Of a DNA stretch of 64,000 nt, positions 1 through 64,000 are shown in pieces (position 1 is the stretch's first letter; every line of letters starts with the position of its first letter). Location of the stretch: assembly GCF_020251205.1 (NCBI RefSeq), contig NZ_JAIWYX010000002.1:1-64000 (forward strand). The letters are read 5' to 3'. The notes below the pieces were generated by a model, which saw only the letters and a program-made list of their open reading frames with translations, was not told where the DNA came from and did not search any database. The DNA comes from Arthrobacter sp. M4 (lineage in GTDB: Bacteria; Actinomycetota; Actinomycetes; Actinomycetales; Micrococcaceae). The position numbers were made by a program, and so were the translations under genes.

Positions 1-729
1 GCCGTCATCACCTACGACCCCGCCTACGGCTACGAAATCGGCCACATCATCCGCGCCGGCCTCGAACGCATGTACGGCGGACACCACCACGATCCCAACG
101 TGATGTACTACCTCACCGTCTACAACGAACCCATCACCCAACCCGCCGAACCCGAAAACCTCGACACAGAAGGCCTCCTCAAAGGCATCTACAAACTGGC
201 CTCCGCCAGTAACGAGGGCCCCAAGGCGCAGCTCCTTGCCTCAGGCGTTGCGGTGCCGTGGGCTCTTGAAGCCCAGAAGATCCTTGCCGACGAGTGGGGT
301 GTGGCGGCAGATGTGTGGTCGGTGACGTCGTGGAACGAACTGCGGCGGGACGGACTGGCAGCGGAGCAAGAGGCCTTCCTCAACCCCGGTTCCGAGGTAC
401 GGATCCCGTTCGTGGCCCAGCAGCTCGCTAACGCTGCCGGCCCGGTGGTTGCGGTCAGTGACTACATGAAGGCAGTCCCGGACCAGATCCGCCAGTTCGT
501 GCCCAACGACTTCGCAACCCTCGGCGCCGACGAGTTCGGCTTCGCGGACACCCGCGCAGCCGCCCGGCGCTACTTCAACATTGACAGCCACTCAATCGTT
601 GTCCGCGCCCTGCAAATGCTGGCAGAACGCGGTGAAGTGGATGCTTCGGTTCCAAGCACCGCTTTCGACAAGTACCGCCTGACTGACGTCAACGCCGGCA
701 CCACGGGCAACGCCGGCGGCGAATCCTAG
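1..729 (+). CDS. aceE: Pyruvate dehydrogenase E1 component, homodimeric type (C-terminal part)
   Basis: The reading frame is open from base 1, so this is the 3' end of a longer gene. The visible 242 residues include YDPAYGYEIGHIIRAGLERMYGG, split here only for reference, followed by VMYYLTVYNEP, which is typical of the C-terminal third of AceE. The later DVWSVTSWNELRRDG and VPNDFATLGADEFGFADTR segments fit the transketolase C-terminal domain of the same enzyme. AceE decarboxylates pyruvate with thiamine diphosphate and passes the acetyl group to the E2 lipoyl domain. It is followed by a strong hairpin and then by fasR, an arrangement common in actinobacteria, which links acetyl-CoA supply to fatty acid synthesis. 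The N-terminal two thirds lie outside the window. Confidence 0.95.
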   Translation, partial: AVITYDPAYGYEIGHIIRAGLERMYGGHHHDPNVMYYLTVYNEPITQPAEPENLDTEGLLKGIYKLASASNEGPKAQLLASGVAVPWALEAQKILADEWGVAADVWSVTSWNELRRDGLAAEQEAFLNPGSEVRIPFVAQQLANAAGPVVAVSDYMKAVPDQIRQFVPNDFATLGADEFGFADTRAAARRYFNIDSHSIVVRALQMLAERGEVDASVPSTAFDKYRLTDVNAGTTGNAGGES

Positions 730-746
730 GCCTCGGCGAAACCCAA

Positions 747-787
747 ACGACGGCGGTCCTCACCACAACGGTGAGGGCCGCCGTCGT
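747..787. terminator. Strong hairpin terminator after aceE
   Basis: An 18-bp perfect inverted repeat (747-764 with 770-787) encloses a 5-nt loop. It starts 18 bases after the aceE stop codon. No T-run follows, as is usual in high-GC actinobacteria. It should end aceE transcription before fasR. Confidence 0.85.
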
Positions 788-870
788 CGTCTGCTGGCGC
801 TGCGCCGTGGCGCCAAGCTGACATGCCGGGCCCAAGGCTCGCGCAGCAGTGTGGCCCAGAGCAGGGCAAC

Positions 871-887
871 TTGTAGCCTTCGCACAA
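871..887. promoter_or_regulatory. Putative FasR operator upstream of fasR
   Basis: The sequence TTGTAGCCTTCGCACAA resembles a second site at 2173-2189 in front of fabD; 14 of 17 positions agree. It lies about 25 bp upstream of the proposed fasR -10 hexamer. Autoregulation by FasR is inferred from the shared site, not shown directly. Confidence 0.5.
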
Positions 888-911
888 ATGGAGCTTGGGA
901 AAGATGCACCG

Positions 912-917
912 TATGCT
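912..917 (+). promoter_or_regulatory. -10 hexamer TATGCT for a leaderless fasR transcript
   Basis: TATGCT ends 6 bases before the ATG at 924, so a transcript starting at the usual distance would begin at or next to the start codon. No convincing ribosome binding site precedes 924. Leaderless mRNAs are common in actinobacteria. Confidence 0.4.
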
Positions 918-923
918 CATTCC

Positions 924-2168
924 ATGCCAGAGTCCACCCGCACCCCCGCGCAACGCCGGACACCCGCTCGGGCGGTGTCACCAGAGAAGGCCGAGACCCT
1001 CCGGCAATTGCGTGCCAACGTGGGCCAGCTGTCTACAACCACGATGCGCCAGCTGGAGAAGTCGCTCCCGTGGTACAGCCGCCTGAGTTCGGACGAAAGG
1101 TCCGCACTGGGCCTCGTGGCGCAGAACGGCATCGCCGCGTTCGTCACCTGGTACGAGCGCCCAAGCTCGCCCTCCTGGATCCTGACGGACGTTTTTGGCA
1201 ATGCGCCCACCGAACTAACTCGGTCCATCAGCCTGCAGAAGGCCCTGCAACTGATCCGCATCGTCGTTGAAGTTGTTGAGGATCAAGTCCCCAACATCGC
1301 ACCCGAGTCAGACCAGCCGTCGCTGCGCGAAGCCGTCCTGAGGTATTCCCGCGAAGTTGCCTTTGCGGCCGCAGACGTATACGCCCGCGCCGCGGAATCA
1401 CGGGGGTCCTGGGACACACGCCTTGAGGCACTCATCGTCGATGCCATCCTGCGCGGCGAAAACACTGATGCCCTGCGGTCCCGGATCGCCGCCCTCGGCT
1501 GGAAGGCCCAGGAGCGCTTCACGGTGATGGTTGGCAACTCGCCGTCGGAACCAAGCGCCAGCTATGTCAGTGAGCTGCGCCGTACCGCGGGACGGTTCGC
1601 CGAGGACGCCTTGGTGGGAATCCAGGGCGACAGGCTCATCCTGATTCTTGGCGGTGTCCACGACCGCGATGCCGCCTGCGTCAAGCTCAGCGAGTTGTTC
1701 GCGCCCGGGCCCGTGGTGTACGGGCCTGAGGCAGGGTCTCTGCTCGAGGCCAGCAGCTCCGCGCAGGCCGCGTTCGCGGGCCTCACGGCAGCCCGCGCCT
1801 GGCCAGCAGCTCCGCGGCCTGTCGCTGCCGACGACTTGTTGCCGGAGCGCGTTGTGTCAGGCGATGACGCAGCCCGCCGCTCACTGGTCAAGAACATCTA
1901 CCGGCCTCTGCTGGCGGCTTCGAACGGGCTCATCGAGACCCTGGGGACCTACCTCGAACTCGGCCACTCCCTGGAAGCCACGGCGCGTGAGCTGTTCGTG
2001 CACGCCAACACCGTAAGGTATCGTCTCAAGCGAGTGTGCGACGTCACGGGGTGGGACCCACTCCTTCCCCGTGAGGCGTTCGTCCTCCAGACGGCCTTGG
2101 TTGTGGGCCGTCTTTCGGCTCCACCGAAGGCCGCACCGGAGCGTCAGAACTCCCGGCCACAGAGTTGA
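924..2168 (+). CDS. fasR: FasR-like PucR/CdaR-type transcriptional regulator of fatty acid synthesis
   Basis: The 414-residue protein ends in a PucR-type helix-turn-helix region (LGTYLELGHSLEATARELF, then VHANTVRYRLKRV, near residues 350-390), the typical C-terminal DNA-binding module of the PucR/CdaR family. The N-terminal 340 residues match the ligand-sensing part in size. Its position between aceE and fabD matches S. coelicolor FasR (SCO2386), known as the activator of the fab operon, and the M. tuberculosis relative beside aceE. An open frame extends upstream to 849, but ATG 924 is preferred because a -10-like TATGCT sits just upstream. A similar inverted repeat occurs before fasR and before fabD, suggesting that it regulates both. 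The ligand is not evident from the sequence. Confidence 0.85.
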   Translation: MPESTRTPAQRRTPARAVSPEKAETLRQLRANVGQLSTTTMRQLEKSLPWYSRLSSDERSALGLVAQNGIAAFVTWYERPSSPSWILTDVFGNAPTELTRSISLQKALQLIRIVVEVVEDQVPNIAPESDQPSLREAVLRYSREVAFAAADVYARAAESRGSWDTRLEALIVDAILRGENTDALRSRIAALGWKAQERFTVMVGNSPSEPSASYVSELRRTAGRFAEDALVGIQGDRLILILGGVHDRDAACVKLSELFAPGPVVYGPEAGSLLEASSSAQAAFAGLTAARAWPAAPRPVAADDLLPERVVSGDDAARRSLVKNIYRPLLAASNGLIETLGTYLELGHSLEATARELFVHANTVRYRLKRVCDVTGWDPLLPREAFVLQTALVVGRLSAPPKAAPERQNSRPQS

Positions 2169-2172
2169 ACCG

Positions 2173-2189
2173 TTGTAGACTTCCTACAA
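2173..2189. promoter_or_regulatory. Putative FasR operator upstream of fabD
   Basis: TTGTAG-ACTTC-CTACAA is a perfect 6-bp-arm inverted repeat with a 5-nt spacer. It lies in the 88-nt gap between fasR and fabD and resembles the site at 871-887. A second smaller repeat, GGTGT...ACACC at 2207-2222, follows it. This is the expected place for the activator site of the fab operon. Confidence 0.6.
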
Positions 2190-2256
2190 ACTGACCCAGT
2201 GAGCTTGGTGTACGAAAACACCGTTGGATCACGCGCCCTTTTGGAAAGCTGGATAC

Positions 2257-3186
2257 GTGCTTGCAATCGTCTGCCCTGGACAGGGCTCCCAGACCCCTGG
2301 ATTCCTCGCCCCCTGGCTGGAAATCCCATCCGTCGAAGGCCACCTGGCTGCCCTGAGCGAGATAGCAGGCATTGACCTCAAGGCCCACGGCACCACCTCG
2401 GACGAGGAAACCATCAAGGACACAGCGGTTGCCCAGCCGCTCATCGTCGCGGCCGGCCTGGTGGCCGCGCGGGCGCTGTTCGACGTCGAACTCAGCACAC
2501 TGCCCGTCGTCCTTGCCGGCCACTCAGTCGGCGAAATCACCGCCTCTGCACTGGCTGGCGTCCTCAGCGAGGACGACGCGATGACCTTTGTCCGCGAGAG
2601 GGCCAACAGCATGGCCGCCGCCGCGGCGGTAACGCCAACCGGCATGAGCGCAATCGTCGGCGGCGACCCTGAAGAGGTGCTGGCCGCGATCGAAGCCTCT
2701 GGAGCCACTCCGGCCAACGTTAACGGCGCCGGCCAGACCGTAGCCGCCGGGACCTTCGAGCAGTTGAAGTCCCTGGCTGACAACCCGCCCGCCAAGGCCC
2801 GCGTTATTCCGCTCAAGGTCGCCGGCGCGTTCCACACATCGCACATGGCACCGGCCGTGAGCGCACTTGAGGCGCTGCGCCCCTCGCTTTCGCCCAAGAA
2901 CCCGTCGGTTCCCCTGCTGTCCAATTACGACGGCGGTGAAGTGACCGAGGGTGCCGACGTCGTCGACAGGCTGATCGCCCAGGTTTCCCGCCCAGTGCGG
3001 TGGGACCTCTGCATGGAGAACATGGCTGGCCGTGGTGTCGCCGGGGTCATTGAACTGGCTCCGGCTGGAACCCTCGCCGGACTGGCGAAGCGTGGCATGC
3101 CCGGCGTGAAGACTGTGGCCGTCAAGACGCCCGAAGACCTGCATGCGGCTCTCGCCCTGTTTGCGGAATTGGAAGGACAGGCGTGA
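2257..3186 (+). CDS. fabD: Malonyl-CoA:ACP transacylase
   Basis: FabD transfers malonyl from CoA to the ACP phosphopantetheine arm, supplying extender units for type II fatty acid synthesis. The 309-residue protein begins with the family signature VCPGQGSQ, has the nucleophile elbow GHSVGE with Ser90, and carries the paired histidine in AFHTSHM (His193). The GTG at 2257 is chosen because GGAAAG lies 8 bases upstream and the product then starts directly before the PGQGSQ motif; an upstream in-frame start at 2224 would add 11 unsupported residues. The stop codon overlaps the fabH start by 4 bases (GTGA), so the two are translationally coupled. It is the first gene of fabD-fabH-acpP-fabF. Confidence 0.95.
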   Translation: MLAIVCPGQGSQTPGFLAPWLEIPSVEGHLAALSEIAGIDLKAHGTTSDEETIKDTAVAQPLIVAAGLVAARALFDVELSTLPVVLAGHSVGEITASALAGVLSEDDAMTFVRERANSMAAAAAVTPTGMSAIVGGDPEEVLAAIEASGATPANVNGAGQTVAAGTFEQLKSLADNPPAKARVIPLKVAGAFHTSHMAPAVSALEALRPSLSPKNPSVPLLSNYDGGEVTEGADVVDRLIAQVSRPVRWDLCMENMAGRGVAGVIELAPAGTLAGLAKRGMPGVKTVAVKTPEDLHAALALFAELEGQA

Positions 3187-4229
3187 GCACTCCAGCGCTG
3201 AAGCAGGCCCCACTCCGCGAATTCACCCGCATCGTTGGTATTGGAGCCAGCCGGCCGAACATCGTCGTCACGAATGAAGACGTGTGCCAGTGGATCGATT
3301 CCTCGGATGAATGGATCCGGCAGCGCACCGGCATTGTGACCCGCCACCGTGCCCCCGCCGATGTCAGCGTGATCGACCTTGCCGAAGAGGCCTCGCGTGA
3401 AGCGCTGGAGCGGGCCGGCATCGAAGCCGCCCAGCTGGGAGCGGTCATCGTTTCCACCGTGACGCACCCCTTCGCCACGCCCTCGGCTGCGGCAAGCCTG
3501 GCGGACCGCCTCGGCGCCACGCCAGCTCCGGCCTTCGATATCTCCGCAGCCTGCGCCGGCTACTGCTACGGCATTGCCCAGGCTGACGCCCTGATCCGTT
3601 CCGGAGCCGCGGAGTATGTCCTTGTAGTTGGCGCCGAGAAGCTCTCGGACGTCATCGACAACAGCGAGCGTACGATTTCCTTCCTCTTGGGTGATGGTGC
3701 CGGTGCCGTCGTTGTGGGCCCGTCCGACACTCCGGGCATTGGCCCTTCCGTTTGGGGTTCCGACGGCAGCAAGTGGGATGCGATCGGCATGACCCACTCC
3801 TTGCTGGAAGTCCGTGACCTGGCTGAGGCGGCGCGCCGCAGCGGCGACAGCGCGGCTGCCAAAGCCGCCATCTGGCCGACACTTCGTCAGGACGGCCAGA
3901 CGGTCTTCCGGTGGGCGGTGTGGGAGATGGCCAAGGTCGCCCAGCGGGCCTTGGATGCTGCTGGCATCACTGCCGACGATCTTTCAGCCTTTGTGCCCCA
4001 CCAGGCCAACATGCGCATCATCGACGAGATGGTCAAGCAGCTCAAGCTCCCCGACACAGTGAAGGTCGGACGTGACATCGCTGATGCGGGCAACACTTCG
4101 GCAGCCTCGATCCCGTTGGCGACCCACCGCCTGCTGGCCGAGAACCCCGAGCTTAGCGGCGGACTCGCCCTCCAGATCGGCTTCGGCGCCGGACTGGTAT
4201 TCGGGGCACAGGTAATTGTCCTGCCGTAG
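3183..4229 (+). CDS. fabH: Beta-ketoacyl-ACP synthase III
   Basis: FabH starts fatty acid synthesis by condensing an acyl-CoA primer with malonyl-ACP; in actinobacteria the primers are usually branched acyl-CoAs. The 348-residue protein has the complete triad: Cys124 in SAACAGY, His273 in PHQANMR and Asn304 in AGNTSAAS. The glycine-rich C-terminus ending in GFGAGLVFGAQVIV is typical. It starts with GTG overlapping the fabD stop by 4 bases. A 124-nt gap separates it from acpP. Confidence 0.95.
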   Translation: MSTPALKQAPLREFTRIVGIGASRPNIVVTNEDVCQWIDSSDEWIRQRTGIVTRHRAPADVSVIDLAEEASREALERAGIEAAQLGAVIVSTVTHPFATPSAAASLADRLGATPAPAFDISAACAGYCYGIAQADALIRSGAAEYVLVVGAEKLSDVIDNSERTISFLLGDGAGAVVVGPSDTPGIGPSVWGSDGSKWDAIGMTHSLLEVRDLAEAARRSGDSAAAKAAIWPTLRQDGQTVFRWAVWEMAKVAQRALDAAGITADDLSAFVPHQANMRIIDEMVKQLKLPDTVKVGRDIADAGNTSAASIPLATHRLLAENPELSGGLALQIGFGAGLVFGAQVIVLP

Positions 4230-4286
4230 CTTGACCGGATCGTCCCCGGTCGGCGGCCACAACTGAATAAAGAGCCTTTACGGACC

Positions 4287-4305
4287 AAACCGTCAACAAC
4301 GGTTT
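4287..4305 (+). other. Small hairpin in the fabH-acpP gap
   Basis: AAACCG (4287-4292) pairs with CGGTTT (4300-4305) around a 7-nt loop within the 124-nt intergenic gap. It may be an mRNA processing or stabilising element that helps raise acpP expression. The role is a guess and no clear separate promoter was found. Confidence 0.3.
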
Positions 4306-4353
4306 GACCAAATTCCGGCAGAAACGCCGGCATAACAAGAAAAGGAGCCAACA

Positions 4354-4599
4354 ATGGCTAGCAACGAAGAGATCCTGGCCGGCCTGGCTGAAATCGTCAA
4401 CGAAGAGACCGGCCTGGCGCCCGAGGCTGTCGAGCTGGACAAGTCCTTCACCGAGGACCTGGACATCGACTCCATCTCCATGATGACCATCGTCGTGAAC
4501 GCCGAGGAGAAGTTCGGCGTTCGCATCCCCGACGAAGAGGTCAAGAACCTGAAGACCGTGGGCGACGCCGTGAGCTACATCGCCAACGCCCAGTCCTAA
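4354..4599 (+). CDS. acpP: Acyl carrier protein
   Basis: This 81-residue acidic protein carries growing acyl chains on a 4'-phosphopantetheine arm. The attachment site is Ser40 in DLDIDSISM, a DSI variant of the common DSL motif. The sequence fits the four-helix ACP fold, with helix I at residues 4-18. AAAAGGAG lies 6 bases upstream of the ATG, a strong ribosome binding site suited to a highly expressed protein. It lies between fabH and fabF, with a hairpin downstream. Confidence 0.96.
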   Translation: MASNEEILAGLAEIVNEETGLAPEAVELDKSFTEDLDIDSISMMTIVVNAEEKFGVRIPDEEVKNLKTVGDAVSYIANAQS

Positions 4600-4614
4600 G
4601 TTCTGGCTCCCGCT

Positions 4615-4655
4615 GTGCCGGACCGGGGTGCTGCAGAGGTACCCCGGCCCGGCAC
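4615..4655 (+). terminator. Hairpin between acpP and fabF (attenuator or partial terminator)
   Basis: The arms GTGCCGG-A-CCGGGGT and ACCCCGG-C-CCGGCAC flank an 11-nt loop, 15 bases after the acpP stop. A CTATTTTTC tract occurs 17 bases downstream of the hairpin. Partial termination here would give more acpP than fabF mRNA. Confidence 0.55.
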
Positions 4656-4737
4656 TGCCGCAAAACCGCCCCTATTTTTCGGCCAGGCACCGTGCTGACC
4701 CACGGTGTTCCCGGCTTACCCGACAGAGAGTGATCGC

Positions 4738-5973
4738 ATGGCACGCAAAGTAGTCATTACCGGTCTGGGCGCCACTACGCCCATCGGCGGCGACGTTCCC
4801 ACGATGTGGAAGAACGCCCTGACAGGGGTCTCAGGTGCCCACACGCTCGAAGACGAGTGGGTTGCCAGGTATGACCTGCCTGTGACCTTTGCAGCCCGGT
4901 GCAGCACACCGGCACTCGATGTCCTCGGCCGCGTCGAAGCCAAGCGCATGGACCCGTCCACACAGTTCGGTGTTATCGCTGCCCGTGAGGCCTGGGCCGA
5001 CTCGGGGATCACCGAGATCGACCACGACCGCCTCGCTGTTGCCTTCGCCACAGGCATAGGCGGCGTTTGGACCCTCCTTGACGCCTGGGACACCCTGAAG
5101 GAGAAGGGACCGCGCCGGGTTCTGCCTATGACGGTGCCGATGCTGATGCCGAACGGTGTGGCGGCAGCGGTCAGCCTGGACCTTGGCGCACGGGCAGGCG
5201 CCCACACGCCAGTTTCAGCCTGCGCGTCCGGCACTGAGGCGCTCCACCAGGGGTTGGAACTGATCCGCTCAGGCAAGGCGGACGTTGTGATGTGCGGTGG
5301 CGCGGAAGCCGCAATCCACCCCATGCCGTTGGCAGCGTTCTCCTCCATGCAGGCATTGTCCCGCCGCAATGACGACCCGGAGCATGCCTCGCGTCCCTAT
5401 GACATTGACCGCGACGGCTTCGTCATGGGTGAAGGCGCCGGTGCCTTGGTCCTGGAAGCCGAGGAGCACGCCCTGGCGCGCGGAGCTCGCATTTACGCCG
5501 AACTGGCTGGCACGTCAGTGACCGCCGACGCCTACCACATCACTGCTCCGGATCCCGAAGGCCTCGGCGCCACCCGGGCTCTCAAGGCCGCGATGTTCGA
5601 TGGCCGGATCCAGGCCGAAGACGTCGTGCACGTCAATGCCCACGCCACGTCCACCCCGGTAGGCGACAAGCCGGAATACACTGCCCTCCGCGCAGCACTT
5701 GGAAAGCATGTAGACAACGTGGCGGTCTCTGCGACAAAGTCGCAGATGGGCCACCTGCTGGGCGCCTCCGGCGCCGTCGAAGCTGTCCTGACAGTCTTGG
5801 CGGTCTACGAGCGCCAGGCTCCGGTCACCATCAACTTGGAGAACCAGGATCCTGAGATTCCGCTCGACGTCGTCACCTCCGCCCGCGAGCTTCCTGCCGG
5901 CGACATTGTGGCGCTCAGCAACTCGTTCGGATTCGGCGGCCACAACGCAGTTATCGCCGTCCGCAGCCTGTAG
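4738..5973 (+). CDS. fabF: Beta-ketoacyl-ACP synthase II
   Basis: FabF elongates acyl-ACP by decarboxylative condensation with malonyl-ACP. The 411-residue protein shows the KAS I/II triad: Cys162 in VSACASG, His in NAHATSTPVGD and His in KSQMGHLLGASG. The C-terminal SNSFGFGGHNA glycine-rich signature is present. The start at 4738 (MARKVVITGLG) fits the family N-terminus; an upstream in-frame ATG at 4705 would add 11 residues without support. It is the last gene of the fab operon and is followed by a strong terminator. Confidence 0.95.
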   Translation: MARKVVITGLGATTPIGGDVPTMWKNALTGVSGAHTLEDEWVARYDLPVTFAARCSTPALDVLGRVEAKRMDPSTQFGVIAAREAWADSGITEIDHDRLAVAFATGIGGVWTLLDAWDTLKEKGPRRVLPMTVPMLMPNGVAAAVSLDLGARAGAHTPVSACASGTEALHQGLELIRSGKADVVMCGGAEAAIHPMPLAAFSSMQALSRRNDDPEHASRPYDIDRDGFVMGEGAGALVLEAEEHALARGARIYAELAGTSVTADAYHITAPDPEGLGATRALKAAMFDGRIQAEDVVHVNAHATSTPVGDKPEYTALRAALGKHVDNVAVSATKSQMGHLLGASGAVEAVLTVLAVYERQAPVTINLENQDPEIPLDVVTSARELPAGDIVALSNSFGFGGHNAVIAVRSL

Positions 5974-6001
5974 TGGGCCACATCGGCTGAACAATGACGA
6001 C

Positions 6002-6037
6002 GAAGGAGGGCCCCGCCTGATGGCGGGGCCCTCCTTC
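6002..6037. terminator. Bidirectional terminator after fabF
   Basis: A 16-bp perfect stem (6002-6017 with 6022-6037) has a 4-nt TGAT loop. It lies between the fabF stop and the 3' end of the convergent DUF3145 gene, so it can serve both. Confidence 0.9.
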
Positions 6038-6069
6038 TGCTATGGATGAACTGCGGGGAGAAGGACGGG

Positions 6070-6573
6070 CTAGCCGACCTGGTGAAGCCAGCGAACGGGT
6101 GCGCCTTCGGCAGCGTGCCTGAACGGCTCCAATTCCTCGTCCCAGGCTTCACCTAAAGCCAGCGACAACTCGTGGTAAACGAGGGCTGGGTCCCCGGCTC
6201 CCGCTTCGTACGCGTAGCGGATCCGGTCTTCGGACACCATGATGTTGCCGTGGACGTCCGTCATGGCATGGAAAATGCCCAGCTCGGGAGTGTGGGACCA
6301 ACGTCCACCATCAACCCCCGGACTGGGTTCCTCGGTGACTTCATAGCGCAAATGCGCCCAACCACGCAGGGCCGAAGCCAACTGTGCCCCCGTGCCTGGC
6401 GTACCGGTCCACGAAAGCTCGGCACGGTACATCCCTGGCGCAGCAGGCTGAGCGGTCCACTCTAGATCGGTTCGCTTGTCTACGACCGATCCGATGGCCC
6501 ACTCAACATGAGGGCACAACGCGGTGGGTGCCGAGTGCACAAAAAGCACACCACGGGTGGTTACAACAGACAT
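6070..6573 (-). CDS. DUF3145 family protein
   Basis: The 167-residue protein matches the actinobacterial DUF3145 family as remembered: an N-terminal RGVLFVHSAP segment, an internal LRYEVTEEPSPG stretch and a C-terminal VRWLHQVG. Its function is unknown. No membrane segment or signal peptide is visible. The ATG at 6573 is preferred over 6585 because GGAGG lies 5 bases before it. It is convergent with fabF and shares the 6002-6037 terminator. Confidence 0.85.
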   Translation of the reverse strand: MSVVTTRGVLFVHSAPTALCPHVEWAIGSVVDKRTDLEWTAQPAAPGMYRAELSWTGTPGTGAQLASALRGWAHLRYEVTEEPSPGVDGGRWSHTPELGIFHAMTDVHGNIMVSEDRIRYAYEAGAGDPALVYHELSLALGEAWDEELEPFRHAAEGAPVRWLHQVG

Positions 6574-6911
6574 TCCATCCTCCATAGCTGTAGGTACGTC
6601 TTCCCCAACGACCTCTGCATGGAATGGCTCGCTGTCCCGCCGCAGTGACCGGACCCTGGAAGAGTCCGGCTCATATTAAGTTTGAACCGGCAGCAAACAA
6701 AGCTTCAATCACTACTTGAATGTTGCCGGGTATTGGTTTTATTGTGCCCCACGTTCCGGAATTACGCCACTGCAATTAGGAACTGTCCGTCCGGCGGTAA
6801 CACGCGGTGCATCCGCATTGATGGAGCCCGTGAACCATTATCCGAGCCATGCCCGCGTGAGGATGGAGCCAGCAGGCAGCCAGACGATTGAGGGGCGGTT
6901 CACCCGGGACC
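6574..6911. other. 338-nt intergenic region between DUF3145 and xerC
   Basis: The region contains the probable DUF3145 promoter at 6673-6700 on the minus strand. From about 6705 to 6911 no gene, terminator hairpin or RNA was recognised. Its GC content is visibly lower than that of the flanking genes. Confidence 0.5.
6673..6700 (-). promoter_or_regulatory. Probable sigma-70-type promoter for DUF3145
   Basis: On the minus strand, TTGTTT (6695-6700) is followed after 16 bases by TAATAT (6673-6678). This gives a leader of about 95 nt before the ATG at 6573. Confidence 0.5.
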
Positions 6912-7856
6912 TCAGGCGCGGGGGTGGGCCTGAATGTAGCTTTTCCTGAGTCGCTCCACTGACACATGCGTGTACAGCTGCGTGGTGGCAAGACTGCTAT
7001 GACCCAGAATCTCCTGCACCGCACGTAGATCCGCTCCCCCGTCGAGGAGATGCGTGGCGGCGGAGTGCCTCAAGGCGTGTGGCCCCGACGCCGCTGTGTC
7101 GCCCAAAGAGTCAAACAGTTGCCGGACGACGCCGCGAACCTGTCGTTGGTCCACTCTGCCGCCACGCGCACCGAGGAAAAGGGCTGGCCCACTCCCTTCC
7201 CCTGCCAAGCGTGGCCGCCCCCTGCGAAGCCAATCGTCGACAGCGATGGAAGCAGGCAAGCCATAGGGGACTGTGCGTTCCTTGTTCCCCTTGCCCACCA
7301 CGCGAAGGGTCCTCCGGTCCTGATCGAGGTCGTCAACATCAAGGCCGGAAAGTTCCCCAACGCGCACCCCGGTGGCATAAAGCAGCTCGACCATCGCCCG
7401 ATCGCGTACGGCTAATGGACCGCCCTCAGCGGCGGCCGCCTCGAGTCGAGCGAAGAGTTCAGCCAGCTGCGGCCTCCCTACGACTGCGGGCAACGACTTC
7501 TCCCGTTTGGGCGCCTTCAATCGCAGGGCAGGATCGGCATCAATCAGCTCCTCACGCAGTGCCCACGCAGTGAAGGCCCGTGCCGTGGCCGCCCGCCTTG
7601 AAAGGGTCGCCCTCGAATGGCCCGTTGTGTTCTGCTTTCCGAGCCATCGCCTGAGCAGGCCGAGATCCAGTCTTGCGAGGTCATCGACACCCTCTGCTGC
7701 GGCAAAAGCGAGCAGGTCGGTAACGTCCCCCAGGTACGCGCGTACCGTGTGCGGAGACCGTGCACGCTCGGCCGTGAGGAATCGACGGAAACCCTCCTTG
7801 GCCGCCGAGAGGGCCTCTGGTATCCCGCCTTGTCCATCCTTCGCGTCCGCCTGCAC
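6912..7856 (-). CDS. xerC: Tyrosine recombinase XerC
   Basis: The 314-residue recombinase resolves chromosome dimers with XerD at dif. The N-terminal SAM-like core-binding domain (FLTAERARSPHTVRAYLGDV) is followed by the catalytic domain. Catalytic residues are visible as Arg in ATGVRVGELSG, Lys in GKGNKERTVP, His and Arg in HALRHSAATH, His in LGHSSLATTQ and Tyr in QLYTHV. It lies downstream of dprA in the same direction, the normal actinobacterial order, so it is the housekeeping recombinase and not the integrase of the element. Confidence 0.92.
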   Translation of the reverse strand: MQADAKDGQGGIPEALSAAKEGFRRFLTAERARSPHTVRAYLGDVTDLLAFAAAEGVDDLARLDLGLLRRWLGKQNTTGHSRATLSRRAATARAFTAWALREELIDADPALRLKAPKREKSLPAVVGRPQLAELFARLEAAAAEGGPLAVRDRAMVELLYATGVRVGELSGLDVDDLDQDRRTLRVVGKGNKERTVPYGLPASIAVDDWLRRGRPRLAGEGSGPALFLGARGGRVDQRQVRGVVRQLFDSLGDTAASGPHALRHSAATHLLDGGADLRAVQEILGHSSLATTQLYTHVSVERLRKSYIQAHPRA

Positions 7857-7933
7857 CCAACTACTCTCTCACCGATTTCCGGGAAGTGGGCGGAGGACAT
7901 GCGCACCTTCTCAGTGCACACCGTGCAGGCGCC

Positions 7934-9142
7934 TTATTGATTGATTCGCGAACGATTCCACAAGCCTCCTTCCTGAACAGCAAGCCCCAGCAAATTGAGT
8001 CGCCCGAGTCCAGCGCGGACAGCCTCCGGACTCAGCCCTGCCACTACCGCGAGCTTGTCCACAGAGCTGGAAGAGCGCACAGGCAACGCATCCAGAAGGA
8101 TCAAATCCTCCAAGGTCAACCCGTCATGGTCCGCAGTTCCGCCGTTGGTTCCAGGAACGGCCAACTCCCCGCTGGGGCCGGCAAGTTCACCGATTTCCGC
8201 GACGTCGGTAACACAAACAGCCCCGCCGTCGCGAAGCATCCGGTGGCAGCCTGCCGAATTGGCGCTGTGAATAGAGCCCGGCACCGCAGCAACCGACCTG
8301 CCAATCGACTCGGCATGATGGGCGGTGTTGAGTGCCCCCGACCGCCAGCGCGCCTCAACAACCACTGTGACTGCTGACAATGCTGCGATGATTCTGTTGC
8401 GCTGAAGGAATCGGTACCTCGTTGGTGCAGATCCAGGCGGCACTTCCGCTATGAGGGCCCCTTGATTGGCAACAGCCCTCAGCAGGTCTTCGTTACCTGA
8501 CGGATAGTAGCGGTCCACTCCCCCGGCCATCACGGCAACGGTGGGAATGGATGCCGTGCCGCCCGCGAGAGCTCCACGGTGCGCATGGGCATCAATGCCG
8601 TAGGCCCCTCCGGAAACTACGGCGAAGCCCCGTTGTGCCAGCCCGTGACCGAAGTCTCCGGCCACGGATGAGCCGTAGCTGGTGCTGTCCCGGGAGCCGA
8701 CGATTGCCACGGTACGTTGCAACGATGGTAGCTCGGCCTCATGGCCACGCCACCACAGGCACAACGGCTCCTGGAGCCCTAGGTCCGCCAACCGTGATGG
8801 CCACAGTTCATCGCCTGGTATCACAAGGCGGCCGCCAAGCCTGGAGATTGTGGCGAGGTCTCGATGTGGTGCAAGGTCCACGATCCGGGGCGCCCATCGC
8901 TTAAGAGCCGCGGTAAGTCCTCCCCAGCCAGCCATGCCAGCTTCCTGTGCCAGCACATCAGTAATCTGCCGTTCAAGGTCCGGGCCCGCCCGCAGGTCAC
9001 CAACGGCTATCCTCAACGCATCGTTAGCCCCTGTGACACGAACGAGGGCCAGCGCCACGGAGTCCTGCGGCTCGAACAGCCTCGACAAAGCCGCGCGTGC
9101 AGATCGCTCATCCGACACGGGGCCCGCATCCATGACCCTCAT
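7934..9142 (-). CDS. dprA: DNA-processing protein DprA
   Basis: DprA binds incoming single-stranded DNA and loads RecA during natural transformation. The 402-residue protein has the Rossmann-like core signatures IVGSRDSTSYG, VVSGGAYGIDAHAHRGAL, TVAVMAGGVDRYYPSGNEDLL and FLQRNRIIAALS, followed by a C-terminal winged-helix-like region. The start overlaps the comM stop by 4 bases. Because comM upstream is cut by the insertion, the original promoter has been separated from dprA and xerC. Confidence 0.92.
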   Translation of the reverse strand: MRVMDAGPVSDERSARAALSRLFEPQDSVALALVRVTGANDALRIAVGDLRAGPDLERQITDVLAQEAGMAGWGGLTAALKRWAPRIVDLAPHRDLATISRLGGRLVIPGDELWPSRLADLGLQEPLCLWWRGHEAELPSLQRTVAIVGSRDSTSYGSSVAGDFGHGLAQRGFAVVSGGAYGIDAHAHRGALAGGTASIPTVAVMAGGVDRYYPSGNEDLLRAVANQGALIAEVPPGSAPTRYRFLQRNRIIAALSAVTVVVEARWRSGALNTAHHAESIGRSVAAVPGSIHSANSAGCHRMLRDGGAVCVTDVAEIGELAGPSGELAVPGTNGGTADHDGLTLEDLILLDALPVRSSSSVDKLAVVAGLSPEAVRAGLGRLNLLGLAVQEGGLWNRSRINQ

Positions 9143-10014
9143 GCCGCCACCATTGCCTGGCGAAGCCCCAGGGCCAGACCGATGTGATCAGCGCCCGGCC
9201 TGTCCTCGCGACCCAGGTCGGCCAGGGTCCACGCGAGTCTAAGGACACGATCGTAACCGCGCGCAGTGAGGATGCCGCGTTCCAGCGACGTGTCGAGGAT
9301 CCGCGTGGTGGCGGGCGGGAGCCGCAGTTTCCCCCGGAGGGACCTGCCTGGAACTTCTGCGTTGGTGGCCAGTCCCAGATGGCTAAGCCGTTCCGATTGC
9401 CGGCGTCGCGCTTCAATGACACGGGCTCCCACCGTAGCAGAGGATTCCCGCGTAGAGTCCTGGCCGAAGTCTGCCAGCGATACTCTTTCCACCTGAAACT
9501 GGATGTCGACGCGGTCCAAAAGAGGACCGGACAGCCGCCCGAAGTACCGGCGTCGCATAACAGGTGTACAGGTGCAGTCGAGGCCCTTGCCGCTGGCCTT
9601 GCCGCAGGGACAGGGGTTGGCTGCCAACACTAACTGGAATCGTGCCGGATAGGCGGCTGACCCAAAGGCTCGGTCAATCACAACTTTTCCGCTCTCCAAG
9701 GGCTGCCGGAGGGAGTTGAGGACACGGGGGTCATACTCCGGCGCCTCGTCGAGGAAAAGGACTCCACGATGTGCGCGTGATGCCGCCCCGGGCCGGAGCA
9801 AGGCTGATCCGCCGCCGATCATCGCGGGCAATGTGGCGCTGTGGTGAGGGCTCTCGAAGCATGGCCGGCGCTTGAGGGCAATGGTTGCGTCACCAACAGC
9901 GGCAAGCGAATGGATCGCCGTGACTTCCATGGCATCGTGATCGTCAAGGTCCGGAAGAATTCCGGGGAGGCGCTCTGCCATCATGGTCTTGCCCGCTCCC
10001 GGGAGAATGCACAC
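9139..10014 (-). pseudogene. comM: comM (YifB family Mg-chelatase-like AAA ATPase), 5' part lost by insertion
   Basis: The remaining 291 residues cover the C-terminal 57 percent of a ComM/YifB protein of about 510 residues. It begins inside the Walker A motif: PGAGKT is intact, but the preceding residues are CIL, not the expected GP. Walker B (GVLFLDEAPEY), the arginine-rich SGPLLDRVDIQ segment and the C-terminal Mg-chelatase domain (ARGYDRVLRLAWTLADL) remain. Directly upstream of codon GTG 10014 is an in-frame TAA belonging to a palindrome. ComM is a branch-migration helicase for natural transformation, so this copy should be inactive. The missing 5' half is expected beyond the right edge of the window. 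Confidence 0.88.
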
Positions 10015-10023
10015 TTAAGTGTG
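10010..10023. repeat. Perfect palindrome CACACTTAAGTGTG at the element left end
   Basis: The 14-bp palindrome sits 7 bases outside the last comM-matching base, between two copies of GAATGC (10,005-10,010 and 10,023-10,028). It supplies the TAA that closes the truncated comM frame upstream. It may be part of attL or a terminal protein-binding site. The exact crossover cannot be fixed without attR. Confidence 0.6.
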
Positions 10024-10082
10024 AATGCGTCCTGACCTGCGGTTACGTAGCGAACCAGACATTCCGGTAAGGGGACCCAGGC

Positions 10083-11243
10083 TTACTTCTCGTGGGGCCC
10101 GTCGCTGTCCCCGAACCTGAGTGCCGCATCTCGACAGCCCTTCAGGACTTCGAGATTGTGCCGCTCGACCTCGGGGTCGTAGTCAAATGCCATCCGCAGC
10201 CGCGACATCTGTTCGAGCACCTCCTCATCGTTCAGCTGCGCCAGCCACCTGACGATCTGCGGTTCGCTCGGGGAGCCATCTATCATGCTGATCATCTCGG
10301 CCAGATCGCCACGCGCCGATGCCGCAGCCAAGGCCTTTTTGTGTCGTTCCCCGGCCGATGTCGTCGACCCCACCGACATCGCCTGGCGCTCGTCCTCATG
10401 TCCGACGGAGATTTCGTAGCGCGTCGGAAGCCCAGGCTCGGGTGGCTCGGTCCCTGTGATCAGGCGCGGAACGGCCTGCGTGCGTACCCAGTGGGCGATC
10501 TCCTCCAGCTCCTGGATCAGCACCGGCCACTGGTCAGTACCCGGCCGATTGATCCCGACTGTCGGGAACAGGGTGACGGGGACCTTCGTGCCGATGGGTG
10601 TCTGGGCGATGACCTCGCCGACACGCAGCGGCTCCTCGGGCCGAGGAGCAAGATCACGGATTGAACGGGGCATCCGGTCGTCCTCGTACATGACAGCCAG
10701 GCGGACCGCTGTGATCGCCGGCATCCTGTGCTTCGCATGGTTGGTGTGCAGCACAAGACGGGCAAGAGGATGGGACTGCGGCTCCATCCGACGGTGGAAC
10801 GGCTGCAGGGCCTCCAGCCGTCGGGCGAGCTCTCCCCGCCCTCGCAGCGACGGAGGACCATTGCGGGCTCGCTTTTTCTTCCAGTCCTCAAATTTCTCCC
10901 AGGTGTCCGAGGCAGGCACTTCGACCAGTTTGGCCGCCTTCGCGTCGAGGGGCGCACCGTCCAGGAACTCGGCCTCTGCGAAAAGGGTGTGTTCGAGCGC
11001 AGCCCGAAGCGTCACGAGCGCGTCTGCTACGAGGAGCGGCACTTTCCGTGGGATCGGAGCCACACGCCCAACGACTGTGCAGCTGAACGCGGCGGTCGTG
11101 GGCACTTCGACCAGCCCGAAGATGCCCTCGGGCTGCGTCTGGTAGGCGAACAGCAGTGCGGAAACCTGTCCGATCAGCTCCTCTGCATGTGCCAGCGTGG
11201 CGGCAACGCCGAGGTGGCGGTCCGGGAGCCAGTCATGCCTCAC
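10083..11243 (-). CDS. Hypothetical protein with a HEPN-like ADALxxLRxALEH segment
   Basis: The 386-residue soluble protein is not firmly recognised. Residues around 75-95 (LVADALVTLRAALEHTLF) resemble the ADALHNLRSALDH helix found in many HEPN-like hypothetical proteins of mobile elements. A later LARLVLHTNHAKHR segment fits the second part of such domains. No membrane segment is seen. It is the last gene of a minus-strand trio (12,288 to 10,083) next to the comM junction, with 12 bases to the small gene upstream. A role in phage defence or element maintenance is only a guess. Confidence 0.6.
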   Translation of the reverse strand: MRHDWLPDRHLGVAATLAHAEELIGQVSALLFAYQTQPEGIFGLVEVPTTAAFSCTVVGRVAPIPRKVPLLVADALVTLRAALEHTLFAEAEFLDGAPLDAKAAKLVEVPASDTWEKFEDWKKKRARNGPPSLRGRGELARRLEALQPFHRRMEPQSHPLARLVLHTNHAKHRMPAITAVRLAVMYEDDRMPRSIRDLAPRPEEPLRVGEVIAQTPIGTKVPVTLFPTVGINRPGTDQWPVLIQELEEIAHWVRTQAVPRLITGTEPPEPGLPTRYEISVGHEDERQAMSVGSTTSAGERHKKALAAASARGDLAEMISMIDGSPSEPQIVRWLAQLNDEEVLEQMSRLRMAFDYDPEVERHNLEVLKGCRDAALRFGDSDGPHEK

Positions 11244-11255
11244 GTCGGTCTGCGC

Positions 11256-11426
11256 TCAGCTCTCGTTGAACGGCAGGCGGACGACCTCATCGCCCGGGTC
11301 TTCCGGACCTGCTGGCGGAGCCGCGCTCGGGTGGTCCTGGTACAACTCGTCCGAGGCGCTCTGGTCGTAGGTATCGGAGAGGCCTGCACCATTGGTCCCG
11401 AGGACCTGCTCCCAGTTGAATCCCAT
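11256..11426 (-). CDS. Small acidic hypothetical protein (56 aa)
   Basis: An ATG-to-TGA frame on the minus strand encodes MGFNWEQVLGTNGAGLSDTY and continues to VVRLPFNES. It lies 10 bases after the upstream gene and 12 bases before the next, as expected for a member of this small operon. No strong ribosome binding site is visible. It is rich in Asp, Glu, Ser and Pro and resembles nothing I know. Confidence 0.5.
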   Translation of the reverse strand: MGFNWEQVLGTNGAGLSDTYDQSASDELYQDHPSAAPPAGPEDPGDEVVRLPFNES

Positions 11427-11436
11427 ACACACGACT

Positions 11437-12288
11437 TTATCGGCCGGTGTCGAACTCGCGAAGGATCGCCTCGACGCGCGCGGTCAGTTCATCGGCGCGT
11501 TTGAGGATCTGCTCTTCCTCCTCGCGCGACATCTGCCGCCTGGGGTTGGCCGGCATCGCAGCTGCAGCTGGCACCGGCGCAGGTGCGGGCTCCGGACCGT
11601 CGAGCAGCAGTGCCGCGGCACTGATGACTGCCGACAGCGAGGATGGATGCATGGAGCCGTAGGCATCGATCCATCCCCAACGGTCCACGGCTGGCAGCAT
11701 GCCGATGGAGAGGTGCCAGTCCGGATTGGGGTCCGGCCGCAGGTGGCGGTGCGCAGAGCCTACTTCGTCGCGGCGGTGTCCCAGGACCCGGACGGAACTG
11801 TGCGACCACCCGCTGTTGGTGCCGATCACATCAAGCCACGACCAGGTGGCGCACGCCGGGCAGTCCTCCGGTTCCGGGGCGACGCCGATCTGCCCGCGCA
11901 CCCGGTGCATTCCGTCCGGCCGCAGTCCCAGTGCGCCTGACCTGTCCAGTCCGAGGCCTCCGTGGGAGCGCGGTGCCAGCAGCACCGCCGCGAACAGCAT
12001 TCGCCGCAGCCGCAGCCGGAAGACCCAGTGGGTGTCCGGGTGCTGGATGATCGCCGTTGCGCGCCGGATCAGCCGCTGCAGGGAGCCGATGTCCTCCGTG
12101 TGCCCGCGCGGCCACGCGGGGGCCGGTGGATCTTTGGGAGCCAGCCGCCGGCGCAGCGCCGCGAGCACAGCCTGGGACGGCTGCGCCTGCTGCGAGAAAC
12201 ACGAGAGCGATACCTCGTCGATCTTATCGGTGGGCACGCCCGTGACGGAGCACCAGTCGGTCCAGAGGTCGGGAAGGGGCGTCGTCAT
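11437..12288 (-). CDS. Hypothetical protein with a CPAC motif
   Basis: The protein has 283 residues from ATG 12,288 (MTTPLPDLWTDW); the open frame extends to 12,369, but those 27 extra residues have low complexity. A central segment reads PEPEDCPACATWSWLDVIG, and the C-terminus is a Pro/Ala-rich linker followed by a charged helix (SREEEEQILKRADELTARVEAILREF). It heads the minus-strand trio near the left end of the element. The family is unknown; a single CxxC pair is too little to call a zinc site. Confidence 0.55.
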   Translation of the reverse strand: MTTPLPDLWTDWCSVTGVPTDKIDEVSLSCFSQQAQPSQAVLAALRRRLAPKDPPAPAWPRGHTEDIGSLQRLIRRATAIIQHPDTHWVFRLRLRRMLFAAVLLAPRSHGGLGLDRSGALGLRPDGMHRVRGQIGVAPEPEDCPACATWSWLDVIGTNSGWSHSSVRVLGHRRDEVGSAHRHLRPDPNPDWHLSIGMLPAVDRWGWIDAYGSMHPSSLSAVISAAALLLDGPEPAPAPVPAAAAMPANPRRQMSREEEEQILKRADELTARVEAILREFDTGR

Positions 12289-12411
12289 TCTCCCGATTGT
12301 GCCGCCCTCCGTGGAGGGCCCGGCACGTTCCGACGAGGATTGAAAAACCCGGAGCAAGGCTGCTGGCATTCAGAGCGGGTCATGATAAGCGGCGCATCGA
12401 TCAGGGTCTGA

Positions 12412-14439
12412 TCAGATCTTAGAGTTCTCTTCGGTCGTTTCTTCGGCACTTGCCAGTAGCGCCTCAGGAATGACATCACCATGGTTGCGGCGGAGGTAGT
12501 CACGCGCATCATCGAGCGACGGGTCGTGCTGGAGGCTCTTCTGGAAATAGTCGAGCCGACGCCGCGCATCGTCGATAATCTGACCCCAGTCCCGCACCCA
12601 GACGCGGACCTTGGCCCCGGGTGCTTCGGGCAGGTCCGGCTCGAACACGAGGCCTCGCTCTCGGCCCCGCTGGTTCGCTTCCTGCCGGACGTCCTCGTCG
12701 ATCTCACCTGTCACGAGCCAGAAGTCCCACTCAGTCGTGCTGCTCGCGTACCGCGGGTCCTTGGCCATCGCCTTGGCGTACGCCTTGATCTGTGCGAGCT
12801 CCTTCGGCCCTGCGACGACCTTTGGGGCTTTGAGCTCAACCACGAGATGCCTGTTGCGGTCGTGCTCGGTGGCGGCAACGGAGAGAAGGAGGTCCAGGCG
12901 GCCGGACCTGCCGTCGAGCAGCTTTACGGGGGTCGAGTCGGTGCGCGGTTCGTCCAGGAGTTGGCGGTGTCGATCCAGGGCGGCTGTCAGGCCCCGTTCG
13001 CTGATCATGAGGTTGTACTGCTCGCCGAACACCCACAGTTCGCTTTCCAGGATGCGGTGCAGATGCGCCCGTTCCCCGATCATCTTGCTGGCCTCCGGGT
13101 CGAACACCATCAGCTCGAGCGCACGCAGAAACTCGAGTCGGTTCGTAACATTGCTCGATGCCTGGATCACCCGCGACAGGCTGGTGCGCCTGAGGAGGTG
13201 CTCGAGCTGCACGCGCTCGTCATCGGGAAGGCCGACGTACTGATCCAACAGCACGGACACGTCGCTCGGCCGATGCTGGATGGACTCACGCAGGAGTCCG
13301 AGAGTCAGCTTCTTCTGCTGCCTGCCGCTCGGGATGTGCCTGCGGATCGAGGTGGCGACCACGTCGAAAGTCGCGCGCTCGACCTTTTCCTCCTCCGTTG
13401 CTGGCTCGCCCTCGTAGGGGTAGACATTTCCTGCCTTCCATTCCTCCACGAGTTCGCGACGTCGTTGGGCACGACGTGACTCGAAATGCTTTTCCAGCAC
13501 TTCGCCCACTTCAGCCAGCAGTAGGCCGAGTAACGACGGCGTGGCTTCCAAGTGCGCCAACATCCACTCGTTGTGATGCTCAGGCATCTCATCCCAGAGA
13601 ACGTACGCAGAGTAGCGGAAGTCGGGGGCCGGTGCCTTGTCGACAGCGTCGACAGGAACACCTGCGCCATCGCACAGATGGATCGCCCGTTCGTTGCCAA
13701 CCTTCCACTCAATAATGCGAAGCTTGGCGTGCCGCGTGACGCCCTCGTGTGCCCACTCCAGGTCGTATGTGGTATCGAGGTCAATGCTCTCTTCGGGCCG
13801 GACCCGCGATCCGTCGTAGGTGATCGAGACATCCGGTCGAGCGATGAGGTAAGGAGCGAATGTCGCCGTGATTCGGTCGGTCGCTTTGTCGCTGCTAAGA
13901 CGGTCAAGTCCATCGCGCCCTGAGGCCACGAAGCGGGTACCCAGGCTCTCATCAGTGCTCACCGCATCTGATGTGTCGAAGTCGTTCCTAGCGTCTGAGG
14001 AAGCGCGGACGACCGACCTGAGACGCTTGCCATCCAGGCTGTCTGCGACTGTCTCCCAAACGATCTGAGTGCCGAGGGCGAATGCGCGCAGCCGGCCTTG
14101 GCCGAGGCGACCATGCAGAGGGCGCTCTTCACCCTTGCTGCGTCCCGCTGCCCACTTCCACGAGTTACCCACCCACCGGAAGGCAGACGACAGTTCTTCG
14201 GGGGCCATCCCGTGGCCGTCGTCAGTGACCTCGGCACCGATCACGCCTTCTGCATCATTGCGGTGAAGCGCCACCACGACATCGTGGGCGTCGGCGTCCA
14301 AGCTGTTCCACACGAGCTCGATGACCGCCTTGATCGGGTCATTCTCGTGTGCGAGCCTCTGGACGAGGTCGTTCCCAGCCTCCAGCTGTATGCGTGCCAC
14401 GGTCACATTCTGCCAGCGAGGACGGACATCCGACCGCAT
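12412..14439 (-). CDS. GHKL ATPase fused to a PD-(D/E)XK nuclease
   Basis: The 675-residue protein begins with a GHKL (Hsp90/MutL-type) ATPase: the N-box VIELVWNSLDADA, the G1 box DDGHGMAPEE and the G2-like HGRLGQGRLRAF, at residues 39-115. The C-terminal part has SGRLDLLLSV followed by HLVVELKAP (about residues 515-545), the D...ExK core of a restriction-endonuclease-like fold. Between them lies a helical region. Such ATPase-nuclease fusions occur in prokaryotic defence islands, and the location next to an R-M-like operon supports that. ATG 14,439 lacks a clear ribosome binding site, so the start could be a GTG up to 13 codons later. Confidence 0.75.
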   Translation of the reverse strand: MRSDVRPRWQNVTVARIQLEAGNDLVQRLAHENDPIKAVIELVWNSLDADAHDVVVALHRNDAEGVIGAEVTDDGHGMAPEELSSAFRWVGNSWKWAAGRSKGEERPLHGRLGQGRLRAFALGTQIVWETVADSLDGKRLRSVVRASSDARNDFDTSDAVSTDESLGTRFVASGRDGLDRLSSDKATDRITATFAPYLIARPDVSITYDGSRVRPEESIDLDTTYDLEWAHEGVTRHAKLRIIEWKVGNERAIHLCDGAGVPVDAVDKAPAPDFRYSAYVLWDEMPEHHNEWMLAHLEATPSLLGLLLAEVGEVLEKHFESRRAQRRRELVEEWKAGNVYPYEGEPATEEEKVERATFDVVATSIRRHIPSGRQQKKLTLGLLRESIQHRPSDVSVLLDQYVGLPDDERVQLEHLLRRTSLSRVIQASSNVTNRLEFLRALELMVFDPEASKMIGERAHLHRILESELWVFGEQYNLMISERGLTAALDRHRQLLDEPRTDSTPVKLLDGRSGRLDLLLSVAATEHDRNRHLVVELKAPKVVAGPKELAQIKAYAKAMAKDPRYASSTTEWDFWLVTGEIDEDVRQEANQRGRERGLVFEPDLPEAPGAKVRVWVRDWGQIIDDARRRLDYFQKSLQHDPSLDDARDYLRRNHGDVIPEALLASAEETTEENSKI

Positions 14440-14568
14440 TTCCGTGCCCGGTCTTCTCGGAAGAAGGACAGGATGCAGTGCTTGAATACGTCCCAGGCGA
14501 GGCAGCGTTGTCCGATGATTGGTCGCTAACGAACGCGGCTACACTTCCGATATGAGGATGGCAGTCGC

Positions 14569-15330
14569 ATGAACCCAGATGAAGAGCTGCGCTTGGTGCG
14601 GCTGCGTGAAGGGACGCATCGTCCTGCTTCCAAGGAGAATCCCGGCTACGACCGAGATCTTCTTCGCGACAACGATGGACATCTCCTGGGACCGACCGAA
14701 TCACGTCCAGTGAATATCGACGAGATCATCCGAACTCACGTTCCGCCCCGCCCAACGATAGCTCAGCAGATCGCCGGCCAGGTCGTAAGCGACATCATGG
14801 AAGCGCTCAGGCCGCATGTCATGGACGCTGTCGATGCGGCGGTCGACAACAAACTTGGCGTCCCACAACTTGTGAAATGGATCACGAGTAAGGCGGCACA
14901 ACGCAAGGCCGACAGGAATAGCAACAGTACATCCACCGGTTTGCAACAGGATGTAGCACCCGTGGACGGGATTGCGGACGAAACCGGCACTCTCGAGGTC
15001 CGAAAGCTCAGCGTGACATCCGAGCAATATCAAGCGCTGCAAATCTTGGCTTTGGAGGCCGAGCAGCGCGCGGCCTACATGCGGCAGCTGCTCGCCAACG
15101 TGGAGGTTCGCGATAGTGCTATTCCGCTGGAGGGCGGGGCCTCCGCGGTGTTGGAGGTTACTGCCTCCTCGCTCGACGAAGCGACGCTTAGGTCTGCAGT
15201 GGCGCAGCTGGTGGACGGTGGCCTCACCGTTGAGGGCGAGTTCATTCTTGCCAGGAACCAGGGCACTGACGACCGGCTACGGACGATCGACGAACAACCC
15301 GTTGAGGCGAAACCCCTCCCGTCCCCATAA
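14569..15330 (+). CDS. Hypothetical protein
   Basis: The 253-residue protein is the only plus-strand gene in the 10-22.5 kb block. It starts 129 bases from the divergent GHKL-nuclease gene, so the two probably share a control region. Residues 60-90 (IAQQIAGQVVSDIMEALRPHVMDAVDAAVD) form a long amphipathic helix, and a short basic segment (KAAQRKADRN) follows. No enzyme motif or membrane segment is visible. It is convergent with the NucS-like gene. Function unknown. Confidence 0.55.
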   Translation: MNPDEELRLVRLREGTHRPASKENPGYDRDLLRDNDGHLLGPTESRPVNIDEIIRTHVPPRPTIAQQIAGQVVSDIMEALRPHVMDAVDAAVDNKLGVPQLVKWITSKAAQRKADRNSNSTSTGLQQDVAPVDGIADETGTLEVRKLSVTSEQYQALQILALEAEQRAAYMRQLLANVEVRDSAIPLEGGASAVLEVTASSLDEATLRSAVAQLVDGGLTVEGEFILARNQGTDDRLRTIDEQPVEAKPLPSP

Positions 15331-15354
15331 CCTCGCTGGGTCATCCGCCGATGC

Positions 15355-16446
15355 TCAGCCATCAAGCCCGAAAGCAGCCGTGACGTGCTCGATCGTGAAC
15401 TGGTTTCGCAGTCTTGTAGCGGTGTTCTGGTTGGCGAAAAGACCCGTTTTCCGCACGGCCTCCGCTTGCGGAACGGCCCGTGTCCATTCGATAGGAACAA
15501 CCCATTCAGCATTGTCGTCGTTCTCATCGCCCTCGTGGCGATAATTCCCGGAGAGGTCGAGTTCACGCAGCTGTCGCTCGGCCCCGTTCACGAGAAGCGT
15601 GCTTTGGTCGTATCGCTGGGCTTCGCCGGTGACGGTACCAACTCCTACATACCCAATCTTGGGAATGTAGGCGAAGACTCTGGCACCAATCGGCAGATTC
15701 TTGAGCGTCTGTGAATATCTCTTGCCGCCGCCGCCCGAGACGAAACCGTATTTCATACCGTCGACCCATTGCCGGCCTGTTGGCTCTTCACCAAATGAGA
15801 CGTACCAGTCAGACCCGTTCCAAGGCTCACGTGTCTTATTCTTCCGCGAGATCGCGGAAATGGACGACTTGGCTTGTTCGCTCTGATCGACCAGCCAGCT
15901 GCGGGCAAGGTACGAAGATCCGTTGTCCTGAAAATGTCTGAAGAAGACGACGTTGATGGGAACATCGAAGTCTTCATTGAGGAACCGCACGATGCGCTCG
16001 GTAGCGTTGTCAACGCTCGCGGCAACGATTGTAAATTCTTGTGCAGTGTTGACCTCTTCAGGAAGAGTGTCGCCGAAACGATCGGCAAACGCTTCTTCAA
16101 GAGCAAGGCCTGGACGGTACGTGGCGAAGATATTGTCGATCTCGCTTCGGCCAAGGGTCGCTGCCCAGGAGCCATAATCGAGTGTTTGAGCGGCAACATC
16201 GCGGGGAGTCTTATCGCGTTTGAGTTCGATCACGTGCAGCGACGCTGTTTCGTCTAATGCGAGCAGATCTACGAATCCCCCGTGCGCGGTCGGAACCTGC
16301 CGGCCAATGACGAGAAGCGGCTCGCCGAGCACTGACGGGTCAGACTCGATGTAGCCCTCCAACTGGGATTCCAAGCCGATTGATGTCGGCACGATCCGGC
16401 TGAGTTGGCCGCCCTCTGCCCGCCACAAGCCCATCTCAACCGCCAT
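15355..16446 (-). CDS. NucS-like (DUF91) nuclease domain with PUA/EVE-like C-terminus
   Basis: In the 363-residue protein, the N-terminal part (LESQLEGYIESDPSVLGEPL, then GGFVDLLALDETASLHVIELKRD) matches the NucS/DUF91 endonuclease core. Asp and ELK form the catalytic D...ExK set. The C-terminal 170 residues contain LPIGARVFAYIPKIGYVGVG and a later ...EWVVPIEWTRAVP, which resemble PUA/EVE-like modules that can read modified bases. It begins 3 bases after the GIY-YIG gene stop, so it is the last gene of the methyltransferase operon. A restriction or modified-DNA sensing role is inferred. Confidence 0.7.
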   Translation of the reverse strand: MAVEMGLWRAEGGQLSRIVPTSIGLESQLEGYIESDPSVLGEPLLVIGRQVPTAHGGFVDLLALDETASLHVIELKRDKTPRDVAAQTLDYGSWAATLGRSEIDNIFATYRPGLALEEAFADRFGDTLPEEVNTAQEFTIVAASVDNATERIVRFLNEDFDVPINVVFFRHFQDNGSSYLARSWLVDQSEQAKSSISAISRKNKTREPWNGSDWYVSFGEEPTGRQWVDGMKYGFVSGGGGKRYSQTLKNLPIGARVFAYIPKIGYVGVGTVTGEAQRYDQSTLLVNGAERQLRELDLSGNYRHEGDENDDNAEWVVPIEWTRAVPQAEAVRKTGLFANQNTATRLRNQFTIEHVTAAFGLDG

Positions 16447-16449
16447 TGG

Positions 16450-17658
16450 TCATTCCCTTCCTGGTTGTTGCTGTTCGACGAGATTCTTGAGCTGAGCGTC
16501 GTAGACATAGTCGGTGATCTCGCCGGACATAATCATTGCGACGGCCTTATTGATGACCTCCAGTGGCACCACGAACCACTCCGACGGGTCGTAGTCGCGT
16601 CCCTTCCGGTCGACCTGCGTCAGGTCCAGACGCACTTCGGCGAACACCCGGTGAAGGAGGTGCTCCAGCCATGATGCACGCACGTTGTAGAGCTGGTAGT
16701 CCGCCAGCACCTTCACGGGTGCCATCAGGTAGGTTGGCGAATGCGCCGCGTTCTTGATGCGGGTCTCGACCTTGGTGGTGGAGAAACCGATCTTGTGAAG
16801 GTCCTTCATTCCCGCGATCTGGGGGTCGTCGCTGAGCGACTGCAGCACGTAGATATGCCCACTCTCTACGTCCGCGTCGAGGACCTCGTCCGCATCGTGG
16901 CCCGTCCGCGCCAGGACCTGGCCCTGCGCCTCGTACATACGGGTCATGAGGCTCTGCCTGTACATCGCCGACTCCGTGCCGTTCTCGAAGACGACGCGCA
17001 GGCGCTGCTTCTGCCTCGGCCTACCACCAACGATCAGGTCGACGTCCTCTCCGACCTCAGCCACGAAGCACATGACGCCGCTCAGCACGAAGAACACACC
17101 CTCACGGATGAGATCCATGCCAGTGAAGGGCATCAGCTTGAATGTGCCCTCGGCCAGCTCGGCGTGCTTCGCTTTGAACAGCGGCTCGAACAGATCGAAG
17201 TCCTCGGACTTCACCCGCTGGGCAACGGAGTCCGGAGCCTCGGGACGCTTGATCACGGGAAGATCCGACACGTCGAGGATGCCGGAGTCGTCGCCGAGCA
17301 GATCGTCCAGGTCATCGCTCTCAAGAAGATCGTCCAGCGACTCGGGGGCTGCCTCGATTGCCAGCAGCTCGAACTCCGTGTCGAGGTGTCTGAGCGCCGC
17401 GATTTTCTCGTCGTTGGCGAGGATGCCCTCGAGCCGGGCACCAAGCTTCCGCTCGGCGATCTCCCGCGTCGCCGAGCTAGGCAGACGCCCGTGCGTCCGG
17501 CGGAACTCCACGATCTCCAGGAATGCACGTTCGAGCCGGTCGGACGAGGTGACCTTCTGGGGCTTCTCGGGGGCGTCAAGCAGGCCGTCCAGGTCGTTGT
17601 CAATGAGGTCCTGCAGGGAGGACGGTGCTGCTTCGAGGATGTCGTCGTAATCGCTCAT
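16450..17658 (-). CDS. GIY-YIG (T5orf172-type) nuclease-like protein
   Basis: The 402-residue protein has an acidic N-terminal half containing several LDDLL repeats. Its C-terminal half (about residues 265-385) matches the T5orf172/GIY-YIG fold: GHIYVLQSL, then LHKIGFSTTKVETRIKNA, then ASWLEHLLHRVF with the conserved Glu, and finally DPSEWFVVPLEVI. GIY-YIG enzymes cut DNA with one metal ion. Its start overlaps the helicase stop by 4 bases. It is the probable restriction subunit of the operon, since the methyltransferase N-terminus lacks an obvious nuclease motif. Confidence 0.78.
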   Translation of the reverse strand: MSDYDDILEAAPSSLQDLIDNDLDGLLDAPEKPQKVTSSDRLERAFLEIVEFRRTHGRLPSSATREIAERKLGARLEGILANDEKIAALRHLDTEFELLAIEAAPESLDDLLESDDLDDLLGDDSGILDVSDLPVIKRPEAPDSVAQRVKSEDFDLFEPLFKAKHAELAEGTFKLMPFTGMDLIREGVFFVLSGVMCFVAEVGEDVDLIVGGRPRQKQRLRVVFENGTESAMYRQSLMTRMYEAQGQVLARTGHDADEVLDADVESGHIYVLQSLSDDPQIAGMKDLHKIGFSTTKVETRIKNAAHSPTYLMAPVKVLADYQLYNVRASWLEHLLHRVFAEVRLDLTQVDRKGRDYDPSEWFVVPLEVINKAVAMIMSGEITDYVYDAQLKNLVEQQQPGRE

Positions 17659-19640
17659 TCGCTCTCCACCATCTCAGTCGCGCGCTTCTGTGCTTCAAGC
17701 TTCTGTTTGGCCCGCTGGAGCCACAGCAGTGCGTCTGCATACCGCTTCTCAGTCGGGTCCTCGGCCCTCGGGTCCGGTTTCCGATCGTTTACCTTGATCC
17801 AGTTCTTGATCCGGGGAACGAGGGCCAGCGCTTCTTCCTCGGTGAACTCGACTCGGGTGGCAGTGATCTGGTCCTGGATGATGCGCAGCACGGAGGGAGT
17901 GACCGACTTCGACATGACCTCGAAGGCCCGCTGGAAAGGGTTCACCGAATCGATGAGGTTGATGTTCAGCTCGTCGATGTTGACGAACTTTTCCGCCATC
18001 TTGATGAACCGCTTGTCTCCTACCGTGCGCACTTCGCCGTTCTTGATCACCGAGTCCACGACAACCTGCTGGCGGACCTCTTCCACCTGCGCCTCGGTGA
18101 GGTCCGGATATTTCTCGCGGATGATTTTCGGAATCAGCACCTTGTTGGTCGTCTCGGCGTCGACTGAGCCGGCGGCGGCCCTCGCGAAGGTGTCGTCCTG
18201 GAGGATCGTCGCCTTCAGGTCGTTCAGATCGGTCTCCACGATCTGCTTCACGCGCGCGCTCGATGGCTCCTTGAATCCCTTGATCTTCAGCTGCCCCGGC
18301 ACCGCGGAATCGTCGCCGTCGAACTTCTTCGTCTTGAAGGTGAAGTTCTGCGCGAGGACCTGCTCCATGAGGAGCGATGCGGTGATGGCCTTGAGCATGT
18401 TGTTCACCGAGACCTTCACTTCGCCCTGCGAGGCGTCGGGCTCGGCGATGAGGTTCGTGAACTGGGCGTGGGATTTGCCGGGGCTGTCGCGGGTGACCCG
18501 GCCGATGATCTGGATGACCTCCGTCAGGGAGGCCCGGTACCCGACGGTGAGGGCGTGCTCGGCAAACGGCCAGTCAAAGCCTTCTTTGGCCATGCCCAGC
18601 GCAATGATGATGTCGACCGCTTCGAAGTTCTTGGAGGCTGTGTGAGCCAGGTAGTGGAGGGTGTCGCCGCGCTTCTTTTGGTCAGTGTCGTCGACGAGGT
18701 CCGCGACGCGGACGATGGTTCCAGTGTCCTGCCGGCGCACGCTGATGATGCCCGTGTCGGGGTCGGTCTCCTCGACGTGCCCGATGACATCGATGATGCG
18801 GCCGATCTCTTCGAGCTTGTCCTTCGTGGATTCACCCGAGTTGACGTTCGGGATGTGCACGATGGTTTTCTTGTCGAGGTCCAGCACTTCGCCGATCGCG
18901 TCCGTGTAGCGGCCCTGGTAGAAGTGGTGGCCGATGCCGAGCGAGTGCAGGTGCTCGTATCCGTTGAGCTGGTCGTAGTAGTTGAAGGTGACCGGCATGA
19001 ACTTCGCCTCGTCCTCCGGCGAGAGCACCGGGACGGAGTCCCCGCGGAAGTAGGAGCCCGTCATCGCGACGATGTGGACGTCGCTGCCGTTCATCACGTC
19101 GCGCAGGAGCGCTCCGAGGCGGCTCGACTCGATGTCCGCGGAGACGTGGTGGAACTCGTCGATCGCGAGAACCGTACCGTTGAACGACTCCGGTGCCAGC
19201 CTCTCGAACGCGAAGCGCAGTGTCGCGTGGGTGCACACGAGCGTTGCATCAGGCCCTTCGAGGAAGCTGATGAACGCATCGACCTTGCCCGCTGAAGAGC
19301 CTGCATCACAGAGGTTGTGCTCCGGCTTGATCTCCCAGTCCGCGAAGAAGCCGTACTTCGACAGGGCTGTCGAGGAGAACGATGCCCCAATCGACCGTTC
19401 GGGGACCGCAACGATGACCTTCCTGCGCCCTTGGTTGTAGAGCTTATCGAGGGCGACGAACATCAGAGCGCGCGACTTGCCAGAGGCCGGCGGGGCCTTC
19501 ACGAGGAGGTGCTGCGCGTCGCGCTTCGCGAAGACCCGCTGCTGCATCTCGCGCATGCCCAGGGCGTCCGTGTTCACCGAGGCCTTGGTCTGGGCATAGG
19601 TGACGTCGACGATGTTGACGGGCTTCTTGATCGCGTTCAC
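17655..19640 (-). CDS. SF2 DEAD/DEAH-box helicase of a restriction-modification-like operon
   Basis: The 661-residue helicase shows motif I APPASGKSRAL (residues 49-59), motif II IDEFHHV, motif III MTGSYF, and motifs V-VI in KEGFDWPFAEHAL and VIQIIGRVTRD. About 230 C-terminal residues form an all-alpha extension without known motifs. Its start overlaps the methyltransferase stop by 4 bases and its stop overlaps the GIY-YIG start. As in type I and III systems, it could translocate DNA before cleavage by the GIY-YIG partner. Confidence 0.85.
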   Translation of the reverse strand: MNAIKKPVNIVDVTYAQTKASVNTDALGMREMQQRVFAKRDAQHLLVKAPPASGKSRALMFVALDKLYNQGRRKVIVAVPERSIGASFSSTALSKYGFFADWEIKPEHNLCDAGSSAGKVDAFISFLEGPDATLVCTHATLRFAFERLAPESFNGTVLAIDEFHHVSADIESSRLGALLRDVMNGSDVHIVAMTGSYFRGDSVPVLSPEDEAKFMPVTFNYYDQLNGYEHLHSLGIGHHFYQGRYTDAIGEVLDLDKKTIVHIPNVNSGESTKDKLEEIGRIIDVIGHVEETDPDTGIISVRRQDTGTIVRVADLVDDTDQKKRGDTLHYLAHTASKNFEAVDIIIALGMAKEGFDWPFAEHALTVGYRASLTEVIQIIGRVTRDSPGKSHAQFTNLIAEPDASQGEVKVSVNNMLKAITASLLMEQVLAQNFTFKTKKFDGDDSAVPGQLKIKGFKEPSSARVKQIVETDLNDLKATILQDDTFARAAAGSVDAETTNKVLIPKIIREKYPDLTEAQVEEVRQQVVVDSVIKNGEVRTVGDKRFIKMAEKFVNIDELNINLIDSVNPFQRAFEVMSKSVTPSVLRIIQDQITATRVEFTEEEALALVPRIKNWIKVNDRKPDPRAEDPTEKRYADALLWLQRAKQKLEAQKRATEMVESE

Positions 19641-22354
19641 TTCGCGGTCCTCCGGGTCTTCTTTGCTGGGGCCTTTGCGGCTTCGGCGTTTGTCATCTCC
19701 TCATACATAGCAAAGAGGTCCGACAGTCTTTGCTCATCAGTCTCGTATCCGCGCCTGGAATAGATCGAGTCGACCAGTGCATCGATCTCTGCGTGGGCGA
19801 CGCGCAGGTCCTCCGGCATTTTGTCCGGGTCGTAGAGCTCGGCAAGCGTCCGCTCGCAGTGGTACTCTCGGACGTCCAACACGCGGAGAGCCACGACTGT
19901 CAGCTTCTCCTTCACCGCGTCGGAGAGCGGTGGCACAGGGAAGTTGTTGTAGACGATGTAAGCGCCGTACTGGAAGTCGAGGCGCATCCGTCCGGACACT
20001 GCCCCAACCCAAGCCATGTGCATCTGGGAGGTCAGCACCGCGAAAGTCCAGGGCTCGGCGTCGTAGATCGCGAAGCCCTTGCTCGAGATCACTACCCCGG
20101 CGTCGAGGTAGCCCATAGGGATGTAACGCCGACGTGAGGACGAGATACTTGGAACCACGATGGACTCGGTCGGCTTGTAGGCGTTTTGCTTGAACCGATT
20201 TGGGTAGGCCGCGTAGTCGGCGGTCGTCGCTGCCTCGCTCTCGAGCCGCCATTTTGACACCGCGTCCAGCCGCTTCGCGATCGCAGGAATCGCCTGGGCC
20301 TCTTCCAGCTCGTCGTCGGCGATCCACAAACAGTAGCGCTCGATGTCGTTAATGAACTCCGCAGCGCCTGCGAAGCGCTTAATGAACCGCGTCGCCTCAG
20401 GGTGTGCACCCAGGATCTCCTCGCGCTCCCTCGGCTCGAGGAGGAGATGACCGCCGTCCTTAGGCATCGAGCCGAGCGTCATGCGTGGCAAGGACGGGCT
20501 AAGGGCGACGGTCCGACGATAGACGAAAACCGACGGCGCATCCGTGAGATAACCATTGATGTTCTTGGCCTCGATCTGGAGGCCGTCGCTGAAGATGTAC
20601 TTTTGCTTGGAACTGGTCGTCCTCAGTCCGATGACAACGACGGTGACTCCAGCGTTGCGCTTGGCGTTGTTCTCCCATTTAAAGGATGTGTACGCATAGC
20701 CGATCTCGATTCCCTTGGCGAAGATCATCGGGAACATCAGACCGACATGCTCGCCCTGGGCCACGGAGTTGGTCGACACGAAGGCCAGCTCTGCGCGGGT
20801 TCCTTCGATGTAGTCGGCACCTTTGACGAACCAGAGAGCGATGTAGTCGAGGTCTTTGGAGTGCGGGCGCTTGCCGAAGACGAAAGGATAGTCTGCCTTC
20901 ATCTCTTTGCCCTGAGACTTTCCACCTTTGTAAGGCGGGTTGCCGATTAGGTAGATCTCACCGCCGTCGTTGGGGCAGACTTCGTTCCAGTCGACTCGGG
21001 TCGCGTTGCCCTGCTTGATCTGGCCCGTCTCCTTCAGCGGGATCAGCGGGATCGAGACGTTGAACTTCTCCTTGAACTCCGTGTTCATCTGGTGCTTGGC
21101 GATCCAGAGGGAGAGAATCGCGACTTCGACTGCGAAGTCGTCGATCTCGATCCCATAGAAGTTCTCGATATTAATTTTTGACTCGGCGAACAGTACCAGG
21201 TGTTTGTCGTCCAGCTCGGCCAGACGCTCGAGGATCGCGTGCTCGACCTTGCGCAGCTCCTTGTAGGCGATGATCAGGAAGTTGCCGGATCCACAGGCGG
21301 GATCGAAGACTTTGATGGCGCTGATTCGCTCGAGCAGTGCTTCGAGTTTCTTCACGGAGTCGAAGCCCTCGTCGAGCTCGTCCTTCAGGGTATTGAGGAA
21401 GAGCGGCTCGATAGTCTTGAGGATGTTCGGTACCGAGGTGTAGTGCTGCCCGAGGTCACTGCGCTTTCCTGGAGTGACAATCGCCTGGAACATCGAGCCG
21501 AAGATGTCCGGGTTGATCTCGCGCCAGATGAGCTTGCCTGCGTTGATGAGCTCTTCGCGCGCCTTCTTGGTGAACACGGGCACCACATGATCCGTGGACA
21601 TCGTAAACAGGCGGCCGTTGACGTACGGGAACGCCGAGAGGTGCTTGGGCTTGTCGGCCGCGTCTGCGGTGTCCAGCGCCGTGAACAGGTCTGTGAGGAA
21701 GTCCGCGGTGTCCGAGCCGTCGTCCAGTGTGTGGGATCCGACCGCGTTCGTGAACTGGTTCCCGGCGAAGATTCCCGTGTCCTCGGCGAAGTAGCAGAAC
21801 AGCAGACGAGTGAAGAACAGGTTAAGCGCGTGGCGTCCACGTGGTTGCTCAAGAAGATCAGGGTTCGCTTGGAGCAGCTCATCAAACAGCTTGCCCATGC
21901 GCTCGGCGGCTTTGACGTCCGCGTGCGCCTCAGCGACATACTGGGCCTTCTCCATCCCGGCCCAGGGCAGGAAGAAGGTGAAGTGCTGGTCGATCTCGCG
22001 GATCGGGAAACCAATCGTCTCGCCTGTCTGCGTGTCGGTGACCACGAGCTCGGCGTAGTCGGTCACGATGACGAAGCGGCTGCTGAAGCGCACGACGTCA
22101 GGAGACGTCTTCAGCTCCTCCAGGACCTCGAGGGGGTCCGCTGTCGTCTCCTTGAAGTAGACGACCTTCTTCTGCGCGACCTCGATTGCAGGTTCGGCCG
22201 CGACGTTCAGATCGCCGTTGCGCAGTCGAGTGACACTGCTCTGAGGCTTTCCATAGGCGAGGAGCAGATCGAAGATGAACTCCCGGTCGTACGTTTCCCG
22301 CCCAGCGAGGGGTGAGACTCGCTCTTCGATGGCCTTCAGATTCAGCTTTGCCAT
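19637..22354 (-). CDS. MmeI-like class I DNA N6-adenine methyltransferase
   Basis: The 905-residue protein has the MmeI-type layout: an N-terminal domain, a helical spacer with RLLFCYFAEDTGIF, a methyltransferase core with FDPACGSGNFL (Asp351 to Gly357, SAM binding) and NPPY (Asn472-Tyr475, catalytic, adenine-specific), then a target recognition domain and a helical C-terminus. In MmeI the N-terminus carries a D...ExK nuclease; here the equivalent stretch reads IEVAQKKVVYFKETTAD without a clear ExK. The enzyme therefore probably only methylates, and cleavage would come from downstream genes. AGGGA lies 8 bases before the ATG. It is the first large gene of a four-gene operon. Confidence 0.85.
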   Translation of the reverse strand: MAKLNLKAIEERVSPLAGRETYDREFIFDLLLAYGKPQSSVTRLRNGDLNVAAEPAIEVAQKKVVYFKETTADPLEVLEELKTSPDVVRFSSRFVIVTDYAELVVTDTQTGETIGFPIREIDQHFTFFLPWAGMEKAQYVAEAHADVKAAERMGKLFDELLQANPDLLEQPRGRHALNLFFTRLLFCYFAEDTGIFAGNQFTNAVGSHTLDDGSDTADFLTDLFTALDTADAADKPKHLSAFPYVNGRLFTMSTDHVVPVFTKKAREELINAGKLIWREINPDIFGSMFQAIVTPGKRSDLGQHYTSVPNILKTIEPLFLNTLKDELDEGFDSVKKLEALLERISAIKVFDPACGSGNFLIIAYKELRKVEHAILERLAELDDKHLVLFAESKINIENFYGIEIDDFAVEVAILSLWIAKHQMNTEFKEKFNVSIPLIPLKETGQIKQGNATRVDWNEVCPNDGGEIYLIGNPPYKGGKSQGKEMKADYPFVFGKRPHSKDLDYIALWFVKGADYIEGTRAELAFVSTNSVAQGEHVGLMFPMIFAKGIEIGYAYTSFKWENNAKRNAGVTVVVIGLRTTSSKQKYIFSDGLQIEAKNINGYLTDAPSVFVYRRTVALSPSLPRMTLGSMPKDGGHLLLEPREREEILGAHPEATRFIKRFAGAAEFINDIERYCLWIADDELEEAQAIPAIAKRLDAVSKWRLESEAATTADYAAYPNRFKQNAYKPTESIVVPSISSSRRRYIPMGYLDAGVVISSKGFAIYDAEPWTFAVLTSQMHMAWVGAVSGRMRLDFQYGAYIVYNNFPVPPLSDAVKEKLTVVALRVLDVREYHCERTLAELYDPDKMPEDLRVAHAEIDALVDSIYSRRGYETDEQRLSDLFAMYEEMTNAEAAKAPAKKTRRTAK

Positions 22355-22470
22355 GTACCAATTCCCTGTGTGAATGCAATTCCGCCAATGTCAGCTGGGC
22401 GATTGGTGGTGATGCGCCAGTCATCGAGGCCGGCTGAATTGCCGGGGGCATACGCCCATGGTCCACACAT
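22342..22470 (-). CDS. Possible 42-aa leader peptide overlapping the methyltransferase start
   Basis: ATG 22,470 follows AAGGAG by 7 bases, an excellent ribosome binding site. The frame (MCGPWAYAPGNSAGLDDWRI, then ITTNRP and onward) ends at TGA 22,342, 13 bases inside the methyltransferase gene. The overlap would allow translational coupling. No homology is recognised, and it may be a regulatory leader and not a functional protein. Confidence 0.4.
   Translation of the reverse strand: MCGPWAYAPGNSAGLDDWRITTNRPADIGGIAFTQGIGTWQS
22368..22377 (+). repeat. Copy of the 10-mer GTGTGAATGC
   Basis: The same 10 bases occur at the left end of the element (10,019-10,028) and, inverted, upstream of the relaxase gene (34,112-34,121). 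This copy is at the methyltransferase promoter side, in front of the integrase gene. It may mark an integrase arm site or an older insertion boundary. Confidence 0.35.
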
Positions 22471-22474
22471 GTTG

Positions 22475-22666
22475 CTACTCCTTATATGGCAGGGCACGAC
22501 GCTCCGCCACCGTGATCTTATCGGGGACTTGGCTGATGCTGATTTTCCCGCACCGCGTCACGCGAAGGCAGTCCTTCTCCATGGCGCGATAAGAGCAGTT
22601 ACCAGAGACCCGGTTCAAAGCCGCCCTGTCGATCGCGGGTATGCGGAATCGCCACTGACAGACCAT
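22475..22666 (-). CDS. Possible small basic protein upstream of the methyltransferase
   Basis: The frame encodes up to 63 residues. An internal ATG would give 35 residues (MEKDCLRVTRCGKISISQVP and onward). Its stop codon TAG lies directly next to the AAGGAG that serves the following small frame, a spacing seen in real operons. It could be a small regulator of the system, but the evidence is weak. Confidence 0.28.
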   Translation of the reverse strand: MVCQWRFRIPAIDRAALNRVSGNCSYRAMEKDCLRVTRCGKISISQVPDKITVAERRALPYKE

Positions 22667-22707
22667 TGCGACTTGGATTCTCCGGCCAGTGAGTCGAGAC
22701 TGGAGTC

Positions 22708-23880
22708 ATGGCAGCACAGGCGAGGCTTGCAGCACTCAGCGCTCCGACGGTCCCGCCGGAGCCGGAGGTGGACGACGAGCTGCGTGAGCTTGAGGAGATC
22801 TCGCGGTCTTTGGAAGGACACACGCTGTCTGCTGCCACCCGGCGCGCCTATGCCACTGCGTGGCGTGCCTTTGATGACTTCTGTACCGGCCACGGACTGG
22901 AGGCGCTGCCTGCGCATCCGGAAACCGTCCGCTGGTACGTCGCCTGGATGTCCACGCAGCTCGATGACGACGGGCTCCCCCGGTTCTCTGTCGCGACGAT
23001 CCGCCAGCGTCTGGCCGGTATCGGCGAGAGGCACCTGCACGGCGGGTTTCTGGATCCCACGGCCCACCGCGGCGTGGTGGATCTCGTGCGCGGGCTGGCC
23101 AAGCTGCGGGCCACCAGGCCCCGGCGCAAGCGCCCGCTGCTTCTGGACGACGTGGTCCGGATCATCGCGGTGATGGAGCACGACACATATCCGGCAGGCG
23201 TGTCAGCCACCAGGGACGCCCTGGCGGTGTGGCTCGGGTTCGCAGGGGCCTTGCGCAGGAGCGAGGCGGCGGCCCTGACGCTGAACCGCCTCGAGCTGCA
23301 TCCGGTCGATGGTGTCCACGTTCATGTGGGGGCCTCGAAGGCCGACCCGGAGAACGCGCTGCCGGACGTGGTCGTGCTGCCGTTCGGGAGCTCGCCGGCA
23401 TCCTGTCCCCCGTGTGCGGTGCACCGTTGGGTCGGGCTGCTCGGGTTCGCCCGGCAGGACGATGCGCGCACACGGCGTCGCGGGATCATGCAGCAGCTGT
23501 TCTCGTACGGTCTCGAGGAGCACGTCTGCGGGGCCGCCGGCTCGACGGCGCTCATCAGCAGCGCCGACCTGGCCTCGGGCGCGCCCCTGCTCCGGGCAAC
23601 GTACCGCAACAGGAAGGACGCCCGGATCCATGCGCGGGCGGTGAGCGGCGACGCGCTGCACACGATGCTGCTCTCGCGCATGGTCGAGGCCGGGATGAAC
23701 CCTGCTGCCTACGGCTTCCACTCGCTGCGGGCCGGGCACGTCACCCAGGCGCGGCGCAACGGTGCGAGCACGGAGGAGATCATGCGCGCCGGCCGGTGGA
23801 GCCGGGCAGCGACGGTAGACGTCTACGACCGCGAGTTCAATCCTGCGGCACGCAACAGCGTCATGCGTCTGGGGTTGTAG
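22708..23880 (+). CDS. int: Tyrosine site-specific integrase
   Basis: The 390-residue integrase has an N-terminal core-binding domain (LSAATRRAYATAWRAFDDFC) and a catalytic domain with Arg183 or Arg184 in GALRRSEAAAL, Lys in GASKADPE, His338 and Arg341 in FHSLRAGH, Trp in GRWSRAATV and the nucleophile Tyr373 in VDVYDRE. It should integrate and excise the element. It lies 12.7 kb from the comM junction, unlike most ICEs, where int is next to an end. It is convergent with the XRE regulator, with a 20-base overlap of the 3' ends. No obvious excisionase gene was seen near it. Confidence 0.88.
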   Translation: MAAQARLAALSAPTVPPEPEVDDELRELEEISRSLEGHTLSAATRRAYATAWRAFDDFCTGHGLEALPAHPETVRWYVAWMSTQLDDDGLPRFSVATIRQRLAGIGERHLHGGFLDPTAHRGVVDLVRGLAKLRATRPRRKRPLLLDDVVRIIAVMEHDTYPAGVSATRDALAVWLGFAGALRRSEAAALTLNRLELHPVDGVHVHVGASKADPENALPDVVVLPFGSSPASCPPCAVHRWVGLLGFARQDDARTRRRGIMQQLFSYGLEEHVCGAAGSTALISSADLASGAPLLRATYRNRKDARIHARAVSGDALHTMLLSRMVEAGMNPAAYGFHSLRAGHVTQARRNGASTEEIMRAGRWSRAATVDVYDREFNPAARNSVMRLGL

Positions 23881-24352
23881 ACCCCTCGATGCCGGGGGCA
23901 ACCCGGTGCCCGTGCTGGTCGTCCTCCTCGACCGGGACGCGGGCGTCGATGCTTTCCAGGAGGCGGAAGTCGACGACACCTTTGAGTTGAGCGCCGCCGC
24001 CGAGCACTTGAATGGCCTTGGAGAGCCGCAGCACCTCCAGCCTGTTCTTCTCCCACTCGCGCTGGGCCGCTGCGAGGTCGGCGAGGTACTGCTGCAGCTG
24101 AGCCTCGCTCTCTGCCTCCGGATCCTCGGCGACCAGGATCGCCAGGGGGACGTCCAGGGCCTTGGAGGCGGCGACCGCCTCGTCCAGGCGGACGGCGCGG
24201 ATTTGCTGCTCTATCCGGGTCACCGCCGAAGGGTCGACGTTCGTTCCGAGGATCTCGGCAATCCTGCGGGCCAGCTCAGCCTGGCTGATGCCCAGGCGTT
24301 CCCTCTCCTGTCGCAGTCGGCGGGCGAAGAGGTCTCCGGGCAAGGCGTTCAT
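23861..24352 (-). CDS. XRE-family helix-turn-helix regulator
   Basis: The 163-residue protein starts at ATG 24,352 (MNALPGDLFARRLRQERERL). The HTH_XRE domain covers residues 8-65 (LGISQAELARRIAEILG, then VDPSAVTRIEQQIRAVRLDEA), followed by a coiled coil (LQQYLADLAAAQREWEKNRLEVLRLSKAI) probably for dimerisation. It overlaps the 3' end of int by 20 bases and reads away from the conjugation operon, whose control region (24,353-24,794) lies directly upstream. It is a candidate repressor of the transfer genes, comparable to ImmR/CI-type regulators of ICEs. The target is inferred. Confidence 0.8.
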   Translation of the reverse strand: MNALPGDLFARRLRQERERLGISQAELARRIAEILGTNVDPSAVTRIEQQIRAVRLDEAVAASKALDVPLAILVAEDPEAESEAQLQQYLADLAAAQREWEKNRLEVLRLSKAIQVLGGGAQLKGVVDFRLLESIDARVPVEEDDQHGHRVAPGIEGSTTPDA

Positions 24353-24794
24353 CTGGTTTGGGCTCCTGGTCGGGTACATGGGCGCGAAGGGCTCAGCAAG
24401 AAGCGTATGCCGAGCCGTGCCGGAGCCGCACACCGCGCGCCCCGTCATGTGAAATCTACACGTTTTTGAGCAGAACGTCAGTCCTCCCGCCGACACCTCG
24501 TTTGCGCTGGTCTTCGAGCACATTCCGGACTCGTATCCGACTCGTCGCGGATACGACTATGACTGATGACTCGAATGATGTAGATTGGTCACTGAAGATG
24601 TGCACGTATACGAGTCCCTAGAGAGGGGTCGGCCGCATGATTGCAGGCATTTCGTCCCGCTCAACGGGGAGTCACGTCGCATCGGGAGAGACCATTGATA
24701 GGGCGCTGTGCTCTGTCTAGGCGAATCGGTTGTGCCAGTCGCCTCGTGACACATGTCATGCAAGCGACCATTCGATAGGCGAGAGGAAAGAACC
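24353..24794. promoter_or_regulatory. Control region between the XRE regulator and the transfer operon
   Basis: The 442-nt gap has no gene. It holds an inverted repeat at 24,532-24,555, GACTCGT at 24,539-24,545, its reverse complement ACGAGTC at 24,610-24,616, and CCATTCGA at 24,768-24,775, 20 bases before the first transfer gene. The TGACA...TGTCA repeat near 24,748-24,759 is a further operator-like site. Divergent promoters for the regulator and the transfer operon are expected here. Confidence 0.65.
24532..24555. repeat. Inverted repeat CGTATCCG-N8-CGGATACG
   Basis: The 8-bp perfect arms have an 8-nt spacer. A related CGTATACGAGTCC at 24,605-24,617 is the inverse of GGACTCGTATCCG at 24,527-24,539, so the two also form a larger imperfect inverted repeat. 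Operator sites for the XRE regulator are the simplest reading. Confidence 0.55.
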
Positions 24795-25178
24795 ATGACG
24801 AAGATTTACGAGGCGGCACTCGAGCGGGTCGCCCTGCCCACCGCGGCCTGGGACCTGACGAGCTTCCTGGAGAACGCGAAGTCCCAGATCCAGCTCTGGG
24901 GCGGGCTGCTGCTCATGCTCCTGGGTGCGGTCGGACTGGTCTGGGGCGGCGTGCTCCTGATCAAGAAGCTGATGGCCACCCCGCAGTCCGCGGGCCAGCA
25001 GCAGGGCTGGGGCACCATCGCCCTGCTCATTCTGGTCGGCGGCGCGCTCGGCACCGGTGGGTGGTCGCTGATCAACACCATCGGCTCCGGCGGCCAGAAG
25101 ACCCTCGAGGACCTCGGCGGCGGCTCTGTCCTCGTGCAGACGGTCAGCCACGTACTGACCAGCGGCGTCCTGGGCTAA
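24795..25178 (+). CDS. Small two-TM protein, possible VirB2/TrbC-like pilin
   Basis: The 127-residue protein has two hydrophobic segments (about residues 35-57, WGGLLLMLLGAVGLVWGGVLL; and 73-95, GTIALLILVGGALGTGGWSLI) separated by a short polar loop, the size and layout of VirB2/TrbC-type pilins. AGAGGA lies about 8 bases before ATG 24,795. It is the first gene of the transfer operon and is followed by a stable hairpin that could raise its mRNA level relative to the rest, as needed for a pilin. Family assignment is by topology only. Confidence 0.6.
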   Translation: MTKIYEAALERVALPTAAWDLTSFLENAKSQIQLWGGLLLMLLGAVGLVWGGVLLIKKLMATPQSAGQQQGWGTIALLILVGGALGTGGWSLINTIGSGGQKTLEDLGGGSVLVQTVSHVLTSGVLG

Positions 25179-25228
25179 GCCCGACGCGGCAGGAATCAAC
25201 GGCCGGGCACACAAAGCGTCGACGGACC

Positions 25229-25272
25229 GCACCGGGTCGGTTGAGGTCACCAGGCCTCAACCGGCCCGGTGC
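25229..25272 (+). terminator. Intra-operon hairpin after the pilin-like gene
   Basis: An 18-bp near-perfect stem (25,229-25,246 with 25,255-25,272) has an 8-nt loop and is followed by CGTCGTTTCC. As the next gene starts 79 bases later in the same direction, partial termination or 3'-end stabilisation is likely. Confidence 0.65.
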
Positions 25273-25350
25273 GTCGTTTCCGGGGTCGGACGACGGCGCT
25301 GACGACGAGCAGGACAGGCAGAGCAAGGAACAGGACGAACGGGAACGGAC

Positions 25351-26652
25351 ATGGGGATCAAGGACAAGGCGCTGGCCTTCGGCAAGCGGTTCAAGCTCGA
25401 CTCGCACCACGCAATCGAGCGCTTCGGGGTGTTCTTCGGCATCTTCGCTGTGATGGGGCTGGTCGTGGTGGGCGGCTCGGGTGCCGCCGCCTTCAAGGCG
25501 GGCAGCGACGCGGTGTCGCACACCGCCCTCTACAACACCGAGTTCACCTCCTCGAAGACCCAGCTCAAGGGCACGGTCGACGGGGTCTACACCAATCACA
25601 CCGGCAACAGGGCACTGGTCATGATGCACTTCCCCGCCAGCGCGGCGATCTCGTACAACGCGGCGGACTACCAGGCCTTCCTGCTGGGCACCAACGACAA
25701 GCTGCAGACCGAGAAGGTCAGCACCAGCGGAATCAGGGGCACCTTCCACGTCTTCGGCTCGACCGGTTACGTCGGGGTCCTCCTGGACGCGGACCGGCCC
25801 TTCGACCGGCAGGTGCTCAACCTGACCGTCCGCGCGAACGCCGAGCTGACCTACGACGAGCGGCAGCAGAGCAGGGATGACCAGGTTGTGGGCGACTCGA
25901 GCTTCAAGAAGTACGACCAGTGGCGCGTGATCATCAACCCGGGTGCGTCGGGCACCACCGACATCCCGGCCCTGGACGCGGCCAGCTTCGACCCGGCCCG
26001 GGCCTATTACGACGTCGTGCTGAAGACCCAGGAGCAGCAGACGCGGGACAAGCTCGACCAGAAGCTGCTCGCCATGCGCACGAGCTTGAAGCAGGTCGAG
26101 TCGTACACCTCCGACCTGGCGACCACCAAGGTCGATGGGCTTTTCCTCCGTCCGCCGGCCGTTCCGACCTCCATCGCAGGTGATCAGGTGGCTGGTGCCT
26201 CGGCGGCCGAGGCCAAGGACGGGAAGGCGACGCTCGAGCTGAAGACGGGCCATGTCGTGCCCGGCGGATTCGACTTCAACTGGCGCGCGGGCAACGTCTA
26301 TGCCGGCTACCTCGACACGCTCGTGCACGCCGGGAAGGGCTATGTGCAGTTCCTCGCCGACAAGCGCGCCGAGGGCAGCGACAGCACGAGCCAGCAGGTC
26401 TCGGACATGAAGTGGGTCCTCTCCGATGGCACCGACCTGAAGAAGGACTACCGGTCCTCCGATGTGACGATGCGCCCGCTCACGAACGTGATGAACAACC
26501 TCTCCCAGGCCTACCAGGACTACGGCAAGGCCAAGTCGGAGTACCAGTCCGGGCTCCTGCTCGAGCTGCTCGGCCTGGACGTGAAGCTGCGCGATGTGCA
26601 GTCCAACAGCACTGCGAACTCGGCCGGGGACTTCCTGACCGTCTATCACTGA
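25351..26652 (+). CDS. Transfer-region protein with one N-terminal TM and a large external domain
   Basis: In the 433-residue protein, residues 26-50 (FGVFFGIFAVMGLVVVGGSGAAAF) form a single transmembrane segment. The remaining 380 residues, rich in beta-forming stretches and with a helical stalk (KTQEQQTRDKLDQKLLAMRTSL), should lie outside the membrane. It belongs to the transfer operon between the pilin-like and the hydrolase genes, so it is a candidate T4SS core component. I do not recognise the family. Confidence 0.6.
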   Translation: MGIKDKALAFGKRFKLDSHHAIERFGVFFGIFAVMGLVVVGGSGAAAFKAGSDAVSHTALYNTEFTSSKTQLKGTVDGVYTNHTGNRALVMMHFPASAAISYNAADYQAFLLGTNDKLQTEKVSTSGIRGTFHVFGSTGYVGVLLDADRPFDRQVLNLTVRANAELTYDERQQSRDDQVVGDSSFKKYDQWRVIINPGASGTTDIPALDAASFDPARAYYDVVLKTQEQQTRDKLDQKLLAMRTSLKQVESYTSDLATTKVDGLFLRPPAVPTSIAGDQVAGASAAEAKDGKATLELKTGHVVPGGFDFNWRAGNVYAGYLDTLVHAGKGYVQFLADKRAEGSDSTSQQVSDMKWVLSDGTDLKKDYRSSDVTMRPLTNVMNNLSQAYQDYGKAKSEYQSGLLLELLGLDVKLRDVQSNSTANSAGDFLTVYH

Positions 26653-26710
26653 GCGCGCTCCACGGAGCGGGCAGTCACCACCCAGGCATCGAGCCGGAAA
26701 GGACAAGCTT

Positions 26711-29002
26711 ATGGCCATCGACAAGCCGACGCGGCGGGATGACCCGGCCCGGCGCGCTGCATCGCCCCGCGGGGACCGCAGGTCCGCCGACGGGGGTGCG
26801 AAGGAGGAGTCGCAGCCCCCTCGTCGTGAGGGGTCCGGCGAACGCCGCGCCGGGCCCCGTACCGGAGCGGCCTCCGCTCCTTCCCCGTCCGGGGATGCAG
26901 CCAAGGGCCTGCCGAAAACCCCGGGGGCCTCCCCCGCGCCGCAGCCCGTGGACCCGACGCCTGCGGGCCGCGGGTCGAAGCACCTGGGAGCCGCACCGGC
27001 CCCGGACGCAGGGGCTGCCGCTGGCAAGGCCGCAGGTACGGCCGACACAGCCAGCAAGACCAGCAAGGCTGCCAAGGTTGCCAAGAGCCTCGACGGTGTC
27101 GCCGCCGGGGCGGCCGGGGGAGCTGCCCGCAAGGCGGTCGAGGGTGACGGCAGCAGCGCGGTTCGCCGCGGTGCCGGCCGGTACGCGGGAGCGGCTGCCT
27201 CGGGAGCTGTCGCCGGGGCGCAGGCCGGAGCCGCCGCCGGCGGTGTCGGCGCGCTGCCCGGGGCAGCGGTCGGCGCTGCCAAGAATGTGGGCTTGGAGAC
27301 CGGCAAGGATGTTGTCGACGGTGCGTCCAAGGTCACCGGCGGAGGTCCGGACGCCGAGTCTGCCGACAAGCGGCTTGGTGCCGGGGGCACCGGCTACGAG
27401 CGGACCTCGCAGAAGGAGAAGGACGGCCAGCTGCTGTCCAAGACCGCTAAGGGTGTCGCCGTCGGCGGCACCGCGGCGGCCGCTCCCCCGGCTGCTGGGC
27501 TTCTCATGGTCATGGCCTTCCTGAAGTGGCTCAAGACCATGTTCTTCGCGATGCTCGCGATGGCCGCCAACGCGGCCAGCATGATCTGGGGTTTCATCCT
27601 CGGGATCGCCAAGGCGGTGGGGCACACGATCGCCGCACCGTTCATCGCACTGGGCGGGCTGGTCGGCAAGGCGGCAGGAGCCGTGTTCGGGGTCACCGTG
27701 ACGGCCACCGTCGCCCCGGTGGCCACGGCCGCATCCGGGGTGGCTGCGACCGTTGCCGCGGTGGCTGTGCTCAGCACGGTCCTCACGGGTGTGCTCGACC
27801 AGGCCGGCCTCGATGGCGGCCGCGGCTCGACCATGACCAACTGCATCGTCAATGTCAGCCGCAACGGCCCCGGCGCTGACGTCCCGGCGAACACCGAGAC
27901 GAACGCCCGGGCGGTCTACTCCGTGCTGAAGACCTGGGGTATGCCCGAGGAGAACATCGCGGGCATCCTGGGCAACTGGTCGCAGGAATCGGGCGTGGAC
28001 CCCACCAGCGTGGAGGGCATCTACAACGAGCCCTACCAGATCGGCCCGCGCAAGCAGACCGCCTGGGACGGGAACTTCACCCACATCCCCGGCCAGTCGC
28101 ACGGCGGCATCGGTCTGGGCCAGTGGTCGAACGGGCGCACCACGATGCTCCTGGACTATGCCAAGTCCAAGAACCTGGACTGGTACACCATCAAGGCCCA
28201 GCTGGCATTCATGGTGGAGGGCGACAGCCCGGGGGACGTGGCCGTGTTCAAGGACATGATCAAGACCTCGCAGGGCTCTCCCTCTGCTGCTGCACTGCAC
28301 TTCCACGACAAGTGGGAGCGCTCGGCCGACAACGCCTCACAGCTGCAGGAGCGTAAGGCCGACGCCGAGATGTGGTTCGGCAAGATGAGCGGCTGGACCG
28401 TCGACACCTCGGTCGTGGGCGGGGTCCAGGACATCGTGGGCGGCATTGTCGACACGGTCGGCAGCGGGATCCGCTCCATCTTCGGCAACTGCGACAGCGA
28501 CACCAAGGTGCGCCCGGGCAGCCTCGTCGACGGCGGCATGAACGAGGAGCAGGCCCGGCAACTGATCGACCTGTACAACCAGGAGGGCGACAAGTTCCTG
28601 GACGACAAGTACGGCGCTGGCGGACCGGGTTCCTGCGGCGATAACCACGCCATGAACTGCGTGTCGTTCTCGGTCTACTTCATGAACAAGTACACCTCGT
28701 TCCAGCAGTACCCGCCGGGCGACGGCATCCAGACAGCCCACGCGATCGCGTCCATGACGGGCAAGCAGGTCTCGAGTACGCCGACGGCGTACTCGGTCGG
28801 TTCCGGGCCGGGTACGGGGTCCGCGGGCCACACCCTCGTGGTGCTGGGCGTGCAGGGCGACAAGGTCATCCTCGGTGAGGCCGGCTATTGCGCGTTCATG
28901 GGCCGCGTTCGCGTTGACAGTGCGGAGCGGATGAAGTCCGAGGGGTGGGTGTTCGTCGACGTCACGGACCTCATCACCACGGGCGGCAACCTCCCGGCGT
29001 AG
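26711..29002 (+). CDS. Membrane-anchored cell-wall hydrolase with lysozyme-like and CHAP domains
   Basis: The 763-residue protein has residues 1-230 rich in Ala, Gly, Pro and Lys, a hydrophobic block with several possible TM segments (about residues 255-370), a phage tail lysozyme-like domain (ENIAGILGNWSQESGVDP, then GGIGLGQWSNGRT, residues 415-530) with Glu in SQES as probable catalytic acid, and a C-terminal CHAP amidase (SCGDNHAMNCVSFSVYFMN near residue 640, then GHTLVVLGV). In place of VirB1, such two-headed hydrolases open the wall for conjugation in Gram-positive elements. A ribosome binding site (GGAAAGGA) precedes ATG 26,711, and a strong terminator follows. Confidence 0.82.
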   Translation: MAIDKPTRRDDPARRAASPRGDRRSADGGAKEESQPPRREGSGERRAGPRTGAASAPSPSGDAAKGLPKTPGASPAPQPVDPTPAGRGSKHLGAAPAPDAGAAAGKAAGTADTASKTSKAAKVAKSLDGVAAGAAGGAARKAVEGDGSSAVRRGAGRYAGAAASGAVAGAQAGAAAGGVGALPGAAVGAAKNVGLETGKDVVDGASKVTGGGPDAESADKRLGAGGTGYERTSQKEKDGQLLSKTAKGVAVGGTAAAAPPAAGLLMVMAFLKWLKTMFFAMLAMAANAASMIWGFILGIAKAVGHTIAAPFIALGGLVGKAAGAVFGVTVTATVAPVATAASGVAATVAAVAVLSTVLTGVLDQAGLDGGRGSTMTNCIVNVSRNGPGADVPANTETNARAVYSVLKTWGMPEENIAGILGNWSQESGVDPTSVEGIYNEPYQIGPRKQTAWDGNFTHIPGQSHGGIGLGQWSNGRTTMLLDYAKSKNLDWYTIKAQLAFMVEGDSPGDVAVFKDMIKTSQGSPSAAALHFHDKWERSADNASQLQERKADAEMWFGKMSGWTVDTSVVGGVQDIVGGIVDTVGSGIRSIFGNCDSDTKVRPGSLVDGGMNEEQARQLIDLYNQEGDKFLDDKYGAGGPGSCGDNHAMNCVSFSVYFMNKYTSFQQYPPGDGIQTAHAIASMTGKQVSSTPTAYSVGSGPGTGSAGHTLVVLGVQGDKVILGEAGYCAFMGRVRVDSAERMKSEGWVFVDVTDLITTGGNLPA

Positions 29003-29014
29003 CCGGCGGAAGCA

Positions 29015-29047
29015 GGGCCGGTGTCCGGACGATCCGGGCACCGGCCC
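29015..29047 (+). terminator. Terminator after the cell-wall hydrolase gene
   Basis: GGGCCGGTGTCCGGA (29,015-29,029) pairs with TCCGGGCACCGGCCC (29,033-29,047) around a 3-nt loop, followed by TTTC. Confidence 0.85.
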
Positions 29048-29079
29048 TTTCTGCGTCCCGATCCGCGCGCAGTGACCTG

Positions 29080-29124
29080 TCGAATGGGGCAGACTCGTTA
29101 TTGAATGGCCATTGAAGATAGACT
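29080..29124 (+). promoter_or_regulatory. Promoter/operator region of the VirB8-like gene cluster
   Basis: The region carries TCGAATGG (29,080-29,087), GACTCGT (29,092-29,098) and TTGAATGG (29,101-29,108), followed by TAGACT at 29,119-29,124. A second -10 candidate is TATATG overlapping the start codon. The motifs recur in other intergenic regions of the element. Confidence 0.5.
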
Positions 29125-29136
29125 TGGGAGTCATAT

Positions 29137-30111
29137 ATGAGGACAACGCGAGAAAGGGCGGGCATCGTGACGAGTGCGGATGATGATGCGCGTGGCAGGG
29201 CCGGGGACACGGTCAAGGACGAGGACGGCGCGCCGAAGAAGCTGAAGGCCCCCGCCACCCGCAGGCGGGTCAGCGGGGTCGAACTCGAGGCCCGCTTCGA
29301 GGGCTGGCGCTCCGAGCGGAGCGGAGAGCGGCAGGCACGCACTCCGGAGGAGTCGGCGCGGCGGACGCGCCTGGTTTTGAGCGCCGCAATGGGCGTGGCG
29401 ATCCTCGGGCTCGCGGCGGCCGCGGGAGTGAGCGGCAAGGGATTCGAGGCGGAGCACGCGGCCAACGCCAACCGGATCTCCGCGCTCCAGGTCCAGATCG
29501 AGGATGACAGGAGCACTCCGGTCGCCCCGGATCTGCCCGGAAAGATGACGCGGCTGATGGAGGCGGCCGCAAAGGACGCCCAGAAGGTCGCGGAGGCCCA
29601 GCAGCGCTTCGCGCAGCTGCACCACGAGGCGGCGACACAGCCCAATGCGGGCAACGGTACGCCGAACGCGGCGACACTGCAGATCGCCGAGCACCGCCGG
29701 ACGCTGGCACCCCTGTTCAGCCCGCGCTCGTTCCTGGCTGACGAGAAGGGGGCCTACTCCTGGACCTCTGTGACGCCGTTCGACCCGAGCACGCAGATCG
29801 ACCCGCGGTTCCCCTGGTACGTGCGCTACGAGGGTTTGAAGGCTTCCTCGCCCGGAGCATACGCCTGGTCGGTCGAGTCGGTAATGCCGGACCTCGCCAC
29901 CCAGGACGCCACGGGCACCACGCGCACGGCGCGGGTGATCTGGCTGTGCCGGGACACCGCGGGTGGACAGGTGCTGGCGTGGGCGAACGCGGCCTACTCC
30001 TACGACGGGAAGGTCGGGACTTTCGCGGATCTTAAGGTCGTGGTGACCGCCGCCGGCGCGGAGCACCAGCAGGGCGCATCGACGACGGGCAACGGAAGCG
30101 GAGAGGGCTGA
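29137..30111 (+). CDS. One-TM transfer protein, VirB8-like cluster member 1
   Basis: The 324-residue protein has a charged cytoplasmic N-terminus of about 75 residues, one TM segment (VLSAAMGVAILGLAAAAGVSG, residues 77-97), a short coiled stretch (ANRISALQVQIEDD) and an external C-terminal domain (YVRYEGLKASSPGAYAWSVE and onward). GGGAG lies 6 bases before ATG 29,137; a GTG at 29,167 is an alternative. It is the first of four genes with the same layout. The C-terminal domain resembles NTF2-like/VirB8-type T4SS scaffold domains in size and predicted strand order, which is inference. Confidence 0.6.
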   Translation: MRTTRERAGIVTSADDDARGRAGDTVKDEDGAPKKLKAPATRRRVSGVELEARFEGWRSERSGERQARTPEESARRTRLVLSAAMGVAILGLAAAAGVSGKGFEAEHAANANRISALQVQIEDDRSTPVAPDLPGKMTRLMEAAAKDAQKVAEAQQRFAQLHHEAATQPNAGNGTPNAATLQIAEHRRTLAPLFSPRSFLADEKGAYSWTSVTPFDPSTQIDPRFPWYVRYEGLKASSPGAYAWSVESVMPDLATQDATGTTRTARVIWLCRDTAGGQVLAWANAAYSYDGKVGTFADLKVVVTAAGAEHQQGASTTGNGSGEG

Positions 30112-30833
30112 TGATGCCGGAGCAGCAGATTGACGGCACGGACGAAACGGCAGCGCCGGAACCGGGCTTCATGCGGCGCAACGCCCTGGTGGTCGGGGTC
30201 GCGGTACTGCTGGTTACCGCCGTGACGGTGACCGGCCTGACCTGGGGGTCCCAGCGCAGCGCACTGGATCAGCAGCAGCAGACGATTACGGGCCTTCAGG
30301 GTCAGCTTGCCTCGGTCGGGACCGCGAAGTCCGAGCCGGTCGAGCAGGATGTCATGCAGTCGCTCGGCGTGAGCCAGAGCCGGATCCACGACGACACGCA
30401 GATCGTGGACCGCCTGGTGAAGACGGCATTCACCTGGGACTCCGGCCAGGCCTACGAGGCCGCTCGCCGGGACCTGAAAGAGCGCTACCACCTGTCCGAG
30501 GACGAGCAGTTCCTGAAGCAGTTCATGCCGCCGGCGCGCTTCAACGAAGACGCCTCGGGCAAGCGCTACTACTACATCGACACGCAAGGGCTGAACTCGG
30601 CGGTCAATGCCGACGCGGACCTCGAGGTCGTGAAGGTCACCGCGGACGAGTACACGTATGCCGTGCAGGTCGAGGTGGCGGTTACCTCCGATGCGGTGTC
30701 CCAGAACAAGGTGGCACCGGACCGGGTCAAGTCGTACCGGACCGTGCTGGTGTACCTCACCGTCGACGCGCAAGGGAAGGTCTCTGGTCTGTCCGCCATT
30801 CCCGCTGGCGGTTCGACTCGTCATTCCAGATGA
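30111..30833 (+). CDS. One-TM transfer protein, VirB8-like cluster member 2
   Basis: The 240-residue protein starts with ATG sharing one base with the previous stop. The TM segment is at residues 20-42 (ALVVGVAVLLVTAVTVTGLTW), then a coiled stretch (QQQQTITGLQGQLAS) and an external domain with FTWDSGQAYEAARRDLKERY and a strand-rich C-terminus. This is the clearest VirB8/NTF2-like member of the four: helix bundle first, then a curved sheet of about 100 residues. It probably forms the periplasm-side or wall-side scaffold of the transfer channel. Confidence 0.6.
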   Translation: MMPEQQIDGTDETAAPEPGFMRRNALVVGVAVLLVTAVTVTGLTWGSQRSALDQQQQTITGLQGQLASVGTAKSEPVEQDVMQSLGVSQSRIHDDTQIVDRLVKTAFTWDSGQAYEAARRDLKERYHLSEDEQFLKQFMPPARFNEDASGKRYYYIDTQGLNSAVNADADLEVVKVTADEYTYAVQVEVAVTSDAVSQNKVAPDRVKSYRTVLVYLTVDAQGKVSGLSAIPAGGSTRHSR

Positions 30834-30854
30834 TTCGACTCCCTTTCGACTCAT
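30813..30854 (+). promoter_or_regulatory. Repeated TCGACTC(G/A)T motifs before the third VirB8-like gene
   Basis: TCGACTCGT (30,813-30,821) and TCGACTCAT (30,846-30,854) flank ATTCGACT, with GATAGAG following at 30,861. The first copy lies in the end of the preceding coding sequence. A secondary promoter inside the cluster is likely. Confidence 0.4.
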
Positions 30855-30906
30855 CTTCTTGATAGAGTTGTACTGGTATTCGAGACGAAGAGCGAGTTGA
30901 GGGGCA

Positions 30907-31713
30907 ATGGCATCGACAAAGATCGGCGAGTCGGGTGTGCAGGCTGACAAGCCTGTCCGCAAGACCCGCTTCGTGGCCGCGCCGGACGCCGGTGCGGCAC
31001 CGGGCGACGCCGACCCTACTGGGGACGGAAATGTCCCGGGTGCGCTGATGAGCCGCCGGGCGGCCATCGGCGGGGTGTGCATGGGGGCAGCTGCGCTGCT
31101 CTGCTTCCTGGTCGGCGCAGGTCTCTCTGGTGGCGAGGCCATCGTCAGCCACGACAAGGCTCAGCAGATCGTCTCCCTGCGCGAGCAGATCCGCACCGCC
31201 GAGGTGCGCACCGACGCCCTCCCGGAGGCCAAGGACGCTGACCGCGCCATGGTCACGGCACAGGGAGCTGCGGAACAGATCGCCCGGTTGCAGAACGAGT
31301 ACCGCTACCTGACACCCTCGGTGGCAGACTCGGGCGGGACGCTGGACCAGGCTGCCGCCGAGCCGACGCGCCGGAACCTCACCCCGTACTTCGCCCCCGA
31401 CGTCGGGCAGGCCACTCTCCAACCCTGGTACCTGCTGGCCTCCGACAAGGACGTCGCCGCGGGCAACGAGATTCCGATGAGCTTCGACTCCGGCTTCAAG
31501 TGGGTCGCCCAGCGCCCTTACTCGGTCGAGGTGGACGGCACGATCCGGGTCACCTGGTTGGCGGTGCAGACCCGCCCGGCGGCCGGGCAGGCCCCGGCGG
31601 TACTGGCCTGGGCCCGGGCTGACTACGACATGACCCGCAAGAGCTTCTCCGGGGTCCAGACCGGAACGACGACCACGGGCGAGGCCCTGCGGCAGGAGGT
31701 GAAGGCACCGTGA
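30907..31713 (+). CDS. One-TM transfer protein, VirB8-like cluster member 3
   Basis: The 268-residue protein has TM segment AAIGGVCMGAAALLCFLVGAG (residues 51-71), a heptad-like segment (AQQIVSLREQIRTAEVRTDAL) and a C-terminal domain similar in layout to member 1, including TIRVTWLAVQT beside PAVLAWARADYD, which parallels ARVIWLCRDT and QVLAWANAAY in member 1. TGAGGGG lies just upstream of the ATG. The repeated pattern suggests that the four genes arose by duplication. Confidence 0.6.
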   Translation: MASTKIGESGVQADKPVRKTRFVAAPDAGAAPGDADPTGDGNVPGALMSRRAAIGGVCMGAAALLCFLVGAGLSGGEAIVSHDKAQQIVSLREQIRTAEVRTDALPEAKDADRAMVTAQGAAEQIARLQNEYRYLTPSVADSGGTLDQAAAEPTRRNLTPYFAPDVGQATLQPWYLLASDKDVAAGNEIPMSFDSGFKWVAQRPYSVEVDGTIRVTWLAVQTRPAAGQAPAVLAWARADYDMTRKSFSGVQTGTTTTGEALRQEVKAP

Positions 31714-32441
31714 TCGAGGACGTGAAGGACTGGGTGCGAGCGAGGGCCGGGAAGGTCCTGGTCTGCAGCACCGGAACGCTGCTGGGCCTGTCGCTGCTCT
31801 CTCTGGCCCCGGCGCTGCTGGCCGACGGTTCGGCGGACGCCGACGCCAAGGCCGACCAGCTCATCGTCCAGCTCCAGGGCAAGCAGGAGGACGCGCAGGC
31901 GGCACTTGAGACCAAGCACGCCCGGTTGCTGGCTGCCCTGCCGGGGATGGATGCCGAGCGGGCCGACCGGGACCGGGCCGCAGCGCGCTCGGTGCTGCTG
32001 AGCCTGACGGATTCTTCGGCCGCCTCGCGGACCCTCAAGGAGACGCAGGCCGCCCTCGACGCCCGGTACGGGTTTCTCGGGACCTCGTCCCCGACCCTCA
32101 CCGAGTTCATCCCGGAGTGGATGGCAGCGACCGGTGCCGGAATGGGCGCGGGGACGGCGTACCAGCTGGCCGACTTCGACGTCGACGTTGCCGCGGTGAA
32201 GGGCCTGGACTACTCCTACATCGGAGTGGCGCGCCTGGACCCGGTGTCCGCCGACGGCAAGTCCACGGCCAAAAGTGAGTACGTGGTCTTCACCTTCGCT
32301 ACCGGACAGGACGGCACAGTCGCCTCGTTCGAAGCGTACCGGGCCTCGGGCCGGACGCGGGACCAGCTTGCCGCGCAGAGGCCACCTGCCTCTGCTTCAC
32401 CGGCCGATACCGCCAGCCCCGGACCCAGCCACAGCGGCTGA
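31710..32441 (+). CDS. One-TM transfer protein, VirB8-like cluster member 4
   Basis: The 243-residue protein starts with GTG overlapping the previous stop by 4 bases. A TM segment near residues 14-36 (VLVCSTGTLLGLSLLSLAPALLA) is followed by a coiled stretch and a strand-rich external domain (YSYIGVARLDPVSADGKS, then EYVVFTFATGQDG). The layout equals the three genes before it, though the sequence is more diverged. It ends in a Ser/Pro/Ala tail. Confidence 0.58.
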   Translation: MIEDVKDWVRARAGKVLVCSTGTLLGLSLLSLAPALLADGSADADAKADQLIVQLQGKQEDAQAALETKHARLLAALPGMDAERADRDRAAARSVLLSLTDSSAASRTLKETQAALDARYGFLGTSSPTLTEFIPEWMAATGAGMGAGTAYQLADFDVDVAAVKGLDYSYIGVARLDPVSADGKSTAKSEYVVFTFATGQDGTVASFEAYRASGRTRDQLAAQRPPASASPADTASPGPSHSG

Positions 32442-32493
32442 CCGGCGGGACACCCGCACAGACACGACACGACAACAACGAAGGACGAGACGA

Positions 32494-33030
32494 ATGACGA
32501 TCCAGACTCTGGACAAGACCGGCAGCGCGACCGAGCACGAAGCCCGGGTGGAGGCTGCCACTGCAGTCCCCGTCGAGAAGGCCCCGGCCAAACCGAAGGC
32601 CGGGCGTGGCCCTTCGAAGCTGGCCGGCGCGCTGCGCCGCCTGGCCCCCGGGAAGGGCACCGGCGGATCGCCGGTGCTGATCTGGGCGGTGTTCTTCCGC
32701 TCGGTCGTGCTCATCGCCGACTACGTGCTGGCCTCGATGACTGCGATGGTCGTGATCCCGATGCTCGGCGCGTGGCTGCACCGGCAGTCGGGCGCAGCAA
32801 GCGGCGACCTGACCATGGCCGGAACCGTCGCAATGTGGATCGCCCCGCTGCTGTTTGTGGTCCTGTTGCTGGCCGCCGCGGAGATCGCCGCGATGCGCGG
32901 GATGTGGCGCTGGTCCACCCGCCGGATCCAGGCTGTGCGCGACGCCCGCACCCCGGCGCTGGCCCCGGCCACCGCCGCCCCCAGGACCACCCGCCCGAGC
33001 AAGAAGACCAACCGGAAGAGGAGCAACTGA
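32494..33030 (+). CDS. Two-TM hypothetical transfer protein
   Basis: The 178-residue protein has a basic Pro/Lys-rich N-terminus, two TM segments (about residues 64-92, VFFRSVVLIADYVLASMTAMVV; and 108-135, TVAMWIAPLLFVVLLLAAAEIAA), and a basic C-terminal tail ending in KKTNRKRSN. Its stop overlaps the next start by one base. It could be a VirB3-like or accessory channel protein, but no motif decides this. Confidence 0.55.
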   Translation: MTIQTLDKTGSATEHEARVEAATAVPVEKAPAKPKAGRGPSKLAGALRRLAPGKGTGGSPVLIWAVFFRSVVLIADYVLASMTAMVVIPMLGAWLHRQSGAASGDLTMAGTVAMWIAPLLFVVLLLAAAEIAAMRGMWRWSTRRIQAVRDARTPALAPATAAPRTTRPSKKTNRKRSN

Positions 33031-34046
33031 TGCGCACTGCTGGACTGATGATGAATGACGTGTGGGCCGACCGGGCCCTGCGGGAGCGTGGCGTGCAGGC
33101 GCACCGCTACGACGGCCTCGATGCCCAGATCGGGGTGCTGGTCGACTCTGTCGAGCTCAAGCACCGCGGCAAGGAGGAGAACTACCGACCCTACCTGCAC
33201 GTCGTGGGCGAGCTGCGCTCGATCACTCCTGCCGAGCCGCTGCCGTACGGGATCACCCAGGTGACCTACTCGCACGGCCAGGGCGAGAAGGTCGACGCCT
33301 TCTACGAGTTCGACGACGAGCAGCTGGTCGCACTGGCGGCCAAGGGCTACTTCAGCCCTTCGTTTACCGTGCCCGACCAGCTCACGGGGATCGAGTGGGA
33401 GCTGCCCGCCAGGGTGGATGCCCTCGTGCTCACCCCGTCCGGGGACCAGGCCGATGCTCCCGTGGTCTTCATGAACGTGCACCGCATCGCCGATCTCGAG
33501 ATCGACCTGGCCTCCACCGAGTACGACCTGGCGGCCTACTTCACTGACCGCTCCAAGGATGGTCATGGTCCGGTCGAGTCCGTCGTCGACCAGCGTGGCC
33601 TGCGGGCCCGCTCCGACGCGATCAACTCGCTGTTCAGCGAGGACGAGGTCGACTTGGTCGCGCAGGCGGAGAACCTCCAGCGGCCCGAGGAGCAGCAGCC
33701 GGCTGCCGAGGGCGTCACCGCACAGTTGCTGGCCGTCGAGGCCGAGATCACTGCTGAGCGCGAGCGGTATCAGGCTGAGCTGGAGCGCACTGAGGGCACG
33801 CCCGAGCACCTTTACCACCAGCGTGTGGCCCCGGCCCTGCACCTGGACGGACCGGAGGATGCTGCCGTCCCTGCGGACGCGGAGCCGGATGCCAGCGCGA
33901 CCCACGATCTGGACTTTGGTCTGGATGAGGAGGCCACCGGGCAGGAGATGCCCGCGCCGACGCTCGAGGAGCGCAAGCGCGAGGCCTCCCGCCGCGCCGC
34001 CGACCTCGACTTCGGCGAGGAAGACGGGCACGGCCTGGACCACTGA
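33030..34046 (+). CDS. Hypothetical cytoplasmic protein of the transfer operon
   Basis: The 338-residue protein has AGAGGAG upstream of the ATG and is coupled to the previous gene. The N-terminal 200 residues look like a compact alpha/beta domain; the C-terminal 120 residues are acidic with two DLDFG repeats. No nucleotide-binding motif or membrane segment is seen. It directly precedes the relaxase gene, so a relaxosome accessory role is possible. The family is not recognised. Confidence 0.5.
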   Translation: MRTAGLMMNDVWADRALRERGVQAHRYDGLDAQIGVLVDSVELKHRGKEENYRPYLHVVGELRSITPAEPLPYGITQVTYSHGQGEKVDAFYEFDDEQLVALAAKGYFSPSFTVPDQLTGIEWELPARVDALVLTPSGDQADAPVVFMNVHRIADLEIDLASTEYDLAAYFTDRSKDGHGPVESVVDQRGLRARSDAINSLFSEDEVDLVAQAENLQRPEEQQPAAEGVTAQLLAVEAEITAERERYQAELERTEGTPEHLYHQRVAPALHLDGPEDAAVPADAEPDASATHDLDFGLDEEATGQEMPAPTLEERKREASRRAADLDFGEEDGHGLDH

Positions 34047-34076
34047 GGCCGAGGCGGGCAGAGCAGTCATGACGGG

Positions 34077-34105
34077 CCCCGGTCGCTGGAGGACAGCGGC
34101 CGGGG
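34077..34105 (+). terminator. Hairpin terminator between the transfer operon and the relaxase gene
   Basis: CCCCGG-TCGCTG pairs with CAGCG-GCCGGGG around a GAGGA loop, followed by TTCTGTG. It lies 30 bases after the stop of the preceding gene. Confidence 0.65.
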
Positions 34106-34111
34106 TTCTGT

Positions 34112-34121
34112 GCATTCACAC
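34112..34121 (-). repeat. Inverted copy of GTGTGAATGC upstream of the relaxase gene
   Basis: GCATTCACAC is the reverse complement of the 10-mer found at 10,019 and 22,368. It sits between a terminator and the relaxase gene, a location where oriT or relaxase autoregulation sites are often found. Confidence 0.35.
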
Positions 34122-34140
34122 GACGGAGGGATGAGGCGGG

Positions 34141-36417
34141 ATGGGCCTGAAGCAGTCAGTGGTCATCGTCAACGAGTTCAGTGTGCCGCTGCCCGGCGGC
34201 AAGGGGTCCCGGGGCGGCACCCCCGGCGACTACGTCACCCGGTACATGGCGCGCGAGCAGGCGACTGAGTCGCTCGCGCCGATCCAGCGGCTGCGCACGG
34301 ACGACTTCATCCTGCGCTACATGGCCCGCGAGAGCGCGGTCGAGCGCGCCGGGACGAGCAGGGTCGAGGCCAAGACAACAATGCGCCAGGCCCAGGGCGA
34401 TGGCGGCGTGGCCTTCGGCTACGGCTCAGTGTCGCTCTCCGACGAGCAGCTGCGGGCTGCGTCCCGGGACATCCAGAAACACTTCGAGAGCGGCAAGACG
34501 GCGCTGAAGACCGTGCTCTCCTTCGATGAGGAATACCTGAAACGGCACCGCATCGTCGGCGAGGACTTTCACTGCGAAGGCCGCGGGGACTACCGCGGCC
34601 ACATCGACCAGATGAAGCTGCGGATGGCGATCATGCACGGGCTGGAGCGGATGAGCTCGGGCACGAGCGGTTTTGACGACCTGCGTTACGTCGGCGTGAT
34701 CCAGGTCGACACCGAGCACGTCCACTGTCACCTGGCGATGGTCGATGCCGGACACGGCCACCTGGCCAAGGACGGCACCCAGCGGGGCAAGCTTTTGGAC
34801 CGGCACAAGTCCCGGTTGCGGCGCGGCGTGGACGCCTGGCTGGACGAGAAGCAGGCCGTCGCGCACCTGTCCAGCGCCGTCGGTTACGAGCGCAGGAACG
34901 TGACGACCTTCATCAAGCGCTGGGCACACGAGCGCATGCGCTCAGAGGCCCTCCCCCAGTTCCTGCTGGCCTGCCTGCCCGCCGACCGCTCGCTGTGGCG
35001 CGCCGGAACCAACGATCTGCGGATGCGCAAAGCCAACCGCCTGGTCTCCGAGCTGGTGGCCGAGCAGCTGGAGCGGCCGGGCTCTCCGCTGCCGGCGGCA
35101 ATGGAGAGGGTCGTCGAGTACGCCAATCAGCGCCGCGAGGCCGAGGGCCTGCCCACCGACGCGTGGCAGCGCCTGGTCGACGCGGGCCGCAACCAGATCA
35201 CCGAGCGGGCGGTCAACGGGGTCTACCAGATGCTGCGCGCCCTGCCCGAGGAGGAGCTGCGGGTGCGTACGCCGATGCTTGAGGTGATGGGTATGGACTA
35301 CGCCGAGATGGCCGCCCTGGCCGCAGAGCGCCAGCAGCAGCACGGCAGCTCGGAGGACGATGTCGTCTCCTTCGGCTTCCGGCTGCGCAGCTATGCCTCC
35401 CGCCTGCAGCATCACAAGTCCAAGGCCAGCGCCTACCGCGACCTGGCCCGGCAATGGGAGCGTGCCGAGAAGGCCGAAGTGGCGGTAGAGGACTCCCGGC
35501 CGCTCTACGACTTCTACCGCTACGAAGAGGACTGGCACCGGCGGGTGATGAGCAAGTACCAGCACTTCCTGCCGTTTGTCGGCGACGCCAGCCAGTGGTA
35601 CGCCCAGCAGCAGGAGGTCGCCGCGTACGGCCAGCGCCTGCTCTCACTGATGGCGCTGCGCCAGGACGCCTCGCTGCAGCGGATGAAGGACGCCGACCAG
35701 GCCGAGGAGATGGGCCGCGAGATCTACGGCCAGCCCGGCGGACGGCACCTGACCGCGGGCAAGGCCGGACGGGCGGTGCTGGACGCGCGCATCGAGACGA
35801 TGAAGCAGGTCTACGACGAACGGCTCCAGGAGCTGCGCACCGACCTGGCCGACTCGGGGCTGGTGCTCGTCGCCGGTCCTGCTGACCAGCGCAGCGCCGT
35901 CGCCGGCGGGGATCCGGAGGTCTCCACCCAGCTGTCGATCGAGACCGGGACGGTGCACCCCTTCGACGAGGTCAAGGCACTGGACCTGCATCACCTGGGC
36001 TACGACTTCGTGGCCGATGTCGAGATCGGCGAGCGGGCCCGGCGGGAGTTCACCGCAGCCGCGGCCGAACGCCGCCGGCTGCTGCTGGCGGCCATGGAGT
36101 ACCTCGACCAGTCGGGCCAGTCCGAGGCGATCGCCGACCTCCCGGTCGACGACGTCGCCGCGATGACCCGGGTCTCGCGGGAACTGGTTCCGGTGGAGGA
36201 CGGCTCCACGCGGCCGGTTCTGCGTTCGAGGATCGCGGCGCTGCGCGAAGAGCAGGAACAGACGGCCCGGATGCGCCGGTCGAAGGCCTCCTCGCTCGAC
36301 GCCGGTCTGGTGGTGCGTGTCCAGCAGCGGGTCGACGCCGCGGTGGCTGGTGCCGGTGTCCTCCCCGGCCCCGAGCAGGAGCCGGCAGGACGGTCCGACG
36401 GCATCCAGCATGAGTAG
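34141..36417 (+). CDS. MobP/MobL-like relaxase
   Basis: The 758-residue protein is the likely initiator of DNA transfer: it nicks oriT and stays bound to the 5' end. The metal-binding 3H motif is HVHCH (His193, His195, His197) in IQVDTEHVHCHLAMVDAG. The N-terminus carries GDYVTRYMARE with Tyr31 and Tyr35 as candidate nucleophiles, a pattern of the MobP2/MobL relaxases. The remaining 500 residues are mostly helical without clear primase motifs. Two REQ-like repeats (TRYMAREQ, LRYMARES) occur near the N-terminus. It follows its own terminator and probably has its own promoter. Confidence 0.83.
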   Translation: MGLKQSVVIVNEFSVPLPGGKGSRGGTPGDYVTRYMAREQATESLAPIQRLRTDDFILRYMARESAVERAGTSRVEAKTTMRQAQGDGGVAFGYGSVSLSDEQLRAASRDIQKHFESGKTALKTVLSFDEEYLKRHRIVGEDFHCEGRGDYRGHIDQMKLRMAIMHGLERMSSGTSGFDDLRYVGVIQVDTEHVHCHLAMVDAGHGHLAKDGTQRGKLLDRHKSRLRRGVDAWLDEKQAVAHLSSAVGYERRNVTTFIKRWAHERMRSEALPQFLLACLPADRSLWRAGTNDLRMRKANRLVSELVAEQLERPGSPLPAAMERVVEYANQRREAEGLPTDAWQRLVDAGRNQITERAVNGVYQMLRALPEEELRVRTPMLEVMGMDYAEMAALAAERQQQHGSSEDDVVSFGFRLRSYASRLQHHKSKASAYRDLARQWERAEKAEVAVEDSRPLYDFYRYEEDWHRRVMSKYQHFLPFVGDASQWYAQQQEVAAYGQRLLSLMALRQDASLQRMKDADQAEEMGREIYGQPGGRHLTAGKAGRAVLDARIETMKQVYDERLQELRTDLADSGLVLVAGPADQRSAVAGGDPEVSTQLSIETGTVHPFDEVKALDLHHLGYDFVADVEIGERARREFTAAAAERRRLLLAAMEYLDQSGQSEAIADLPVDDVAAMTRVSRELVPVEDGSTRPVLRSRIAALREEQEQTARMRRSKASSLDAGLVVRVQQRVDAAVAGAGVLPGPEQEPAGRSDGIQHE

Positions 36418-36454
36418 GGACACGAGTTGAAAGATCATTCAAATGGTTGCGGAA

Positions 36455-36484
36455 TGCTCTATAGGAGTATTAGTGTATAGAGCA
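36455..36484. repeat. Inverted repeat TGCTCTATA-N12-TATAGAGCA, operator or oriT candidate
   Basis: The 9-bp perfect arms lie in the 159-nt gap after the relaxase gene, together with CATTCAAATGG at 36,436-36,446 and a weaker TCGGCAG...CTGCCGA repeat (36,487-36,545). A-T-rich palindromes next to a relaxase gene are typical for oriT, but an operator for the downstream gene fits as well. Confidence 0.55.
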
Positions 36485-36576
36485 GTTCGGCAGGCACTTC
36501 GGGGCTTTGCTCGGACGACGTGAATGATCAAGGCCGTTCTGCCGAGTGGCGGACGGAACGACGAAAGGACGAGATC

Positions 36577-37116
36577 ATGGCACTTCTCAAGGGCAAGGGC
36601 GCAATGACCGGGGTCAACCTCATCGCCAAGGTCTATGACAACGGCGCGACCAAGGACGGCAAGTCGCACTACGCCGACATCCAGGTCGACGCCCGCGACT
36701 CGCGCGGACCGGAGCAGAGCAACCTGCACCTGAAGTCCGAGCGCGTGAAGGGCCCGGACGGCAAGGAGCGCTTCGCCAACACCGCCCCCTACTCGGTGGG
36801 CCAGCTGGAGGAGATCGTCAAGGCCGCGGGCCCGAATACGGAGCCGCTGCTCAACAAGGACGGCGAGAAGGTCGGCACCGTCTACGGCTTCAAGGGCAAC
36901 GTGATGCCGGCCTCGCGCGGCACCGGTCTGGTGGTCAACACCAAGTCCGTGGAGGCCAGCGACTTCAAGGTCGACGCCAAGACCCTGGACAACCAGTTCG
37001 CCTCCATGAAGGCGGCCAAGGAGGCCCAGTCGGCTGCCAAGCAGAGCCAGGCCGGTCCGGAGCAGACCGCCCAGGCCGAGCAGGTCGTCGAGGCCGAGGC
37101 CCCCGCGGTCGGCTGA
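36577..37116 (+). CDS. Hypothetical protein, possibly single-stranded-DNA-related
   Basis: The 179-residue protein starts at ATG 36,577 with AAAGGAC upstream. Strand-rich residues 1-125 contain GVNLIAKVYDNGATKDGKSHYADIQ-like segments and end in VMPASRGTGLVVNTKS; a helical Ala/Gln/Glu tail follows. Size, beta-rich N-terminus and acidic tail recall single-strand-binding proteins, but no SSB signature is visible, so this stays a hint. It has its own promoter region and its own strong terminator, suggesting high independent expression. Confidence 0.5.
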   Translation: MALLKGKGAMTGVNLIAKVYDNGATKDGKSHYADIQVDARDSRGPEQSNLHLKSERVKGPDGKERFANTAPYSVGQLEEIVKAAGPNTEPLLNKDGEKVGTVYGFKGNVMPASRGTGLVVNTKSVEASDFKVDAKTLDNQFASMKAAKEAQSAAKQSQAGPEQTAQAEQVVEAEAPAVG

Positions 37117-37145
37117 CACCGATCCACGGCTCAGCAGAACTCATT

Positions 37146-37181
37146 GAAAGGCCCCCGGAGAGACCTCTCCGGGGGCCTTTC
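37146..37181 (+). terminator. Terminator after the 36,577 gene
   Basis: GAAAGGCCCCCGGAGAG pairs with CTCTCCGGGGGCCTTTC almost completely, leaving a very short loop. A similar GGCCCCCGGA stem recurs at 38,325-38,352. Confidence 0.85.
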
Positions 37182-37203
37182 GCATAGAGAGGAACGAATC
37201 ATC

Positions 37204-37998
37204 ATGGCAGATCTCAGTAAAGGTTCCCAGGGCCGACCGGAGCACGGCCAGCGCCCGACGTCGTACACGCCCGAGCAGCTGGCGGCGATCCGCGGGGCCA
37301 CCCCCGATACCGGAGAGCAGCGGGGCCCGAGCTCACAGGCGGGCCTCGGCGCGGTGCGGGGTCCCCGATACAGCGTGCCCTCCTCCCCCGCTCCCGGCCA
37401 GCCGGGCTCGAGGTTCAACCCAAACGTGGTCGAGCGGCGGCCGCGCCCGCAGGCTGAGCCGGCACCGGGGATGATCACTTCAGCGGATGTGCCGAAGCCG
37501 GAATCGTCCCGGCAGGAGCAGCCCCAGGCGAAGCAGGCCCATGCCGGCGGCACGGTTCAGGGTCCGGTGAAGGTCCCGCTCACCCAGCGGGCTGCCGGGT
37601 CGAAGGTCGGACAGGCCGTGCAGTCCGCGGGCCTCCGCGAGGGAGCCAGGCGGCTCGGCACCGAGGCCATGCAGGATGCCGCGGCCCACGCCCAACGTGC
37701 CCAGCAGTCCGGCGCATTGACCAGGGGCGTCGCCGCCAGCGCCGCCAGGGGAGCTGCCGTGGGTGCAGCCCGCGGGCTGCACACGGAGCTGGCCGGACAT
37801 GGTGGACAGAAGGCCCCCCAGGGCTCCGCTGCCGGGGCGGACCTGGTCGGGCGGATGGGCTCGGTTGTCGGCCGTGGTGCTCAGGAGCAGCTGCCGGGCA
37901 CCTCGCCGCAGGGACGGAAGCCGGTCAGCGAGAGGTACGACTATCAGTTCGAGGGCCAGGGCGGGCCCGAGGGCACCGAGCCGCAGCGCGGGGCCTGA
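37204..37998 (+). CDS. Low-complexity hypothetical protein with C-terminal SERYDYQFE motif
   Basis: The 264-residue protein is Ala-, Gly-, Pro- and Gln-rich and largely disordered in appearance; residues 155-205 contain small-residue helices. Near the C-terminus it has KPVSERYDYQFEGQ, matching LSERYDYQFEQ in the next gene. GAGAGGAA precedes ATG 37,204. The shared motif suggests docking to the same partner or a T4SS substrate signal. Function unknown. Confidence 0.5.
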   Translation: MADLSKGSQGRPEHGQRPTSYTPEQLAAIRGATPDTGEQRGPSSQAGLGAVRGPRYSVPSSPAPGQPGSRFNPNVVERRPRPQAEPAPGMITSADVPKPESSRQEQPQAKQAHAGGTVQGPVKVPLTQRAAGSKVGQAVQSAGLREGARRLGTEAMQDAAAHAQRAQQSGALTRGVAASAARGAAVGAARGLHTELAGHGGQKAPQGSAAGADLVGRMGSVVGRGAQEQLPGTSPQGRKPVSERYDYQFEGQGGPEGTEPQRGA

Positions 37999-38023
37999 GA
38001 CAGGAACGGAGGAGGAGAAGGCT

Positions 38024-38296
38024 ATGGCGACGAACGATCCCAGCCCACTGAGCGGCACGAGCCTGCTGAAGCTGGGCCTGGACGAGATCACGGCCCCGGA
38101 CGAGGGCAAGGACATGTGGGCGGAGGCCGGGCGCGCCCTGGTCGACCGCGTGGGTGCCTCGATGCGTCAGCAGCGCGTGGCGAACGAGCGGGCATGGCGC
38201 GACCGGGAGTCCAGCAGGCCGCTGAGCGAGCGGTACGACTACCAGTTCGAGCAGGATGGGGCTTCGTCCCAGGACGACCGCCAGCAGGGGCTGTGA
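38024..38296 (+). CDS. Small hypothetical protein with SERYDYQFE motif
   Basis: The 90-residue acidic protein has GGAGGAG just upstream of ATG 38,024. It is mostly helical (KDMWAEAGRALVDRVGASMRQ) and has RPLSERYDYQFEQDG near the C-terminus, the same motif as in the preceding gene 25 bases upstream. Both are followed by a shared terminator. Function unknown. Confidence 0.5.
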   Translation: MATNDPSPLSGTSLLKLGLDEITAPDEGKDMWAEAGRALVDRVGASMRQQRVANERAWRDRESSRPLSERYDYQFEQDGASSQDDRQQGL

Positions 38297-38324
38297 CAGC
38301 ACCCCTACGGAGTGAATGGCCAGG

Positions 38325-38352
38325 AGGCCCCCGGATACGAGTCCGGGGGCCT
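38325..38352 (+). terminator. Terminator before the AAA ATPase gene
   Basis: AGGCCCCCGGA (38,325-38,335) pairs with TCCGGGGGCCT (38,342-38,352) around a 6-nt loop, followed by TTCG. Confidence 0.85.
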
Positions 38353-38375
38353 TTCGCTGTCCTATCACAGTCGAG

Positions 38376-38397
38376 CCGAATGGTGTCATGATAGACT
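38376..38397 (+). promoter_or_regulatory. Promoter region with CCGAATGG and TAGACT
   Basis: CCGAATGG (reverse of CCATTCGG) is followed after 8 bases by TAGACT (38,392-38,397), and then by TTTCGACTGATCTATC. The leader to ATG 38,450 is about 45 nt. Confidence 0.5.
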
Positions 38398-38449
38398 TTC
38401 GACTGATCTATCAGATGAATTCAAGTCTTGGCGAGAGGTCTTCCACGGC

Positions 38450-40216
38450 ATGTTCCATGAAGTGCACCTGAATGAGGGCTATCCGCTCCTGTCGAAGCTG
38501 TCGGACCCGCTCAAGAGGGCCGAGCGCGAGATCGTCGGCCGCGAGCACGAGAAGCTCCAGCTGCTGGCCTCGATGAGCAGGCCGGAGCTGTGCAACGCCC
38601 TGCTCCTGGCCGAGGCAGGTACGGGTAAGACCGCTCTCGTCCAGGCCACGATGGCCGCTGACGCCGAGCGGCTCTATCTCGAGGTCGATCCGTCCCGGAT
38701 GATCTCCGAGGCCGGCGACTCGGACCGCATGGCCGCCATGCTCAAGGGCTTCTTCGACGAGGCCGAGCACTTCGTGGCGGACGAGAAGCAGGAGCTGGTC
38801 CTGTTCATCGACGAGTTCCACCAGATCATCCAGCTTTCCGACGCTGCGGTTGAGGCGATCAAGCCGGTGCTGGCGGCCTCCGGGGCACGCGGCATCCGAA
38901 TCATCGCCGCGACGACCTATGACGAGTTCCACAAGCACATTGCGCCGAATCAGCCGCTGGTTGAACGACTGCAGCGCATCAACCTGACGCCGCCGGACCA
39001 GGAAACGACGATCCGGATTCTGCAGGGCATGGCCGAGCACTACGACGTCGCCGACCAGTTCTACGACGACCACATCTATCGGCAGATCTATGAGTACACC
39101 GAGCGCTACATGCCGGCGAGCTCGCAGCCGCGCAAGTCGATCCTGGTGCTGGACAGCATGGTTGGCTGGCACCGCCTCACCAAGCGGGCGCTGGACCGCG
39201 ATCTGCTCTCGGACGTGCTCCAGGAGTCTCTGGGCGTCAACGTTGCCTTCAAGGTCGACGGCGCGAAGATCAAGGAGCAGCTGGACTCGAAGGTGTTCAG
39301 CCAGGACCTGGCCACGCGTGCGGTCGCGCGCCGGCTGCAGCTGTCGGTCGCGGACCTGAACGACAAGGGCCGGCCGGAGGCCTCGCTGCTGTTCACGGGG
39401 TCGACCGGCGTGGGTAAGACCGAGCTTGCCAAGCAGCTGGCACGGCTGCTCTTCGGTGACGACCAGCGCCACCTGATCCGCTTCGACATGTCCGAGTACG
39501 CCCAGGACTCCTCGATGGACCTGTTCCGCTCCGAGCTGACGAAGCGGGTCTGGGATCTCTCGCACGCCGTACTGCTGTTCGACGAGGTCGAGAAGGCCTC
39601 GGCGATGGTCACCCGCCTGCTGCTGCAGGTGCTCGACGACGGCCGGCTCTCCGACGACAACAACCGTGAGGTCAGCTTCCTGAACACCTACATCGTCATG
39701 ACGACGAACGCAGGCTCGGAGATTTACAAGACCATCGCGCAGTACGCGGCCGACGACACGGGCTCGGGCGAGCAGCTACTGAAGTACGACAAGCTCATCC
39801 GCCGCTCGATCACCGAGACCTCGGCGGATAACCGCTTCCCGCCCGAGCTGCTGGGCCGTATCGACGCCATCGTCCCGTTCCAGCCGCTCTCTGAGGACAC
39901 GCAGCGCAAGATCGTGCGCAACAAGCTGCGCCACATGGTGCAGGAGGTCCTCATCAAGCACAACGTGCGGGTGGACATCGACCAGAGGGTCCTGCAGTAC
40001 CTCATCGACGACAAGGGCGACACCGACTCCAATGCCGGCGGTGCCCGTGGCGCGGTGGCGAAGATGACCGACGAGGTCACCACCGGAGTGGCGACGTTCA
40101 TCAACGAGCATCCGTCTGAGCGGCGGATCCGGATCGACGTTGTCGGCGAGCTGGCGAGCGACCACAAGGACATGCTCACCTCCGATGCGTGCATCGAGGT
40201 GAGCGCCGTGCGCTGA
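38450..40216 (+). CDS. Two-domain Clp/Hsp100-like AAA+ ATPase
   Basis: The 588-residue protein has D1 with Walker A AEAGTGKT (residues 54-61) and Walker B LVLFIDEFHQI, and D2 with Walker A GSTGVGKT (317-324), Walker B AVLLFDEVEKA and the sensor-2/arginine part ELLGRIDAIVPFQPLSEDTQRKI. This is the ClpA/ClpB core without the usual N-terminal domain or ClpB middle domain; normal ClpB has about 850 residues. No ClpP-binding loop was identified. It could unfold relaxase or other transfer substrates, or replace a VirB11/VirB4-like motor; both are inference. It has its own promoter region. Confidence 0.8.
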   Translation: MFHEVHLNEGYPLLSKLSDPLKRAEREIVGREHEKLQLLASMSRPELCNALLLAEAGTGKTALVQATMAADAERLYLEVDPSRMISEAGDSDRMAAMLKGFFDEAEHFVADEKQELVLFIDEFHQIIQLSDAAVEAIKPVLAASGARGIRIIAATTYDEFHKHIAPNQPLVERLQRINLTPPDQETTIRILQGMAEHYDVADQFYDDHIYRQIYEYTERYMPASSQPRKSILVLDSMVGWHRLTKRALDRDLLSDVLQESLGVNVAFKVDGAKIKEQLDSKVFSQDLATRAVARRLQLSVADLNDKGRPEASLLFTGSTGVGKTELAKQLARLLFGDDQRHLIRFDMSEYAQDSSMDLFRSELTKRVWDLSHAVLLFDEVEKASAMVTRLLLQVLDDGRLSDDNNREVSFLNTYIVMTTNAGSEIYKTIAQYAADDTGSGEQLLKYDKLIRRSITETSADNRFPPELLGRIDAIVPFQPLSEDTQRKIVRNKLRHMVQEVLIKHNVRVDIDQRVLQYLIDDKGDTDSNAGGARGAVAKMTDEVTTGVATFINEHPSERRIRIDVVGELASDHKDMLTSDACIEVSAVR

Positions 40217-40239
40217 TCTGCGCCAGCGACCATTGCGGG

Positions 40240-40297
40240 CCATTCGGCATCGTGTCGGATTGCCTATCATTGCACCTATCGACTCATAGGCGATAGG
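40240..40297 (+). promoter_or_regulatory. Control region before the coiled-coil gene
   Basis: The region contains CCATTCGG (40,240-40,247), TCGACTCAT (40,279-40,287) and the inverted repeat CCTATCG-N9-CGATAGG (40,275-40,297), which encloses the second motif. ATG 40,349 follows 51 bases later. Confidence 0.5.
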
Positions 40298-40348
40298 ATA
40301 CTCATATACCAGGCGAACTGCGTTTCATCATCGAAGGGATCGACACCA

Positions 40349-42418
40349 ATGGGCATTCTGGGCACGGCTGCGGGAAGCCGGAACAAGGATCGGAAGAAGA
40401 AGCCTGACGAGCTGCTGTCGTCCGTGGTCAGGGAGACGGCGATCCCCGCAGCAGTCGAACTGCTGCGGTCGAACGCGAAGTTCGTCTTCCCCAGCGGCAC
40501 GGCGTGGGTCATGCTCGTGCTGGCCGCCGAGTCCATCGGCGGGCTGAGCAAGCGGCACGGCCGCGACGAGGCGAAGGGCTCGCTCATCGAGCTCATTGAC
40601 TCCGACCAGATCAAGACCGTCGCCACGGCAGAGATGCTGGGCGAAGAGGTCTTCGGCATCATCCCCAACACGGAGACGCTTGCGCGCATGGAGGAGTACT
40701 CGCTCCTGGCTGGCGCGGAGTACTCCTGGGCCGTCGTCTGGCAGAAGCCCAGCGGCGAGCTGCTGGTGGACCTGGTCGCCGAGGCCACGTTCAAGCAGGC
40801 CCAGGAGGTCGCTTCCGGCACGCTGAGCCTCGAGGAGGCTGTCGGAGCGCAGGCCTGGCGCGAGCACAGCGGCGTCACCACCGACGAGCCCGGGACCCTT
40901 CCCGTAGCGGACGCGGACGCTGTTGCTGCCGTGGACACCGCCGACGAGGGTGACCCGATCTTCGACTCGATCCCCGGCGGGGACGAGGGTACCGGTGACG
41001 AGCCGGTCTTCGACGCTGCGGGCGATGAGCCCGTGTTCGACGACGAAGCCGTCGACTTCGGAGACGAGGACGCGGCCCCGGTTGCGGTGGAGCCGGAGCC
41101 CGGCTTCGACGGCACGGCCGGCTTCGAGGAGTTCGACGAGGAGTCCGGTCCTGTGACCGCCGACGATACGGCGTACTCCCCGGCCGAGGAGGAAGCCGTC
41201 CTGCTGGAGAACCAGGAGCAGGTGCGCGAGGTCATCGCCCGCCGTTTCCTCTCCGAGGACCTGGACCTCGACGTGCGCCTGGACGAGTTCAATGCGACCT
41301 TCGCCATCGGCGCGCCGGTCGTGCAGATCGAGGTGCCGCAGGGTGCGACCGAATGGCTCGGCGACCAGGTCGCCCAGCTCAACCGGCAGGCCAACGCCGA
41401 CCTTGCCCAGCTGCGGTGGGCGCACGAGGACGAACTGCGCACGCTGTACGTGAACCTCATGTCGGCCCACGTCGAGCAGGTCATCCGTGACGTGGCCACC
41501 GACCGCGAGGGCTCGCGCTACAAGGCACTCAAGGACGGCACCGAGGCGGCGCACCGCGAGCGGGAGTCCGAGAAGGAACAGCGGATCCGCACCCGCAAGG
41601 CCGAGATCGTCCAGGACTACGAGGCCCAGGCGAAGAAGCTCGCCGAGCAGGCCGCCCTTCAGGCGGAGATCCAGTACAAGGAGCGCAACCGCTCCCGCAT
41701 GGAGCGCGAGCAGGCCGACGCCGTCGCCGAGATCGAGCGGGTGCTCGAGAACTCCTACTCGCACGACCGCCAGGAGATCCTGCGCGTGCGCCGCTCCGAC
41801 GCCGCCCTGAAGATGCAGGTCGGCACTACGCGGATCTTCGAGGTCCTGGCCGAGAAGCAGAAGGCCTACCTCGAGGCCGAGGAGCAGCGTCTGGGGCAGT
41901 GGAAGGCCGAGATCCAGCGGATCGTCGACGACAACCGCAAGGCGGACATCGCCCAGGCCGAGGCTCTGGCAGAGCACCAGCGCACCACCGACGAGATCGG
42001 CGTCCTGCGTCGCGAGCAGGAGGCGCTGCTGGAGTCGATCCGCAACGAGCACGCCGACCGCATCCGCCGGATGGAGGACGAGCTCGACCGCAACCGCAAG
42101 GACGCGATCACCCAGATGCAGGCCCGCGAGACGGAATGGCAGCACAGCCTGTCCCTCGAGAAGGAGAAGACCGACTCGGCCACGCAGCGCAACACGGACC
42201 TGCTGCAGCAGATGGAGGTTGTCGAGGACTCGGTCAAGCGCCGTTACGAGGCGCGGCTGGAGGAGATGGCTGCGGACAAGGAGTCCTACGCCAGCGAGCT
42301 GGCAAGGGCTTCGGAGATCCAGAGCCGCTACAACAAGATGCTCATCGCCCTGATCGTCGCGCTGCCCGTGCTCGGCGGCCTCGCCGGCTTCATCGGCGGG
42401 GCAGCCATGGGCGGCTGA
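40349..42418 (+). CDS. Long coiled-coil, tail-anchored membrane protein
   Basis: The 689-residue protein has an N-terminal alpha/beta domain of about 180 residues, an acidic linker with EPVFD/DEAVDFGDEDA-like repeats (180-300), a long charged coiled coil (about 390-665) and one C-terminal hydrophobic segment (MLIALIVALPVLGGLAGFIGGAAMG). The topology implies a cytoplasmic protein anchored by its tail. It sits between the AAA+ ATPase and the coupling protein, so a scaffold for the transfer machinery is plausible. Family not recognised. Confidence 0.6.
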   Translation: MGILGTAAGSRNKDRKKKPDELLSSVVRETAIPAAVELLRSNAKFVFPSGTAWVMLVLAAESIGGLSKRHGRDEAKGSLIELIDSDQIKTVATAEMLGEEVFGIIPNTETLARMEEYSLLAGAEYSWAVVWQKPSGELLVDLVAEATFKQAQEVASGTLSLEEAVGAQAWREHSGVTTDEPGTLPVADADAVAAVDTADEGDPIFDSIPGGDEGTGDEPVFDAAGDEPVFDDEAVDFGDEDAAPVAVEPEPGFDGTAGFEEFDEESGPVTADDTAYSPAEEEAVLLENQEQVREVIARRFLSEDLDLDVRLDEFNATFAIGAPVVQIEVPQGATEWLGDQVAQLNRQANADLAQLRWAHEDELRTLYVNLMSAHVEQVIRDVATDREGSRYKALKDGTEAAHRERESEKEQRIRTRKAEIVQDYEAQAKKLAEQAALQAEIQYKERNRSRMEREQADAVAEIERVLENSYSHDRQEILRVRRSDAALKMQVGTTRIFEVLAEKQKAYLEAEEQRLGQWKAEIQRIVDDNRKADIAQAEALAEHQRTTDEIGVLRREQEALLESIRNEHADRIRRMEDELDRNRKDAITQMQARETEWQHSLSLEKEKTDSATQRNTDLLQQMEVVEDSVKRRYEARLEEMAADKESYASELARASEIQSRYNKMLIALIVALPVLGGLAGFIGGAAMGG

Positions 42419-42443
42419 TCCGACTCGGAGATCGACGGGGTCT

Positions 42444-42477
42444 GACGGCGCATGGGGCTCGCACCCCGTGCGCCGTC
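42444..42477 (+). terminator. Hairpin between the coiled-coil gene and the coupling protein gene
   Basis: GACGGCGCATGGGG pairs with CCCCGTGCGCCGTC with one wobble, around a 6-nt CTCGCA loop. Confidence 0.7.
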
Positions 42478-42543
42478 GGCGTCTTCCGGGATCACAACAG
42501 GCGCAGGACACACAGACACACGTGGAAACAGGCAGGGAGAACC

Positions 42544-45500
42544 ATGGCAGGCAGCAAGCGCAGGGCGGCACGGCCCAAGGCCAGCGGCTGGGAGAAGATC
42601 TCAGCGCGTCGGCCGGAGGAGACGCTGACGAACCGGGACGTCTATGAAGACCAGCAGCTGGACCGCGGCGAGCGGCTGAGCAAGAAGTCGAACACGTCGG
42701 GCCTCGTGCTTGCCGGCGTCGCTGGCCTGCTGGTCGCGATCGTGGCGTGGGTGCTGTACTCGGTCATTGCCACGGCAGTGCTCACGCTCGGGGCGACGAT
42801 GGGCGGTGGCCTGGGCGGAAACAGCAGCGGAAAGCCGGACTCGTACTACGTGGAGGACACTACGACAGGCCAGGGCGGGGCCCCGATGACGTGCTACCGC
42901 GCCGTCAACGAGAAGGGTAACCCTGAGATCGGCTCGAAGTGCTACCCGGATCTCAAGGACGTCCCGGTGCCAGCGTGGTGGACCCACGCAGGCAGCGCCG
43001 CCCACGACGCCCCGAAGGCTGACCAGGGGGCCACGCCCGCGGCGACGAACGTCGGCGGTCAGCTGGGGTCCGTCACCGGGTTCAAGCTCTTCCTGACGCT
43101 GGGATCGGGCGCGCTGGTCATGATCGTAATCTCCACCTGGACCGGACGCCAGGTCGCCAAGCACAACGCGACGGTCGACCACACGGACATCAACGACCAC
43201 CGCAACGACCAGCACATCGCGCTGCCGGAGGAGGTCCAGCAGAACTACGACTGGTTCCCGGACGCCGGTGCGCACTCGGGGGTGCAGGTCAGCTCGATGA
43301 TCAGTCACATGATGCTCAGCAAGAAGGGGCTGGGCACGGTCAAGGTCTCCCGGCGCGCAGAGTCCGACGTGATTGACCAGGACGGCAACATCGTCTACTA
43401 CAAGGGTGAGGTCATGGACGGCGACGACGGCGAGCCGCTGGTCGAGACCCTGCCGCTGATCGACGAGGAGTTCGGCGAGACGCTCTTCGACGCCTCGGGC
43501 CTGCCCCGGGACAAGCGGCTGCGCCGGAAGTATGACGCAACGGTGATCCCGTACAACCCGCCGACCGAGGAGAGCCGGCGCAAGGCCAAAGAGGCGAAGG
43601 ACCCTGCGAAGCTCCAGGGCGCGAACCGTGACAAGCTCGGGCCCTACCGTACGGTGTCGGACCTGATCACCGATGACTGGGAGTTCCCGGCGTACGAAGT
43701 CCAGCGCCCTGCCGGTGCCTACATCGTCGACACTGCTCCCGTGAACACGATGGTGCTGGCCATCACCCGGGCGGGCAAGGGCCAGACCTACATCGAGCCG
43801 ATGATCGACATGTGGTCGAGGGAGAAGAAGCCCTCGAACATGGTCATCAACGACCCCAAGGGCGAGCTGCTCGTCAAGAACTACATCCCGCTGGTCACGC
43901 GCGGCTTCGAGCCGGTGCAGTTCAACCTGATCAACGCGATGAAGACCGACATCTACAACCCGCTGGGCATGGCCGCCGACGCCGCCCGCGAAGGCGACTC
44001 GACCAAGTGCGCGCTCTACATCGAGAACATCGGCGAGGTTTTCTTCCCGCTGGACGGCGGTGAGGACCCGGTCTGGCCGAACGCGGCGAACAACGCCTTC
44101 AAACGGGCCGCCTACGGTCTCATCGACTACTACCTCGAGGAGGAGCGTGAGCTGCGCGAGTACGCAGCAGCCACGGGCATGGACCCGGGCACGCTGGAGC
44201 AGCGGCTGGACGACATGTGGGGAAAGGTTACGCTGTACAACTGCTACCAGCTCTTCGTGCAGCTGACCTCGAAGAAGTGGAAGAACCCCGCTGCCGAGCT
44301 GGAGAAGCGCATCAAGAACGGCGAGTTCGAAGAGGACGAGGACGCCCTGGCCGAGGAGCAGGCCAAGGTCGCCGAGAAGGACTTCCTATGGGAGGGCAAG
44401 GCCGAGCAGGACCTGCTCACGCTCTACTTCAACGCCACCCAGGCCCTGCCGCGCAACTCGATGCGCACGCTCGTTGGCAACGCCCACAACGCCCTGGTCG
44501 CCATGGCCGGTGCGGAGAAGATGATGTCCTCGGTCTACGGCATCGCGATCACGGGCATGAGCTTCTTCACCGACCCGACGATCTCGACCCTGACCTCGGG
44601 CAAGCCGAGCCAGAACACTGACCTGGCGGGCCTGTCCTTCCCGCGGCGGCTGGGCGTGCGGTTCTCGCCGAACTTCATGAAGCGCGACCACCTACTCGGG
44701 CAGATGGCGAGCTGGTCGGCGTACGCGGACTCGATGTTCACCCAGAACCTTGGCAAGGACTTCGAGCACTCGGAGATCGTCGGCCGCGTGGGCTGGGCGC
44801 GCTACAACTTCAAGGGAATCTTCCCCGGCGACGAGGCCTGGCTGAAGCTGGAGCTGAAGAACCCGCAGAGCGGCATGCTCGTGCGCACTTTCTACTTCCA
44901 CTTCCGCAAGAGCTACCAGCTCTCCCTCAACGGCCGGCACTTCGTGGTCGAGCCGGTCACCGGCAAGAAGATCGTGAAGAACGGCGTGCTGCGCGAGCTG
45001 CGACCGGTGCGGGAGGGTGGCACCCGCGACGGGAAGATCCTCTCGTTCCAGCCCGGCGACACGACCTTTCCGAGCCGCAAGCTGGACTTCTCCGGCGGAG
45101 GGCACCCCGAGGAGGTCGAGGTCCGGGCGCGCGCGATCACGCAGACGATGGCGCGGTACTCGGAGTCGCCCAAGGCGGTCTTTCTCGTCACTCCCCCGCA
45201 CCTGATGAAGTACGCCAAGCTGATCCTGATCCTGGTCAAGCAGCTGGTGGACGTCTCGTTTGACCAGTCGTACATGACAAAGTCGAACCAGAAGCCGCTC
45301 TACCGCACCCGGTTCATGCTCGACGAGCTCGGCAACCTGCAGTCCGACGGTAATGGCATCGCCGGCTTCGAGACCATGCTCTCCATCGGCCTCGGCCAGG
45401 AGCAGCAGTTCACGCTTATCCTGCAGACGCTGCAGCAGCTGCGCGACGTCTACGGCGAGTCGGTCGACAAGATTGTGCAGGGAAACACGAGCAACATCGT

Positions 45501-46638
45501 CTTCCTCAAGTCGACCGACGACTCGATGATTGAGACGCTGGAGAAGATGAGCGGCAAGACCCACCGTACCCACGCCAGCTCGAAGCAGATCACGCAGAAC
45601 CTGGACAAGGTGGTCGGCGGGAAGACGGACGGAGCGATTTCGCGCACCTGGTCGACGGAGGAGGAGCCGCTGATCAAATACAACGATTTCGCCTTCCTCT
45701 CGCCGCGCAACTCGATCGTGCTGCGCGCCGGCGACGCGCCGGTCTGGAACCGCAACGAGACGATCCTGCCGATGTCATTCAAGCTGCTCGGCAACACGAT
45801 CACCCACCCGGGGCACGAGTACTCGCTGCAGACGATCCCCACGCTCAGCTCCGCGATGGAGTTCGACGTGCGCATGAACCAGCCGGACTTCGTCAAGATG
45901 CTCGACAAGCGCATGGCCCAGGCGGTCAGGGCGGCCGACGCCAAGACGCTCTACCAGGAGACGTACGACTACAAGGACATCGACATCGAGCGCCTTGACC
46001 CGGACGTCTACTCGGACGAGGTCATGGAGGTCATCACGCGGATGGTTTTCACCGACGAGAGTGGCGATCCCAACGCCCCGGTGGTCGTGGACCCGGACGA
46101 CTACGAGGCCATGATGCTCGGCAACGACGAGGAGTTCCTGGAGGACGTGGAGGTGGCCGCGACCGTGGCTGCCCACCAGGCGACGCTGAAGGACCACAAG
46201 CGCCTGGTCTACGCCGAGGGCACGGTCAGCAAGGAGATGCTGATCAATCTCGACGGCTCGGCGAAGGTCAAGGCTCTGGACCTTGAGATTGGTGAGGCGT
46301 ACAAGACCGCGCTGGTGGAGATGCAGCGGGACCGCGAGCACTTCTCAGTCGGCGGGGACGGCGAGCTGCGCAGCGACGACGGGTCGAAGACCTACATCAG
46401 CCAGGTCCGTTCCGATGCCTACACCGACGCCGCCCGCAGGATCAACGGCCAGATCAGCGACGAGGGCTCGCGCGTGTTCGCCGAACAGGACGTGACCGAG
46501 GAGGATCTGCGGTCGCTGGCCACGGTCAAGGTGCACGCCGACTTTTACACGTACCTGGCCTCGCTGCCCAGCTGGGAGGTCCTGGCCGACGGGGCTTTCG
46601 ACCGGGCCATGGCCGTAGAGATGAAGTCCCGGGGGTAG
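42544..46638 (+). CDS. VirD4/TraG-type coupling protein (very large)
   Basis: The 1,364-residue protein is about twice the usual T4CP length. N-terminal TM segments lie at about residues 45-80 (GLVLAGVAGLLVAIVAWVLY) and 180-200 (LFLTLGSGALVMIVISTW). The ATPase has a degenerate Walker A RAGKGQT (410-415) and a Walker B RFMLDELGNL (Asp927, Glu928), followed by the T4CP signature FTLILQTLQQLRDVYG and GNTSNIVFLKS. The extra length is an insertion between the Walker motifs and a 380-residue C-terminal region. It should link the relaxase-DNA complex to the channel. GGGAGA lies 5 bases before the ATG. Confidence 0.85.
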   Translation: MAGSKRRAARPKASGWEKISARRPEETLTNRDVYEDQQLDRGERLSKKSNTSGLVLAGVAGLLVAIVAWVLYSVIATAVLTLGATMGGGLGGNSSGKPDSYYVEDTTTGQGGAPMTCYRAVNEKGNPEIGSKCYPDLKDVPVPAWWTHAGSAAHDAPKADQGATPAATNVGGQLGSVTGFKLFLTLGSGALVMIVISTWTGRQVAKHNATVDHTDINDHRNDQHIALPEEVQQNYDWFPDAGAHSGVQVSSMISHMMLSKKGLGTVKVSRRAESDVIDQDGNIVYYKGEVMDGDDGEPLVETLPLIDEEFGETLFDASGLPRDKRLRRKYDATVIPYNPPTEESRRKAKEAKDPAKLQGANRDKLGPYRTVSDLITDDWEFPAYEVQRPAGAYIVDTAPVNTMVLAITRAGKGQTYIEPMIDMWSREKKPSNMVINDPKGELLVKNYIPLVTRGFEPVQFNLINAMKTDIYNPLGMAADAAREGDSTKCALYIENIGEVFFPLDGGEDPVWPNAANNAFKRAAYGLIDYYLEEERELREYAAATGMDPGTLEQRLDDMWGKVTLYNCYQLFVQLTSKKWKNPAAELEKRIKNGEFEEDEDALAEEQAKVAEKDFLWEGKAEQDLLTLYFNATQALPRNSMRTLVGNAHNALVAMAGAEKMMSSVYGIAITGMSFFTDPTISTLTSGKPSQNTDLAGLSFPRRLGVRFSPNFMKRDHLLGQMASWSAYADSMFTQNLGKDFEHSEIVGRVGWARYNFKGIFPGDEAWLKLELKNPQSGMLVRTFYFHFRKSYQLSLNGRHFVVEPVTGKKIVKNGVLRELRPVREGGTRDGKILSFQPGDTTFPSRKLDFSGGGHPEEVEVRARAITQTMARYSESPKAVFLVTPPHLMKYAKLILILVKQLVDVSFDQSYMTKSNQKPLYRTRFMLDELGNLQSDGNGIAGFETMLSIGLGQEQQFTLILQTLQQLRDVYGESVDKIVQGNTSNIVFLKSTDDSMIETLEKMSGKTHRTHASSKQITQNLDKVVGGKTDGAISRTWSTEEEPLIKYNDFAFLSPRNSIVLRAGDAPVWNRNETILPMSFKLLGNTITHPGHEYSLQTIPTLSSAMEFDVRMNQPDFVKMLDKRMAQAVRAADAKTLYQETYDYKDIDIERLDPDVYSDEVMEVITRMVFTDESGDPNAPVVVDPDDYEAMMLGNDEEFLEDVEVAATVAAHQATLKDHKRLVYAEGTVSKEMLINLDGSAKVKALDLEIGEAYKTALVEMQRDREHFSVGGDGELRSDDGSKTYISQVRSDAYTDAARRINGQISDEGSRVFAEQDVTEEDLRSLATVKVHADFYTYLASLPSWEVLADGAFDRAMAVEMKSRG

Positions 46639-46661
46639 TGCCGGCGGGTCTATTCGCTCCG

Positions 46662-46697
46662 TGCCGGGACAGTCGATGCAATTCGACTGTCCCGGCA
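46662..46697 (+). terminator. Terminator after the coupling protein gene
   Basis: A 15-bp perfect stem (TGCCGGGACAGTCGA with TCGACTGTCCCGGCA) has a TGCAAT loop and is followed by TTCGTCTTTTC. Confidence 0.9.
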
Positions 46698-46718
46698 TTC
46701 GTCTTTTCGCTCGTTTCT

Positions 46719-46758
46719 GACTCGTCTATCGCTTCCATTCGAATCGTCGGGGTATGAT
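46719..46758 (+). promoter_or_regulatory. Probable promoter of the RNA-polymerase-like gene
   Basis: GACTCGT (46,719-46,725) and CCATTCGA (46,735-46,742) are followed after 10 bases by TATGAT (46,753-46,758), a good -10 hexamer. The leader to ATG 46,805 is about 40 nt and contains AGGAGG. The gene lies directly after a strong terminator, so it is transcribed separately. Confidence 0.6.
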
Positions 46759-46804
46759 CTATACATAGTTATGTCCCCGAGCGTCCACAGGAGGCTGAGT
46801 AGCA

Positions 46805-49800
46805 ATGAAGAAGGCACACGGACTGAGGCGGTACTTCTACGAGTATGTCTTCTACAAGGCAGTCGCGCAGGCCAGGGAACAGAGCGGGGAGATTATTCCC
46901 ATCTCCCAGGCGAAGGCCATCCGCGGACGGGTCGACCAGATCCTCGGCCAGCGCGGAACCGCCCTGGCTGATCCCGGACTCGGCGTCACCGCGTGTCTGA
47001 CTGCGATCGACACGGCCTTCTCCGAGCGCGTCCCGGACTACGAGCCGCAGTTCGGCGACCACTCCCCTGCCAACGAGCGCTACCAGACGCTGCAGCGTGA
47101 GTTCACCCGTGCCACGGGTGTCGGAGCGGAGATTGACCCGCGTTCGGCGCGGCTGCCGATCAGCCCTTACGACCCGGCCTGGTCCGAGCGTGCGACGGTG
47201 AAGCGCGCAGGTACCGAGCTGCTGTACATTCCCGACGAGACGATCGTGAAGAACGCCGGCGGCGAGGTGGAGTCCTTGTCTGAGCCGCGCCGCGGGAACA
47301 TGACGCTCTGGCGGCTCGACGAGGACGGTAAGCCGTACGAGGCCGGCCGCGCCATGACCAACGACGACGCCGCAGGCCTCACGGCGCTCATGGACAAGAT
47401 GAGCCGCCAGGAGTACGACCAGGTCCGCGAGTGGGTCATCGACGGCGGACGCGACCCGCAGACCGGCCGCGTTGACCGCAACCGTTTTATGTCCCAGCGG
47501 GCGGTGGCGCGCTCGGCGGCGCTGCTCGAGGAGCTGAAGTCCCAGGGCGTGGCCTACGAGGTCCTGCGCGACCGTGAGCCCGGGCAGATCAAGGCCCGGA
47601 TCTCCGGGACCGGCATGGAGATCCGTCTCACTGACACGCGCCAGGAGGAGTACGCCGGGGCGCGCATCTATGACAACGGAACGGTGCTGCGCTACAGCAC
47701 CAATCACCGGGTGCCCGGCGGCATGGCCGTGCCCGCCCCGACTTCCGAGGACGCCGTGCGGCTGTTGCGTTTCGCCCAAGGCCTGCCCATCGAACGCGAG
47801 GATCTTCCCGGCACGGTGGTCGGCGTCGTCGGCTCCAGCCACCCCGAGCATGGCCGCGGCCGCTCCCTCATCGACGTGCCGGACAGCTATCACGTCGACC
47901 GCGAGAGCATGTTCGTCGTCGCGGACTATGTCGTCCCCGGTGAGAGCACCCCGCGCCCCGGGTCCAAGGTCATGCTGCGCCGGGATGCCAAGAACCGCTC
48001 CCTGCCGACCTTCTTCGTGGATGCAGAGCCGGCCGAGGCCTACGGTCGCGAGGCCGTGGACACCGCGCGGGAGAACCTGCGCGCCGCCCTGGGCGTCGAG
48101 GAGCTGATTCTGCGCGCGGAGTCTGAGCTGCAGCGCACCGAGGGCGCGCTCGACGAGATCGAGCCCCCGGAGTATGCCTCTGACCCCGAGGTCGCGGCGA
48201 TCCAGCGCTCTTACTGGGACGTGCTCACCGGAGCGCGCAGCGAGCTGCTGCGTCCGGGCGCGACCGAGGAGATGTACCAGGAGCGCCTGGAGGAGATCGG
48301 CGAGCTGCAGGCCGGTGAGCTTCCGGACCTGGGCAATCTCGTCTATGGTGGCACGGCCGCCGACAAGGTCCGTGCGCATGCTGATGACGTTCCGTTCGAG
48401 CTGGTCGGCACCTGGGATGCCGAGCCGCACCTGATCGACGGCGAGTGGCTCGACCAGCGCTTCGATCCCGCCCGCGTCGCCAAGTACATGACCAGCCCGA
48501 CCGGCCAGTGGTCGAACCTGGACAACCTCGCCTCGGCACTGCGCCGCTGCGGGGTGCCTCCCACCGAGCTCATGGGTACCAGCTTCCAGGCGACCCGCTT
48601 CAAGGACCGGATCGTCTCCTTCCACGCTGCCACCGCCGCCCCCATCGCCGAGCATCCCTCGGAGTTCATGCGTCGGATCGGTCAGACCGTCCGGGAGAGC
48701 ATCGAGCGCAACGCCGCGACGCCGGGTGAGATCCTGGTTGACGCACAGGGCGTCATCAGCTGGACCGCCGAAAAGCTGCGTCGTGACGGCAAGGCCACGC
48801 CGGTCTCCGGTGAGATCGGCCAGGTCTTCGATGTCGGCAGCCATGGGGAGATTGTCACGCGCTTCGCCAGTGGCGAGAACGCGCTGATCGTCCCCGGCTA
48901 CGAGGCGCGGATCAAGGCCCAGACCCCGGGCGAGGCCCCCAAGTCGGTCGAGGAGCGCACGGTGCTGCGCGGCTACGAACAGCTGATGCACGAGCGCATC
49001 CAGTACCAGCTTGCCGGTGACCTCGTCTCCGGCCGCAGCCGGACCGGCGAGCCGGCCTCGCTGAACGCGGTGTACTCGCAGCTCTACGGCACCAAGCACC
49101 CGGTTGACTTCATCGAACGGGCCACGACATATGAGGTCGACCCTGCCACTGGCAAGGCCACCGCACGACTGGACGAGTGGACGGCCTCGATCCTCGAGAC
49201 CGAGGCCAAGCGCGTGCGCTACTCCAACGAGATCAAGCAGGGCTCGACGATCTACGCCGAGTACCGCGCCGAACGCGATCGCACCGACCCGGCCGACGAC
49301 AACGTCTTCGACGCCTGGCGGCTCACCGGTGGACGGAACATGACGGTGCTCACGGGAACCGACCGTAACCATGTGACGGCTCCCGGCGGCTTCTTCGATC
49401 CGGTGATGACCGGCGGCGCGACCAACCAGGGCATCGTGCGCTACCTCACTGAGGACGCCGCCGTGCGCCCCGATGGCACGATTGAGCCGGGCGACCCGGA
49501 GACCGTGACCGGCTCCCGCGCTCCGCTGATGAGCCGGCCGGAGCTGGAGACGCTGCGCTATGACCCGTTCGACCGCCAGCAGATGACGGCCTCGACGATC
49601 ATGCAGTCTTCCGAGGTGACGAAGCCGACCGGCACCGCTCTGATGACCTTCGGCGGCTGGACGGCCGACGACCCGATCGTGGTGTCGACGGAGTTCTCCG
49701 CGCGGCACCGCATCCGCGGGGCCGGTGGCCAGCTGCGCGACCTCGTCGTGGGCGACAAGATCAGCGATCTGCACGGCAACAAGGGTGTCGTCTCTCTGGT

Positions 49801-52366
49801 GGTCGACCGCCACGTGGACCCGGACGAGGCACGTGCCCAGGGCCTGGAGCAGGAGGTGGCCTGGTTCAGGGAGAACCCGGGCATCGACGTGGTGATGAGC
49901 CCGTTCTCGCTGATCTCCCGCCGCAACGCCGGATCGGCGCGCGAACTGATGGGCGGTGCCGTGGGCGACATCCGTCGCCCGGCCGTCCAGGGCCCCGAGG
50001 CCGGGCCGGTCGACGGAGGGTTGGGCGAGATGCGGTTCGTGGTCACCCACATGGCTGTCGACGAGAAGACCAAGATTTACGACGACGAACAGGTGCGCGC
50101 CGGCAAGGGGCGCAAGGCCTCCTCGCAGCTGGCCTGGGCGCTGCAGTCCCAGGACTGCCCGGCGATCATGCGCGAGTTCTACGGCCACAACTCCGGTGCC
50201 GAGTCGAACCTGCGCGAGTATCTGCTGGTGGCGGGACTGGACATGGAGGCCGACGGCACCCTGCGCGTCGTGGGCCAGGCCGAGAGTGTCGACGAGCGGC
50301 CCGAGCGCCGCCTGATCCCGATGCCGGAACTGATGCGCACGCAGCCGCGCAGCGAGGGCGCGACGCCGGGGCTGAACACCACGGCCATGCGCAAGTCCTT
50401 CGGCGACCTGATCGGCGACCGCGGCGGCGACATGGAAATCCCCTTTCCGCTGACCTACCCGACGGGTCAGCTGACCGAGACGGTCAGCGCGACTTCGTGG
50501 AAGCTGCCGGTGCTCTCTTCGCATCTGCGCAGCGGCCAGGAGTTCGACGACGGCACGTCCGTCACGCACGACTACACGCGCAGCTACCAGGACGTCTTCG
50601 TCGAAGCCTGCCGCTACCGGTACATGGCTGAGCAGCTGGACGACCACGGCCTGTCGCCGGACAAGCGCGCCGAGGTGCGCCGGGGCATGAGCGAGTCTGT
50701 CTCGCGGGCCCAGCGTGCCTTCGAGGCGATCACCACGGACGTGCAGAACCGCGTGCTGACCGGCAAGAACAACATCTTCAAGACCGGGCTGATGAGCTCG
50801 CGCCTGTCGGACTCGGCCACGATGGTCTGGACCGCCGACCCTCGGCTGGACATCGATCAGATCGCTCTGAGCTCGGTCAAGGCCGAGCAGCTGGGCCTGG
50901 CCGAAGGCGATCACGCGTTGGTCTGGCGCGACCCGGTCCTGCGCGACGCCGGCGTGCGCTACATGCGCGTGGCGATCGACGACCGGCTCACCGGCGCGGC
51001 GATCAACCCGGTGATGGACCAGTGCTTCGACGGCGACTTCGACGGTGACGCGGTCGCCGTCGTGAGGCTGCACAGCGAAGCCGCCAAGGCCGAGGCGATG
51101 GCCAGGCTTTCGGTCGGAGCGAACCTCCTGGACACCGGCGTGGTGAAGGCCGACGGCTCGCACCCGCTGGCCATGCAGGTCTCGCTTGACACCCAGGTGG
51201 CGCTGTCCAAGAGCCCGGAGCTGGCGGAGAGCCTTGAGAGTGCCGTCAAGGAGGCGAACCGCCTGCGGTTCGTCAGCGATCCGCACGAGGTTGCCGCCGG
51301 CCATGAGGTCCTCGTCGAGGAGCTCAGCGATCTCTATCGCTCGGCACAGCGCGGCGAGTTCGGCTCGGCGCTGACCTTCAGCAGCCGCGAGGCGCACCTG
51401 CAGAGCGTGCGCGAAGTCTGCGTCGAGACCGGGGCCAAGGGCAGCGAGAAGAAGCTCGGGGACTACGCCCGCAATCTCGGTGACGAGCAGGGCACGCCGG
51501 GCATCACGCAGGAGGACCAGGAGGCCTCGATGTTCGCCACGGCGATCAAGGCCCACGGTACGGGACTGGGTGGCTCGTTCTCTCAGCGTGCGGTGCGCGC
51601 CCTGCGCGGCGCTGACCTGAAGGCGGTGCTTGAGGTGACCTATCCGGTGACCCAGTCGATCCTGCAGGCCAAGCACGACGCTGCGGAGGCCCGGCACAAG
51701 TACGAGATGCTGCAGGGTCCCGGGCGTGATCTGTGGCGCGGCCGCAAGCTTGAGCACACCGGCCCCGGCCAGTGGCGTCCCGAGTTTGCCGACGGCGAGG
51801 CGGTCCAGGCCACGGCCGAGGAGTGGGAGGCCCAGTTCGTCGAGTTCTACGAGGCCAAGGACGGGTTCAACGTTTCGGTCAACCCGGACTGCGTCGCCCG
51901 TGTGGCCCGCGCGCTTGAGGACCCGAAGTCGGGCCTGTTGCGCAACCTCGAGGAGGACCCTTCCCTGGCGGGCACGGTGATGGACCGTATGGCCTACGGC
52001 GGCGACTTCGAGGCGCTGGTGCAGGCCGCGAAGAACCGCGAGAGCGTCTTCGACGGCGAGAAGAACGAGCAGTTCGCCTCAGCGGGCACCCGCCGTGCCC
52101 GGGCCGCGGCGGCGCGCGAGCTCGACGCGTTCGCGGCGCACGGCCTCGACGGGCTGGACGGGCTGGACTCCGCGGAGGCCGCGGTGGATGCCTCGGTCCT
52201 CAAGCGTGACGTGCTCGCGCAGACCGGGGACGGGGCCGCCAGGGCGCGCGGTGCCAGCCGGCGCTCGGCACACGCCGTCGGCGTGGGCGGCCGTCGCCCG
52301 GCCTGGACGCCGAGCTACGAGACCGGGCAGCAGCAGAGTGACGACGACTATGGACTGGGAGGCTGA
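46805..52366 (+). CDS. Single-chain RNA polymerase-like protein (fused beta and beta-prime catalytic barrels)
   Basis: The 1,853-residue protein carries signatures of both large RNA polymerase subunits in order. Beta-like: FDRQQMTASTIMQSS (922-936, compare ANRQLMGSNMQRQAV of the rifampicin region), GGWTADDPIVVS (950-961, compare GYNFEDSILVS), GDKISDLHGNKGVVS (983-997; Lys985 and Lys993 match the catalytic-site lysines), and DVVMSPFSLISRRN (1028-1041, compare DIVLNPLGVPSRMN). Beta-prime-like: TGKNNIFKTGLMSSRL (1319-1334), then DGDFDGDAVAV with Asp1411, Asp1413, Asp1415 matching NADFDGD (Mg2+ site), GTGLGGSFSQRAVRAL (1585-1600, bridge-helix-like) and VTQSILQAKH (1615-1624, trigger-loop-like, His1624). 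The first 900 residues are unassigned. No sigma or alpha homologue is visible. AGGAGG lies 10 bases upstream. Activity is inferred, not shown. Confidence 0.82.
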   Translation: MKKAHGLRRYFYEYVFYKAVAQAREQSGEIIPISQAKAIRGRVDQILGQRGTALADPGLGVTACLTAIDTAFSERVPDYEPQFGDHSPANERYQTLQREFTRATGVGAEIDPRSARLPISPYDPAWSERATVKRAGTELLYIPDETIVKNAGGEVESLSEPRRGNMTLWRLDEDGKPYEAGRAMTNDDAAGLTALMDKMSRQEYDQVREWVIDGGRDPQTGRVDRNRFMSQRAVARSAALLEELKSQGVAYEVLRDREPGQIKARISGTGMEIRLTDTRQEEYAGARIYDNGTVLRYSTNHRVPGGMAVPAPTSEDAVRLLRFAQGLPIEREDLPGTVVGVVGSSHPEHGRGRSLIDVPDSYHVDRESMFVVADYVVPGESTPRPGSKVMLRRDAKNRSLPTFFVDAEPAEAYGREAVDTARENLRAALGVEELILRAESELQRTEGALDEIEPPEYASDPEVAAIQRSYWDVLTGARSELLRPGATEEMYQERLEEIGELQAGELPDLGNLVYGGTAADKVRAHADDVPFELVGTWDAEPHLIDGEWLDQRFDPARVAKYMTSPTGQWSNLDNLASALRRCGVPPTELMGTSFQATRFKDRIVSFHAATAAPIAEHPSEFMRRIGQTVRESIERNAATPGEILVDAQGVISWTAEKLRRDGKATPVSGEIGQVFDVGSHGEIVTRFASGENALIVPGYEARIKAQTPGEAPKSVEERTVLRGYEQLMHERIQYQLAGDLVSGRSRTGEPASLNAVYSQLYGTKHPVDFIERATTYEVDPATGKATARLDEWTASILETEAKRVRYSNEIKQGSTIYAEYRAERDRTDPADDNVFDAWRLTGGRNMTVLTGTDRNHVTAPGGFFDPVMTGGATNQGIVRYLTEDAAVRPDGTIEPGDPETVTGSRAPLMSRPELETLRYDPFDRQQMTASTIMQSSEVTKPTGTALMTFGGWTADDPIVVSTEFSARHRIRGAGGQLRDLVVGDKISDLHGNKGVVSLVVDRHVDPDEARAQGLEQEVAWFRENPGIDVVMSPFSLISRRNAGSARELMGGAVGDIRRPAVQGPEAGPVDGGLGEMRFVVTHMAVDEKTKIYDDEQVRAGKGRKASSQLAWALQSQDCPAIMREFYGHNSGAESNLREYLLVAGLDMEADGTLRVVGQAESVDERPERRLIPMPELMRTQPRSEGATPGLNTTAMRKSFGDLIGDRGGDMEIPFPLTYPTGQLTETVSATSWKLPVLSSHLRSGQEFDDGTSVTHDYTRSYQDVFVEACRYRYMAEQLDDHGLSPDKRAEVRRGMSESVSRAQRAFEAITTDVQNRVLTGKNNIFKTGLMSSRLSDSATMVWTADPRLDIDQIALSSVKAEQLGLAEGDHALVWRDPVLRDAGVRYMRVAIDDRLTGAAINPVMDQCFDGDFDGDAVAVVRLHSEAAKAEAMARLSVGANLLDTGVVKADGSHPLAMQVSLDTQVALSKSPELAESLESAVKEANRLRFVSDPHEVAAGHEVLVEELSDLYRSAQRGEFGSALTFSSREAHLQSVREVCVETGAKGSEKKLGDYARNLGDEQGTPGITQEDQEASMFATAIKAHGTGLGGSFSQRAVRALRGADLKAVLEVTYPVTQSILQAKHDAAEARHKYEMLQGPGRDLWRGRKLEHTGPGQWRPEFADGEAVQATAEEWEAQFVEFYEAKDGFNVSVNPDCVARVARALEDPKSGLLRNLEEDPSLAGTVMDRMAYGGDFEALVQAAKNRESVFDGEKNEQFASAGTRRARAAAARELDAFAAHGLDGLDGLDSAEAAVDASVLKRDVLAQTGDGAARARGASRRSAHAVGVGGRRPAWTPSYETGQQQSDDDYGLGG

Positions 52367-52367
52367 C

Positions 52368-54122
52368 ATGACACAGGACACGGAGCAGGAAATGGGTCCG
52401 GGCGGCAGGGGCCGAGGGCGCAAGGCACTGCCTGTCGACCCGTTGGGCCACGTCCATCCTGTGTACGGGATGGACGGCGGGGAGGAGGACATCATCGACG
52501 CGGAGATTGTCGACGAGCCGGACACGCAGGCCGGACACGACACCTCACGAGGGCAGCGCGAGCGGCTGCGCGACCGTGCCCGCGGCTTCTTCGGGGCCAC
52601 GACGCGGGAGCGGACCGAGGAGCGGGAGCGCCAGCGTGCACGCGACCAGCAGCGCGCTGCGGCCGACGATGACGGCCTTGACGACCGGGAGCGGCTGCTG
52701 AAGCTCCGGGCGGAGACGCGGCTGGCGGGCGAGGCGTACATGCAGACGCTGCGCGATTCGAAGCTGCTCGTGCCCGGCTTCAACGACGGGGAGCGCACGA
52801 AGGAGTTCGACGCGATGCACGCGGTCTACATGCAGATGATGATGCAGGGCTGCCTGCGTCCGCTCACCCGCGGCGTGAACCCGAACTCGGTCATCCAGGC
52901 CGCCGGCATGATGATGGCAATGCGGATGCTCGCTCCTGACTTCAGGAAGGAGATGGACTCCTACCTGCAGCCGTTCAAGGACAAGGTCCAGGACCGGATC
53001 GACGCGAAGACCCGGCACATCGGCGAGAGGGCCGAGCGCCAGGCGGCCCTGGTCGGAGATCTGTTCGGGGGCGCGCCGGAGGCGCAGGAGGCCACCGGTG
53101 ACGACGGCGGGAAGCAGGTCGGGAAGTCGGGCGGGCGGTGGGGTACCAGCAGGGACGACTTCCTTTCCCGGCGCTGGCGTACCCGTCTGGAGGACCTGGA
53201 GCGCCGCGAGCGGGGCAACCGTGAGCTGTTTACTCCCGAGTCGGCGGCCATGACCGAGGTCGCGCTCATGGAGAACGCCTTCTGGAAGATGCGTGACCCC
53301 GAGCAGGACGCGAAGCAGATCAACGCCAGCTACAAGGCCCTGCGCAAGCGCCTGCGCCAGCAGATGGAGGACGACGGGCTCGACCGTGCCGAGGTGGTCA
53401 AGCGCGCCCGGACGATCATCGGCGAGCGGATGGAGTCCGAGCCGGAGCTGCGCCTGATGTTCAACGGCGTCGCGCACGGCCGCATCGTCAAGGCCCCGCC
53501 GCACGAGGCCCGCCTCGCGGGCACCGACAGGGTACGCGAGGTCTGGACCGGGGAGTTCGACGACCACCTGGGCCGGCGGATCCCCGACGAGGGCATGTTC
53601 ACGCTGCGCCTGCCGATGGAGCCGGACGAGCACCAGGTGCAGCTGGCGGAAACCATGAAGGCGGCGATGCTGGACGGCGTCCAGCGTGGCGACGGACAGG
53701 CCCTCGGCGGCAGTGTCATGGGCTACATGATCGGTTTCGCGGCCAAGAAGCAGGGCCTGGACACCCGCGGGCTGCCCGAGGACCTCCAGCAGCGCCTCGA
53801 CCAGTCCGAGAGCATGCTCGCAAGCATGGAGATCGATGGTCTTTCGGACGAGGAGCAGCAGCGTGTCTACTCGAACGCCTACGTGGACGCCATCGAGGAG
53901 CTGAACAAGGAGGACCCGGATTTTGAGCACGAGCTCAAGCTGGCCCTCGGCGAGGACTGGCAGGACACGATGCGGGCCGCGGTCGACGATCCTGCTACTT
54001 TCCTGGCGGCGCAGCGCACGCGGCCCCAGCCCTTCCGACAGGGGCCCGGCCCCTCGGCCCGGCCGGGGCCGGAGGGTCAGTGGAGCCGCGACCGCGGAGC
54101 CGAGGACTACCAGCCGGCATAA
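52368..54122 (+). CDS. Hypothetical protein following the RNA-polymerase-like gene
   Basis: The 584-residue protein starts 1 base after the stop of the polymerase-like gene; GGGAGG lies 5-6 bases before ATG 52,368 (inside the upstream stop region), so the two are tightly coupled. It is charged and mainly helical, with a disordered acidic N-terminus (DEPDTQAGHD), an Arg-rich stretch (RERTEERERQRARDQQ) and a Met-rich helix (YMQMMMQGCLRP). No membrane segment or HTH is evident. The coupling makes it a candidate partner or accessory factor of the polymerase; nothing in its sequence resembles sigma. Confidence 0.6.
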   Translation: MTQDTEQEMGPGGRGRGRKALPVDPLGHVHPVYGMDGGEEDIIDAEIVDEPDTQAGHDTSRGQRERLRDRARGFFGATTRERTEERERQRARDQQRAAADDDGLDDRERLLKLRAETRLAGEAYMQTLRDSKLLVPGFNDGERTKEFDAMHAVYMQMMMQGCLRPLTRGVNPNSVIQAAGMMMAMRMLAPDFRKEMDSYLQPFKDKVQDRIDAKTRHIGERAERQAALVGDLFGGAPEAQEATGDDGGKQVGKSGGRWGTSRDDFLSRRWRTRLEDLERRERGNRELFTPESAAMTEVALMENAFWKMRDPEQDAKQINASYKALRKRLRQQMEDDGLDRAEVVKRARTIIGERMESEPELRLMFNGVAHGRIVKAPPHEARLAGTDRVREVWTGEFDDHLGRRIPDEGMFTLRLPMEPDEHQVQLAETMKAAMLDGVQRGDGQALGGSVMGYMIGFAAKKQGLDTRGLPEDLQQRLDQSESMLASMEIDGLSDEEQQRVYSNAYVDAIEELNKEDPDFEHELKLALGEDWQDTMRAAVDDPATFLAAQRTRPQPFRQGPGPSARPGPEGQWSRDRGAEDYQPA

Positions 54123-54152
54123 TCCGGAAACGAACGAGAAGGAGACAGGACC

Positions 54153-54518
54153 ATGAGCGACGACCAGCAGGTAGAGCAGCAGGAGCGGTACGGTTCCCGG
54201 CTTGCCCAGATGTTCGGGTACGTCACGCCCGAGGACCGCGGTCGCTGGGAGCAGCAGCGTGCGCAGAACAAGAAGAACGTCAATGCAACCAAGCAGGGTG
54301 CGAAGTCCTCGGTGAGCTCGATGATGGAGTTCGGCGACAAGAACATCAACGCCAAGCTCAACGCGGCCCACCGGATCGCCGACCAGCAGCGGTTCGATGA
54401 GTCCCACGACAAGATCGTCAGCACACGGCGCGATCCGAAGACCCGGTCGATTATTGAGTCAGTTGACTACGAGTACAAGGACGACCGCCAGTCCATTGAT
54501 CCGGATTTCGAGCTTTAG
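54153..54518 (+). CDS. Small hypothetical protein of the polymerase operon
   Basis: The 121-residue protein has AAGGAGA before the ATG and begins 30 bases after the preceding stop. It is polar and helical (RGRWEQQRAQNKKNVNATKQ) with an acidic C-terminus ending in DYEYKDDRQSIDPDFEL. It is probably the third gene of the operon 46,805-54,518. No family recognised. Confidence 0.5.
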   Translation: MSDDQQVEQQERYGSRLAQMFGYVTPEDRGRWEQQRAQNKKNVNATKQGAKSSVSSMMEFGDKNINAKLNAAHRIADQQRFDESHDKIVSTRRDPKTRSIIESVDYEYKDDRQSIDPDFEL

Positions 54519-54529
54519 TTGAATGGATA

Positions 54530-54568
54530 CCGACAGGCCTGTGGATCGCTTTTCGACAGGCCTGTCGG
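54530..54568. repeat. Paired ACAGGCCTGT palindromes; hairpin or double operator
   Basis: CCGACAGGCCTGT (54,530-54,542) and ACAGGCCTGTCGG (54,556-54,568) are exact reverse complements, and each arm contains the 10-bp palindrome ACAGGCCTGT. As RNA this is a 13-bp hairpin that could end the polymerase operon. As DNA it is a pair of operator-like sites 25 bp apart in front of the HU-like gene. TTGAATGG lies just upstream (54,519-54,526). Confidence 0.65.
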
Positions 54569-54627
54569 ATAAACTGGTTTTCAAGCAGGAAGCGGACGAC
54601 AAGGGACGATAGGACAAAGGTGTGGGC

Positions 54628-54996
54628 ATGAAGACGACGGTTCATCCGCGGATCAGCAAACGCGGATTCATCTCGAAGGTCGCCGGCCGGAGTGGACAGC
54701 CGATAAGGGTGGTGAGTGAGGTGTACGAGTCGCTCATCGCGGAGCTCACCGACGCCGTGCGCCGTGGAGACACCGTCGTGCTTACCGGCTTTGGCCGCTT
54801 CGCCCGACAGACGCACAAAGGCCACAAGGTCCGGTTCGGCAAGAAGGACGTTGATGACTACTCGGTGCTGAAGTTCTCCGCGTCACGCAGCATCAATCGA
54901 CGGCTCGATCCGGACGCTGAAGGTGGCCCGGAGACCTTGAGGCTGATCGATGAATTTGACGAGGCTGAGGAGGTCCTTGCCCGGGTGGCGGGATAG
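54628..54996 (+). CDS. HU/IHF-like DNA-binding protein
   Basis: The 122-residue protein shows the HU fold: KRGFISKVAGRSGQP, then VYESLIAELTDAVRRGDTVVLTGFGRFARQTHKGHKVRFGKK and DYSVLKFSASRSINRR, where GDTVxLxGFGxF and KFxAS are the family signatures. HU proteins have about 90 residues; here an acidic 30-residue tail (PETLRLIDEFDEAEEVLARV) is added. It should bend or coat element DNA and might regulate the intergenic motifs. GTG 54,622 is a possible alternative start 2 codons upstream. It ends the backbone block before a strong terminator. Confidence 0.85.
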   Translation: MKTTVHPRISKRGFISKVAGRSGQPIRVVSEVYESLIAELTDAVRRGDTVVLTGFGRFARQTHKGHKVRFGKKDVDDYSVLKFSASRSINRRLDPDAEGGPETLRLIDEFDEAEEVLARVAG

Positions 54997-55026
54997 ACGA
55001 CGGGCAGCTGCTGACAGAAAAAAATA

Positions 55027-55062
55027 AGAACCCCGGCGATGCGGAAGCATCACCGGGGTTCT
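55027..55062. terminator. Terminator after the HU-like gene
   Basis: A 16-bp nearly perfect stem (55,027-55,042 with 55,047-55,062) has a GGAA loop and is followed by TCTGTC. Confidence 0.92.
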
Positions 55063-55128
55063 TCTGTCTGTGAGGGGCCGCAGGTGCCAGGACCGGTCCC
55101 TGTGCACGGCGCATCGTCAGGGGTCGCT

Positions 55129-55134
55129 TATGAT
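55129..55134 (+). promoter_or_regulatory. -10 hexamer TATGAT for a leaderless transcript
   Basis: TATGAT ends 6 bases before GTG 55,141, placing the expected transcription start on the start codon. No ribosome binding site precedes that GTG. Confidence 0.45.
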
Positions 55135-55140
55135 CGCTCG

Positions 55141-56196
55141 GTGATCTCGTCTGAATTCCTTACCTGTACCTCCCATGTGCCATTGCTCCGGTCAGTGGTG
55201 CAATGCGATCCATTTAGCGTGATTGTCAGGTCGGCGGAACAGGGCTGGGACCCGAGCACATTGTTGTCCGCCCTCAGCCAGGCGTCGGCTGTCCTTGTCG
55301 CCATCATTGGAGGTTTTCTTGTCAGCCGGCTTGTTGCGATCTCCAGCGAACGGGAGGGAATCCGGAGGCTTGTGGATGCGGCAGTTGGTCGCATCGTACA
55401 CATCGAGGCGGATCTGGAAGACGCGCAGCGGATTCGGTTTGACAGGGCGAAGAGCAGCTTTTACGCAGTGGCAGTGGAAAAACTGCTTGAAGAGCCGGCT
55501 TTGGACCTTGATGCTCTGATCCAGGACCACCTGCCACGGGGAACAACTGAGGAAGAGCTCAGACCATACGCGGTTGCACTCCGGCAACGGGTGCAAAATG
55601 CAGTGCAGGCCATCAATTCGAAGCTCATAAAAGGCGATACCAGGAATCTTGACCTTGCAGATCTCGTCGAGCGCGGTCTGGAAATCACGGACGCCGACCA
55701 GGATATTTATGAACAGGCATTCAAGCACCGGCGTGCCTTCCTGCCAAATCCTCCCGCAATATCGATTCTTGGATCTAGAGATCTCCTCGACTACACAAAT
55801 CTGGCAGCGGCGGTGAGACCGGGCTGGGCGATCGCAGCCGAAGTGCGACACCGGGATGAGGAAATCCGCGCTGAGGCCGATCTTCGGACGCAACTGCGGG
55901 CTGCTGTTGCCGAGCGGGACCGCTTGGATGAAGAGCTGGCCCGCGTCGGCAAGCCTGTGGGTGTGGCTGCGGCGATGTGGATGCTGGGCGTTCTCTCGTT
56001 GGGGATCCTCGTACCTTTGGTCATGATGGCCTTTGAGCCCAAGGGCTTGGACGTCTTGGCCAAGATAGTGTTGCTTGGCAGCTTTGTGATCGGGCTGGCG
56101 GCGATTCTTTGGTATGTCGGTTGGTTCTGGCTAAAGATCGGCAGTGACAAAACACAAGCCACGCCAGAAGGTCGCGCGGAAGCCCCGCCCCGGTAA
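55141..56196 (+). CDS. Hypothetical membrane protein
   Basis: The 351-residue protein has one TM segment near residues 40-62 (SALSQASAVLVAIIGGFLVSRL), a cytoplasmic helical domain of about 200 residues, and two C-terminal TM segments (MWMLGVLSLGILVPLVMMAF and LLGSFVIGLAAILWYVGWFW). The frame is open upstream to 55,039, but that part overlaps the terminator hairpin; GTG 55,141 is preferred because of the leaderless promoter. The layout recalls small defence or stress membrane proteins, without a named family. It is the first gene of the accessory block and is convergent with 56,207. Confidence 0.6.
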   Translation: MISSEFLTCTSHVPLLRSVVQCDPFSVIVRSAEQGWDPSTLLSALSQASAVLVAIIGGFLVSRLVAISSEREGIRRLVDAAVGRIVHIEADLEDAQRIRFDRAKSSFYAVAVEKLLEEPALDLDALIQDHLPRGTTEEELRPYAVALRQRVQNAVQAINSKLIKGDTRNLDLADLVERGLEITDADQDIYEQAFKHRRAFLPNPPAISILGSRDLLDYTNLAAAVRPGWAIAAEVRHRDEEIRAEADLRTQLRAAVAERDRLDEELARVGKPVGVAAAMWMLGVLSLGILVPLVMMAFEPKGLDVLAKIVLLGSFVIGLAAILWYVGWFWLKIGSDKTQATPEGRAEAPPR

Positions 56197-56206
56197 AGGC
56201 CCGTAG

Positions 56207-56581
56207 TCACGCAATCTTGATGGCCGCCTTTTGCCGGCGTTTTGCCGTTGCATTGCGAGCCTCGGCGGCAATGCTCCAGGCAGCCGTTTCCGCAGTTCCG
56301 TTGGCCGGATGCACGAGAACACCGTGTGGGCCCGTGAGGCTTTCACCTGTACGGGTGCTGGCGTGCACGCAGTACCTGCGCTGGTTGTGCACGGTGTAGG
56401 TGACTTCCAACTCCAGTTCGACATTCCAGATGTGCTGCTGGTCCCGCAGAGCTTTCCTTGTCGCCGCCAGGAACATCAGGGCCGCTGCATCTTCAATCTG
56501 CTGTGAGGTGGGTTCCTTATAGCGCCGGCCACCAGCAGTCCCGGCAGACCCAGCGGGGTTTGTAACAGCTTCAGTGGACAT
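56207..56581 (-). CDS. Small hypothetical protein
   Basis: The 124-residue protein starts at ATG 56,581 (MSTEAVTNPAGSAGTAGG), with AGGAG 5-6 bases upstream. Residues 30-110 (IEDAAALMFLAATRKALRDQ, then VELEVTYTVHNQRRYCVHAS) suggest an alpha/beta fold. The C-terminus is basic (NATAKRRQKAAIKIA). It is convergent with the membrane protein gene and divergent from the ligase gene. Family unknown. Confidence 0.5.
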   Translation of the reverse strand: MSTEAVTNPAGSAGTAGGRRYKEPTSQQIEDAAALMFLAATRKALRDQQHIWNVELELEVTYTVHNQRRYCVHASTRTGESLTGPHGVLVHPANGTAETAAWSIAAEARNATAKRRQKAAIKIA

Positions 56582-56734
56582 GACGACTCCTGTTTCGAAT
56601 GTGGTTGGTTTCCCTGATCGAAGAAGGACCCGGTCACAGCTTTGCTGTGACGCTTCCCGGTGCTTGGTGCTGTATCCAGCCGGGAGGAAGCCTTGTTTCC
56701 ACCCCTGCTTCGCTGGGCTTACGCTGTGCCCACG

Positions 56735-57754
56735 ATGTTCGAAGGTTTGCCGGCCGCCCTGCATCCTCCTGTTGCCCTTGCTTTGGCCAAGGCCGTGGAG
56801 TCGATTCCACGCGGTGACGCACTGTCCGGCGGCTCAGTCTTTGAGATGAAGTTCGACGGTTTCCGGGCAGTGTGCCTGGTCGGTTCGGATGGGGCGTGGC
56901 TCTACAGCAGACAGGGCAAGGATCTGAGCAGGTACTTTCCGGACGTGTTGGCTTCCGTGCGTGAGCAGATCCCTCCGGGCTGTGTTGTCGATGGCGAAGT
57001 TGTGGTGTGGTCCGAAGGGCGGCTGGATTTCGACGCGCTGCAGATGCGCCTTGTGAGCTCAAAGGCGGGACTTGCAGAACTCGTGATGAAAAGCCCTGCC
57101 TCGCTGATCGCCTTCGACGTCCTGGCAGTGGCCGGGCAGGATACCCGCGGGCTTCAATTCCGGGACCGCCGGGCTCTGCTCGAGGAACTGGCGCGCGGGT
57201 GGATTCCGCCACTGCATCTGTCACCGGTGACCAGCGACCGGGCCCTGGCGGCCACGTGGTTCAGTGACATGACCGCCACGGGCGTGGAAGGAATTGTGAT
57301 CAAGGGTGAAGGGCAGACGTACGAGCCCCGGCGAATTTGGCTGAAGGTCAAGAGCAGAAGCGCCCTTGATGTGGTTCTTGCGGCGGTCATAGGTCCCATG
57401 GCGCACCCGCGGGCAGCGGTGGTGGGTTTGCCGGTACACGGACGGCTGCGGATTGTCGGCAGGTCCACGTCCTTGACGGCTCGTGCGGGAAGGGATCTGG
57501 CCACATATCTTCGTCCTCCCCGGGGAAGGCATCCATGGCCGGAGGAAATCAGCGAACGGGTGCTGGACCGCTTCACCAAGGAGGGCGGCACCACTCGCCT
57601 GACTTTGGTGGAGCCGTTGGTGGTTGAAGTCTCGGCCGACATAGCCTGGTCGGGTCAGGCATTCCGACATTCAGTCCGCCTCATGCGGGTCAGGCCTGAG
57701 TTGTCGCCGACAGAAGTATCCCTCCCGGAAGGCTTCCAGCGTGCCTGGCGATAA
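56735..57754 (+). CDS. ATP-dependent DNA ligase
   Basis: The 339-residue ligase has the nucleotidyltransferase motifs in order: motif I MKFDGFRA (Lys39 is the AMP acceptor), motif III VVDGEVVVW, motif IIIa LIAFDVLAV, motif IV GVEGIVIKG and motif V RIWLKVKSR, followed by an OB-fold domain. The length equals LigC-type ligases and the stand-alone LigD ligase domain. It seals nicks in DNA and may act with the 3'-phosphatase-like gene at 60,317. The start at MFEGLPAALHPPV is preferred; the frame is open to 56,660. No ribosome binding site is clear. Confidence 0.85.
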   Translation: MFEGLPAALHPPVALALAKAVESIPRGDALSGGSVFEMKFDGFRAVCLVGSDGAWLYSRQGKDLSRYFPDVLASVREQIPPGCVVDGEVVVWSEGRLDFDALQMRLVSSKAGLAELVMKSPASLIAFDVLAVAGQDTRGLQFRDRRALLEELARGWIPPLHLSPVTSDRALAATWFSDMTATGVEGIVIKGEGQTYEPRRIWLKVKSRSALDVVLAAVIGPMAHPRAAVVGLPVHGRLRIVGRSTSLTARAGRDLATYLRPPRGRHPWPEEISERVLDRFTKEGGTTRLTLVEPLVVEVSADIAWSGQAFRHSVRLMRVRPELSPTEVSLPEGFQRAWR

Positions 57755-57782
57755 AGAATGTAGCCATGTGAAGAATGGAGTC

Positions 57783-58566
57783 ATGCGACGAGAAGATGAA
57801 CCTGAAGAGTTCGAGATTGCCGACTCGTATTTTCAGGAGCTGAGGACCTGGCTGGGCTTCCGGGATTCCTACGAGGCGTGGATCCCGGAAGCCGGAAGCC
57901 GTCTGGCGCAGGACGATGGGCTCATCAAACCCCACCAGGCGTCGCACAACATCGCCAATGCGGTAGTCAGCGCGATCGATCATTTGCACGCGCTGGACAG
58001 ACAGCATCATGATTGGTGCCGGAGCATCGCATACTCTTGCCCCGTTCTCGCTGGTCAGGGCAGCCATTGAGTGCGCCGCACAGGCCGCCTGGATTTCAGC
58101 GCCAGAAGAACAGGCGACCAGGATAGTTCGTTCGCTGTCTCTGTCGCTGAAGGTAGCCAAAGACCGCGAGACTGCGTACAGCGAACTGGCACGTCGCCAT
58201 CCGAATCTTCAGGGAACGCTTCCGGACTTCGACAGCGACAAGGCGCAACTGCAGGCTATTCTCGATGCCTCCGGGGCCGCTGGAAAGTTGATTCTCCCCA
58301 GCAGCACGCACATACTCACGCAGGTCCGTGACCTGGTGCCCAGGACGTCCGCCTTGTCCGTATGGCAGCTGTGCTCGGGTTTTGCCCACGGCAGGCGCTG
58401 GGCCGCGGATGCCGTGCTGAAGCCGGCGCAGTCAACTTCTCTGCCGGATGATGTCATCGCCAAGGAAAACCGGCCGACCATGAGGCTGCTTGTCTGGGCC
58501 CTCACCCCGGCCATGGATCTGATCCGGTACAGCCTCGAGCGGCATTCCGAGCTGTCGCGGGCCTAA
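57783..58566 (+). pseudogene. Frameshifted hypothetical gene (HEPN/DUF5677-like)
   Basis: Two frames together form one protein. The first (from ATG 57,783, MRREDEPEEFEIADSYFQEL) reads to about SAIDHLHALDRQH; the second (58,009-58,566) continues with MIGAGASHTLAPFSLVRAAIECA and ends in LSRA. Removing one base near 58,008 would join them as H-M-I-G-A-G-A-S. The alpha-helical product (about 260 residues) with GFAHGR near the end recalls HEPN-type or DUF5677-type proteins. A sequencing error or a recent mutation is equally possible. Confidence 0.6.
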
Positions 58567-58634
58567 GCAGCCAATTTCTGCCCACTGGGCAGGAGTCGGC
58601 AGCCGGAGCGGGTTTCGCGAAAGATGCCGCGCGG

Positions 58635-58892
58635 TCAGTTATCTGCGATGGCGAAGATTACGACGATGATGATGATCGGGATGAGCAGCACGCCCGCGCC
58701 GGCGGCGAGGTGCTCCCAGCTGAACGGCGAGTTGAGGAAGGCGATGAAGCCATTCCACAGGCTGCGGGTGGAGCCCACGGCCCAGGCGAAGAATCCGGTA
58801 GCCCAGCTGATGACGGCGGTGACCGAGACTCCGCTGAGCACGCACAGCCCCACGATCGTTCTGGTGTTCCTGAACATGGCCAGTCCCCTCAT
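58635..58892 (-). CDS. Small membrane protein with two TM segments
   Basis: The 85-residue protein starts at ATG 58,892, overlapping the stop of the upstream gene as ATGA; an alternative ATG at 58,877 has AGGGG upstream. TM segments are at about residues 12-34 (IVGLCVLSGVSVTAVISWATGF) and 60-82 (LAAGAGVLLIPIIIIVVIFAI). It is probably translated together with the 58,889-59,212 gene. Function unknown. Confidence 0.6.
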   Translation of the reverse strand: MRGLAMFRNTRTIVGLCVLSGVSVTAVISWATGFFAWAVGSTRSLWNGFIAFLNSPFSWEHLAAGAGVLLIPIIIIVVIFAIADN

Positions 58893-59212
58893 TTCCGGTC
58901 CTCGAACAGCAGGTAGTAGAGCCCAATGTGCGGGATGACGAGTACGGCGAAGGCCATCCAGGCCCGCTTCGGGTCCTCGATCACCCATGTGATCCCGTCT
59001 TTGACGGGTTCGGCGTAAGCGAGCACCGGCGCAAGAACATCTGTGCGGAAGACCACATGGAAGATGCCGTAGGCCATTCCCAGGGCGATCGCCAGGGCAA
59101 GGCTCCGGCGGATTCTCAGCTGCACCCGTGGGTTCATCCCCCGGCGTGGTTCCGCGACTGCCGGATCCCAGGTCTGGTGGTCCGTGTCGTAGTCGTGCAC
59201 CAGCGCCCTCAT
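58889..59212 (-). CDS. Small membrane protein
   Basis: The 107-residue protein has hydrophobic segments near residues 37-56 (SLALAIALGMAYGIFHVVF) and 84-101 (AWMAFAVLVIPHIGLYYLLF). It forms a two-gene operon with the preceding feature. The possible promoter in the 59,213-59,288 gap contains CCATTCTA at 59,241-59,248. Function unknown. Confidence 0.6.
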   Translation of the reverse strand: MRALVHDYDTDHQTWDPAVAEPRRGMNPRVQLRIRRSLALAIALGMAYGIFHVVFRTDVLAPVLAYAEPVKDGITWVIEDPKRAWMAFAVLVIPHIGLYYLLFEDRK

Positions 59213-59288
59213 CCCGTCTCCATCGAATCATCATTCCCACCCATTCTATGAGAAAGACTGAATGACGAACAGAAACGAGGCCCAATGG

Positions 59289-59795
59289 TCAGTCGAACTC
59301 GAGGTCTGCACCGACGGGTGCGGGTGTGTCGAGCCCCCTGCCCGCCTGCGGGGCATGGTTCTTCGCCGCGGATGCGCGGCGCTGGGCGGCGAGCTGGTCG
59401 AGGGTGACCCCGACGGGCCGCCCGAGGCGCTGGCCGGCTGCCCGGTAGACCTCACTGTCGCGGCGTGCGCCGATGGCGATGATCTCGCGCCGGGTGATGC
59501 CGCCGGGCGGCTCGGGCCTGATGTCGCGTGAGACGATGCGCAGCGGCGGCTTCTCATGGGGGTCCGCACCGACGTAGGTTGTGTCGCAGTCGGAGAGGTC
59601 GGCAAAGCGGGAGTCGTAGTCCAGCGGCTTAGTTGGGTGGCGGCGGCCGTTGAGCCGGTGGAGCATGACGATGGTGGCCTCAAGGAGCGCCTCGTCCCGG
59701 CTGTGCGGATTCTTCAGGGCGCGCTGGTTGAGCCGTTCGATGTCCTGGCGGGCCCCGGGGCTGAGATGGACCTTGATCCGCAGCCCCTCAGTCAT
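59289..59795 (-). CDS. RelE/ParE-like toxin of a type II toxin-antitoxin pair
   Basis: The 168-residue protein has a core (residues 15-120) with LSPGARQDIERLNQRALKNP, then DLSDCDTTYVG, PPLRIVSRDI and REIIAIGARRDSEVYRAAGQRLGR, the strand and helix order of RelE/ParE-like toxins. It starts 8 bases before the stop of the antitoxin gene, the usual coupled arrangement. It may cut mRNA or block gyrase; the motif set does not decide. The pair would stabilise the element. Confidence 0.7.
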   Translation of the reverse strand: MTEGLRIKVHLSPGARQDIERLNQRALKNPHSRDEALLEATIVMLHRLNGRRHPTKPLDYDSRFADLSDCDTTYVGADPHEKPPLRIVSRDIRPEPPGGITRREIIAIGARRDSEVYRAAGQRLGRPVGVTLDQLAAQRRASAAKNHAPQAGRGLDTPAPVGADLEFD

Positions 59796-60159
59796 CGTCG
59801 AGCACCTTGCGGATCATTGACCGGGCAGGCTCGCCCAGCTCATCGCCGAGCTCATCGAGGGTCAGGCCGGGCTCCTCGGAGGCGTCGGAGGCATGGATGC
59901 GGCGGGAGAGCTCGGCCTGGAAGGCAGTCTCGTCGGCGTGGACCCGCCGGAGCAGGTCGACGAAGTCGGCGAACGGGATTACGGCGGCCTCGGGGACGTT
60001 CCCGTCACCGAAGATCAAGGGCTCGGCATCCCCGGCGCGGAAGCGCTCGAGCAGGGTGCCCAGGTCGGCGGCGGTAATCTTCTGGGTCGGGGCGACGTTC
60101 ACGGAGAACTTCGGCAGGGAGCCCTCGCGCGGGGCCTGGGGGGTCTTGTCGTCAGTCAT
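59788..60159 (-). CDS. Phd-like antitoxin
   Basis: The 123-residue acidic protein has the Phd/YefM-type N-terminus: ITAADLGTLLERFRAGDAEPLIFG followed by EAAVIPFADFVDLLRRV. The C-terminal 50 residues should bind the toxin. The gene precedes and overlaps the toxin gene by 8 bases. Its promoter region (60,166-60,186) suggests a leaderless mRNA. Phd proteins usually repress their own promoter with the toxin as co-repressor. Confidence 0.72.
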   Translation of the reverse strand: MTDDKTPQAPREGSLPKFSVNVAPTQKITAADLGTLLERFRAGDAEPLIFGDGNVPEAAVIPFADFVDLLRRVHADETAFQAELSRRIHASDASEEPGLTLDELGDELGEPARSMIRKVLDDD

Positions 60160-60165
60160 GGTTCC

Positions 60166-60186
60166 AGTCTATTCGTGGTCGAATGG
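60166..60186 (-). promoter_or_regulatory. Promoter/operator of the toxin-antitoxin operon
   Basis: On the minus strand, CCATTCGA (60,179-60,186) is followed after 7 bases by TAGACT (60,166-60,171), 6 bases before the antitoxin ATG at 60,159. This gives a leaderless start. The same motif pair occurs upstream of backbone genes. Confidence 0.5.
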
Positions 60187-60269
60187 GATGCCAGTGCCTC
60201 ATATCCCACCATTCCTGATGGACACTGAGTCGCTGGGGAATGGCGTAGCGGGGCAGTTGAAGAGAAGCA

Positions 60270-60311
60270 GGCCCGCGCCCTGCGGCCCACTGCGGGTCGA
60301 GGGCGCGGGCC
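60270..60311 (-). terminator. Terminator at the end of the 64,000-60,317 minus-strand gene series
   Basis: GGCCCGCGCCCT (60,270-60,281) pairs perfectly with AGGGCGCGGGCC (60,300-60,311) around an 18-nt loop. It starts 6 bases after the stop of the phosphatase gene. Confidence 0.75.
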
Positions 60312-60316
60312 ATGCA

Positions 60317-60811
60317 TCAGAACTCGCCCGAGCCGGGCTGGACGTCGAACACCGGCACGCCGAGGGCCTGCCAGGCGCGGATCACCCTGGGCCGGTCATC
60401 CAGCGCGAGCCGGACGTCCCACCGCCCGCGGATGAAGGCCTCGTAGATCTCGGGCTTGATGATGTCGTCCGGCCGGCGGTCGCCCTGTCCGCGCATGAAC
60501 AGAGGGCAGCTGGCGGTCCACTCCCCCACATGTTCAATGAGCCAGGCGTAGGTCGCGCGGCCGACGTCCCAGCCGTTGTCGTCCAGGACCGGCCTGCCGG
60601 AGCAGAACACGATCTCAAGTCCGGCAGCGTGCAGGGCGCGCACGGTTTCGATCACTGGCGGGTTGGGCAGGTCCCAGGGGACGAGCCGGTACTCGTGGTG
60701 TCCCCTGATGAAGCGTCCGTCGGGAAGTGTGTGCGTGGCGACCGTCCCGTCGATGTCGACGATCACGGCCGGCGAGAGGACCGCGGCCGTGGCAGTGCTG
60801 ATTTCTGTCAT
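60317..60811 (-). CDS. HAD-type polynucleotide 3'-phosphatase-like protein
   Basis: The 164-residue protein shows the HAD motifs in order: motif I VDIDGT (Asp19, Asp21), motif II VFCSGRP, motif III IIKPEI (Lys) and motif IV LALDDR. This pattern, with the GHHEYRLVPWDLPN-type cap insertion, matches the phosphatase domain of T4-type polynucleotide kinase. It would clean 3' ends before ligation and may pair with the ligase at 56,735. GGAGGGG lies 6 bases before ATG 60,811. No kinase domain is present. Confidence 0.78.
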   Translation of the reverse strand: MTEISTATAAVLSPAVIVDIDGTVATHTLPDGRFIRGHHEYRLVPWDLPNPPVIETVRALHAAGLEIVFCSGRPVLDDNGWDVGRATYAWLIEHVGEWTASCPLFMRGQGDRRPDDIIKPEIYEAFIRGRWDVRLALDDRPRVIRAWQALGVPVFDVQPGSGEF

Positions 60812-60839
60812 GATGGGCCCCTCCTTCCGGGCGGGGAGG

Positions 60840-61121
60840 CTATTCAGTCGGACGCTCGGCCCCGACGTCGAGCGGGACGATCGTCCCGAAAAGTCCTGCA
60901 GCATGCTGTGACCCGTGCGGGGCTGCCAGCAGGTCGGGACCATCGGGCATGACGCCGGACTCTCCGCATGTGGGACACGTCCATGTCCAGGTGACGGGCG
61001 CGTGCACAACGCGCCCGTCGATGATCACCCAGTCGAAGCGGTCAACCCAGTCTTCCCGGCCGAGAGGCTGGCAGAGATCGGCGTCGAAGAGGGCATCGGG
61101 CGCTGGTGTCCGGCTGCTCAT
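60840..61121 (-). CDS. Small hypothetical protein with a CPTC motif
   Basis: The 93-residue protein has TWTWTCPTCGESGVM in the middle, a single CxxC that could be half of a zinc site. Its start overlaps the preceding gene by 4 bases. Function unknown. Confidence 0.5.
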   Translation of the reverse strand: MSSRTPAPDALFDADLCQPLGREDWVDRFDWVIIDGRVVHAPVTWTWTCPTCGESGVMPDGPDLLAAPHGSQHAAGLFGTIVPLDVGAERPTE

Positions 61122-61381
61122 CGCACTCCTTCTTCGGCCGGTGCGGGACCGGGTTGGGCCACCCAGTACTCCCCGAGGGGCTGGATGGTCCCGTCCTCAT
61201 GGCCATGGCAGGTCAGTTCGAGAGAGCCCGCCCATTCGTGGGGACCCTGGGTGATCGCGGTGCCAGCCGGCACCTGCAGCGGAGCGTGGTCGTGGCCATG
61301 GTAGTCGCGGCAGGCCGACTCGTCGTCGTTCACGAGCTTGAGGGCGCAGCACGCGCAGAGGATGAAAACACCGCTGGCCAA
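61118..61381 (-). CDS. Small hypothetical protein with TTG start
   Basis: The 87-residue frame begins with TTG 61,381, 2 bases after the upstream stop, with GGCGGGG just before. It includes FILCACCALKLVNDD at the N-terminus and GHDHAPLQVPAGT further on. The tight spacing to both neighbours supports it. No family recognised. Confidence 0.45.
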   Translation of the reverse strand: MASGVFILCACCALKLVNDDESACRDYHGHDHAPLQVPAGTAITQGPHEWAGSLELTCHGHEDGTIQPLGEYWVAQPGPAPAEEGVR

Positions 61382-61383
61382 GG

Positions 61384-62085
61384 TCAGTCCCCGCCTTCCT
61401 GGTTGTCGTACTGGCTGACATAGCCGATGAGAAAGTTGTCGTCGACCGGATCGAAGCCGTGCTGCTCCGTGAACTCCGCGTGGTACTCGGCAGGGTCCCG
61501 GTCTCCCGGGTGCGGCCGGACGGAGCCGATCGCATTGGCGATCCACTCCAGTTCGTCGGCACCGGACCACTCCGGCTTGGTGCCGAGGCCGAGGGCAATG
61601 GCGTCGACGATGTCGGTGTCGGTCACAGGTCCGGGGTTCCCGTTGGTCCGGGACGGCGGCCTGCGGCAGTCGGGGATGAATCCCATGGCAAGCAGGACGG
61701 TCACCGGCAGGTGGTGGGCGTTCCAGATCGCGTCGGCGGCGTCGGTGGGGGAATCGCCCGAGGAGAGTCCGCCGGAGAGGTACAGCCGATAGCCGGCGAC
61801 CTCGATGGTGTCCGTCTCGCTGGAGTCCAGCGCCTCTTCGAGCTCGTCGATGATCCTGCGGCCGACGCGCTTGATGACCTCCGGGGTCGGCTCGCCCTCG
61901 GCGTCCAGGTGCACGTCGGGGTCGAAGTCCTCGACCAGCTCCTCGAGCTGGGACTCGGGGTCGTCGAACCGGAACGATTCAGGGCCCGCGGTCTCCTCGA
62001 CCATCAGGCGGCCACGTTCGAAGTCGATCGGCTTGGTACGGTCGGCCGGGACGGCGATGGCCGCGGTGAGCATATCGGCGCTCAT
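61384..62085 (-). CDS. Hypothetical acidic protein
   Basis: The 233-residue protein is rich in Asp and Glu (FDDPESQLEELVEDFDPDVHL) and predicted to be alpha/beta. ATG 62,085 is followed by MSADMLTAAIAVPADR. It belongs to the minus-strand accessory series. No motif recognised. Confidence 0.5.
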   Translation of the reverse strand: MSADMLTAAIAVPADRTKPIDFERGRLMVEETAGPESFRFDDPESQLEELVEDFDPDVHLDAEGEPTPEVIKRVGRRIIDELEEALDSSETDTIEVAGYRLYLSGGLSSGDSPTDAADAIWNAHHLPVTVLLAMGFIPDCRRPPSRTNGNPGPVTDTDIVDAIALGLGTKPEWSGADELEWIANAIGSVRPHPGDRDPAEYHAEFTEQHGFDPVDDNFLIGYVSQYDNQEGGD

Positions 62086-62121
62086 GGGTTCTCCTTGGGT
62101 CGGGATGTGGGTGGGGTCGGC

Positions 62122-63063
62122 TCAGGCGGCGGATTGCTGTGTCTTCGCGGCGGCGTGCTCGCGGTAGAGGCGCACGGCCAGGTCGATGCAGTAGCAGGTG
62201 AACAGGAAGTGGATGTCCCAGTCGCGCAGGTCCCACTCCCAGGTGTCGGAGCCGACGGTGTCCTCGTGCTCAGCCAGCCATTTGTGGGCCTCCGACTCGC
62301 TGTCGGCGTGCCAGCGGGCGTCTTCGATGATTTCCATGCGCCGCTCGGCAGGGGAATGTCGTGGGACCTCGATGTCGGCCAGCTCCATCCAGTTGTGTTC
62401 CTCTGTGAGCCGGTCGAACTTCTCGTCGGGGATGCCGTCGGTGCTCCAGAGGGCAGCACGCGCGGCAGCGGCCGCGTTCCGGCGCTCGTGGTTCAGCACC
62501 GTGCTGGCGGCCGCGAGGTGCTCCTCGGCGGTCCAGTGGGCCTCGAAGAGCGCCAACTGTGCGTCCCCGTCAAGGCCGCGCAGTTCGTGCAGGCGCGCCA
62601 GCAGCGCCAACTGCTGATGGTGGACCTCCTGGGCCTCGGTGCCGAACCCCTCGCTTTCTTCGAGGTGCTCCCGCACCAGCTGGATGAAGAGATCCGGGTC
62701 GTACTGCTTTACTTCGCGGGAGCGGCCGCCGCAGAGCTTCTCGGCCCAGTAGCGGAAGTCGATGCTTGGCGCACCGTCGGAGTAGTAGCCCTCGCTCTTG
62801 CCGGCCGACGCGAAGAACCCGATCATGTCTGGTTCTCGGGTGAACATGTAGCCGTCGGCGATGTCGCCGCTGGTGGCCAGGTGGCCGGGCCAGGTGGTGA
62901 CGTCCCAGGACCACATGCGGGTGCCTGGGGCCTGGATCCTTAAGTGGCGGTAGAGGTCCTCGTCGTGCAGAACGACGAGGACGTGCTCCCGGGTCTGGGC
63001 GAGAAAGTCGGCGTACGTGCGGGCGTACGGGTTCTCGGGCTTGACGGTGTCAGGTGCGGACAT
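62122..63063 (-). CDS. Hypothetical protein
   Basis: The 313-residue protein starts at ATG 63,063 (MSAPDTVKPENPYARTYADF) with GGAAGGGA upstream. It is rich in Trp and His, with HLAASTVLNHERRNAAAAARA and later WEWDLRDWDIHFLFTCYCIDLAVRLY. No TM, signal peptide or catalytic motif is evident. The frame stays open upstream to 63,306, but that part is a shadow of the next gene. Confidence 0.5.
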   Translation of the reverse strand: MSAPDTVKPENPYARTYADFLAQTREHVLVVLHDEDLYRHLRIQAPGTRMWSWDVTTWPGHLATSGDIADGYMFTREPDMIGFFASAGKSEGYYSDGAPSIDFRYWAEKLCGGRSREVKQYDPDLFIQLVREHLEESEGFGTEAQEVHHQQLALLARLHELRGLDGDAQLALFEAHWTAEEHLAAASTVLNHERRNAAAAARAALWSTDGIPDEKFDRLTEEHNWMELADIEVPRHSPAERRMEIIEDARWHADSESEAHKWLAEHEDTVGSDTWEWDLRDWDIHFLFTCYCIDLAVRLYREHAAAKTQQSAA

Positions 63064-63124
63064 GGCGGGTCCCTTCCGGGTCTGCTGGTCAGGGTTGTGG
63101 TCGGGCCGTCCGCCCGGGTGGAGC

Positions 63125-63745
63125 TCAGAGGATCGGCAGTGGCCGGCCGGAGGGCTTGTAGTGGCCGTCGGCCTCGTCGAGCACGGCCTCGGTGAGGAGC
63201 ACGGTGGCGGGCATGAGGAACGCACCCACGAGCGCGGCGAGGCGCTGCTCGTCGGCCAGCACCCGCTCGGGGATGCTGCCGCGGGAGCTGAAGAACATGT
63301 CGGCACGCTCGATGAGGCTGGCTCGGCGGGCCTCTCTGGAGGTGAAGTGCTCGGCGACGGTCTGTCCGGGGCCGTACTCGGTGATCACCGAATAGAGCGC
63401 GGCGGGAACCTCCGTCTTCTTGCGGGTCGTGCTCACGTAGACCTGGACGCCCCATCGGCGGCAGAGCTTGGCGATGGCGTTGACCACGCTGTCCGGGGCG
63501 CTCTCCCACTGCCCGGAGCTGGACTGGTACAGCTCGTGCACTTCGTTCGCGGCGGAGGCGTCGATTTCGCCCAGGACGACGTCCGAGGCGGTCAGCAGCT
63601 GCGCGCACATGCGCAGCCGGAATGCTGGCGAGGGGTAGTGGTCGTGGAAGACGATCCGGTCGTCGTGGCAGATGATCAGGTCGTAGGCGCTCTCGGGGCC
63701 CGGCACGAGCTCCTCTGAGCCGGCCTGGATTCCAGTGGCGGTCAT
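63125..63745 (-). CDS. Hypothetical protein
   Basis: The 206-residue protein starts at ATG 63,745 (MTATGIQAGSEELVPGPESAY) with AAGGAG upstream. It has an alpha/beta look (YDLIICHDDRIVFHDHYPSPAF, then LCRRWGVQVYVSTTRKKTEVP). The C-terminus is helical. No family recognised; the gene order suggests one operon with its neighbours. Confidence 0.5.
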   Translation of the reverse strand: MTATGIQAGSEELVPGPESAYDLIICHDDRIVFHDHYPSPAFRLRMCAQLLTASDVVLGEIDASAANEVHELYQSSSGQWESAPDSVVNAIAKLCRRWGVQVYVSTTRKKTEVPAALYSVITEYGPGQTVAEHFTSREARRASLIERADMFFSSRGSIPERVLADEQRLAALVGAFLMPATVLLTEAVLDEADGHYKPSGRPLPIL

Positions 63746-63801
63746 GGCGTGCTCCTTCGAAGCTGCATTGGCTGTGTGTGTGTGTGGGATGGGAAGCAGG
63801 A

Positions 63802-63846
63802 GGCGCGGGCGCTCCGGACCTCTCGTGGAGGTGGAGCGCCCGCGCC
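63802..63846 (-). terminator. Long hairpin between two minus-strand genes
   Basis: GGCGCGGGCGCTCC (63,802-63,815) pairs with GGAGCGCCCGCGCC (63,833-63,846), and the loop itself contains ACCTC...GAGGT. A (TG)6 tract follows on the far side (63,773-63,784). It should end transcription of the gene at the window edge. Confidence 0.75.
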
Positions 63847-63857
63847 GGTGCCGTCGG

Positions 63858-64000
63858 TCAGACGGCTTCTGCGACCTGCTGCTGGTCGCCGGCGGTACCG
63901 GCGTCCTCGTCGTCGACCAGAAGGGTCGGGTCGATGCCCGCAGCGCGCTGCGCGTTCTTCTCGTCACGCTCGGTGAGGGCGTTGACGATCTGCTCGTAGC
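63858..64000 (-). CDS. C-terminal end of a hypothetical protein (partial)
   Basis: The minus-strand frame is open from the window edge to TGA 63,858, giving 46 residues: YEQIVNALTERDEKNAQRAA, then GIDPTLLVDDEDAGTAGDQQ and QVAEAV. The acidic, Gln-rich tail gives no family clue. It is followed by the 63,802-63,846 hairpin. Confidence 0.55.
   Translation of the reverse strand, partial: YEQIVNALTERDEKNAQRAAGIDPTLLVDDEDAGTAGDQQQVAEAV

Follow-up and report, generated by a model that had tools for sequence, protein, structure and literature searches.

A fused-core RNA polymerase, likely active, is encoded in a conserved conjugation module of Arthrobacter sp. M4, and we predict, at about an even chance, that it is delivered to the recipient cell by the secretion system of its own element. 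The gene lies in the 64,000-nucleotide stretch of DNA analysed here (the window; Table 1). Judged by its gene content the element is conjugative, with a relaxase, a coupling protein and an integrase-like protein all encoded in one block.

Table 1. Coordinates of the polymerase gene, its motifs and the surrounding module genes in the window
Feature	Position	Strand	Remarks
Tyrosine integrase-like protein, left part of the element	22708..23880	+	PF00589, E 8.4e-6, just under cut-off
Phage-type lysozyme domain protein of the transfer cluster	26711..29002	+	PF18013, E 1.7e-36
g32772, upstream of MobL	32772..34046	+	C-terminal motif across relatives; start codon uncertain
MobL relaxase	34141..36417	+	PF18555, E 1e-100
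g36520	36520..37116	+	C-terminal motif across relatives
Double AAA+ ATPase resembling ClpA/ClpB	38312..40216	+	ClpA E 1.2e-74, below equivalog cut-off
g40349, conserved module gene, no family match	40349..42418	+	
VirD4/TraG-type coupling protein, 1,364 aa	42544..46638	+	
Terminator-like hairpin between VirD4 and polymerase genes	46661..46698	+	16-pair stem
TATGATCTAT, conserved promoter-like block	46753..46762	+	52 bases upstream of polymerase start
Single-chain beta/beta-prime RNA polymerase gene	46805..52366	+	1,853 aa; ORF, Pfam, hhalign, modelled core and PDB match
N-terminal region, residues 1-660	46805..48784	+	Confidently modelled; no notable PDB match
Beta-barrel lysine motif GDK...HGNKG, residues 983-994	49751..49786	+	
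SRRN, residues 1038-1041, beta-type SRxN	49916..49927	+	
Beta-prime/Rpb1-like part, residues 1148-1745	50246..52039	+	
Catalytic aspartates GDFDGD, residues 1410-1415	51032..51049	+	
Trigger-loop-like TQxxLxxKH, residues 1616-1624	51650..51676	+	
C-terminal motif DDDYGLGG, residues 1846-1853	52340..52363	+	Proposed secretion signal (putative function)
g52368	52368..54122	+	Starts one base past polymerase stop; C-terminal motif
g54153	54153..54518	+	C-terminal motif, ends DPDFEL
HU-like DNA-binding protein	54622..54996	+	

Polymerase gene and protein

The beta and beta-prime parts are not separate chains, both being encoded by one open frame. PF00562 (beta domain 6) was matched by residues 976-1056 (E 1.3e-5, above the cut-off) and PF00623 (beta-prime domain 2) by residues 1365-1433 (E 2.7e-5, just under the cut-off) in the Pfam scan, and NCBIfam weakly matched polymerase subunits of archaea and bacteria in these two places. 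RpoB and RpoC of the host both align with the polymerase family profile in hhalign, the RpoC match being clear over 210 columns, and the modelled core matches the fold of the beta-prime/Rpb1 catalytic part in the comparison with PDB structures. The model is confident as one chain; fold matches hardly cover residues 560-1147. Because an ordinary rpoB is present elsewhere in the host genome, the window polymerase is a second, separate enzyme.

The lysines K985 and K993, aligned with host RpoB, and the aspartates D1411, D1413 and D1415 of the DxDxD triad, aligned with NADFDGD of host RpoC, are kept in 64 of 64 family sequences. The earlier note had read an RNA polymerase with two barrels in one chain, encoded by a conjugative element, from the lysine motif, SRRN, GDFDGD and a trigger-loop-like segment with His1624; Pfam, the hhalign comparison with RpoB and RpoC and the invariant residues bear out this reading, and alignment places each of these motifs. 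It had given the N-terminal half no assignment, and this half still has none: the Pfam and NCBIfam scans returned no family, and no chain of note was found among the 994 PDB chains compared, an absence that is no proof. Three relatives of ~1,940-2,002 aa (P0259, P0260, and P0272) have a best segment spanning only 63-64% of the query, perhaps reflecting an insertion in the core.

The gap from D956 to K985, where the flap would lie, is 18-32 residues long (median 28) in the 64 sequences vs 150 in host RpoB. Judging from this alignment, the polymerase family is without the flap, i.e., without the dock for sigma region 4 in the beta barrel. The trigger loop and beta-prime core are complete in the alignment, and the sequence describes a complete, flapless, single-chain polymerase core. 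We consider it highly improbable that this protein is an inactive or RNA-templated relative (an RNA-dependent polymerase, a regulator, or a decoy of the host polymerase), as might be proposed from the two-barrel superfamily having RNA-dependent members in which the flap is likewise missing (PMC7824862), since the catalytic residues are invariant and the closest sequence match is to a DNA-dependent beta-prime subunit.

A primase-like enzyme, which would make short RNA primers rather than messenger RNA on single-stranded element DNA in the donor or the recipient, is a quite unlikely reading. The missing flap suggests that an enzyme lacking a sigma partner might initiate on single strands, and primases are carried or transferred by other families of conjugative elements (PMC5512222; PMC8406263), but the complete trigger loop and beta-prime core exceed the needs of a primer-maker, and an annotated P4-type primase is also present on pGKT2, a plasmid carrying a relative of the polymerase. 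This reading overlaps with delivery to the recipient, and sequence cannot separate the two.

Comparison with known polymerases

YonO of SPbeta, with which the polymerase had been compared in the earlier note, also has both barrels in a single chain and is encoded by a mobile element (PMC5467207), but it is 839 aa long vs 1,853, and the window family retains the beta-prime lid, rudder and switch-2 region by alignment. The likeness in architecture holds, and kinship by sequence was not detected with the single YonO sequence used: set alone against the 64-row polymerase profile, it gave an hhalign probability of 0.2%, and BLASTP gave an E of 0.62. We predict that the polymerase works like YonO but, with its clear match to host RpoC, is nearer to cellular RNA polymerases in sequence. 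With the cellular enzymes it has in common both catalytic cores, the trigger-loop Q and H, and the beta-prime fold, whereas it differs from them in being one chain, in having no flap, and in its unrelated N-terminal half.

NCgl1702-like two-barrel RNA polymerases of mobile elements are described as being without the SBHM flap in the beta barrel (PMC7824862). The flap is missing in the window family too, a likeness drawn from description only, and these enzymes may be the window polymerase family. The available part of the same source does not mention conjugation modules or a C-terminal signal for them (PMC7824862). In the literature searched, no RNA polymerase of a conjugation module was described, apart from one phrase on NCGL1702-like enzymes, and nothing was found linking such a polymerase to conjugation modules or a secretion signal.

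Virion RNA polymerases (N4 vRNAP and the tail-fused vRNAP of P23-45) resemble the window polymerase in the proposed delivery alongside invading DNA, which for the latter would go by conjugation. N4 vRNAP differs in being of the T7 type and not two-barrel (PMC5512222); no T7-type palm domain was found in the window polymerase, for which the Pfam scan gave just the two multisubunit families. Among the best viral fold matches of the polymerase model is a single-chain match, A0A8S5SD80 of BFVD (a fragment labelled as a viral "minor tail protein"), which aligns over 1,348 columns with a TM of 0.34 and is possibly another tail-fused polymerase.

Conservation of the conjugation module

The scan of representative genomes gave 44 loci, belonging to Actinomycetota and Firmicutes, plus one metagenome bin labelled Muribaculaceae. 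A VirD4-type gene lies upstream of the polymerase gene on the same strand at 37 of them, and the other module genes recur as well (ATPase at 33, g40349 at 33, the downstream g52368 at 32, g54153 at 30, and HU at 29). Of the seven loci without VirD4, five are on contigs that are short or whose end is close by; at the other two (L041 and L043) no VirD4 match was found in ~10 kb upstream of the polymerase. The earlier note had recognized a conjugative element, as we do, and had drawn it too narrowly: MobL, the Clp-like ATPase, VirD4 and the downstream genes form part of the same conserved block. By this gene conservation, the polymerase belongs to a conserved conjugation module. The Pfam scan of 30 ORFs of the window gave no VirB4-type ATPase family, and none in region 22708-56196 in particular, despite the presence of MobL and VirD4; a diverged member may be present.

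MobL was found in 29 of the 30 carrier genomes searched vs 1 of 14 control genomes, and it lies with the polymerase on contigs of equal length in all 13 genomes whose MobL region was retrieved. The one control genome with MobL is that of Corynebacterium glutamicum, which we take to be the species behind the locus name NCgl1702. The pGKT2 plasmid of Gordonia has its polymerase relative in the same gene order as the window, and a review that cites Jung et al. (2011) reports that this plasmid passes from strain to strain (PMC5640721). Conjugative plasmids of the pLS20 (MOBL) type share the MobL relaxase family (PMC5313138), but the phrase "RNA polymerase" is absent from the text of PMC5313138 as available, and the 13 plasmid records that match the polymerase do not include pLS20.

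Occurrence of the polymerase family

Homologue searches at E 0.001 or better from three starting points gave 437, 88, and 239 proteins; the best 120 are listed for the first and the last of these sets, and the weakest matches in the 88-protein set are ordinary or fused multisubunit enzymes. The 13 matching records of annotated plasmids come from Staphylococcus (5), Lactococcus (5), Streptomyces (1), Rhodococcus (1), and Gordonia (1). The polymerase is rare and patchy, being present in 1 of 394 genomes of the class and 3 of 345 of the family, with the window's own genome counted.

A phage origin was considered and rejected, the window core having matched only 4 INPHARED records through weak, beta-like similarity over 10-11% of the query, and the Lactococcus core having no INPHARED match at 1e-5. 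The window protein found no match in IMG/VR, and a profile search found 7 loci there, of which only one is a full relative (L112, on an 86.6 kb contig classed as viral). This contig carries VirD4 and then the polymerase, which suggests that a conjugative element was filed among the viruses.

A shared C-terminal motif

The polymerase ends are otherwise variable, yet throughout the two phyla the chains close with patterns of which GFELEM, DDYEMEL, GGPELG, DDYQL, and YGMGY are examples. A five-residue PWM, which reads [DE][GDE][FMLYP][EGQ][LMF], was learned from 167 non-redundant polymerase tails, with windows just upstream in the same proteins as controls. These 167 were reduced from a set of 288 after the exclusion of P0114, P0121-P0124, P0188, P0192, P0193, P0196, P0197-P0212, and chains of <1,300 aa. 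In five-fold cross-validation, 145 of 167 tails scored above the 95th percentile of the controls (p 1.9e-76).

This PWM was then applied to the tails of 16 module families, the integrase and g55039 being omitted (<4 non-redundant members). Families were assigned by profile search with at least one error (a protein of L006 placed under g29137 is a g30907 relative). Four families remain significant after correction for 16 tests: g52368 (12/19, p 2.7e-7), g54153 (8/10, p 4.9e-6), g32772 (7/18, p 1.4e-5), and g36520 (5/13, p 7.1e-4). Tails of MobL, the passenger to be expected, pass weakly (10/25, p 0.0068, or ~0.11 when corrected for 16 families) and are dissimilar among the close relatives of the window itself. 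No enrichment was seen for VirD4 (0/14), the ATPase (0/17), g40349 (1/16), HU (1/18), the lysozyme (0/13), or six further families. As far as these tails indicate, the C-terminal motif is common to the polymerase and other module proteins, not to the channel parts.

On single plasmids, the polymerase tail ranks first and the MobL relaxase second of 46 scored on the Staphylococcus plasmid SAP020A, and the polymerase tail is tied second of 26 on pGS01. Tails from the transfer region of pGKT2 pass in 8 of 25 cases (the polymerase counted in) vs 13 of 127 elsewhere (p 0.0085), and the latter figure means that ~10% of ordinary pGKT2 C-termini pass, the motif being short. The result is less clear on the Lactococcus and Rhodococcus plasmids; of 34 tails on the Lactococcus plasmid, 7 pass, with the best score belonging to an unrelated flippase. 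In the window, two proteins outside the element also pass.

Upstream regions and a role in the donor

The main rival to delivery into the recipient, which we regard as possible but rather unlikely, is that the polymerase acts in the donor as an element-specific enzyme transcribing the long transfer operons, thus replacing the antitermination of other Gram-positive conjugative plasmids. The position of its gene within the transfer block in the same 37 of 44 loci agrees with such a role, as do the specific transcription of the late genes of its prophage by YonO (PMC5467207) and the frequency of antitermination systems in large Gram-positive conjugation operons (PMC8955417). Terminator-like hairpins between module genes (e.g., the one between VirD4 and the polymerase in Table 1) may be added, such sites being overall no more numerous than in shuffles.

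Of 22 anchored upstream regions of the polymerase gene, 20 hold a conserved block, TANNNTCTAT, under an anchor rule that itself favours CTAT (23 loci were entered, and L019 gave no anchor). The block lies 44-54 bases upstream of the polymerase start, often with TTATG ~ten bases on, and carries a host-like TANNNT hexamer. The block was not recognisable by eye upstream of g40349, HU, VirD4, or other genes inspected, and g40349 has instead, also by eye, a host-type TTGCNN-18-TANNNT arrangement. The suggestion in the earlier note that the polymerase transcribes the transfer genes from promoters of its own finds no support here, the upstream block of the polymerase not having been recognised by eye before two other module genes. 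The lack of a module-wide promoter element by eye and the host-type g40349 promoter speak against the donor-side role, which also leaves the C-terminal motif unexplained.

Delivery to the recipient

The shared C-terminal motif fits an enzyme acting in the recipient, as the other role put forward in the earlier note, priming of complementary-strand synthesis after transfer, would require. Delivery of the polymerase would proceed as follows. Its C-terminal motif would be recognised as a signal by the VirD4-type receptor, the module's Clp-like ATPase may unfold this large cargo, and the polymerase would cross with or beside the relaxase-bound strand. In the recipient it would synthesise RNA from the incoming DNA independently of host sigma, and this RNA could serve as early transcripts, second-strand primers, or both. 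Sent with the single strand, the polymerase would allow the entering element to be transcribed or primed at once, whatever the sigma factors of the host.

Its part in conjugation would be analogous to that of injected virion RNA polymerases in phage infection. In its fullest form, which we put forward tentatively as falling just short of an even chance, the proposal is of a conjugative counterpart of the phage virion RNA polymerase that is sigma-independent, carries a C-terminal acidic-hydrophobic tag, is unfolded by the Clp-like ATPase, and is exported through the VirD4 channel, with the tag marking a co-delivered establishment set in two phyla. The SogL primase, SSB and Par proteins cross by conjugation (PMC8406263); SogL, TraC1, SSB, and ParA/B likewise go through the conjugative channel and work on the incoming strand, but these are primases and binding proteins, and an RNA polymerase is not named among them in the available parts of these sources (PMC5512222; PMC8406263).

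Several points count against delivery: the motif is short and occurs in ordinary C-termini too, its presence in MobL is weak, the Lactococcus plasmid and pGS01 give less clear rankings, two window proteins from outside the element pass, and a chain of 1,853 residues would need unfolding and refolding. The promoter-like block with its host-like TANNNT at the polymerase gene would equally be required for a role in the donor, where the motif might alternatively label proteins that assemble together or are to be degraded.

The first RNA on the single strand entering a new cell is an open question in Gram-positive conjugation. Should the polymerase cross together with the DNA, the first steps of the element would be independent of the recipient transcription machinery, which would help to explain spread across distant hosts, the polymerase family spanning Actinomycetota and Firmicutes; polymerase delivery, if true, would be a new way to begin using incoming genes. 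The C-terminal motif offers a sequence handle for other proteins sent across and opens this long-standing question to testing by ordinary gene removals. Even if delivery is wrong, the retention of a polymerase in the transfer block of elements from two phyla adds a new fixed component to the conjugation machine.

Element boundaries and neighbouring genes

No direct repeat of >13 bases was found between the flanks examined and no tRNA gene in the window, and a search of the flanks of 29 relatives gave no decisive boundary. One of the 345 family genomes (G552, loci L102 and L103) has MobL and no polymerase, with the part from the integrase to g36520 kept. It was considered as a working element without polymerase and rejected: the ATPase, g40349, VirD4, and the polymerase were not found within the 40 kb retrieved, and with the ATPase, VirD4, and polymerase all missing we take it for a truncated sibling element. 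Beside the integrase in the window lies a defence-like island (10083-22354, minus strand) with genes for an MmeI-type type IIG restriction-methylase, a DEAD helicase, a GIY-YIG protein, a NucS-like protein (PDC-S11 match), and a GHKL ATPase.
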